Assembly: GCA_002840435.1 (NCBI GenBank)
Contig: PHAT01000011.1
Span: 1-33,603, forward strand
DNA from: Deltaproteobacteria bacterium HGW-Deltaproteobacteria-6
GTDB taxonomy: Bacteria; Desulfobacterota; Syntrophia; Syntrophales; Smithellaceae
DNA length: 33,603 nucleotides
Direction of reading: 5' to 3'
Both the position numbers and the translations under genes were made by a program. Under the pieces are notes generated by a model that saw nothing but the letters and a program-made list of their open reading frames with translations, did not search any database and was not told where the DNA came from. Shown one piece after another: positions 1 through 33,603 of the stretch (position 1 is the first letter of the stretch; every line of letters starts with the position of its first letter).

Positions 1-1798
1 CTGTCCAGATCAGCGCCAGACCGGCGTTGGCCAGATTGCGGTATTGGACTTCTTTCTCCAGCAACTCCTGCTCTTTGAGCTTGCGGTCGGTGATGTCCAG
101 TATGAAAGCGGCAATCTGTTCATCCGGGCCCGGCAGCCTCGTGAGCGTGATTAAGATCGGAACACGGGTTCCATCGGGCCGGATATATTCCTTCTCATAG
201 GATGTGCCGGCTTCCAGTTTGCCGAGCGCTGCGATAGCTTTCTCATCGGCTTGCAGCCATTCGGGCGGTGTGATGGCGCGCCAATCCACTTTGCCGGATT
301 CAAAATCCCGACGCGCAAATCCGATCAGGTTCAAGTAGTAATCATTGGCTTCCAGAACCTTTCCGGAGGCCTCGGCAATAATCATCCCGACGATATTGGA
401 GTCCATGAACCGCCGGACGCGATCATAGGCCAGACGCATATTTTCTTCAGCTTTAATGCGTTCACTGATGTCCACGATGGTGGTTATGAAAAAGAGAGGT
501 TCACGCTGCCGGTCGCGCTGAATGGCCACGCTGATATCCGCCCAGATGTATGATCCGTTTTTATGGAGATAGCGCTTGATAAAACGGATGGAGTCCTGCT
601 CGCCGTTCAGCAGCAAATTCAAATGGCTTTGTATGGCGTCAATATCTTCCGGCGGCGTAACGTCCTGCCATTTCATGTTTCTCATCTCGTCTTCGGCATA
701 GCCCAGCATATCGCAGTAAGCTTTGTTGACATTTATTTCACCCGTCGGAAGTGTAATCGATTTTCCGACACTGGCCGCTTCGAAGACCAGCCTGAATTTC
801 TCTTCACTCCGGCGCAGGGCGGCTTCGGCTTTCTTCCGGAAGGCAATTTCCCGGAAAAGCTTCCAGTTCCAGGCGCCCATTCCCAGCAGAATTATGGCAA
901 ATACGGCCAGCGCATACCAAAGCAGGGTATAGTCGAAGCCATGCTCGTAACGGATGGGCAGCCATTTCCGGTAGATATCGTTACGCTGGGTTTGAGAAAT
1001 GGAATCGAGTGCCTTTTGCAGGATTCCCGCCAGTGGCGCCCAGTCAAGGCGTACAGCCATGGATTGGGCATTAACATAGGGAGTCTCTCCGGCGATTTTG
1101 AGGTTCGCCATTTTCAGTTTCGCCATGTAATAACCAACCACCAGCATATTATCGATGTAGGCAAAAACATCGCCGCGCTGCAGCGCTTTCAGGCCTTCCT
1201 CGACGGTCTTAACCCGGACGAGTTGAACGGTGGGAAAATCCCTCGGAATCCAGTCCGTAACCGCATAGCCATCAACCACGGCGACCTTTTTTCCCTCCAG
1301 TTCATGCATGCCGTCCAGGTACGTGACATCCGCATGGGCGACAATGACAATCGGGATTTTCATGTAAGGCCGGGTAAATGCCCAGAACTTTTCCCGTTCA
1401 GGCGTCACGGCCACGGACGTGGTCATATCAATATCTCCACGTTTCAGCCGGGCATAGGCTTCCTGCCAGGTAAGGCCCCGGATGCGCTCAAATTTCATAT
1501 TCAGCATTTCTTCGATGAGCGCCAGATAATCCCCGGCCATACCGACAAACTCTCCTTTTTCATCGGCAAACTCCACCGGCGGCCATCCCGGGTCCTGAAC
1601 CACCCGGATAACGGGATGAGCGGCAAGCCAGGCGCGTTCGTCCGCCGTCAATTTTTGAAGAAAGGCAGGCGAAGCCGCAGGAGCCGTATTACCCTGGTCC
1701 GCCCGTGCTGCAGGGGCAATGCCCGCAAACCCGATGAAGAGCAACAGCAGCACAACGGCTGCAAGCCCCGGGCGATTTCTTCTTTGTTGAAAACCCAT
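1..1798 (-). CDS. Periplasmic-binding-domain PAS sensor protein (3' end outside window)
   Basis: The reading frame is open from the ATG at 1798 to the window edge, about 599 codons, so the C-terminus is missing. An AGAAGGG Shine-Dalgarno lies just upstream. In order: a signal peptide (residues 1-34, ending near ARA), a family-3 solute-binding (amino-acid-binding type) domain at about 45-280 with the usual RVVQDPGWPP and RGDIDM stretches, one membrane segment near 290-310 (LLWYALAVFAIILLGMGAW), then PAS domains beginning EEKFRLVFEAA and RRFMDSNIVGMII and the start of a third (YRNLANAGLALIWT). The likely role is sensing a small periplasmic ligand and signalling inward. Whether a histidine kinase or other output follows cannot be seen. 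It is the last visible gene of the minus-strand sensory operon, separated from the preceding gene by a repeat. The first PAS resembles the first PAS of the gene at 7267-9921. Confidence 0.85.
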   Translation of the reverse strand, partial: MGFQQRRNRPGLAAVVLLLLFIGFAGIAPAARADQGNTAPAASPAFLQKLTADERAWLAAHPVIRVVQDPGWPPVEFADEKGEFVGMAGDYLALIEEMLNMKFERIRGLTWQEAYARLKRGDIDMTTSVAVTPEREKFWAFTRPYMKIPIVIVAHADVTYLDGMHELEGKKVAVVDGYAVTDWIPRDFPTVQLVRVKTVEEGLKALQRGDVFAYIDNMLVVGYYMAKLKMANLKIAGETPYVNAQSMAVRLDWAPLAGILQKALDSISQTQRNDIYRKWLPIRYEHGFDYTLLWYALAVFAIILLGMGAWNWKLFREIAFRKKAEAALRRSEEKFRLVFEAASVGKSITLPTGEINVNKAYCDMLGYAEDEMRNMKWQDVTPPEDIDAIQSHLNLLLNGEQDSIRFIKRYLHKNGSYIWADISVAIQRDRQREPLFFITTIVDISERIKAEENMRLAYDRVRRFMDSNIVGMIIAEASGKVLEANDYYLNLIGFARRDFESGKVDWRAITPPEWLQADEKAIAALGKLEAGTSYEKEYIRPDGTRVPILITLTRLPGPDEQIAAFILDITDRKLKEQELLEKEVQYRNLANAGLALIWT

Positions 1799-1810
1799 GG
1801 AGAATTCCCT

Positions 1811-1970
1811 TCTCGTGTTTCGTCATTCGTCGTTCGTAGTTCGTGAGGCCCCACGCGGGTGACGCGAGCATTGTTCGTTTTTTACGAGATACGAACGACG
1901 TGATACCACCCTGCGGGTGGTAAGCGAGCTACGTCCTTATCGTTTCACGAACCACGAGATACGTCTTTCG
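1811..1970. repeat. Dispersed palindrome-rich repeat, copy A
   Basis: This intergenic stretch is built of short words such as CGTCGTTCGTAG, ACGAGATACG and ACGAACGACG in both orientations. A hairpin around 1902-1927 pairs CCACCC with GGGTGG. The same words and the same hairpin recur, inverted, at 11541-11640. The repeat runs into the 3' end of the neighbouring sensor gene, supplying its last codons and TGA stop. No transposase is nearby. Confidence 0.7.
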
Positions 1971-3453
1971 TTGTCTCCAGCTCCGCAATCCGCTTTTTGA
2001 GTTCGGCCATTTTCAGTTCCCTGCCCACAAAGACCTTATTGGTTTCTTCAAGCTGGGCGATGGTTTGTTTCAGTTCAGCCGTTCGCTCCTGAACCTTCTG
2101 CTCCAGTTCGAAGTTGAGCTGATGGATTTGCTCCTCCGCCAGCTTGCGCTCGGTGACATCTCTGAACATCCCGACCAGACATTCTTCCCCGTCGAAAATA
2201 AGCGGAGAAGAGCTGATATCGGCGAAAAATACCGTCTTGTCTTTTCTCATGACCGGAATATTCCGCGCGGTTAATATTTCTTTTCTCCGCAGCATTTCAA
2301 AGTGACGGATGACGTGCGGGAGGGATTCTTCGGGATGAATATCAGACACTCCCAGCTTCAAAATTTCTTCCGTCGTATAACCCAGCATCTCACATATTTT
2401 CCGGTTAGCCATGGAGAGCCTTTGATCGCCAATTCGAGCGATAAGAATTCCATCGGATGCGGAATCAAAGATGGTTCTGAACTTGAGTTCCGCTTCTTTA
2501 AGCGCGGCTTCCGCTTTCTTTCGTTCCGTGATATCGCGAATGATCATGCTTGTGCGGTCCTGATGCTCCCGATCCTGGAACAGCGCCGTGGATACCTCCC
2601 CCGGAAACGTCGACCCGTCTTTACGCAGAAAGGTCAGTTCACCGGTAAATTTACCGGTCCGGGCCCGTTCCGCAAGCGCCGCGGCCAGGCGCGGGTCCGT
2701 GTTATCCAGAATTCCCGCGCGTCCCGCGGTTTTGATTTCGTCCTCGCTTCTGCCGAAAATGCGGCAGGCGGCAGGATTGGCGGCGAGAATTTCCCCGTCC
2801 GGAGTCGTAAGCAGGATGGCATCGTAACTGGAATTGAATAAAAGCCGGTAGCGCTCCTCGCTTTCGTCCAGCACGGCGGCGGCCTGAATGGTGGAGAGAT
2901 GGTCCGAAAGAACGGTGCCGGCCAGAATGGTCGCCAGCGGATATAGCAGGAGAATGGGAAGACCCAGACGTTTGAATGTTGCCAGCCAAACGCCCTCGGG
3001 CAGCGTGACCATCAGGGCCACCATTACCGCATGAACGGCAAGTCCCATGCTGTACAGGCGAAGGATCGACGGCGGCGAAATGAAGGGCTTGAAGCGATAG
3101 TAAGCCACAAGGCCGATGATTGATGACTCCAGAATGACCAGAACGCCCATCGCCGTGCCGATGCCGCCCAGCGCGACACGGCAGGCAAGAACGATGGCGC
3201 AGGACACAGCGGCTGTCCAGGGTCCGAAAAACAGGGCGCAAAGGCTGAGCATGACGGAGCGGCCGTCGAAAATCAGTCCCTGACCCAGATTGAGCGGCCG
3301 CAGCATGCCGAGTACGGCCACGCTGCCGAACAAAACACCCTGAAGCAGAACACCCGTGCGGGTATCCCGGGGCCAGCGCCTGTCGATGAACCCGGAGATT
3401 ACGCTCAAGGCCACCAGAAGCGCCAGATTCAAAATCAAGTCGAGATAAACCAT
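1945..3453 (-). CDS. 5TM-type membrane PAS-PAS sensor without kinase domain
   Basis: A 502-residue protein. Residues 1-190 hold several membrane segments and the motif GLIFDGRSVMLSLCALFFGP, which resembles the 5TM receptor domain of LytS-type kinases. PAS 1 is at about 200-312 and PAS 2 at about 322-438, then a coiled coil to the end. The tail at about 472-493 (NKVFVGRELKMAELKKRIAE) is shared with two neighbouring proteins. No HisKA, HATPase, GGDEF or EAL domain is present, so any output must come through a partner. The start is the ATG at 3453 with AAAGGGGGG upstream. The last eight residues or so come from the flanking repeat. PAS 1 is close to the PAS of the gene at 3532 (both have GELTFLRKDG and TSMIIRDI), which suggests local duplication. 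The ligand is unknown. Confidence 0.85.
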   Translation of the reverse strand: MVYLDLILNLALLVALSVISGFIDRRWPRDTRTGVLLQGVLFGSVAVLGMLRPLNLGQGLIFDGRSVMLSLCALFFGPWTAAVSCAIVLACRVALGGIGTAMGVLVILESSIIGLVAYYRFKPFISPPSILRLYSMGLAVHAVMVALMVTLPEGVWLATFKRLGLPILLLYPLATILAGTVLSDHLSTIQAAAVLDESEERYRLLFNSSYDAILLTTPDGEILAANPAACRIFGRSEDEIKTAGRAGILDNTDPRLAAALAERARTGKFTGELTFLRKDGSTFPGEVSTALFQDREHQDRTSMIIRDITERKKAEAALKEAELKFRTIFDSASDGILIARIGDQRLSMANRKICEMLGYTTEEILKLGVSDIHPEESLPHVIRHFEMLRRKEILTARNIPVMRKDKTVFFADISSSPLIFDGEECLVGMFRDVTERKLAEEQIHQLNFELEQKVQERTAELKQTIAQLEETNKVFVGRELKMAELKKRIAELETTKDVSRGS

Positions 3454-3487
3454 GTCCCCCCTTTAAAGAATAATTACGGCGATCCTC

Positions 3488-3522
3488 AATCGTTGTAATC
3501 GTCTTTTAAAATCGCTGTAATC
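3488..3522. repeat. Pair of 13-bp direct repeats between two operon genes
   Basis: AATCGTTGTAATC at 3488-3500 and AATCGCTGTAATC at 3510-3522 differ at one base. Their starts are 22 bp apart, about two helical turns. They fill the 78-base gap between the response regulator and the 5TM sensor gene. A protein-binding site is possible but unproven. Confidence 0.35.
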
Positions 3523-3531
3523 TTTCCCTAA

Positions 3532-4623
3532 TCACGTTTTTCCCTCCAGCTCAGCGATTCTTTTCTTGAGTTCCATCATCTTCAGCTCCCTGCCCACGAA
3601 TACCCGGTTCAGATCTTCCAGCTGGGCGATGGTGCTGCGCAGTTCGGCTGTCCGTTCACCGATTCTCTTTTCCAGATCTTCGTTGAGCTTGCGGATTTCT
3701 TCGAGCGCCGCCTCCTTCTGGGACTCCGCCTGTTTACGCCCGCTGATATCACGGATAATCATGCTGGTTTTGAGCTTGCCTTCGGCGTCTCTGAAAATAA
3801 CGGAAGATATTTCGCCCGGAAACTTCGTGCCGTCTTTGCGCAGGAAAGTGAGTTCGCCGGCAAATCTTCCCGTCCGCTCCCGTTCTTCCAGCGCTTTCGG
3901 CAACCGCGGATCGGAAGCATCAACAACACCGTCTCTGCCTATCCTGCATATCTCAGCTTCACTCCTCGCGAAAATACGGCAGGCTGCCGGGTTGGCTTTC
4001 AGGATATTCCCGCCCGGTTCCGTCAGCAATACGCCATCCATACTGTTTTCAAATAAAGAACGATACCGTTCCTCGCTTTCCCGCAGGGAAAATTCAGCCT
4101 GTTTTCTTGACGCAATTTCAGCTTCCAGCGCCGAGTTGACCTCTTCGAGCTTCAGCATCTTATGTTCCAGTTTGCGGATCAGGGCTTCGTTGTACTCCTT
4201 GAGCACAACTTCCTCCGTATTCTGTTCCCGAGGTAAACTTGATTTTCCGTCTCTATTGGCCATCAGGACCGGCTCAATCCGGTTCAGAAATTCCGCAGGC
4301 TCCGTCGGTTTGACGATGAACGCATCCGCGCCCATGTTGAGCGCGAGTTTCTCGTCTCTCGGATCGGTATAGGTCGCCGTATAGAAGATGAAAGGGATAT
4401 GCCGCAGCTGCTCGTCCTTTTTTAGAATTCTGCAAAAGGTAAAACCATCCATTTCCGGCATCAGGATATCCGATATGACCATATCCGGCACGTTGGCCCG
4501 CACCTGAGCCAGAGCTTCGCTGCCGTTATGCGCCTCTTCGACTGTGTAGCCCTGGCCTGTAAGCAGCATGCGCAGAAGATAGAGATTTTCATCATTATCA
4601 TCGACGATTAAAATATGCTTCAT
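3532..4623 (-). CDS. Response regulator REC-PAS protein
   Basis: A 363-residue soluble protein. The receiver domain is at 1-118, with acidic pair D8/D9, phosphoacceptor D52 (ISDILMPEMDG), switch T82 and K105, so all expected residues are present. A coiled linker (about 140-180) leads to one PAS domain (about 183-300) and a C-terminal coiled coil ending RVFVGRELKMMELKKRIAEL. There is no DNA-binding, cyclase or kinase output domain. The ATG overlaps the TGA of the upstream histidine kinase gene (ATGA), which implies translational coupling and suggests that kinase is the phosphodonor. The shared C-terminal coil hints that it may pair with, or compete for, the same partner as the kinase-less neighbours. 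That last point is inference. Confidence 0.9.
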   Translation of the reverse strand: MKHILIVDDNDENLYLLRMLLTGQGYTVEEAHNGSEALAQVRANVPDMVISDILMPEMDGFTFCRILKKDEQLRHIPFIFYTATYTDPRDEKLALNMGADAFIVKPTEPAEFLNRIEPVLMANRDGKSSLPREQNTEEVVLKEYNEALIRKLEHKMLKLEEVNSALEAEIASRKQAEFSLRESEERYRSLFENSMDGVLLTEPGGNILKANPAACRIFARSEAEICRIGRDGVVDASDPRLPKALEERERTGRFAGELTFLRKDGTKFPGEISSVIFRDAEGKLKTSMIIRDISGRKQAESQKEAALEEIRKLNEDLEKRIGERTAELRSTIAQLEDLNRVFVGRELKMMELKKRIAELEGKT

Positions 4624-7244
4624 GACGTGGTTCCTCCCTTTAACGGCAGGGTGAAGGTAAAGGTGCTGCCCTTTTCCCAGACACTGGCGGCGCTTATTTC
4701 ACCGCCCATTAAATCGGCCAGACGCCGGCAGATAGCGAGCCCCAAACCTGTTCCTTCACTCTTTCGCGCGATGCCCGTGTCCAGTTGCCGAAACGGTTGA
4801 AAGAGTTCCCGCAGATCTTCAGGGCGGATGCCGATTCCCGTGTCAGAGACGCTGATTTGCACGGCAGGCACGGGATTTGACGTCCGGTCCGCGAAGGCCG
4901 GCCGGTATCCCGGGATCACCGCCGCGGACAATGTGATTATGCCCTGCTCCGTAAACTTGACGGCATTGGAAAGCAGGTTGAGCAGAACCTGTTCGACGCG
5001 GCGCTCATCGCCAACGGCTTCACCCACATCCGGCCCGATGCTGACGTTCAGGGTAAGGGCTTTTTTCGCGGCTGAAGGCGCCACCGTGGCTGCGGCTTTC
5101 TCAATCACGGCACGCAGGTCGAAAGGCTCGGCATACACTTTATACTGACCGGCCTCGATCTTGGATATGTCGAGCACATCGTTGATGAGCGATAAAAGAT
5201 GCTGTGAGCTGCCCTTTACCATCCCCAACTGCTTTCTTTGCTCGTCGGTGAGGGGACCCGCGAAGCCCTGCAGGATGATCCCGGTAAAGCCGATGATCGA
5301 ATTAAGCGGCGTGCGGAGTTCATGGGACATCGCCGCCAGGAAAGCGGATTTGATGCGGTCAGCCGCTTCGGCGCGCTCTTTGGCCACAGCCAGCTCATCC
5401 AGCGTTTTCCGGAGGGATTCTTCCATGATTTTGCGCTTGGTAATATCATTGCCTACGGACAGGATTTCCGTCAATGTGCCCGATTCATCGAAGATCGGTT
5501 TGTTCGTCCAGGCAATCCAGACCTTTTCGCCGTTTTTCCTGATATTTTCATTTTCATTAAAGGTATGTGTTTCGGGATTGCGGATAATATCCTCGATAAG
5601 CCAGGCAAGGTCTCGTCCTGACGATTCCAGAACCGGAACGATGGAACCCAGGATGTTCCGGCCGATGATTTCCGACTCGGCAAAACCGAAAAATTTCTGA
5701 GCGTAGGCATTGAAAAAAGTAATGGATCCGTCGGGGCCCCATCTCAAAATGATGCTGTTGGCGCTTTCGACAAGGTCGCGGTACTTTTTTTCGCTTTGCA
5801 GCAGGGCTGTTCTGACGATGTCTCTCTCTTCTATTTGCCGGACCAGCTGTTCGTTGGCGGCAACCAGCGAAGCGCTTCGTTCTTTAACAATTTCTTCGAG
5901 ATGCTCTTTGTAATCTTTCAATTCGCGCTCGGCGACTTTGCGGTCCGTGATGTCCCGTATGGATTCTATCGCGCCGGAGATGTTTCCTTCGCCGTCGATC
6001 AGGACTGATGCCGCGCCGGAGAGGTAGCGGTTGAGCTGAGTATTATATCGTTCAGCGTGCAATGTGTTCTCTCTTTTCTCCAGATAGTCGTAAGTTTCCA
6101 ACCGGGCCGGGTCGCTTTCTTTCATGACCAGATCAATCAGGATGGGACGGCGTTCTCCGAAAAAGGGGATGGCATATTCGTAATCGCATTTCCCGATCAT
6201 GTCTTTTTTGGATATGCCGCTCAAAACCTCCATCGCTCGGTTCCAGGCAATGACCTTTCCACGGGTATCGACGGCGAACGTCGCATCAGGGAGGAATTCA
6301 ATAATGTCATACAACTGCTTCCGGGCGGTAGAGCGGGACTTCTCTGATTCACTCCGTTCGTGCGTCAGCACCGATAAACAAAGCGTAATGATGGAAATGA
6401 CCCCGATATAGGTTTGAAGATAAAGGAGCGATTTTTGTGAGAGCTGACCGGTGAGAGAACCGGCGCCGCCGATGATGGAGAGAATCGCAATTCCTGAAAC
6501 CAGGATTACGGCCGCCGCCGAATACAAGCGCCCGAATCTTAATGCAATCCAGACCAGGGGAGGAATAATCAGGTAATCCAGCTGATAATCGTAACCGAAG
6601 ATCACACCCGTCGTTATCATCAAAACGACAAATACCATTACCGCTTCGATTAACTGTGCTCCGGTAATCGTTTGCGGCACCTTTTTTGTAAGCATGATGA
6701 TCATCGGGGAAATGATCAATATTCCGGCGGCATCGCCCAACCACCAGGTAAGCCACATTTGAGAGGCAACCGGCCATTGCCCGGTAGCCAGACAAAAGCT
6801 TACGACCCCGATCGAGGGACTGACCAGGGTGGCAAGCAGGCTTCCGAAAATAATGAAAACGAAGAGCTCTCTAATCGTGTTAAAGGGGTTTTCAGTTGCG
6901 GCAAAACGCCTGATGAACCAGGCTCCGATCAATCCCTCAAGCATGTTGCCGAAGGCGGTGGTGAGAGACGCCGCAAGATAGTACGCAGGTGCAAGACCTG
7001 CGCCTTTCAGGGCAAGCACATTGGCGAAAAAGGCGCCGACGAAAACCGCCGGCCCCATCTTGTATCCCCAGAGCAGAACAACAGCCAGAGCAATGCCGGA
7101 GGGCGGCCAGACGGATGTGGCGTTGGTGTTGCCGACGGCCAGCAGCAAGGACAACCTGGCCGTTATAAAATAGATAACGGCCGCGGCAATCATCATACCG
7201 CCGAAACGCAGACTGATGTTTGTTTCTCCGCTTTCTGCTTTCAT
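4620..7244 (-). CDS. MASE1-PAS-PAS sensor histidine kinase
   Basis: About 874 residues and the only visible kinase of the operon. The N-terminal membrane domain (about 10-300) matches MASE1, with the typical NATSVWPPSGIALA and WWLGDAAGILIISP stretches. Two PAS domains follow (about 310-440 and 485-608), each followed by a coiled linker. The HisKA H-box is AMSHELRTPLN with H641, and the HATPase has N (NLLSNAVKFT), G1 (DTGIG), F and G2 (GTGLGLAI) boxes intact. It is therefore a competent inner-membrane kinase; the stimulus is unknown. A GTG at 7250 is also possible, but the ATG at 7244 sits 5 bases after AGCAGG and is preferred. It starts 22 bases after the upstream sensor gene and overlaps the downstream response regulator gene by 4 bases. 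Confidence 0.93.
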   Translation of the reverse strand: MKAESGETNISLRFGGMMIAAAVIYFITARLSLLLAVGNTNATSVWPPSGIALAVVLLWGYKMGPAVFVGAFFANVLALKGAGLAPAYYLAASLTTAFGNMLEGLIGAWFIRRFAATENPFNTIRELFVFIIFGSLLATLVSPSIGVVSFCLATGQWPVASQMWLTWWLGDAAGILIISPMIIMLTKKVPQTITGAQLIEAVMVFVVLMITTGVIFGYDYQLDYLIIPPLVWIALRFGRLYSAAAVILVSGIAILSIIGGAGSLTGQLSQKSLLYLQTYIGVISIITLCLSVLTHERSESEKSRSTARKQLYDIIEFLPDATFAVDTRGKVIAWNRAMEVLSGISKKDMIGKCDYEYAIPFFGERRPILIDLVMKESDPARLETYDYLEKRENTLHAERYNTQLNRYLSGAASVLIDGEGNISGAIESIRDITDRKVAERELKDYKEHLEEIVKERSASLVAANEQLVRQIEERDIVRTALLQSEKKYRDLVESANSIILRWGPDGSITFFNAYAQKFFGFAESEIIGRNILGSIVPVLESSGRDLAWLIEDIIRNPETHTFNENENIRKNGEKVWIAWTNKPIFDESGTLTEILSVGNDITKRKIMEESLRKTLDELAVAKERAEAADRIKSAFLAAMSHELRTPLNSIIGFTGIILQGFAGPLTDEQRKQLGMVKGSSQHLLSLINDVLDISKIEAGQYKVYAEPFDLRAVIEKAAATVAPSAAKKALTLNVSIGPDVGEAVGDERRVEQVLLNLLSNAVKFTEQGIITLSAAVIPGYRPAFADRTSNPVPAVQISVSDTGIGIRPEDLRELFQPFRQLDTGIARKSEGTGLGLAICRRLADLMGGEISAASVWEKGSTFTFTLPLKGGTTS

Positions 7245-7266
7245 AAGCACCTGCTAATCTTTTAAA

Positions 7267-9921
7267 TCATTTCTTCTCCAACTCATCAATCTTTCCCTTG
7301 AGCTCCCGCATCCGCAATTCCCGGTCTACGAATACTTTATTGATCCGCTCCAATTCGGCGGTTTTAGCCGATAATTCAGCGGTGCGCTCAATGACTTTCT
7401 GCTCCAGGCTTGCATTGAGCGAAACGATCTCTTCTTCCGCCTTCCTGCGATCGGTAACATCCCACACCGTTGATATCACCAGTTGCTTGCCGGGAATTGA
7501 AGTATTTTTGGCCGTAATATAAGTCGTTCCTTCTCCCTTGCGGATGATGGGCACATTTTCCCAGAACATTCGGGCCGGATCGCCGCTCTCCATGTCGGTC
7601 AATACCCTCGTCCGTACTTGTTCTCTTATCTTTTCGTCTTCATAAACCACTTGCCAGAACGCGTCCGGATCTTTAAGCGCATCTCTGGTCGTGCGGTAAA
7701 ATTTGGGGAAATTGTCATTCATGTACTCAAACTTCACGGAAGGATAGACGGCGTTGACGGCGACGCCGATCGGAAGGGAGTCCATAACGGCTGTAATCAT
7801 CTCTTTGCTCTGGCGAAGCTCCAGCTCGGCCTGCTTCTGGGCGGTCACATCGATGGCCGTCGTCAGGAAATACGCAGGTTGATGGTCCGAATCCCGCATC
7901 AATTTCACACTGACATCCGCCCAGACAACGGCGCCGCTCTTGTGCAGATAGCGCTTCATAAAACGGGCGGTATCGGTTTCACCCGCGAGCAGCGTATTCA
8001 TTATTTTCTCGTTCGGTTCGACGTCGTCGGGATGCGTCAACTCCTGCCATTTTTTATGAACCAGTTCATCTTGTGCATATCCCAGCATCACACAGAAAGC
8101 TTCATTAACCTGCATTTCACCTGTCGGCTGCATGATTGATTTCCCCGCGTTGGCTGCCTCAAATACCTGGCGGAATTTTTCTTCGCTGGCCTGCAGCGCC
8201 ACGGCAGCGTCCAGTTCCCGGTGATAAAAGATGTTGCGCTGGCGCTGCCAGAAAATCCAGACCGCCGCCGCCGCTCCGAAAATGAACACACACACCATGA
8301 AAATCATCATGAGAAGATGTTGTCGAACAGGCGCGTCGATTTCATTTCTGTCCATACGCGCAACCATAAACCAGGGCGAATCCGGCACCGGCTTGAGCGC
8401 GGCCAAAACCCGCTTGCCGCGGTAATCGATGCCGTCCATGACGCCTTCTTCTCCGAGGGCTGCGCGGGCGGCCGGCAGATCCTGCCGGGACAGGGAAAAG
8501 CGCAGTTTAAGCGCCGTGCCTTTTTGAAATTTCAGTTCGTTTAAAAAGACCACCTCGTTGCCTTCGCGGCGGACGAGCAGTGTTTCCGCCGTTTTAACGG
8601 GTGTCGGCCAGCGCGAAATCATCGGATAGAGATAAACAGTCGGATCGATAACTAGGGCAACCGCGCCCAGAAAACGGCCATTTTCGACAATCGGATTGAT
8701 GATAGACAGTGAAATGGGCCGATCGGGGGCTTCCCGATGAAGATCCAGGAAAACAGTTTTTCCGGATTTTCGAATCGCCGGAATGAGCTTCTGAATTTCA
8801 TCGCATGTCCGGGGCGATTCGGAGACAACAGACTGCCGCACCCGGCCTGACGCGTCCATCAAAATCACATTCCTGTAATAGTAAACGGACGACAGTTGAC
8901 CAAGCCAGAGCCGCATATGCTTATTCGCGCCGGCGTCCGCCGGCTGGTCCATCACCCGGCGCACCAGCTGAGCAAAAACGATGTTTTTCTGCAGCAGCAA
9001 ACCGTCCGAAAGGCGTTCATTGCGCCACTGAACGATTTCCGCCACCTTCAGTTCCGCGATGGAAGACAGGGTGTTTTCCACTTCCATCCGGTGATTTTTC
9101 TCATAATTCCGGTAATACATGTATCCGGTCGCCGCAATACCGGTGGCAATCAGAACAAACAGGGTAATGAGGGCTACCGGCACGTTTTTTTCTTCACGAA
9201 ACGTCAGGGGTGAACGAAGGAACGAGTGGCGGAATACACCCCAGAAAATAATGAGCAATCCTGCGGCGATGAGCGGAAGCAGCGGATTAAACGTGAAATT
9301 GCGAATAATCGTGAACGCCGGAACAGCCGCAGCGACAGCCATGATGAATGTCCCCAGTCCGATGGTCAGAAATTGGCCCCGGTCCCGGCGGGCAATTCGA
9401 ACAGACGTGGCGGACAACACCGTGATGCCTATGACCACCAGCGCGTAGGAATAAACAAGGTGAACCCACATCCAGGGGCCGGGGATCCTCGCGCCGGTCT
9501 GGGCGATAAAAAATTGGCCCGCCTGGTGGAAGGCAACCGGCCTGATCACCCAAAACCCGTGCAGGGAACTGGTCCATATCACACCCTGCGTGATGATCGG
9601 AATAATGAGAAGGGCCGCAAGACGCCGCGGCGTCAGCCAGTTGGCGTGTCCGGTGAACTGAAGCATGAAAGTGATCCAGACCACAGGCAGCGTGGCAAGA
9701 CTGATAAACCGTAAATCGAACCAGAAAAGCGCCCACTCTCCGGTCGGCGCGATAATGGACAGTCCTTCCATGAGCGCCATCAGGCAGATAAGCAGGCAGA
9801 CCCACATAAATGCCGTACCGCCTGCCACATGACGATGGCGCCTGGAATAATCGGCCAGAAATCCCGAAATAGCAACCACGGCGGGAATGGACAAAAGATA
9901 CAAAATGAGCGCCCGGTTCAA
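7267..9921 (-). CDS. 7TM plus Cache plus PAS-PAS sensor without kinase domain
   Basis: The start is taken as TTG at 9921, because a perfect AAAGGAGG (9931-9938) lies 9 bases upstream. A longer frame beginning at TTG 9945 would bury that site. The product is 884 residues. It has an N-terminal 7TM sensor region like that of some histidine kinases (1-235), a further membrane segment (248-268), a large extracytoplasmic Cache-type domain (about 270-535), a membrane segment (536-557), PAS domains at about 580-700 and 702-828, and a C-terminal coiled coil. The tail NKVFVDRELRMRELKGKIDE matches the neighbours. No kinase or other catalytic domain is present. It is the first gene of the operon and has two separate membrane sensing modules. 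The coupled kinase is probably the next gene, by context only. Confidence 0.87.
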   Translation of the reverse strand: MNRALILYLLSIPAVVAISGFLADYSRRHRHVAGGTAFMWVCLLICLMALMEGLSIIAPTGEWALFWFDLRFISLATLPVVWITFMLQFTGHANWLTPRRLAALLIIPIITQGVIWTSSLHGFWVIRPVAFHQAGQFFIAQTGARIPGPWMWVHLVYSYALVVIGITVLSATSVRIARRDRGQFLTIGLGTFIMAVAAAVPAFTIIRNFTFNPLLPLIAAGLLIIFWGVFRHSFLRSPLTFREEKNVPVALITLFVLIATGIAATGYMYYRNYEKNHRMEVENTLSSIAELKVAEIVQWRNERLSDGLLLQKNIVFAQLVRRVMDQPADAGANKHMRLWLGQLSSVYYYRNVILMDASGRVRQSVVSESPRTCDEIQKLIPAIRKSGKTVFLDLHREAPDRPISLSIINPIVENGRFLGAVALVIDPTVYLYPMISRWPTPVKTAETLLVRREGNEVVFLNELKFQKGTALKLRFSLSRQDLPAARAALGEEGVMDGIDYRGKRVLAALKPVPDSPWFMVARMDRNEIDAPVRQHLLMMIFMVCVFIFGAAAAVWIFWQRQRNIFYHRELDAAVALQASEEKFRQVFEAANAGKSIMQPTGEMQVNEAFCVMLGYAQDELVHKKWQELTHPDDVEPNEKIMNTLLAGETDTARFMKRYLHKSGAVVWADVSVKLMRDSDHQPAYFLTTAIDVTAQKQAELELRQSKEMITAVMDSLPIGVAVNAVYPSVKFEYMNDNFPKFYRTTRDALKDPDAFWQVVYEDEKIREQVRTRVLTDMESGDPARMFWENVPIIRKGEGTTYITAKNTSIPGKQLVISTVWDVTDRRKAEEEIVSLNASLEQKVIERTAELSAKTAELERINKVFVDRELRMRELKGKIDELEKK

Positions 9922-10008
9922 GTCTGATTTCCTCCTTTGGGTCAATCAGGCCATCATGAAGGATTGACGGTAAAGGTTTTCAAATTGACGAAGCCCTGTT
10001 GATGACTA

Positions 10009-10036
10009 ATTCTATAGGGATAATTTATAAAGTCAA
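10009..10036 (-). promoter_or_regulatory. Sigma70-like promoter for the sensory operon
   Basis: Read on the minus strand: TTGACT (10036-10031), a 16-base spacer, then TAGAAT (10014-10009). The start codon at 9921 lies about 85 bases downstream. The match is to consensus only. The rest of the 400-base divergent gap (9922-10322) shows no gene. It does contain an 8-bp inverted repeat, GTCCTGGC at 10061-10068 with GCCAGGAC at 10121-10128. Confidence 0.45.
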
Positions 10037-10167
10037 ATTTAATTTTATCGCAGGTTTGCGGTCCTGGCCCGTCTGATTATTTACGGCATCCCGAAGGCCG
10101 GTTCGCGTCGCGGATATCTTGCCAGGACAACCATCACGAGTTATACTTTTAACCATGAGGCAGGGAC

Positions 10168-10195
10168 TTGTATTCAAAATAATCTGATCTATAGA
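10168..10195 (+). promoter_or_regulatory. Possible promoter for the adaptor/ABC transporter genes
   Basis: TTGTAT and TATAGA are separated by 16 bases, about 130 bases before the ATG at 10323. The -35 match is weak. It is listed because it is the best plus-strand candidate in this gap. Confidence 0.25.
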
Positions 10196-10322
10196 CATGA
10201 TGAAAATATATCGCCGTGAAGACAACCCTGAAAAGGACGTTTTTTCAACTGTATGGTAAAAATAACAAAGTTCTGTTATGGTTTGCCGTCGTCATTCCAA
10301 AAATCATAAAGTGAGAAGAGAC

Positions 10323-11540
10323 ATGCCGCAGGAAGACTTGAGTAAGCTGAAAATCGACCAATCGGTCAAAAAAAGTGTTACAGGCGGCCGGATCAAAAAA
10401 CCCTTCGTGATCGCCGGTCTGGTTTTCCTGCTGATCATCGGCGCTGTTCTGTACCGGCTTGGCGTGATTTCTCCTACGGCCACGGTGGATGTAACGACCG
10501 TTTCACTGGTGTATCCCGCTCAGTCCCTGTCGGTATTGAACGCCAGCGGTTACATCGTCGCTCAGCGCAAGGCGGCGGTAGCCTCCAAAATAACCGGTCG
10601 TCTGACGGCGCTTCTGGTTGAAGAAGGCAATCTGGTGAAAAAAGGGCAAATTCTTGCGCGGATGGAAAACGCCGACGTCACCGCCGGGAAAGGTCAGGCT
10701 GCGGCCAATCTGGCCAACGCGAAGGCGATGCTCAGGCAGGCGGCGGTGGAACAGGATAATCTTCAACAGGAACATGACCGTTACCGGAGACTGATCGCCG
10801 GCGGTTATGTGACTCAATCGGAATACGACGCGATCCATACCCGTTACCTGCGCTCGCAGGAAGCGGTAAAAGGGGCGCGGGCCGCAATGGAAGCGGCCGC
10901 AGCCGCGCTTTCGGGCGCTGAAGCAAGCATTGATTACACCTTGATCCGGGCTCCGTTTGACGGTGTGGTGCTGACTAAAAATGCCGACGTAGGCGATATC
11001 GTTACCCCGCTGGGAGCATCTTCCACGTCCAAAGCCGCCGTCGTCACGCTGGCCGATATGGATTCGCTGCAGGTGGAGGTTGATGTATCCGAAACCAGTA
11101 TCACACTCATCAAAGTCGGGCAGCCCTGTAATATTCAGCTTGACGCCCTCGCCGACCTTCGCTTCCGCGGCGTCGTGCATGCCATTGTGCCGACGGTGGA
11201 CCGCGCCAAGGCAACGGTTCTGGTAAAAGTGCGGTTTCTGGACAAAGATATCCGGATGCTGCCGGATATGAGCGCGAAAGTGTCTTTTTTGTCCCGTAAA
11301 CTCGCGGAGGAAGAGATCAAACCCAGATTGGCCGTTAATCAGTCGGCACTGGTCCGTGTGAAAGAAAAAAATATCGTCTATCTGATTCAGGAAAACAAAG
11401 TGCGCATGACGGCCGTATCCACAGGCGGAAAATTAGGAGACATGCAGGAGATCACGGCAGGCCTGAAACCGGGCGACCGCGTCGTGCTCAAACCCGAAGG
11501 ACTCACGGACGGAGCAAAGATCAAGGTGGCGGAGAGGTAA
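10323..11540 (+). CDS. MacA/HlyD-family periplasmic adaptor subunit
   Basis: A 405-residue membrane-fusion protein. One N-terminal membrane anchor (about 27-46) is followed by a biotinyl-lipoyl-like half-motif (VASKITGRLTALLVEEGNLV), a helical hairpin (about 110-200), the second lipoyl half (YTLIRAPFDGVVLTKNADVG), a beta-barrel domain and a C-terminal membrane-proximal domain (ITAGLKPGDRVVLKPEGL). This is the usual MacA/RND-adaptor order. It would link an inner-membrane exporter to the outer membrane. The exporter is most likely the MacB-type ABC system at 13306-16323. The ATG at 10323 has GAGAAGAG upstream. An in-frame ATG at 10278 lacks a ribosome site and would add a non-conserved basic stretch. 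The substrate cannot be told from sequence, and no outer-membrane TolC partner is in the window. Confidence 0.88.
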   Translation: MPQEDLSKLKIDQSVKKSVTGGRIKKPFVIAGLVFLLIIGAVLYRLGVISPTATVDVTTVSLVYPAQSLSVLNASGYIVAQRKAAVASKITGRLTALLVEEGNLVKKGQILARMENADVTAGKGQAAANLANAKAMLRQAAVEQDNLQQEHDRYRRLIAGGYVTQSEYDAIHTRYLRSQEAVKGARAAMEAAAAALSGAEASIDYTLIRAPFDGVVLTKNADVGDIVTPLGASSTSKAAVVTLADMDSLQVEVDVSETSITLIKVGQPCNIQLDALADLRFRGVVHAIVPTVDRAKATVLVKVRFLDKDIRMLPDMSAKVSFLSRKLAEEEIKPRLAVNQSALVRVKEKNIVYLIQENKVRMTAVSTGGKLGDMQEITAGLKPGDRVVLKPEGLTDGAKIKVAER

Positions 11541-11640
11541 TTCGTAGCTCGTAGCTCGTCGTTCGTAGCTCGAAGTTCGCTTGCCACCCGAGAGGGCGGT
11601 ATCTCGTTAAGAGACGAGTCACGAGATACAAACATCGAGA
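11541..11640. repeat. Dispersed palindrome-rich repeat, copy B
   Basis: It begins on the base after the adaptor gene's TAA stop. It contains tandem TCGTAGC words, CGTCGTTCGTAG, and at 11577-11603 a hairpin-bearing word matching the reverse complement of 1902-1927 with few changes (TACCACCC becomes TGCCACCC). CACGAGATAC is also shared with copy A. Function is unknown. Confidence 0.7.
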
Positions 11641-11658
11641 CACAAGGAGGTATTTTCC

Positions 11659-13224
11659 ATGCGCGTGTTTAAAAATGCCGAATTTATTTCCTGTGAAGAG
11701 AAAAATCGCATCTTCACCTGCCTGGTGGAAAAGGACGGGAAAATTGCATTTTCCGGCGATCAGTTGCCGGAAGAATTCAAGCCGGGCGAACCGGTGGATC
11801 TAAAAAACCGGTGCGTTCTCCCCGCGTTCGGCGACACGCACATGCACTTCAGCTCCTTTGCCTACTTCAATTCCGGCCTGGACTGCCGTGACGCGGGCGA
11901 CTTTGCAGAACTGGGAGAACTCATCCGCGCCTCGATCGACCGGAGGAAAAAAGAAAAAGTCATCCTCGGCTTCGGCTGTTCGGCGCACACCGTCCGCGAA
12001 AAAAAACTTCCGGACCGGCATGACCTGGATCGCATTACCGACCGGCCCCTGATGATTATCAAATACGACGGCCATGCCGCCGTCGGGAATTCCGCGCTGA
12101 TAGCTAAAATGCCGGCTGCAATTCTTTCCGACCCGGGATTTGATAAAGACACGGGCTGGTTTTATTTGAACGCTTTTTATCTGGCGGTAAACCGCATTAC
12201 GGCATCCGTTTCGCTTCCGGAGCTTTTCAGAAACCTGATTGCGGGAAGCGATGCGCTTGCCCGGAGAGGAATTGCTCTGGTGCATACGGCGGAAGGGGTC
12301 GGGTTCCCGCTGGATCTGGATGTGGATTTCATGCGCTTCGCCAACCGAGGCCTGCCGCCATTGTTTCAGGTTTTTTTTCAGACAATGGATGTCAAAAAAG
12401 TCCAGCGCCGCAAGTTGCCCCGCATCGGCGGCTGCTTTGCCAATGCGCTCGACGGCTGTTTCGGCTCGGAAGACGCGGCGCTCAAAGCGCCCTACACCAA
12501 TAACCCCGCCAACCGGGGCACGCTTTTTTATCCGCAGGCCGCAGTCAACGACTTTGTGATCCAGGCCAACCGCGCCGGTCTGCAAATTGCGGTGCACGCC
12601 ATCGGCGATGCGGCCATTGATCAGGCGCTGACCGCTTATGAAACGGCACTCAAGGATTTTCCCCGCACCGGCCATCGTCACATTATCATCCATGCCGACC
12701 TGATGGATGCAAAGGCTATTGAAAGAGCTGCAAAGCTCAATCTCTGCATCGCCCTGCAGACGCCGTTTTTATACTGGCCGCAGGAGCCGGTGGAATACCT
12801 TCAGCGTATTCTGGGACAACGTGTGGATAATCTGATACCGCTCAAAAGCATGCTGGATGCCGGCCTGACCATTGCGGGCGGCTCCGACGCGCCCTGCACG
12901 CTGCCCGATCCTGTCGCCGCGATTTTCGCGGCCTGCAATCACCCCAATGCGAATGAATCCGTATCGGTTCTGGACGCTCTGCGCATGCACACGTCATCGT
13001 GCGCGAAACTTTCTTTTGACGACAACACGCGGGGAACGCTGACGAACGGGAAGCTTGCGGATTTTGTCGTACTGGATAAAAATCCCCTGCAGATGCCAGC
13101 GGAGCAGCTCAACACCATCAAGGTCGAAGCCCTGTATCTGAAAGGTGAAAAATATGAAAGACAGGGGGAGCGAAGCATTGGGAGCCTGTTGATGGATTCG
13201 GTAAGGAATAAATATGGACGATAG
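11659..13224 (+). CDS. YtcJ-like metal-dependent amidohydrolase
   Basis: A 521-residue protein of the amidohydrolase superfamily. The metal ligands expected for the TIM barrel are visible: H61 and H63 (GDTHMHF), H313 (VHAIGDAAIDQAL), H345 (IIIHADLMD) and D410 (GGSDAP). GHAAVGNSAL near 138-147 is typical of the YtcJ group. Small N- and C-terminal beta segments form the usual composite sandwich, ending LADFVVLDKNPL. No signal peptide, so it is cytoplasmic. The likely chemistry is hydrolysis of an amide or related C-N bond; the substrate is unknown. AAGGAGG lies 10 bases before the ATG. The gene separates the adaptor from its presumed ABC transporter and has repeat sequence on both sides, so it may be an insertion into that operon. 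Confidence 0.85.
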   Translation: MRVFKNAEFISCEEKNRIFTCLVEKDGKIAFSGDQLPEEFKPGEPVDLKNRCVLPAFGDTHMHFSSFAYFNSGLDCRDAGDFAELGELIRASIDRRKKEKVILGFGCSAHTVREKKLPDRHDLDRITDRPLMIIKYDGHAAVGNSALIAKMPAAILSDPGFDKDTGWFYLNAFYLAVNRITASVSLPELFRNLIAGSDALARRGIALVHTAEGVGFPLDLDVDFMRFANRGLPPLFQVFFQTMDVKKVQRRKLPRIGGCFANALDGCFGSEDAALKAPYTNNPANRGTLFYPQAAVNDFVIQANRAGLQIAVHAIGDAAIDQALTAYETALKDFPRTGHRHIIIHADLMDAKAIERAAKLNLCIALQTPFLYWPQEPVEYLQRILGQRVDNLIPLKSMLDAGLTIAGGSDAPCTLPDPVAAIFAACNHPNANESVSVLDALRMHTSSCAKLSFDDNTRGTLTNGKLADFVVLDKNPLQMPAEQLNTIKVEALYLKGEKYERQGERSIGSLLMDSVRNKYGR

Positions 13225-13235
13225 GCTGTAGGCTG
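13222..13235. repeat. Short tandem repeat at a stop codon
   Basis: TAGGCTG occurs twice head to tail. The first three bases are the amidohydrolase stop codon. The 81-base gap to the next gene holds nothing else recognisable. Confidence 0.4.
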
Positions 13236-13305
13236 AAGACCGAAGGCAAAACCATCAACTCTTGTCATTGACAAATAAGCAAATATTGAGATTACATCCA
13301 GGGAA

Positions 13306-14016
13306 ATGATGATCGAAGAAAAAAAAGCAATTGTTGAAATCAACAATATTTATAAGTCCTATCATCGGGAAAGCCTGGTGGTGCCTGTGCTGTATGATAT
13401 CACCTTTGACATTGCCGAAGGGGAATTTCTGGCCTTGATGGGACCGTCCGGTTCCGGCAAGACCACACTTTTAAATCTGATCGCCGGCATCGACAAGGCG
13501 GATTCCGGCACCATCCATGTGGGCGATATCGACATCACCACGCTTTCGGAGACCGAACTTGCGGCCTGGCGCGCAAATTCCGTCGGCTTCATCTTTCAGT
13601 TTTATAATCTGATTCCCGTACTCAAGGCGGTGGAAAATGTCGAGTTGCCGCTGCATCTGACCACGCTGTCCAAAAAAGAAAGGCGGCAACATGCGGAAAT
13701 GGCCCTGAACATGGTGGGACTGGGGCACCGGATGGATCACTATCCCAGTGAAATGTCCGGCGGCGAACAGCAGCGCGTAGCCATCGCCCGCGCCATCGTG
13801 ACCGATCCGACCATTCTGGTGGCCGACGAACCGACCGGCGATCTGGACCGCGTCTCGGCCGAGGAAATTCTTTCCATGATGGAGCGCCTGAATCAGGACA
13901 TGGGCAAGACCATCATCATGGTCACGCACGATCCGCGAGCGGCTTCCCGCGCTTCCGTGCTGCGCCATCTGGATAAGGGGTATCTCAACCATGATGCTCG
14001 TCAAAATCCTCTTTAG
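13306..14016 (+). CDS. LolD/MacB-type ABC transporter ATPase
   Basis: A 236-residue nucleotide-binding subunit. Walker A is GPSGSGKT (46-53), Q-loop Q98 (FIFQFYNL), signature SGGEQQR (151-157), Walker B ILVADE with catalytic E175, and H-loop H208 (VTHDP). The sequence around the Q-loop and D-loop fits the LolD/MacB/FtsE branch, which works with FtsX-type permeases. This is consistent with the two such genes that follow. Its end overlaps the first permease by 26 bases. It would power substrate extrusion or periplasmic mechanotransmission rather than import. The first of two adjacent ATGs is used, with AGGG upstream; the second would change the start by one residue. Confidence 0.93.
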   Translation: MMIEEKKAIVEINNIYKSYHRESLVVPVLYDITFDIAEGEFLALMGPSGSGKTTLLNLIAGIDKADSGTIHVGDIDITTLSETELAAWRANSVGFIFQFYNLIPVLKAVENVELPLHLTTLSKKERRQHAEMALNMVGLGHRMDHYPSEMSGGEQQRVAIARAIVTDPTILVADEPTGDLDRVSAEEILSMMERLNQDMGKTIIMVTHDPRAASRASVLRHLDKGYLNHDARQNPL

Positions 14017-15148
14017 AAACGCCTTTCATAACAAGCTCAGGAGTTCGCTCACCATTTTGGGCATTGCCGTGGCCATCCTGGCGTTCGGTTTACTGCGCAC
14101 GGTGGTCAGCTCCTTTTACGCGGGCGTGGAAGCGGCATCCACCTCGCGCCTCGTCACACGCAACGCCATTTCCATTATCTTTCCACTGCCCATTTCCTAC
14201 ACGGAAAAAATCCGGCAGGTGGAAGGCGTCAAACTGGTGTCCTACGGCAACTGGTTTGGCGGCGTCTATATTAATGAAAAAAACTTCTTTCCGAATTTTT
14301 GCGTGGAGCCCCATACCTATTTCGCCCTGTATCCCGAATTTGTTCTGGATGAAAAACAGAAAAGAGCTTTTATGGCCGACCGCAAAGGCGCTGTGGCGGG
14401 GAAAAAACTGGCGGCCAAATACGGCTGGCGGGCAGGTGATACCATCACGCTCAAAGGAACCATCTATCCGGGCAACTGGGAGTTTATCCTGCGGGCGATT
14501 TATACGGGCCGCGATAAGACCGTTGATGAAACGCAGTTTTTCTTCCATTGGGCTTATCTCAATGAAGGGATAAAAAGAACGTGGCCCGGCTCGGCCGAGC
14601 AGGTCGGCTTTTACATGATCGGCGTGGCCCGGCCCGATATCGCGCCGGATGTGGCGCTCACGATCGACAAATTATTTAAAAATTCTCTGGCGGAAACATT
14701 GACGGAAACGGAAAAGGCTTTCAATCTGGGCTTTATTGCCATGAGCGAAGCCATCGTCACGGCCATTCAGATGGTGTCGTTTATCGTCATCTTTATCATC
14801 ATGGCCGTTGTCGCCAATACCATGGCCATGACCACCAGGGAACGCACCGGCGATTATGCTATTATGAAAACGCTGGGGTTCGGCGGAGAGGACATCACGA
14901 TTCTGATCTTCGGCGAAGCGCTGGTGCTCACGCTTACCGGCGCACTGATCGGCATTATCCTGACGTTCCCTCTTGCGCAGATCTTCGGCCATCAGCTCTC
15001 AACGTTTTTTCCGGTCTTTCTGGTTTCCACCCGGACGATTTACATGGACATTGCCGCGGCGTTGCTCATCGCGTTTCTGGCGGCGATCATTCCCACCCGT
15101 CATGCGATCCGCATCCGCATTGCCGACGGTTTAAGGAGGATCGGCTGA
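13991..15148 (+). CDS. FtsX/MacB-family ABC permease 1
   Basis: A 385-residue inner-membrane protein with the four-helix FtsX layout. An N-terminal helix (about 16-36), a large periplasmic MacB-core-like domain (about 40-240), and three C-terminal helices with TRERTGDYAIMKTLGF before the second, the usual FtsX coupling region. The start overlaps the ATPase gene, and an adjacent second ATG is possible. The TGA overlaps the next ATG by one base (TGATG), implying equimolar production with permease 2. The pair probably forms a heterodimeric transporter with the ATPase, and the adaptor at 10323 would complete a MacAB-like exporter. Confidence 0.9.
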   Translation: MMLVKILFRNAFHNKLRSSLTILGIAVAILAFGLLRTVVSSFYAGVEAASTSRLVTRNAISIIFPLPISYTEKIRQVEGVKLVSYGNWFGGVYINEKNFFPNFCVEPHTYFALYPEFVLDEKQKRAFMADRKGAVAGKKLAAKYGWRAGDTITLKGTIYPGNWEFILRAIYTGRDKTVDETQFFFHWAYLNEGIKRTWPGSAEQVGFYMIGVARPDIAPDVALTIDKLFKNSLAETLTETEKAFNLGFIAMSEAIVTAIQMVSFIVIFIIMAVVANTMAMTTRERTGDYAIMKTLGFGGEDITILIFGEALVLTLTGALIGIILTFPLAQIFGHQLSTFFPVFLVSTRTIYMDIAAALLIAFLAAIIPTRHAIRIRIADGLRRIG

Positions 15149-16323
15149 TGACGGTGCCTTTTTCCTACAGCTTCCACAATCTCTGGAAGCGGCGTCTGAC
15201 AACCGCTTTGACGGTAGCCGGCATGGCGCTGGTGGTCTTTGTTTTTGCCGCCGTGCTGATGATGGCCGAAGGCCTCCAGAAAACACTGGTGGAAACCGGC
15301 TCGCCCCACAATGTGGTGGTGGTGCGCAAAGCGTCTCAATCGGAAGTCATGAGCACCATTGAGCGCAAATCCGCCGCCATTGTGGAAATGCTGCCCCAAA
15401 TCGCCGCAGGGGAAAGCGGCGAACCCCTGATGGCCAGGGAATCGGTCGTACTGATTGCCCTGAAAAAGAAAGGGGATGAACAGTCCTCCAGTCATTCCAA
15501 CGTGGTGGTGCGCGGCATCGGGGCGGAATCCCTGCGGCTTCGGCCGCAGGTCAAACTGGTGGCGGGCCGGATGCTGCGGATGGGCTCATCGGAAGTTATT
15601 GTCGGCAACAGCATCGCCAAAGGATTTCAGGGCGTGGGCCTGCAGCAGACTTTGACCTGGGGGATGCGCACCTGGACAGTCGTCGGCATTTTTGACGCGG
15701 GCAACACCGGTTTCAGTTCGGAAATCTGGGGCGATGTCGATCAGGTCATGCAGGCTTTCCGGCGCCCGGTCTATTCGTCGCTCATTTTCAAATTACAGAA
15801 TCCGGATAGCTTCGACGCCGCAAAAAAGTCCATTGAAAATGATCCGCGCCTTACGCTGGAAGCGAAACGTGAAACCCGGTATTACCGGGATCAATCGGAG
15901 ATGATGGCCAAGTTTTTACGGATTCTGGGCATGTCGCTGACCATCATCTTCTCCATTGGCGCGATCATCGGCGCGATGATCACCATGTATTCCGCCGTCG
16001 CCGGCCGCACGGCGGAAATCGGCACACTGCGCGCCCTGGGTTTCCGCAGGCGCAATATTCTGCTGGCGTTTCTGACCGAGTCGCTGCTTCTGGGTTTCAT
16101 CGGCGGGTGCCTCGGGCTTTTCTTTGCTTCATTCATGCAGTTTATCACGATCTCGACGGTCAACTTTCAGACGTTTTCCGAACTGGCTTTTAAATTCACG
16201 CTGACGCCCGGCATTATCGCGCAATCAATGAGTTTCGCGCTCGCGATGGGGTTGATCGGCGGCGTGCTCCCGGCGCTGCGCGCCTCGCGCCTGAAGATTG
16301 TGGACGCCCTCAGGGCTGCCTGA
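15148..16323 (+). CDS. FtsX/MacB-family ABC permease 2
   Basis: A 391-residue homologue of the preceding permease with the same layout. N-terminal helix LTTALTVAGMALVVFVFAAV, periplasmic domain to about residue 255, then three helices with TAEIGTLRALGFRRRNILLA before the second. The final LRASRLKIVDALRAA is a typical C-terminus of FtsX-type permeases. It lacks ATPase motifs, so it depends on the gene at 13306. The 188 bases after it (16324-16511) show no gene and no clear terminator. Confidence 0.9.
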   Translation: MTVPFSYSFHNLWKRRLTTALTVAGMALVVFVFAAVLMMAEGLQKTLVETGSPHNVVVVRKASQSEVMSTIERKSAAIVEMLPQIAAGESGEPLMARESVVLIALKKKGDEQSSSHSNVVVRGIGAESLRLRPQVKLVAGRMLRMGSSEVIVGNSIAKGFQGVGLQQTLTWGMRTWTVVGIFDAGNTGFSSEIWGDVDQVMQAFRRPVYSSLIFKLQNPDSFDAAKKSIENDPRLTLEAKRETRYYRDQSEMMAKFLRILGMSLTIIFSIGAIIGAMITMYSAVAGRTAEIGTLRALGFRRRNILLAFLTESLLLGFIGGCLGLFFASFMQFITISTVNFQTFSELAFKFTLTPGIIAQSMSFALAMGLIGGVLPALRASRLKIVDALRAA

Positions 16324-16511
16324 TGCAAATATTAAATTAAAGCGCTATATTATCTGGTTTCTGCCGGCAATCTATCTCATTCAATCGTTGCCCTTCAGTG
16401 CCGGAAGCATCCTTGATCTGAACATTAAAAATGGCTGAACTCTGAATTAATATGTGGTACAGGAACTGCCGACAGGCACAGCGCGGCCTACTTGCATAAG
16501 GAAAGGAACAC

Positions 16512-17441
16512 ATGATGGAATTGAAAGACATTAAGAAGGTACTTATTCTGGGCGCGGGCACCATGGGCCAGCAGATTGGCTTTGTGTGCGCGATGCACGG
16601 CTACAACGTTACACTTTATGACATTTCGGACGACGTTCTTAAGACTTCCCTGAAACGCATGGAAAAGCTCGGAGCGTCATTTTTCGTACCCACCGGCAGA
16701 ATGAAGGCAGAACAGCTCCAAGAGGTCATGGGCCGCATCACAACAACATCCGACCCGCAAGCTGCGGCAAAAGACGCTGACATCATCAGCGAATCCGTAC
16801 CCGAAAACCCGAAAATTAAAGCAAAGGTTTTTGCCGAGTTCGACAAACTTTGTCCGGAACGGACTATCTTTACCACCAATACATCGCTTCTGATGCCTTC
16901 GACATTCGCCGGGGCCACAGGGCGGCCGGAAAAACTCGTAGCGCTTCATTTCCATGACGCGAGGATGACCAATGTGGTGGATGTCATGCCCCATCCGGGA
17001 ACGAACCCGGCGGTCACTCAGCTGGTTCACGATTTTGCCGTGAGCATCGGCCAGATCGCCATCATGCTGCACCGGGAAAGCAACGGATATGTCTACAACG
17101 CCATGATCGCGAACCTCCTGACCACAGCGATGACTCTGGCAACGACGGATGTCGCCGGCATCGAGGACATCGACCGGGCATGGATGGGTGTTACGCGCAT
17201 GCCGATCGGGCCTTTCGGCATCATGGACCAGATGGGTCTGCAGACCGTCTGGACCGTCACCGATTATCTGGCGCACCAGGCTCAGGGAATCCAGGCTGAT
17301 CAGATCAGGGCGAACGCGGACTTCGTGAAACAATATGTGGACAGAGGCGAACTGGGTGCCAAGACGAAAAAGGGATTTTATTCCTACCCGATGCCTGCAT
17401 ATACCCAACCCGGATTTCTTGCGGGTAAGACTAAAAAATAA
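16512..17441 (+). CDS. 3-hydroxyacyl-CoA dehydrogenase family protein
   Basis: A 309-residue protein with an N-terminal Rossmann fold (LGAGTMGQQIG, 13-23), the TNTSLL substrate-loop motif and a helical C-terminal domain ending GELGAKTKKGFYSYP, typical of short single-domain 3-hydroxybutyryl-CoA dehydrogenases. It would oxidise an (S)-3-hydroxyacyl-CoA with NAD, or the reverse, in beta-oxidation or aromatic-acid degradation. In place of the usual HFFNP...LVEV catalytic stretch it has HFHDARMTNVVDV. The histidine is kept, the paired glutamate is replaced by aspartate, and the spacing appears one residue shorter. Substrate or activity may therefore differ. A second ATG at 16515 has better spacing to AAAGGA. 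It stands alone, with no obvious operon partners. Confidence 0.85.
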   Translation: MMELKDIKKVLILGAGTMGQQIGFVCAMHGYNVTLYDISDDVLKTSLKRMEKLGASFFVPTGRMKAEQLQEVMGRITTTSDPQAAAKDADIISESVPENPKIKAKVFAEFDKLCPERTIFTTNTSLLMPSTFAGATGRPEKLVALHFHDARMTNVVDVMPHPGTNPAVTQLVHDFAVSIGQIAIMLHRESNGYVYNAMIANLLTTAMTLATTDVAGIEDIDRAWMGVTRMPIGPFGIMDQMGLQTVWTVTDYLAHQAQGIQADQIRANADFVKQYVDRGELGAKTKKGFYSYPMPAYTQPGFLAGKTKK

Positions 17442-17515
17442 AAGGCATCCGGGCGCGCGGGAACCGGTTTCTGAACCCCCTGACAGGGAAGCCGTCTTCC
17501 AGTAATTCTGTTTTG

Positions 17516-17638
17516 CGAACGTGCATCATAATTGTCCGGTTCGGCAGCCGTTGTCTCCCCGACTTCGATCAATGTCTGCAAAATACCTTCAGCAATGCGA
17601 TCCTGAATCCTCGCATCCATCGGGTTCGCAAGGTGTCC
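17516..17638 (-). pseudogene. Remnant of an iron-containing alcohol dehydrogenase
   Basis: On the minus strand this stretch translates to about 40 residues, beginning GHLANPMDARIQDRIAEG and continuing ILQTLIEVGETTAAEPDNYD. This resembles the middle of YqhD/butanol-dehydrogenase-type iron alcohol dehydrogenases (the segment after the EQY motif). Similarity stops abruptly on both sides and the family's metal histidines are absent. I read it as an internal fragment left by decay. It was recognised by eye, so the family call needs a search. Confidence 0.55.
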
Positions 17639-17728
17639 TGTACACTGGTCTTTGCCGTCCTGTCATGACGGAGGCATGCAGCGAAAAAACAAATTCTTGA
17701 CTATTTGATGAGTTAGGAGCACATAAAA

Positions 17729-17761
17729 ATGAAAGTGAATCAGGCATCGTCAACAGGTTAA
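17729..17761 (+). other. Ten-codon mini-ORF with a strong ribosome site
   Basis: AGGAG (17715-17719) stands 9 bases before an ATG that opens a 10-codon frame (MKVNQASSTG) ending in TAA. It may be a leader peptide, or the surviving 5' end of a deleted gene. It lies in the gene-poor stretch 17442-18005, which also holds an alcohol-dehydrogenase remnant, a hairpin and an inverted-repeat element. Confidence 0.25.
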
Positions 17762-17810
17762 CCGCTTATTTAAACCTTTTTTGAAGGGTGCTGTTATGGG
17801 CTGATTATGG

Positions 17811-17847
17811 AAACCCTGTTTCTGAAAAGATGCAGGGTTTTGTTTTG
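17811..17847 (+). terminator. Terminator-like hairpin
   Basis: AAACCCTG (17811-17818) pairs with CAGGGTTT (17833-17840) across a 14-base loop, followed by TGTTTTG. The T run is interrupted, so this is only a moderate candidate. Confidence 0.35.
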
Positions 17848-17886
17848 CTTACTTCATAAGCAGTAAGTCCGGTTTTTTAACGGCTG

Positions 17887-17985
17887 ATACCAAGTTGCTA
17901 TCAAACATTAAAAGGTTGATTTACCGGCATAATACCACGTAAGCTTTCAAAAATTCATAGTTATTTTTTGAAAGCAACTTGGTAT
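17887..17985. repeat. MITE-like element with 19-bp terminal inverted repeats
   Basis: ATACCAAGTTGCTATCAAA (17887-17905) is the inverse of 17967-17985 except at one base. A third, diverged copy of the end lies at 17932-17953 and can pair with the right end to form a hairpin around TTCATAGTT. No coding capacity and no clear target duplication. It ends 21 bases before the start codon of the cysteine-rich protein, so it may carry that gene's promoter or leader. Confidence 0.6.
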
Positions 17986-18005
17986 AAAAACTGAAAGGAG
18001 CGTTT

Positions 18006-18320
18006 ATGAGAAAGGCGATACTTTGCCTGCTTACGGCGGCAGTTTTATTTGTCTGTTCGAGTTCTATTGCATGGGCCGACTGCGATGACACCACCTACGA
18101 GTGCAAGACAAAGACTTATGGACCGGTACTGGGCTATGTTACGTATGGAAATTGCACGTATTGGGATTGGGGCTGGTGGTGTGGAATATGCGGCAAAGAC
18201 TATGGCAAAGCCGCGCGCGGGTGCAATGACCAATACCCGAAGCAGTGCAAGGGTGAGTGCATGGCCTGCCAGAGCCATTACGCTCCGGGGTGTTACGATG
18301 TTAACGGGCGCCACAAATAG
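18006..18320 (+). CDS. Small secreted ten-cysteine protein, function unknown
   Basis: A 104-residue protein with a clear signal peptide (positive MRK, hydrophobic core, cleavage after AWA at residue 24 or so). The mature part, about 80 residues, carries ten cysteines (26, 33, 50, 59, 62, 73, 81, 85, 88, 96), including CGIC and CMAC, and is rich in Tyr, Trp and Gly. An even cysteine count in an exported protein suggests disulfides or metal binding. AAAGGAG lies 6 bases before the ATG. I do not recognise a family. The CMACQSH stretch is not a CXXCH haem site. It lies alone between an inverted-repeat element and a convergent peptidase gene. Confidence 0.75.
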   Translation: MRKAILCLLTAAVLFVCSSSIAWADCDDTTYECKTKTYGPVLGYVTYGNCTYWDWGWWCGICGKDYGKAARGCNDQYPKQCKGECMACQSHYAPGCYDVNGRHK

Positions 18321-18365
18321 TCGATCATTCAAGACAGGCACAGGCCGGGGCAGCGTATTTGACGT

Positions 18366-19691
18366 TTACGCGCAAAGGGTCTTGATAATATCCCGGGCCA
18401 TCTTGATTCCCAGCAGCAGATTATCGATGGAGATGCGTTCGTCAATGCCGTGGACGCGGCTGATGTCCGCGCGTTCTAAAATCATGGGTGAGAAGCCGTA
18501 CGCCGGATAGCCGCGCTCCCGCCAGTAGCGGCCGTCAGTCGCCCCGGCCATTAAAAGCGGAAACACACCGGCCCCCGGAGAGCATTTTTTGACAGCCCCA
18601 GTGACCGCCTGAAAAAACGGACTGTCTGTAGGCGCGATTCCCGAAGGGGGCGACATCTGGATCATTTCTATTTTAATCCGGTCATCGGCAATGCGGGAGA
18701 CAAGCCAGCGCCGAAATTCTGCAGCATCCGTTTCAGGCAGCAGGCGGCAATCGAGCCCTGCCTCCGCGCGTTCCGGAATGACGTTGATCTGATAGCCGGC
18801 TTGAAGGATATTGACGCTGACTGTGTCCCGAAGCACGGCGTTGGTGAATTTTTCTGAAGCCAGTTTGCCGCCCGCCAGCTTTAAAACGGCGGGATTATCC
18901 AGATGTCTGAGCAGGAACGAAGCGGGAAACTTTTGTGTGACAGCCAGGCCCGCAAACATGGCTGCTGACGCCTTTCCTGTTTTCAGGGGGCGGGGTGATT
19001 CGATGATTCTTTGCAAAGCTGCAAGCAGTATGGTGTTGGCGCTATTGGCATGCGGCATGGAGCCGTGCCCCGGTTCGCCTTCCGCAATAAGTTTAAAACG
19101 ATAAATCTGTTTTTCCGCGACCGCTACGGCAAACATCACACCTTTTCCGAAAACATCTTTCAGTCCGCCGCTGCCTTCATCCCAAACCCATTCGGGATCG
19201 ATTTCTTTTAAGTGATTTTCCACAAGCCAGCGCATGCCGTTGTCGCCTCCCGGTTCCTCGTCGGGAACGGCCGTGAAAACAACAGGACGGCGGAATTTCA
19301 CACCTTCCCTGAGCAGCAATTCCAGCGCCAGCATAAACATGACGCCCAGACCCTTGGTGTCCAGTGTGCCGCGCCCCCAGACAAAGCCGTCGGCCACTTT
19401 ACCGCTGAAGGGAGGATGACTCCACTGGGAAGGATCGGCGGCAACTACATCCATGTGGTGATTGATCATCAGCGGTTTTAATGACTCGCTGCCCGCGATG
19501 CGCGCGACGACCAGACCGCGTCCGGAAACGGGCTCATGGATGGTTATATCGGAGGTGATGCCGCGGTTCGTGAGCTGCTCCCGAACCCACATCGCGGCCG
19601 GCATTTCATTGCCCGGCGGATTGGTCGTATCAAACTGCACATAGCGAGCGATTGTCGCCACGGCATCTTCCATTACTTTCTTCTCATCCAT
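18366..19691 (-). CDS. M20-family metallopeptidase (ArgE/DapE/CPG2-like)
   Basis: A 441-residue cytoplasmic di-zinc hydrolase. Expected ligands and catalytic residues are visible: H79 and D81 (INHHMDVV), bridging D111 (GRGTLDTKG), general base E145 with E146 (PDEEPGG), an acidic ligand near 171-172 (VWDEGSGG) and H414 (RVHGIDERIS). The lid/dimerisation domain, with GEPGHGSMPHANSAN, lies between the two catalytic halves. It would remove an N-acyl group or cleave a dipeptide; the substrate is not predictable. The ATG at 19691 has TGAGGAC upstream. It is convergent with the cysteine-rich gene, with only 45 bases between them, and has no operon partner. Confidence 0.9.
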   Translation of the reverse strand: MDEKKVMEDAVATIARYVQFDTTNPPGNEMPAAMWVREQLTNRGITSDITIHEPVSGRGLVVARIAGSESLKPLMINHHMDVVAADPSQWSHPPFSGKVADGFVWGRGTLDTKGLGVMFMLALELLLREGVKFRRPVVFTAVPDEEPGGDNGMRWLVENHLKEIDPEWVWDEGSGGLKDVFGKGVMFAVAVAEKQIYRFKLIAEGEPGHGSMPHANSANTILLAALQRIIESPRPLKTGKASAAMFAGLAVTQKFPASFLLRHLDNPAVLKLAGGKLASEKFTNAVLRDTVSVNILQAGYQINVIPERAEAGLDCRLLPETDAAEFRRWLVSRIADDRIKIEMIQMSPPSGIAPTDSPFFQAVTGAVKKCSPGAGVFPLLMAGATDGRYWRERGYPAYGFSPMILERADISRVHGIDERISIDNLLLGIKMARDIIKTLCA

Positions 19692-19941
19692 CTTTTAGTC
19701 CTCACAGCACTCGTATTATAGGAAAGAATAGTGAGAAGTACAAAGAATGTCAAATCAATAAGAAACCGGCTATCTGTTTCACCTACAAGTTCACAACTTT
19801 CAACATGGGATTTAGTTGATGATTACCATTTCAAACAATCAATCCCTCATGATACCGGCAGGAAATTGCGGACAATGTATCTGCTATGCGCACATAACGT
19901 ACCATCAAATTGTTTTACTTTTATTGGATGCTTTTATTGGG

Positions 19942-19970
19942 TTGACAGGCGCACTTGATTTGCCTATAGT
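19942..19970 (+). promoter_or_regulatory. Strong sigma70-like promoter
   Basis: A perfect TTGACA (19942-19947), a 17-base spacer and TATAGT (19965-19970), about 105 bases before the Rnk-like start at 20075. The remainder of the AT-rich gap 19692-20074 shows no gene. Confidence 0.65.
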
Positions 19971-20074
19971 AATAATAACTTGACTCATATTTTGAATGTC
20001 GTCAACCAGTTTTTTCATCTCTAATAAAAATTTAACGAACCGATTTTTTAGAAATCAAGGGAGGGTTACTAATC

Positions 20075-20491
20075 ATGGCAGATCGCACTATACACATCAC
20101 AAAATTTGATATGGATCGGTTGTTGGAACTGATAGAAGGGGTGCGATTAACGCCCAAGTATAGCAAGGTTAATCTCGATCTGTTGGAACAGGAATTATAC
20201 AGTGGCATATTGGTTGACCCTATAAATGTGCCGAAAGACGTGATAACCATGAATTCCACAGTCAGTGTTACGGACACCGAATCTGGAGAGAAGATGACCT
20301 ATACCCTGGTGTTCCCATCCGCAGCCAATATTTCGGATAATAAACTTTCCATATTGGCTCCTCTGGGAATGGCTCTTATAGGATACCGCAAAGGCGATAC
20401 TATCGAATGGCCTGTTCCATCTGGCATAAGGAAACTCAAGGTTACTGAAATCATCTATCAGCCGGAAGCGGCAGGAGATTACAGCTTATGA
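20075..20491 (+). CDS. rnk: Rnk-like nucleoside diphosphate kinase regulator
   Basis: A 138-residue protein of the GreA/GreB-C-terminal-like group. An N-terminal helical segment (LLELIEGVRLTPKYSK) is followed by the FKBP-like beta domain with DVITMNSTVSV, SILAPLGMALIGYRKGDTIE and EIIYQPEAAGDY, the regions typical of Rnk. The long GreA coiled coil is absent. Rnk proteins bind RNA polymerase and compete with Gre factors. The ribosome site GGGAGGG precedes the ATG, and a strong promoter lies upstream. Base composition is more AT-rich than the sensory and benzoyl-CoA-like regions. It is followed after 91 bases by a Kef-type antiporter gene, perhaps co-transcribed. Confidence 0.88.
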   Translation: MADRTIHITKFDMDRLLELIEGVRLTPKYSKVNLDLLEQELYSGILVDPINVPKDVITMNSTVSVTDTESGEKMTYTLVFPSAANISDNKLSILAPLGMALIGYRKGDTIEWPVPSGIRKLKVTEIIYQPEAAGDYSL

Positions 20492-20582
20492 GCCGTTTTT
20501 ACAGAATCTCGCCTGGAGTTTTCAAAGATAGATCAATAAGGACATATCGCAAACATATAAGCCGCTTTTTCAGGATTTGACC

Positions 20583-22277
20583 ATGAATGAAATCGGTGTA
20601 CTTGTGACTTTGGCAGGAGGCTTCGCAGTAGCCCTGGTTTTCGGCTATCTCGCGAATCGATTAAAGCTGTCCCCCATTATCGGCTATCTGCTGGCCGGAA
20701 TTGTGATCGGGCCTTTCACGCCGGGGTTTGTCGCCGACCGAGCGAGCGCGGAACATTTTGCGGAGATTGGCGTCATTCTTCTGCTTTTCGGTATCGGATT
20801 GCGCTTTAACCTGCGCGAACTGGTCGCCGTGTGGCGGCTGGCGTTGCCGGGCGCTCTGATCCAGAGCACAATATCCACGGGTGTGCTGGCGGTCATTTTA
20901 CATTTGATGGGCTGGGATTGGATATCCGGCATCATTTTAGGAATGGCCATCTCAGTTGCCAGTACGGTGGTGATGGCGCTTGTCCTGGCCGAGTGGCATG
21001 ATCTCCACGCCAAAATCGGTCATATCGCCATCGGCTGGACGGTTGTCGAAGATATTCTCACGGTCGCCATGCTGCTTCTTCTGCCGATCATTTTTACACC
21101 GGACAGAGCAACACAAAGCGTCGGAGTTGTGCTGGGACTGGCCGGGCTCAAGGTCGCGGGGCTTCTGGTGGTCGTGGTTCTGCTGGGCAAGTGGGTAATC
21201 CCATGGACGCTGGAACGCATAGCTAAAACCCGCTCACGGGAGCTTTTTACGCTTGCGGTGCTGGTCCTCGCCATCGGAATCGCCGTTGGCGCCGCTAAAA
21301 TATTTGGGGTTTCTATGGCTCTTGGTGCATTTCTCGCCGGTCTGGCGGTCGGCCGTTCTGAATTTGCCGCCCGCGCGGCCAATGACGCGCTGCCGATGCG
21401 CGACGCCTTTGCCGTGCTCTTTTTTGTTTCGATCGGGATGCTGTTTGATCCCCGGAGCCTTGTTGAGGTTCCCCTGGTGATTGCGGCCGTCATGTTTGTG
21501 GTTATTATCATCAAACCGTTGGCCGCCATGTTGACGGTGCGGGCGCTCGGCCAGCCTCTGTCAACGGCCATTCCGGTCGGAGCTGCTTTTTCACAGGTCG
21601 GCGAGTTCAGCTTTATTCTGGGCACCGTTGCTCTCAGCCTTGGGCTCATCAATGATGCCGGATGGAACGCCCTGGTGGCCGCGTCCATTCTGTCTATCGG
21701 TCTGAACCCTTATATTTATCGCTTTGCACGCAAGTTGTCGTCCGGAAAGATTGCCAAAACGCTTCCCGTTATTTCAGGTCAGCGTCCGGCAATGAATCCC
21801 AACCACTGCATTCTGATCGGCTACGGCCCGGTAGGTAAGATTGTACACCACCTGCTCAAGGAGCGCGATGTGGAAATCACCGTGATCGATCTCAACCTCG
21901 ATACGGTACGCAGCCTGAACGAAATGGGAACCCCTGCGCTGTACGGCGATGTTTTGAGGCCCGGGACTCTTGACGAAGCCGGTATAGCGACGGCCGGCAG
22001 CCTGATCCTGAGTGCGGATATTGAAGATGCCGCCGAGATCATCAGGCATGCACGCCACCTCAATCCGGATTTGCACGTCATCGCCCGTTGCGCGCATCTG
22101 CGTGATGCCCAGGCGCTGAGCAACGCGGGGGCCAATGTTGTTGCCGCCGGTGAGGCGGAAGTTGGCGTTGCCCTGGCCGAAGTGGTGACTGCCGCTGACG
22201 AAAGAGCGTGCAGTGTTGCCGCCGAGCATCGTGAATCCATTAGACGCAGTTTGTATGAAGCGCCAAAAGTGCCGTAA
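20583..22277 (+). CDS. ybaL: YbaL/Kef-type cation:proton antiporter with TrkA-N domain
   Basis: A 564-residue protein. The CPA2-type transport domain (about 1-385, some twelve helices) has GYLLAGIVIGPFTPG, the ion-site region SVASTVVMALVLAE, and GAAFSQVGEFSFILG. A cytoplasmic TrkA-N domain (about 405-520) has a nucleotide-binding glycine motif (ILIGYGPVGK) and the D at the end of beta 2 (VTVIDLN-like). It is an inner-membrane K+ or Na+/H+ antiporter gated by nucleotide or redox state. The ATG at 20583 is 7 bases after AGGA; an in-frame TTG at 20577 would add two residues. It lies between the Rnk-like and UspA-like genes, suggesting a stress-response group. Confidence 0.92.
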   Translation: MNEIGVLVTLAGGFAVALVFGYLANRLKLSPIIGYLLAGIVIGPFTPGFVADRASAEHFAEIGVILLLFGIGLRFNLRELVAVWRLALPGALIQSTISTGVLAVILHLMGWDWISGIILGMAISVASTVVMALVLAEWHDLHAKIGHIAIGWTVVEDILTVAMLLLLPIIFTPDRATQSVGVVLGLAGLKVAGLLVVVVLLGKWVIPWTLERIAKTRSRELFTLAVLVLAIGIAVGAAKIFGVSMALGAFLAGLAVGRSEFAARAANDALPMRDAFAVLFFVSIGMLFDPRSLVEVPLVIAAVMFVVIIIKPLAAMLTVRALGQPLSTAIPVGAAFSQVGEFSFILGTVALSLGLINDAGWNALVAASILSIGLNPYIYRFARKLSSGKIAKTLPVISGQRPAMNPNHCILIGYGPVGKIVHHLLKERDVEITVIDLNLDTVRSLNEMGTPALYGDVLRPGTLDEAGIATAGSLILSADIEDAAEIIRHARHLNPDLHVIARCAHLRDAQALSNAGANVVAAGEAEVGVALAEVVTAADERACSVAAEHRESIRRSLYEAPKVP

Positions 22278-22379
22278 GTCATTGCCCGGTCAAGAAAATA
22301 TAAAAGTTATCTGGGAAAATAAAAGCAGTTGCGCAAATGATACTCGAAAAGCAAAACGTGATTGGAAAGGAAGCTATCT

Positions 22380-23198
22380 ATGAAAAATCGTTTCATCATC
22401 CTGGTCGATTTAGCATCTGATTCTGAACACCTTATTCAGTTTGCCTATGACTGGAGTAAGACCATCGGCGCGGACATGCTCTTGGTTCATAATACCGTTG
22501 TGATGTTGCCCGCTTTGACACCCTATGAGAGCAAGAAAAAACTCACCAAAATAGCCAATCGGGAAGCTCTTGATCAATTGAGGCGTTTAACGGAAACTGT
22601 TTTACCGAACGTGATGTCGGTCGGGTTTTTCGCTTCAGAAAAACCCCTGGTACCCGAGCTGCGGAAGTTCCTGCGAGGACCATTCAACAACCTTGTATTC
22701 TTGGGTTTAAGCAAAAAGGGATTATTAAAGAAACTTTTTATCGGCAGTGAAGCGGTCAAAGTTATTGACGGCATTGACAACCTGATTGTGGCCGTGCCCC
22801 TGAATCCTGAATGTTGTTCCCCGGAAACCATTCATGTCGCGGTTCAAAAAAGCAATCTCCTCAATATTATTGACTTCAATAAATTTTTAGATTTCCGAAA
22901 GGAAAGCATAAAGAACCTTGTTTTCTTTTCTGTTCTGGAATCCGGCGATGATTGGCATGATACTGACAAATACTTAAAAGACCTGACACAGTTATACTCC
23001 AACCGATACATCGCTACTTCTGAAATGTATAAGGCCCAGAGCGGATTTCAGGATTTGAAAAGAATCATTCTGGATAAAAAAGATGATTTCATTGTTGTGC
23101 AAAGGGGATCAAGGCTGTTTCTGGATCAGATCTTCAGGAAATTTCTGATCAACGAACTTGTGTATGAAGGCAATATTCCATTAGTCATATTACCTTAA
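22380..23198 (+). CDS. UspA-superfamily-like protein
   Basis: A 272-residue soluble protein. The first half (FIILVDLASDSEHLIQFAYD ... MLLVHNTVVMLP) looks like a universal-stress-protein fold. Its ATP-binding loop is not clear, and the second half is more diverged, with FIVVQRGSRLFLDQIFRKF near the end resembling the typical last helix and strand. It is therefore best called a tandem Usp-like protein. The ATG at 22380 is 8 bases after AAAGGA; an in-frame TTG at 22362 overlaps that site. Codons are more AT-rich than in the antiporter upstream. The role is unknown, with a stress function suggested only by context. Confidence 0.7.
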   Translation: MKNRFIILVDLASDSEHLIQFAYDWSKTIGADMLLVHNTVVMLPALTPYESKKKLTKIANREALDQLRRLTETVLPNVMSVGFFASEKPLVPELRKFLRGPFNNLVFLGLSKKGLLKKLFIGSEAVKVIDGIDNLIVAVPLNPECCSPETIHVAVQKSNLLNIIDFNKFLDFRKESIKNLVFFSVLESGDDWHDTDKYLKDLTQLYSNRYIATSEMYKAQSGFQDLKRIILDKKDDFIVVQRGSRLFLDQIFRKFLINELVYEGNIPLVILP

Positions 23199-23343
23199 AA
23201 TGTGTGTCGTAGTGTCAATGCCTGTCGTCGGCCGCGAATTGTGTTTATTACTGATTAAAGTCTTGGATCTTTGTAGTAGAGATTGACAATTTGTTTGTTA
23301 CACAAGCACGATTCTTATCGTGACGGCCTCTTCATCGTCTAAC

Positions 23344-24642
23344 TTATTCCGCCAGAATTGCTTCGTCTTTTACTTTCTGCAAATCAGCAGGATACGTGCG
23401 GGATGCGACAAAAAAGAGGATGCCCGCCACAATGCCAAAGAGACCGCAAAGCATAACGGCCATGCCCAGACCTTCGGCGCCGCCACCCAGCCTGTCCGAA
23501 ACGAACCCCACAATGTAAGGCCCCCAGGCGCCGCCCAGCATATACTGCGCGAAGATGGCCAGCCCCATGGAAAGCCCTTTATGCGCCACCGGCACGACAT
23601 CCTGCGATATGGCGGCAATCGCCGGCATCGCCATCGCGGACGCGATACCGAACAAAGCGGCAAGCGCGATGCCGAAATAACTGAAGTGCGTGAGTACAGC
23701 CCCAATCAGCATGGTGCCGCCGAAAATATAAGCCACCACCGGAATATACATCCTGCCCCGGGGATTTTTTTTCTGCCAGAAATCTGCCAGAAATCCGCCC
23801 AGCGGCGCGCCGATGATGGCGGTCAGGCCGATGCCGCCGGTGATGAGTCCGGCCTTTGCTTCAGAAATATTCAGCATCCGCATCATCAGAGAGGGCAGCC
23901 AGACCAGAAACGACGAGGTCATGAAGACCGCAATTCCCAGGCCGAGATAATACCAGCGCATGGTCGGCAGCTTTAACACGTCAACCAGCGCGACAAAGAA
24001 ACCTTTGATGCCGCCTGCGGTATCCGGCTGTTCAGCGGTTTTGTAATCCTTCATGAAGAAAGCCAGGATGCCCAGGATCACGCCCGGAACGGCGAAGAAA
24101 AGAAAGGGCGTCCGCCAGCCGTATTTTGCGGAAATGATACCGCCCAGAATCACACCGGCTGCCGCGCCCAGCGGGATCGCGATATGGAAAATACCCATGG
24201 CCCAGCCGCGTTTTTCTTTGGGATAAGAAGCACTGATCATGGCGGTGCCGCCGGGGACAAATCCCGCTTCTCCCAGGCCCACAAAGAAACGGGGAATCAA
24301 AACACCCGTAAAGTTTTTCGCCAGCCCCGTCGCAAAAGTCGCGATGCTCCAGAGAATGGCCATCAGGCACACGGCTTTTCGCCGGCTCCAGCGGTCAATC
24401 AGGTAGGCAATCGGAAAAGAAAAAAACGCCATGCCGAAGATCAACACGGTGGAAGCCAGGCCGCACTGGGCGTCCGTCAATCCCAGGTCTATCTTCATCG
24501 GCTGAAGAATGACGGAGAAGACCTGCCGGTCCATGTAGTTGACGATATAAAGAAGGGTGCACACGATCAGGACATAATGCGCCCGTAAGCCGCCTGTCTT
24601 TAATTCAGAAGCCTGTTTGGAATTATCTTCCTGAGCGTTCAT
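23344..24642 (-). CDS. MFS transporter (spinster/ACS-like)
   Basis: About 432 residues with twelve predicted membrane segments in two halves. The loop 2-3 motif is present as DRWSRRKAV, the first helix ends with NYMDRQVFSVIL as in spinster/anion:cation symporters, and RFFVGLGEAGFVPG matches helix 4. The ATG at 24642 is preferred because AGGAGGTGG lies just before it; a longer frame from 24699 would bury this site. The start lies 20 bases inside the upstream activase gene, so the two are translationally coupled. As the last gene of the benzoyl-CoA-reductase-like operon it probably imports the aromatic or related carboxylic acid that the operon processes. This is inferred from position. Confidence 0.87.
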   Translation of the reverse strand: MNAQEDNSKQASELKTGGLRAHYVLIVCTLLYIVNYMDRQVFSVILQPMKIDLGLTDAQCGLASTVLIFGMAFFSFPIAYLIDRWSRRKAVCLMAILWSIATFATGLAKNFTGVLIPRFFVGLGEAGFVPGGTAMISASYPKEKRGWAMGIFHIAIPLGAAAGVILGGIISAKYGWRTPFLFFAVPGVILGILAFFMKDYKTAEQPDTAGGIKGFFVALVDVLKLPTMRWYYLGLGIAVFMTSSFLVWLPSLMMRMLNISEAKAGLITGGIGLTAIIGAPLGGFLADFWQKKNPRGRMYIPVVAYIFGGTMLIGAVLTHFSYFGIALAALFGIASAMAMPAIAAISQDVVPVAHKGLSMGLAIFAQYMLGGAWGPYIVGFVSDRLGGGAEGLGMAVMLCGLFGIVAGILFFVASRTYPADLQKVKDEAILAE

Positions 24643-25450
24643 CTCCACCTCCTGAAACAGATGATATGCGTTCTTCCCGGGCCAGACACGCGGCGCCAAA
24701 AGCGGCGGTGAGTCTGGGATGCCCGGGCACCAGTATTTTTATTTTCAGCGCGTCGCCGATCGCCTGGACGAGGCCCTGGTCTTCTCCGCCGCCGCCCGTG
24801 AGAACCACATCCGGTTCCAGTTTCAGTCTCTTGACCAGCATGCTGACTTTGGACGCCATCGCGCGGTGGACGCCCGCCAGAATATCTGCGGCTTTCGCGC
24901 CTTCGGCAATGCGGGAAATCGTTTCCGATTCGGCAAAAACAGCGCAGTTGGTGGAAAATTCCACCGGGTTTTCCGATTCGAGAGAAAGGGGTCCGATGTC
25001 GTCGAGACTGACATGCAGAATGCGGGCGATGACCTGTAAAAACCTCCCCGAACCGGTGGCGCATTTTTCACTCATCAGAAAATCGGCGATCCGGCCCTGG
25101 GGTGTTATTTTTGCCGCCTTGGTGAACTGTCCGCCGATGTCGATAATCGTTTTCGCCGAAGGGAAAAGACAGTGGCAGCCTTTGGCCTGACAGGAAATAT
25201 CGGAAACATGCCGTGCGGCAAAAGGCGCGCTTTCCGCGCCGAGGCCCGTGATCACGAGGCCGGCGAGCTGATCAAATGAAATCGCGGCTTGCGCCAATAC
25301 GTCATCCATGACTTTTTTCGCGCCGCCTTTGTAATTACCGCCGGAAGCGATCAGGCTCGAAGCGATCAATTGCTTTTCACTGATCAAAGCGGCTTTAATG
25401 GACACGGAACCCATGTCCAGCCCGGCGTAGTATTTTTTTGTGTCGTTCAT
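24623..25450 (-). CDS. Acyl-CoA dehydratase/benzoyl-CoA reductase activase, second subunit (BzdQ/BcrD-like)
   Basis: A 275-residue ASKHA ATPase of the BadF/BadG/BcrA/BcrD/HgdC group. Phosphate 1 motif is AGLDMGSVSIKA (9-20). Cysteines that would hold the inter-subunit 4Fe-4S cluster are C130 (EKCATGSGRFLQ) and C169 (STNCAVFAESE). The adenosine motif is VVLTGGG. The phosphate 2 motif reads DIGGQFTK rather than the usual DIGGQDTK, so the acidic residue is lost in this subunit. With the partner at 25673 it would form a heterodimer that couples ATP hydrolysis to low-potential electron transfer onto the catalytic subunits. GAGG precedes the ATG. Position fits BzdQ/BcrD. Confidence 0.85.
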   Translation of the reverse strand: MNDTKKYYAGLDMGSVSIKAALISEKQLIASSLIASGGNYKGGAKKVMDDVLAQAAISFDQLAGLVITGLGAESAPFAARHVSDISCQAKGCHCLFPSAKTIIDIGGQFTKAAKITPQGRIADFLMSEKCATGSGRFLQVIARILHVSLDDIGPLSLESENPVEFSTNCAVFAESETISRIAEGAKAADILAGVHRAMASKVSMLVKRLKLEPDVVLTGGGGEDQGLVQAIGDALKIKILVPGHPRLTAAFGAACLAREERISSVSGGGDERSGR

Positions 25451-25517
25451 AAAACCTCGAATACAAGGAACGGCTTAATCCGCCGGCCGAGAATTTGTCG
25501 CAATCGCAAGCGATGTC

Positions 25518-25620
25518 ATTCCGAATCCCGATGTGCGGGATGAGGAATCTTAAAGATCACCTGCTATACCCCGGACATGGACTTCTCACTTCGGTCCTGC
25601 CCCCGGCAATAGGGGCCGAA
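25518..25620. repeat. Palindromic intergenic repeat between the two activase genes
   Basis: Two hairpins. At 25518-25548, ATTCC-GA-ATCCCG pairs with CGGGAT-GA-GGAAT around ATGTG, with a tandem GA mismatch. At 25590-25620, TTCGG and GCCCC pair with GGGGC and CCGAA. The first resembles the GTCATTCC...GGAATCTT repeats scattered in many bacterial genomes. It occupies most of the 222-base gap in an otherwise co-directional operon. Confidence 0.5.
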
Positions 25621-25672
25621 ATGGCATCACTATGAATTCCGAAACAGCCTCATCCACCAGAAAGATGAGTCG

Positions 25673-26503
25673 CTATGTAAAAAATTTAACGTCTTCTTTT
25701 TTTCGTTCCCGAGCCGGTCGGACGCCCCGGTCAAAGAAATCTTTGCCGACAAGCGCCGCACCCAATGCACCCGTGATAAAAGGTTCGGGCGGAGTCAATA
25801 CCGGAAAACCGACCTTGGCGGTAATGGCTTTGATCAGCCCTTTATTTTTCGCGCCGCCGCCGGTGACGACCACATCTTTTTCGATCCCCAGATGGCGGGT
25901 CATGTTCACCACGCGCCCCGCGATGGCTTCATGCAGGCCTGCAACAATTTCCGCCACCCCCGCGCCTTCCGACAGACGCGAGGTCACTTCATGCTCGGCA
26001 AAGACTGTGCACATGTTGGAAATCTGGACGAAGCCGTTGGCTTTAAGCGCGATATCGCCCATATCCACCAGATTGATTCCCAGTGTTTCGGCAATCACTT
26101 CCAGAAAACGGCCGGTTCCGGCAGCGCATTTGTCATTCATGACAAAGTTGGCTACCTTGCCTTCGGAATCGAGTTTGATGCCTTTCGAATCCTGGCCGCC
26201 GATGTCGATGATGATTCGCGCGGAGGGAAACAGAGAGTGGATGCCGCGCGCGTGGCAGGTGATTTCCGTGATTTGCTTGTCGGCAAAAGGAACGTTGATG
26301 CGTCCGTAGCCGGTGGCGACGACAAAATCAAGGGCGTCAAAAGAGAGCCCCGCGCGGTTGATGGTTTCCTCGGTGACTTTCAGCGCCAGATGGCGATGCT
26401 CCACGCCGGTCGGTCCGATGTGCGAGGCGAGCATTTTTTCGTTTTCGTCCACCACAACCACCTTGGTCATCGTGGAACCGATATCAATTCCGGCAAACGG
26501 CAT
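25673..26503 (-). CDS. Acyl-CoA dehydratase/benzoyl-CoA reductase activase, first subunit (BzdP/BcrA-like)
   Basis: A 276-residue ASKHA ATPase. Phosphate 1 motif is AGIDIGSTMTKVVVVD (4-19), phosphate 2 is IIDIGGQDSKGI (98-109) with the acidic residue kept, and the adenosine motif is VVVTGGGAKNKG. C126 (DKCAAGTGRFLE) and C165 (NMCTVFAE) match the cluster ligands of HgdC-type activases. It is a cytoplasmic electron activator that hydrolyses ATP to reduce the partner dehydratase/reductase. AAGGA lies 10 bases before the ATG. The C-terminal tail is basic (ARERKKEDVK). It is followed by its paralogue after a repeat and preceded by a small lipoprotein gene that is foreign to this kind of operon. 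Confidence 0.9.
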   Translation of the reverse strand: MPFAGIDIGSTMTKVVVVDENEKMLASHIGPTGVEHRHLALKVTEETINRAGLSFDALDFVVATGYGRINVPFADKQITEITCHARGIHSLFPSARIIIDIGGQDSKGIKLDSEGKVANFVMNDKCAAGTGRFLEVIAETLGINLVDMGDIALKANGFVQISNMCTVFAEHEVTSRLSEGAGVAEIVAGLHEAIAGRVVNMTRHLGIEKDVVVTGGGAKNKGLIKAITAKVGFPVLTPPEPFITGALGAALVGKDFFDRGVRPARERKKEDVKFFT

Positions 26504-26622
26504 AAAATGTTATTCCTTATAGTGTCCTACGTTGGCAAGTCATAAGAGCTTCTGGTAAAACCCCTTACCATCTCTCCACAAAAGAGGGCCAGACTAAGCT
26601 TCATTTACAATAAATAAAACTA

Positions 26623-26991
26623 TTATTCAAAAATACCTCTTTGCATACGGCATTTTTTTAGGTCCCCTGCATAGGTAGAACAATCACAACCATCCACAAT
26701 ACTTCCCTTGTGCTTTTTGATTTTGAAAGAAGTCCCAGGCGCAACACGTCCCATACACCATAATAAGTCAGCTTTTTCTCTATCGCATATTTTAGTGGCA
26801 AGTTCTTTTTCGCAAGATTTCACCTTGTCTTCAAATTCTTCCTTGGCAAGATTTTTGTCAGAACATTGGCTATGGAAATGTAATAGACTTTCTCTGCATG
26901 AGAAACCGGAATAGGCCTCTCCCTCCTGCCGCACACTGGCGCACCCGGATAAAAGAATTAGCATTGCGAAAACGCAAAGCAAATATTTCAT
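26623..26991 (-). CDS. Small cysteine-rich lipoprotein, function unknown
   Basis: A 122-residue protein with a lipoprotein signal (MKYLLCVFAMLILLSGC; lipobox LLSGC with C17 as the lipid-bearing residue). Eight further cysteines lie at 32, 43, 60, 69, 79, 102, 104 and 114, the last group as GCDCSTYAGDLKKC. The spaced pattern suggests disulfides, perhaps a CHCH-like helical hairpin, but I recognise no family. The gene and its flanks (26504-27060) are visibly more AT-rich than the genes on both sides. They sit between the large and small subunit genes of the reductase-like operon, so recent insertion is likely. AAGGCG lies upstream of the ATG. Confidence 0.65.
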   Translation of the reverse strand: MKYLLCVFAMLILLSGCASVRQEGEAYSGFSCRESLLHFHSQCSDKNLAKEEFEDKVKSCEKELATKICDREKADLLWCMGRVAPGTSFKIKKHKGSIVDGCDCSTYAGDLKKCRMQRGIFE

Positions 26992-27059
26992 TTGATATAT
27001 TCGCCTTTCTCACTTCTAAGATTTACAGCACAACATAAGCAAGATCAAAAACATCAAAT

Positions 27060-27179
27060 AGGCTATTCAAAAATGGCCAGATGCAAGGCTCCCGTGCACT
27101 GAGGAGTGAGGCGTATTTTCATACGGCGCAACGACGAAGGGCGCGGGAAACGCCGCAGGTGGTCGTTTTTCAATAGCCT
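27060..27179. repeat. Long palindromic repeat R1 at the end of the large-subunit gene
   Basis: A 120-bp element with ends AGGCTATTCAAAAA and its near-perfect inverse (27166-27179). The interior is also an imperfect palindrome centred near 27120 (GAGGCGTAT ... ATACGGCGC). It shares length, ends and interior words (GAGGAGTGAGGCGTAT, GGGAAACGC) with R2 at 28547-28670. Its last two bases are part of the TAG stop of the gene at 27178. It could fold into a long mRNA hairpin. Confidence 0.75.
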
Positions 27180-28482
27180 ACTTTCCTCTTGCCGCAAGGG
27201 CTTCCAGAAACGCGCTGATCTGCGCCTTCCACTGCGCCTCGGAATAATCCCGGAGATCCACCATATCCGAAACCAGTTGCATCATGGGGATTGACGTATA
27301 TTTGCCCAGCTCGTTTTTAGTATGCGTCTGGCCGATGGTGGTGGCGCGGCAGGAGCGGCAGGCATGGAAAACAACCCCGTCAATTTTGTAGTCCGCAATC
27401 ATATCCAGTAATTTTTCCACCGTGGGATTGCCGCTGTGGGCGCGCGCTTTTTCGTGGTAGCGCGTGAAACGCAAAAACGCCCGCCAGGCCAGGTAATCCA
27501 CCGGATCTTTCACGTGAGAGGGAACTTCCACCGGATCGAAACCGCGATAGACATTTTCAATGACAAACACCGCGCCGAAACTTTCAAAGTAGTTGAAAAT
27601 CCAGAGCGTATGCCAGGGCGGCAGGCCGCCGCCGTAAAGAATACGGTACTTTTCATCGGGTATGACGCCGATTTTGTTGTCGACCTTGTATTTCACTTCA
27701 TCATAAAGCTTCTGATAGAAATCGACGGCCACCTGAGTTCCCGTATAGTAATGGCCGGCGACCATGATGCTGAAATGGTCCTGCGACGGCATGGGGCAGG
27801 GAACGGCGACACGCAGACGGTCAATGTCGTACCAGAGCTGCCAGGCGCGGTCTCCCAGGCGGATGGCTTCCCAAAGACGCTCCTTGTCCATTTTTTTGCC
27901 GGTTTGTTTCTCCAGAAATTCAACCAGTCCCTGTAACTGCTCGCGCTGATATTTAATGTAGTGGTCGCGTACTTCGTTTAAATCCGCATAGGGCGGCGGC
28001 GCGACGACGTCCATGCCGAAAGTGGGCGCTTCCAGATAGCGGCTGGTTGCCTGATACCACTTGAAACGGGGATCGCACACGGCGGAGCTTCCCAGCATCA
28101 TATCCGGCAGGGGCATGCCGCCGTCGGGGCTGTTGTCCGGAATATGCCCCAGCTCCTTGCGCAGGCTGTCAAAACCCAGGCCGATGCGCGCGTAGCTGCA
28201 AAGCACCTGAGAATAGCCGTCTTCTTCGGCTTTCAAAAGAAAGCGGTCCATATCGCGTTTGGCGGCGCAAAGGCCCGCGTAATTTTCCGTGGGCAGCGGC
28301 ACAATATCCATGGCCCGCAGGATTTCGTCATACTGCGACGCAACCATCATGTAGGCCACCTTCTGTCCTTTGGCTTTGGCCTCATGCGCACTTTGATAAA
28401 TGTTCTTGACCATCGCCCGCACCAGACGGGCCGTGTCCGTTCCCTTCACGGCAGTGGTTTTGGTTTGCTGAGTTTGTTCCAT
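27178..28482 (-). CDS. 2-hydroxyacyl-CoA dehydratase/benzoyl-CoA reductase subunit (BzdO/BcrB-like)
   Basis: A 434-residue HgdB-family Fe-S protein. The start is the ATG at 28482, 8 bases after GAGGG; an in-frame TTG at 28509 would add nine residues ahead of that site. Cysteines C72, C95 (VLCSYARIG), C136 (SSAVCDPRFKWYQ) and the C375/C378 pair (HACRSCRATT) are candidates for cluster ligands. The stretch CDPRFKWYQATSRYLEAPTF recalls the BcrB/BzdO branch rather than plain 2-hydroxyglutaryl-CoA dehydratases. With the 379-residue subunit it would form the catalytic unit that accepts electrons from the activase pair. The size and gene order match Azoarcus-type bzdO. Substrate (benzoyl-CoA, another aryl-CoA, or a 2-hydroxyacyl-CoA) is not fixed by sequence alone. 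Confidence 0.85.
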   Translation of the reverse strand: MEQTQQTKTTAVKGTDTARLVRAMVKNIYQSAHEAKAKGQKVAYMMVASQYDEILRAMDIVPLPTENYAGLCAAKRDMDRFLLKAEEDGYSQVLCSYARIGLGFDSLRKELGHIPDNSPDGGMPLPDMMLGSSAVCDPRFKWYQATSRYLEAPTFGMDVVAPPPYADLNEVRDHYIKYQREQLQGLVEFLEKQTGKKMDKERLWEAIRLGDRAWQLWYDIDRLRVAVPCPMPSQDHFSIMVAGHYYTGTQVAVDFYQKLYDEVKYKVDNKIGVIPDEKYRILYGGGLPPWHTLWIFNYFESFGAVFVIENVYRGFDPVEVPSHVKDPVDYLAWRAFLRFTRYHEKARAHSGNPTVEKLLDMIADYKIDGVVFHACRSCRATTIGQTHTKNELGKYTSIPMMQLVSDMVDLRDYSEAQWKAQISAFLEALAARGK

Positions 28483-28546
28483 AATTTTACCCTCTATTTG
28501 TGAGCTCAAAAAATTTTATATTAAACAAACATGAAAATCACTTTTT

Positions 28547-28670
28547 CAGGCTGTTCAAAATTGTCTGGGTGCAAGGCCCCCGAGCTTTGAGGAGTGAGGC
28601 GTATAGTTGCATACGCCGCAGCGACGAGGGGCGAGGGAAACGCAGCAGACAGGCGATTTTCAACAGCCTG
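28547..28670. repeat. Long palindromic repeat R2 between the two large-subunit genes
   Basis: A 124-bp element with ends CAGGCTGTTCAAAAT and the near-perfect inverse at 28656-28670. It belongs to the same family as R1. The interior half-sites GAGGCGTAT and ATACGCCGC form the apex of a long imperfect hairpin. It starts on the base directly after the TAG stop of the upstream subunit gene in transcription order, so it occupies most of the 188-base gap before the next start. Confidence 0.75.
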
Positions 28671-29810
28671 CTATCCTATCATTTCGAGGAACGCCTGTAT
28701 GCGCGTCCGCAGCTGCCCTATGGTTGATGTTGAATAATCATCTTCGATCATCAAAACCGGCAATTTCAAACCATTCAGATATTCCCGCAGGTCCGGGCCT
28801 TCGAGTTCGCATGTATCACAGTAGCGGACGATATAGAAGATCACGCCGTTGGCCTGCCACTGGCTGATAAATTGTTTCATATAGCCGAAGCGGTTTTCCA
28901 GATCCTCCTGGCGGTTACCTACTTGTGGCGAGAGGCTCCTGGGACAATGCGTACAGACATACCGGCTGGCCAGACCGGTGAGCGGATCATCGGTTTCGGA
29001 CACGTCGTCCCAGAAAAACCGCGTTCCGGTGCAGAGATCGTCCATCACGACATGCGCGCCGCATTCTTCCACCAGACGGATAAAAGCGACATCGTCAATT
29101 TCATTGCCCCAGATGAAGATGCGCGGCAGACCGTCGGGCTTTGGCGCCGGTCGGTTTTTGATTTCGGTGATGAAGGCCTGAACCAGTTCAATGTGCTCCG
29201 ACGCCGGGATACCCATGCCCGCCACCAGCACTTTGGTGATTTCCGTGCCGGAAACCACAGGCGGATCGGATTTTCTTAATTCGTAAAGTTCGCGAAGCAG
29301 GGCGCGGCGGCGATTGTAGAGTTTGATGGCCTCCGCAAGCTTTGCATCATCCAGTTTATTGCCTGAAAATTCTTCCAGGCGGCGGATGAAATATTGCAGT
29401 TCTTTTTTATAAAATGCAGTGGACGACGGGCCCATCATATGCGGCACGTTGATGAAATGATTGAAAGGGGACGGTTTGTTGCTGTGCCAGATATGAAACA
29501 TGCGTTCGATGGTATCGCAGCTGTGCGGCGCGACAAAACCGTCCAGAAAATCATACTCGCCTTTGATCGCCATATTGAAACAGCTGCGGGCAAACGGGCA
29601 GGCCATGGGTTCGATGACGGCATCGGCTTCATCAATGGGATCGCTTGTGCTGCCCTGGATGCGGTAGGGAATCATATCCAATGCCGTGATAATCTCATCG
29701 GGCACGAAGCAGCAGAAATAGCCGATCACTTTTTTGCCGGCCCCGTGCAGTTCTTTCGCCCGCTTTCCTCTTTCATTATAAAGTTCTTCGATCTGTTTCA
29801 TGACGGTCAT
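28671..29810 (-). CDS. 2-hydroxyacyl-CoA dehydratase/benzoyl-CoA reductase subunit (BzdN/BcrC-like)
   Basis: A 379-residue HgdB/HgdA-family Fe-S protein and first gene of the operon. Conserved cysteines are C71 and C77 (MACPFARSCFN), C98 (APHSCDTIER) and C331/C334 (RYCDTCELEGP), the kind of ligands that hold the catalytic-side 4Fe-4S clusters. KKVIGYFCCFVPDEIITALD is the usual N-terminal strand-helix of this family. Its size and place before the 434-residue subunit and two activases follow bzdN/bcrC. The complex would carry out ATP-driven ring reduction or radical dehydration in an anaerobe. The start at 29810 has a GGGGGGG tract about 9 bases upstream; an in-frame ATG at 29801 is possible. 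Confidence 0.87.
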   Translation of the reverse strand: MTVMKQIEELYNERGKRAKELHGAGKKVIGYFCCFVPDEIITALDMIPYRIQGSTSDPIDEADAVIEPMACPFARSCFNMAIKGEYDFLDGFVAPHSCDTIERMFHIWHSNKPSPFNHFINVPHMMGPSSTAFYKKELQYFIRRLEEFSGNKLDDAKLAEAIKLYNRRRALLRELYELRKSDPPVVSGTEITKVLVAGMGIPASEHIELVQAFITEIKNRPAPKPDGLPRIFIWGNEIDDVAFIRLVEECGAHVVMDDLCTGTRFFWDDVSETDDPLTGLASRYVCTHCPRSLSPQVGNRQEDLENRFGYMKQFISQWQANGVIFYIVRYCDTCELEGPDLREYLNGLKLPVLMIEDDYSTSTIGQLRTRIQAFLEMIG

Positions 29811-29848
29811 GAGAATAGCCCCCCCTGTTTCCTGTTCTGATGGTCCTG

Positions 29849-29877
29849 ATTATTAAGTTTATTGCCGATAAAAGCAA
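29849..29877 (-). promoter_or_regulatory. Promoter for the reductase-like operon
   Basis: On the minus strand: TTGCTT (29877-29872), a 17-base spacer and AATAAT (29854-29849), giving a leader of roughly 30 bases before the ATG at 29810. The -35 box falls inside a perfect palindrome, so binding there would block transcription. Confidence 0.45.
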
Positions 29878-29886
29878 GTTGCTTTT
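29870..29886. promoter_or_regulatory. Perfect 17-bp palindrome, likely operator
   Basis: AAAAGCAAGTTGCTTTT, an 8-bp inverted repeat around one G. It lies between the divergent reductase-like and TrpF-like operons and overlaps the predicted -35 box of the former. No regulator gene is adjacent. Confidence 0.5.
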
Positions 29887-29960
29887 TGCGGATGATGAAA
29901 TGGAAAAAAATCCGGCGGCAATGTCTTGATCAGGGCCGTCCGAAATGATATGTCTCCCGC

Positions 29961-30779
29961 ATGGGAAAAACCATCATACAAATTTATGAAGTGCAAAGGC
30001 CTGCGGAAGCGGAAACTCTGGCCGGTTTGGGTGTGGATCACATCGGAAGCGTGCTCACCGATATCCATAAATGGAAAAGCGCAACCATTCGTAAGACGGC
30101 CCGGGTAATAAGGCAGTCGCAGGCCAGAAGCGGCCTGATCCCGTTGTTCAGAGATCCTGCTGTTATCTTTGCGGCGCTTGCATACTATGAGCCGGATTTT
30201 GTTCATTTGTGCGATACGCTCTCGCCGTATCCGGATGAGCAGCAAACGCTCATCCGGGACTTCGATGCGCTTTTATCGCTGCAGGTCGACATCAAAGACC
30301 GTTTTCCGCAAATGGACATCATGCGGTCCCTTTCCGTCCCGCGCCCGGGATTGGCGGAGGCTGCCGAAATTGATAAAAACATTATGGGGTTTATCGAACG
30401 TTTCGCGCCTTTTTCCGATTATTTCCTGATCGACACCCTGCTTGGCGGAAAAAACCAGCCGGTACAGGGTTTTGTCGGGATTACAGGCGAGACCTGCGAC
30501 TGGAATATTGCCGGGAAAATCATCGCGGTAAGTCCCATCCCGGTCATTCTGGCAGGCGGACTTTCCGGTGAAAACGTATTTGAAGCCGTCACGGCTTTAA
30601 AACCGGCGGGCGTCGACAGCTGCACCCGGACCAACGCGGTGGACAGGAACGGCCGGCCCATCCGCTTTAAAAAAGATATGAAGAAAGTCACGCGGTTTAT
30701 TGAGGAAGTTCGCCGCGCCGACCGGTTTATCGAGGAAAACCATTTTGCCGCAAACGTCATCCATACAAAGGGAATATAA
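29961..30779 (+). CDS. TrpF-like TIM-barrel protein lacking the catalytic cysteine
   Basis: A 272-residue protein related to phosphoribosylanthranilate isomerase. GITGETCDWNIAGKI matches the GGTGxxFDW region, PVILAGGLSGENVFEAV matches the phosphate-binding strand-helix, and GVDSCTRTNAVD matches the C-terminal GVDVSSGVE region. The N-terminal IQIYEVQRPAEAE stands where TrpF has KICG, so the general-base cysteine is replaced by tyrosine. At 272 residues it is longer than typical TrpF (about 200). There are no other trp genes nearby. Tryptophan biosynthesis is therefore unlikely and the reaction is unknown. The ATG at 29961 lacks a clear ribosome site. It heads a three-gene operon divergent from the reductase-like operon and may share its control region. 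Confidence 0.75.
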   Translation: MGKTIIQIYEVQRPAEAETLAGLGVDHIGSVLTDIHKWKSATIRKTARVIRQSQARSGLIPLFRDPAVIFAALAYYEPDFVHLCDTLSPYPDEQQTLIRDFDALLSLQVDIKDRFPQMDIMRSLSVPRPGLAEAAEIDKNIMGFIERFAPFSDYFLIDTLLGGKNQPVQGFVGITGETCDWNIAGKIIAVSPIPVILAGGLSGENVFEAVTALKPAGVDSCTRTNAVDRNGRPIRFKKDMKKVTRFIEEVRRADRFIEENHFAANVIHTKGI

Positions 30780-31080
30780 AACCATCACGGCAATGATTCA
30801 TCTCTACTGCCGTGAATGCCATCAGACCGGTTCTTCCGGATTGTGCCTGCCTTGCGGGGAGCTGCTGGCCTATGCAAAATCGCGGTTGGACAAATGTCCT
30901 TATGCGGAAGATAAACCGACCTGCGCCAAGTGCCCGGTGCATTGCTACAAACCCGAACGCCGACAACAAATTCAACGGGTGATGCGTTATGCCGGTCCGC
31001 GCATGATGCGCTCCCACCCGCTTCTGGCGATCCGCCATTTGTTGAAAAATTTGAAAAAACCCAAAGCGGTGAAAGCATGA
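30745..31080 (+). CDS. YgbA-like protein (nitrous-oxide-stimulated promoter family)
   Basis: A 111-residue cysteine-rich cytoplasmic protein. The conserved core is clear: MIHLYCRECH, GLCLPCGELLAYA, RLDKCPYAEDKPTCAKCPVH and CYKPERRQQI, then VMRYAGPRMMRSHPLLAIRH. The six to eight cysteines look like metal or cluster ligands. In enterobacteria ygbA is induced by nitrosative stress through NsrR; the function is still poorly defined. The start is uncertain. TTG at 30745 has GAGGA 8 bases upstream and keeps the conserved REYKTITAM lead-in, while the ATG at 30793 lacks a ribosome site and would cut it off. It overlaps the TrpF-like gene by 35 bases and the next gene by ATGA. Confidence 0.8.
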   Translation: MPQTSSIQREYKTITAMIHLYCRECHQTGSSGLCLPCGELLAYAKSRLDKCPYAEDKPTCAKCPVHCYKPERRQQIQRVMRYAGPRMMRSHPLLAIRHLLKNLKKPKAVKA

Positions 31081-32192
31081 AAATCGCCATTATCGGTGCC
31101 GGGCCGGGCGGACTCTATGCGGCGCTTGCGGCGGCAAGGCAAAACATCCGGGTTGACCTTTTTGAAAAAAGAAATGTCGGAGAGGGCATTGTCTGCGGCG
31201 AGTGCATTTTCGATTCGCTGCGGATTATGGACAAGCCGGGCCGGGGGCTTTTGCGCCCGGTTGAGGAAATCGTTCTTCAGGGGCGTAGACCTTACCCTTT
31301 TCCTCTTTCCAGACACCGTCCCTTGTGGATGCTCGACCGGAAAACCTGGCAGCAGGATCTGGCAAGGCAGGCCCGGAAACTGGGTGTCGCCGTTTATGAA
31401 AACTCCAAAATCACGCCGGAGCGCCTGAGTCGGATGCAAACAGACTATGACTGGATCCTCGATGCCAGCGGCGCTCCGTCGGTGACGTCGAGGATCCATC
31501 AGTTTTCAAATGAGTATTTCAGAGAGTATCTTCTGGCGTATCAACTGGTGCTGGCAGGTGATTTCAGCGCGCTTTGGCCGCGCATCAAGGTTGCTTTTTT
31601 CCCGAATATGACTGCCGACTATCAGCCTGCTTATTACTGGATTTTTCCCAAGGATGCTGGACATGCCAATGTCGGCGCAGTCTGCACGGTGCAGGGCGCC
31701 TTGAGTCAAAACAGGCTGGATTTGAAAAAGCTGCTGGCGGATGCAATGCGTGCGGAAGGGCTCATGGATGCGGTCGTCCTGGAAAAAGGCGGCGGCATCG
31801 GCTCAAGCCGGATGCTGCCGAATCTCGTTTGCGATAATATTATGCTGATCGGCGATGCCGCGGGTCTGACCTCGGCCCTGCACGGCGGCGGAATCGACAT
31901 GGCCTGCTTAAGCGGTGTTCTGGCTGTCGCGGCCGTAAGTGAGGGACGGAAAGGCGTGGACGGTTATACAGGAAAACTCAAGGATTATCTCAGCGAGAGA
32001 AACGCTCTGGAAGCAGTAACCATCCGTAAAATGCGGCGGCTTTCTTTTGAAAAATTCGACAGGCTTCTTCGCGGCATCACGGCCAAAAGCAAAAGCATCC
32101 GTCTGATGACCGGGCTTAGTCATCCGGACATGCTTTACACAACGCTCAAATGGTTTGGCACAAAAAAAGAAATACCCGGCTGGCCGGTTTAA
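31077..32192 (+). CDS. Geranylgeranyl-reductase-family FAD-dependent oxidoreductase
   Basis: A 371-residue flavoprotein. The dinucleotide-binding motif is IAIIGAGPGGLYAALAA (3-19) with an acidic residue at the end of beta 2 (VDLFEKR), and the second FAD motif is NIMLIGDAAGLTSALHGGGI (about 258-277). A CGECIFDSLRI stretch follows the first FAD motif, as in related geranylgeranyl reductases. These enzymes reduce isoprenoid double bonds or oxidise/reduce aromatic or quinone substrates. The ATG at 31077 overlaps the preceding TGA by ATGA, and a longer frame from 30930 would read through the YgbA-like gene. It is the third gene of the divergent operon; the electron donor and substrate are unknown. 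Confidence 0.87.
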   Translation: MKIAIIGAGPGGLYAALAAARQNIRVDLFEKRNVGEGIVCGECIFDSLRIMDKPGRGLLRPVEEIVLQGRRPYPFPLSRHRPLWMLDRKTWQQDLARQARKLGVAVYENSKITPERLSRMQTDYDWILDASGAPSVTSRIHQFSNEYFREYLLAYQLVLAGDFSALWPRIKVAFFPNMTADYQPAYYWIFPKDAGHANVGAVCTVQGALSQNRLDLKKLLADAMRAEGLMDAVVLEKGGGIGSSRMLPNLVCDNIMLIGDAAGLTSALHGGGIDMACLSGVLAVAAVSEGRKGVDGYTGKLKDYLSERNALEAVTIRKMRRLSFEKFDRLLRGITAKSKSIRLMTGLSHPDMLYTTLKWFGTKKEIPGWPV

Positions 32193-32236
32193 CCGCTTTC
32201 GCGGGACGAGCGTTCATTTCCGGCAAAAAGGCATCA

Positions 32237-32265
32237 TTGTCCTGCTCCTCTTTTTATGCTATTCT
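32237..32265 (+). promoter_or_regulatory. Possible promoter upstream of the YbaK-like gene
   Basis: TTGTCC, a 17-base spacer and TATTCT preceded by TG (extended -10). It lies about 130 bases before the ATG at 32392, in a 200-base gap that shows no other feature. Confidence 0.4.
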
Positions 32266-32377
32266 ACTCTCAACTCAATATCTCTTATTTTATCTCTCCC
32301 TGCTGCCGCGGAAATTTGCGCCTCCACTCTTTGGAAAAACAGGTTTTAGAAACGATCCGACCTTACCAACAAGATTG

Positions 32378-32406
32378 AAAGGAGGTTTCGTATGCCGGCA
32401 AGATAA
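32378..32406 (+). promoter_or_regulatory. Strong ribosome site with ATG and four codons closed by in-frame TAA
   Basis: AAAGGAGG (32378-32385) stands 6 bases before ATG 32392, which opens MPAR and then meets TAA at 32404-32406. The next codon, TTG 32407, begins the uninterrupted YbaK-like frame in the same phase. The ribosome site plainly belongs to this gene, and MPAR followed by LKEFLD looks like its native N-terminus. Confidence 0.75.
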
Positions 32407-32850
32407 TTGAAAGAGTTTCTGGACAGCCAGGCGGTTAAATACCTGAAGATTGCGCATTCACCGGCCTATACGGCCAGGGAAGTTGCTCAGTCTTTGCACA
32501 TCAAGGGACATAAGGTGGCAAAGACCGTCATCGTCTTCATTGAGGGAAAGATGGCCATGGCGGTTATGCCGGCCAACCGCTCCATTGATTTCGATCATTT
32601 CCGGAAATCAATCGGCGAAAAGGAGATCAAACTCGCAACGGAAGGGCAGTTCAAGGACGCGTTTCCGGATTGTGAGGTCGGCGCCATGCCCCCTTTCGGC
32701 AATCTGTACGGAATGGAAGTTTATGCGGACGAGCATCTGACGGAGGATGAAGATATCTTTTTCAACGCCTGCTCCCACTCGGAACTGGTCCGGATGTCTT
32801 ATCAGGATTTCGAAAAACTTGTGAAGCCCAGGGTGATAAAACTTACCTGA
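32407..32850 (+). CDS. YbaK/ProX-type aminoacyl-tRNA deacylase with an early in-frame stop
   Basis: The open part is 147 codons starting at TTG and covers the YbaK/aaRS-associated domain. It has HSPAYTAREVAQSL, KVAKTVIVFIEGKMAMAVMP with the family lysine, and VGAMPPFGNLYGMEVYADE with the GxxxPxG region. Such proteins hydrolyse mischarged tRNAs or related thioesters. The best ribosome site serves an ATG five codons earlier, separated by a TAA in the same frame (a likely A-to-T change in an AAA codon). The gene is therefore either newly inactivated, translated by re-initiation at the adjacent TTG, or affected by a sequence error. The rest of the frame shows no decay. Confidence 0.75.
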   Translation: MKEFLDSQAVKYLKIAHSPAYTAREVAQSLHIKGHKVAKTVIVFIEGKMAMAVMPANRSIDFDHFRKSIGEKEIKLATEGQFKDAFPDCEVGAMPPFGNLYGMEVYADEHLTEDEDIFFNACSHSELVRMSYQDFEKLVKPRVIKLT

Positions 32851-32859
32851 GGCCGTTTT

Positions 32860-32931
32860 CCTTTCCTTTTCCGGCAAGGATGGCGTTCGCTCGCACCCGG
32901 AAAGAGGGAAAGGGAACTTCGCAAGTTTTTT
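32860..32931 (+). terminator. Hairpins after the YbaK-like gene
   Basis: An imperfect stem pairs CCTTTCCTTTTCCGG (32860-32874) with CCGGAAAGAGGGAAAGG (32897-32913). It is followed by a small stem AACTT/AAGTT (32915-32927) that runs into a T tract. The second stem plus T run is the more terminator-like part, though its stem is weak. Confidence 0.35.
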
Positions 32932-33025
32932 AACGGCAGGGATTCATGCAAGAGTTGATGCGGCACTTGAGAAGTTGAATCCGATTACTTTTTTGTTTAT
33001 TGCCAATTGAAAGGAGGTAGCTGCC

Positions 33026-33454
33026 ATGAGTTGTGTCAGGGATATTCTCAAGACGAAGGATCACAAAATTCATTTCATCTCCCCTCAGGCAACAGTATAT
33101 GAAGCCCTGGAAAAGATGAGCGAGAAGGAGATCGGTGCGCTGGTGGTCATGGACAAAAAAAAAGTCGTGGGCATCATTTCGGAGAGGGATTATGCCAGAA
33201 AAATTATTCTGCAGAACAAAACGTCTAAAAAAACCCTGGTGAAAGAAATCATGTCTTCTGAATTATTTTCAGTTACCGCCGATACCAGCGTGGAAGATGC
33301 CATGGTGCTGATGACCGGAAAACATGTGCGGCATTTGCCTGTTTTTGAAAAAACTAAATTTGTCGGCATCATTTCCATCGGTGATGTCGTAAAATCCATT
33401 ATCTCCAACAAAGATTTTCTCATCACACAGTTGAGCAATTACATTACGGGATAG
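33026..33454 (+). CDS. CBS-domain pair protein
   Basis: A 142-residue protein made of two CBS motifs. CBS 1 spans about 8-65 (VYEALEKMSEKEIGALVVMD ... VVGIISERDYARKI) and CBS 2 about 75-135 (SVEDAMVLMTGKHVRHLPVF ... FVGIISIGDVVKSI). The tandem pair forms a Bateman module that usually binds adenosine nucleotides, SAM or similar, and there is no attached enzyme or channel domain. GAAAGGAGG lies 8 bases before the ATG, which points to strong translation. It stands as a single gene, so the partner is unknown. Confidence 0.92.
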   Translation: MSCVRDILKTKDHKIHFISPQATVYEALEKMSEKEIGALVVMDKKKVVGIISERDYARKIILQNKTSKKTLVKEIMSSELFSVTADTSVEDAMVLMTGKHVRHLPVFEKTKFVGIISIGDVVKSIISNKDFLITQLSNYITG

Positions 33455-33526
33455 TTTCACCGAAGAAGGCGCGGGCGGAATTCTTCAAATAGCGAAGTTC
33501 AGGCGCTTTGCGCCATCAATGAAAAG

Positions 33527-33563
33527 AAGGGGACGGTTCGTGACGCTCACGAACCGTCCCCTT
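33527..33563. repeat. Perfect 17-bp-arm REP-like palindrome
   Basis: AAGGGGACGGTTCGTGA (33527-33543), a CGC loop, and its exact inverse (33547-33563). The GGGGACGGTTC core resembles palindromes found near REP-associated (Y1) transposases in deltaproteobacteria, from memory. It sits between two convergent genes and could also act as a bidirectional transcription stop. A small GGCGC-TTT-GCGCC hairpin precedes it (33502-33514). Confidence 0.65.
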
Positions 33564-33570
33564 GGTATTT

Positions 33571-33603
33571 TTACAAGTATTTTTCTTCCAGCAGTTGGAG
33601 CAC
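33571..33603 (-). CDS. Possible C-terminal tail of a gene entering from the right
   Basis: On the minus strand the last ten codons read VLQLLEEKYL followed by TAA. A charged amphipathic C-terminus ending directly at a REP-like palindrome is plausible for a real gene. Only 33 bases are visible, so this is tentative. Confidence 0.3.
   Translation of the reverse strand: MLQLLEEKYL

Follow-up and report, generated by a model that had tools for sequence, protein, structure and literature searches.

The locus studied here encodes several sensory proteins that stop shortly after a common C-terminal tail and carry no kinase core of their own. The window, by which we mean the whole stretch of DNA analysed (33603 bases), is an entire contig, C11, and the gene at 2–1798 on its minus strand is cut by the contig end. 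The signalling genes and their tails are as follows.

7267–9945, minus strand: membrane sensor HisKA_7TM-dCache-PAS with C-terminal tail, without a kinase core (Pfam)
7276–7389, minus strand: tail of the 7TM-Cache sensor, 38 codons (tail profile, 85.1 bits)
4620–7250, minus strand: MASE1-PAS-PAS-HisKA-HATPase histidine kinase, lacking both the tail and the box motif described below (Pfam, profiles)
3532–4623, minus strand: REC-PAS-tail protein (Pfam, AlphaFold2 model)
3544–3657, minus strand: tail of the REC-PAS protein (tail profile, 90.6 bits)
1945–3453, minus strand: membrane sensor 5TMR_LYT-PAS-PAS with C-terminal tail (Pfam)
1975–2088, minus strand: tail of the 5TMR sensor (tail profile, 89.3 bits)
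2–1798, minus strand: SBP_bac_3-PAS-PAS sensor, running off the contig end (Pfam)

Divergent from these, at 10278–16323 on the plus strand, lie genes that we take to encode a membrane fusion protein, an amidohydrolase, an ABC ATPase and two FtsX-like permeases; a similar fusion-protein gene is divergent from a tail gene on a contig of a relative (L093).

The tail as a conserved protein end

Positions and alignment agree that the proteins encoded at 1945–3453, 3532–4623 and 7267–9945 end in the same tail, as a sequence-only reading of this DNA had proposed. The 38 shared columns span ERTAEL to the final ELE in all three, and the tails of the second and third proteins are 84% and 66% identical, respectively, to that of the first, with 9, 3 and 2 residues between tail and stop. 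Pfam (E≤0.001) finds 5TMR_LYT, PAS, REC, HisKA_7TM and dCache in the three proteins, and HisKA, HATPase, GGDEF, EAL, HD and HTH are absent at this threshold, which bears out the earlier description of them as devoid of kinase, cyclase and DNA-binding domains. It was also correctly observed that the MASE1 kinase is the only kinase core between positions 1 and 16000 and has no tail (Pfam, tail profile). This gene sits between two tail genes, starting 16 bases past the stop of 7267–9945 and sharing its last 4 bases with the beginning of the REC-PAS-tail gene, whose product retains the receiver residues D8/D9, D52 and K105. An AlphaFold2 model of the REC-PAS-tail protein (from an alignment of 10 sequences; mean pLDDT 88.4, pTM 0.45) predicts, in order, REC, a helix, PAS and a single helix at 294–361 of 363 residues, with no hidden output domain in this one modelled protein. 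A relationship of the tail to the HisKA H-box was considered and rejected by eye, the tail V-G-R-E-L and the H-box S-H-D-L lying in registers one residue apart.

In the 4.09 Mb genome from which the window comes, a profile of the three tails matched seven times at E≤1, six times strongly: three times in the window (85–91 bits), twice on contig C14 (83–84 bits), once on C4 (60 bits) and once, weakly, on C5 (20 bits). These bit scores place the tail far above chance. In a scan of a named genome collection there were at least 585 pattern matches; 373 of those listed were confirmed and the best 80 were used, representing 78 loci. By record title these best 80 come from Desulfobacterota, Geobacter relatives, Bacteroidota, Patescibacteria, Nitrospirae, Treponema and archaea. 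The scan also shows the cultured Geobacter sp. OR-1 to carry the tail. Further tail matches lie outside the fetched set, among others in G311 (C255), G340, G441, G254, G224 (C33) and G265 (C5).

Across these lineages the tail marks the end of the chain. It can be seen that 214 of the 217 non-redundant tails with a visible stop, out of 218 in total, end within 41 residues past the tail, that the other three run on for about 197–198 residues, and that a kinase core follows in none of the 218 (duplicates with identical last 50 residues were removed, and stretches later chosen by their box are included). In a first set of 60 stretches, the window and three further stretches of its genome, 75 of 78 tails scoring at least 22 bits end within 35 residues; in the 78 loci of the named collection all 123 tails at this score end 1–41 residues past the tail, and there are no kinase cores. 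Residues are conserved right up to the protein ends in many lineages, and the tail is thus no random truncation product. The inputs that precede it are mutually unrelated and include 5TMR_LYT, HisKA_7TM/dCache, REC, HAMP, PAS-GAF, MASE3, a Tll0287-like domain, SBP_bac_3 and PocR. In two of the three long continuations the domain behind the tail is V4R (Pfam on L083 and L087). In the window's own genome V4R has a gene of its own, behind that of a tail-like PocR-PAS protein (L018:4028–7934), and in L044, a weaker relative, a stretch resembling the tail is internal and precedes PocR.

A box motif in the enzymes beside tail genes

The kinases that follow tail genes share a motif, SQxALLNxVEDLN, hereafter the box, which lies in the coil of the kinase, usually shortly before HisKA. 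In an alignment of eight kinases the invariant box positions are A489, L490, N492, V494, D496, L497 and N498. By regular expression the box is present in 39 of the 53 kinases directly downstream (within 200 bases) of a tail gene; enrichment of the box among such kinases is partly circular, since the 24-row box profile was itself built from kinases adjoining tail genes. The MASE1 kinase belongs to the 14 adjacent kinases without a clear box, and a degenerate box was picked up by regular expression in seven ORFs at loci whose adjacent kinase has no clear one. A model of a box kinase (739 residues, mean pLDDT 71.8) is of low confidence at 475–493, where the box begins.

A held-out test was based on a model built from 11 kinases of the window's family (two 29-residue boxes of 13 were left out) and applied to 893 ORFs from 111 tail loci of other groups, with window-family and box-chosen loci excluded. 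At E≤0.1 there were 29 matches, including one HD-GYP and three SpoIIE-type-looking ORFs. The model matched 22 of 67 kinases lying up to 2.5 kb downstream of a tail gene as against 3 of 43 other kinases (kinases alone: odds 6.5, p 0.002), and these three lie upstream of a tail locus on the same strand. Matches were rare elsewhere (1/117 other downstream ORFs, 3/508 remaining ORFs and 0/158 tail ORFs), and the three remaining-ORF matches are SpoIIE-type proteins in tail clusters with V4R. With the cuts at their strictest, E≤0.001 and a distance of up to 200 bp, 7 of 40 adjacent and 8 of 70 other kinases matched, which is no significant enrichment (p 0.4); the model built from one family therefore has low sensitivity.

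Seven relatives have 156 HisKA matches (E≤1e-5) but a single box match each, which by coordinates is in every case the kinase of the mapped tail cluster. The box is also found in outputs other than kinases beside tails, with HD_5 in L104, L108, L113, L121 and L301 and SpoIIE in L118 (Pfam), and in L107 a HisKA_3 ORF beside a tail has a weak box. Box kinases without a neighbouring tail but with similar flanking genes occur in three genomes (L303:6925–8670, L304:6826–8493 and L302:6436–8046).

In the window's own genome, which has 55 HisKA matches, the box profile gives two matches at E≤1, both at tail loci. One, at C5:652393, is in a kinase next to the weak-tail PocR-PAS protein and V4R gene. 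The other, at C14:3828–3917 (42.8 bits), is in a kinase that follows tail genes on contig C14 (L016, 11738 bases), which is arranged as follows.

C14:3–146: last 47 codons of a tail gene, at the contig start
C14:156–2228: second tail gene, containing a run of N
C14:2355–4592: PAS-PAS-HisKA-HATPase kinase carrying the box
After the box kinase: REC-PAS-HD protein, then a hybrid kinase

Gene order in relatives fits C14 as the continuation of C11, and we take it that the two probably join, although no exact overlap of 9–200 bases was found between their ends. The tail fragment at C14:3–146 is then probably the lost 3' end of the SBP_bac_3 sensor at 2–1798; in a relative, SBP_bac_3-PAS and the tail form one protein (L062:8738–10624). 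The suggestion that the tail proteins are grouped around a single histidine kinase does not hold, as the window is a whole contig and C14, its probable continuation, has tail genes and further kinases. No box was found by profile in the window, nor by regular expression in the MASE1 kinase. At the C4 tail locus the kinase lies 1332 bp downstream, has no box and has a core similar to that of the MASE1 kinase.

Co-occurrence, linkage and fusion of tail and box

Tail and box occur in the same genomes. Among 149 relatives the tail is present in 32 (E≤0.01), the box in 26 (E≤0.001) and both in 25, so that 25 of 26 box-positive but only 7 of 123 box-negative genomes have tails (Fisher p 5e-21). In 395 genomes of the window's own phylum the corresponding numbers are 38 (E≤1e-4), 33 (E≤0.001) and 25, with tails in 25/33 box-positive against 13/362 box-negative genomes (Fisher p 2e-23). 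In 395 genomes of Bacteroidota, the phylum of a Prolixibacteraceae genome, the tail was found in 39, the box in 14 and both in 14, that is, in 14/14 box-positive against 25/381 box-negative genomes (Fisher p 7e-16). All three p-values are too small, because the genomes are related and not independent. Genomes that were reached by their tail alone (36, lying behind 37 of the 78 loci from the best 80 matches of the named collection) have the box in 31 cases, as a single match in 29 of these, and have none in five. In nine box-positive genomes the tail was missing at the cut used; a broader tail profile revealed a tail gene beside the box in six of them, while in G095, G332 and G359 it too found no tail. 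Mutual information over 70 non-redundant tail-box pairs summed to 166 as against 141 (s.d. 2.7), above all 200 permutations, but is not counted as evidence, the columns being anchored by pattern, kinship uncontrolled and the ranked list containing undefined values.

Tail and box are also found fused. In 12 of 20 fetched Bacteroidota stretches (from 39 tail-positive genomes, of which 19 were left out) a single chain runs PAS-tail-linker-box-HisKA, with the tail at about residues 200–248, followed by a linker of variable length, the box and the kinase core. The box was marked by the profile in 11 of these chains and read by eye in L345; Pfam, run on two of the 12, gives PAS, HisKA, HATPase and REC, and Hpt in one. 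That the Bacteroidota matches are coiled-coil false positives was considered and ruled out by the fetched sequences, 12 of which are tail-box fusions. The remaining eight stretches have terminal tails, with a box kinase nearby in three; of the five without a profile box nearby, four show a degenerate box by regular expression. The statement in the sequence-only reading that many PAS kinases have such a stretch ahead of HisKA is borne out in the 12 single chains, with the amendment that the box sits between the two. The order is reversed in L175:9275–11704, L202:7890–8642 and L101, single chains in which the box precedes a terminal tail, and these proteins could act as relays.

Read most simply, co-occurrence, linkage and fusion suggest that the tail packs against the box and that a sensor sets the state of the enzyme in trans. 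We therefore favour, as the probable explanation, that the tails dock on the box and that kinase-less sensors in this way drive a separate output enzyme. The earlier idea of a docking helix through which several sensors feed one kinase gains indirect support from the same evidence, except that the kinase in question would be the one at C14:2355–4592 and not the box-less MASE1 kinase. Several sensors for each enzyme also fits the finding that 48 of 146 tail-bearing locus strands hold at least two tails.

A box ORF lies within 10 kb downstream of 112 of the 218 tails in the stretches read, a count that is low in part because many stretches are short, and within 200 bases of 53; five 5'-truncated kinases were left out of this adjacency table. 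In the 395 genomes of the own phylum, 33 of 39 box matches are inside a tail cluster and six are outside. Linkage alone would yield co-occurrence, and the tail might merely cap or stabilise the coil of a dimeric PAS sensor, with the box serving separately and the two co-inherited in operons without contact; the one unbroken helix predicted by AlphaFold2 would suit such a cap. Against this, genomes with an unlinked box have a tail elsewhere in 4 of 6 cases, compared with 13 of 362 box-less genomes without a linked pair (p 4.5e-5). The box moreover recurs beside tails in HD_5 and SpoIIE proteins, and tail and box are fused in one chain across a variable linker. We consider a mere cap unlikely.

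Docking of the tails on the window's own MASE1 kinase, as first envisaged, is favoured by the position of this gene as the sole kinase in the window, between two tail genes with a 16-base gap on one side and a 4-base overlap on the other, and by the similar box-less kinase core at the C4 tail locus. However, the MASE1 kinase has no box, the conserved neighbour of the tail genes in relatives is the box kinase, and most mapped clusters are without a MASE1 kinase, which together make this reading improbable. It is hardly credible that the tail proteins are remnants of kinases, shortened copies in the course of decay: loss of the 3' end of a Bacteroidota chain, which runs from tail into kinase core, could give such proteins, but the stop is conserved in 214/217 tails of many lineages with residues conserved to the end, and clusters often hold several tails (48/146 locus strands with at least two).

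A proposed route from sensor to enzyme and its relation to known systems

On the favoured reading, that of a tail docking on a box, the tail would prolong an ERT-type signalling helix leaving the last sensory domain, and end the chain there instead of entering a catalytic domain. It would then dock on the box in the coil of another protein, in most cases a histidine kinase and in other lineages an HD-GYP or SpoIIE-type enzyme, and the helices, once docked, would make up a common bundle by which the sensor controls enzyme activity. The 7TM-Cache, 5TMR, REC-PAS and probably SBP_bac_3 sensors of the window would all drive the box kinase of C14. Since its gene overlaps that of the REC-PAS-tail protein by 4 bases and the receiver residues are kept, the MASE1 kinase may join the circuit by phosphorylating this receiver, and the REC-PAS-tail protein would thereby serve as an adaptor between the MASE1 kinase and the box kinase.

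A wider reading, which we put forward tentatively and with less than even confidence, is that of a general plug and socket in bacteria and archaea, with exchangeable sensors, one hub enzyme per genome, varied outputs and box-then-tail relays. Its scope would take in Patescibacteria, Bacteroidota and, among archaea, Methanoperedens, ANME-2 and Woesearchaeota, with kinase, HD-GYP and phosphatase outputs.

The tail is reminiscent of three known arrangements. The signalling helix, or S-helix, has an ERT signature and is described as almost always flanked by two signalling domains in the same polypeptide (Anantharaman et al., 2006; PMC1592074). As in the S-helix, an ERT helix follows PAS, REC or membrane inputs and the outputs are histidine kinase, HD-GYP or PP2C; the signature is present as ERTAEL in all three window tails and in the model of the REC-PAS-tail protein it falls in the helix at 294–361. 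In contrast to the S-helix, the window tails do not lie between two domains, as the chains stop 2–9 residues later and the output would be in another protein; the parts of that paper available to us mention neither tail nor box. In the RsbT-RsbU system an enzyme is controlled through its coiled-coil linker by a partner protein, a mode of control proposed for phosphatases, cyclases and kinases (PMC12143880). The proposed action of a tail on a box is alike in that an output enzyme would be influenced at its coiled coil by another protein, whereas RsbT is not a sensor with a shared C-terminal tail, and the abstract of that work names neither tail nor box.

Chemoreceptors form the third parallel: several kinase-less receptors that share one module control the kinase CheA in trans. 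The tail proteins would likewise be several kinase-less sensors with one shared module and a kinase in trans. Their module is, however, a terminal helix of about 38 residues and not an MCP signalling domain, for which there was no match in the tail proteins scanned (Pfam, E≤0.001). Closest in sequence are Bacteroidota PAS hybrid kinases such as L329:2525–5524 and L332:3087–5663, which have the same tail and box but hold tail, linker, box, HisKA, HATPase and REC all in one chain. Searches of the open literature by sequence strings and topics, with subscription papers outside their scope, found no description of a tail-box system; the one paper matching a sequence string concerns chemotherapy drugs and, judged by its title, has no bearing on it.

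If docking of tail on box is correct, output-less proteins annotated as 'PAS domain proteins' would acquire a predictable target enzyme through the box in the same genome, and the convergence of several inputs on one kinase would be explained. The pair would also offer a short, portable means of wiring sensors to kinases or phosphodiesterases, and an example in which the transfer of a signalling helix from one protein to another can be tested.

Other genes recur at the tail loci of relatives. At L115:7918–9027 and L117:8055–9239 a tail gene has no kinase nearby, an arrangement conserved in one family; the gene after it is presumably an aminoacyl-tRNA synthetase, and G186, one of the genomes of this type, has a box kinase on another contig. 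ORFs of about 123–131 amino acids with the motif DLDVWR lie among the signalling genes (L053:417–788, L057:3898–4269, L067:12372–12767 and 17178–17549), and we take them to resemble the four-helix proteins of 23S rRNA intervening sequences. Just upstream of the tail genes of L054, at 11691–12701, lies a gene for an NMT1-like periplasmic binding protein (Pfam), which may bind ligand on behalf of the first tail sensor. ORFs of about 335–339 amino acids are found in the same place in L050, L052, L053, L057, L059 and L065.
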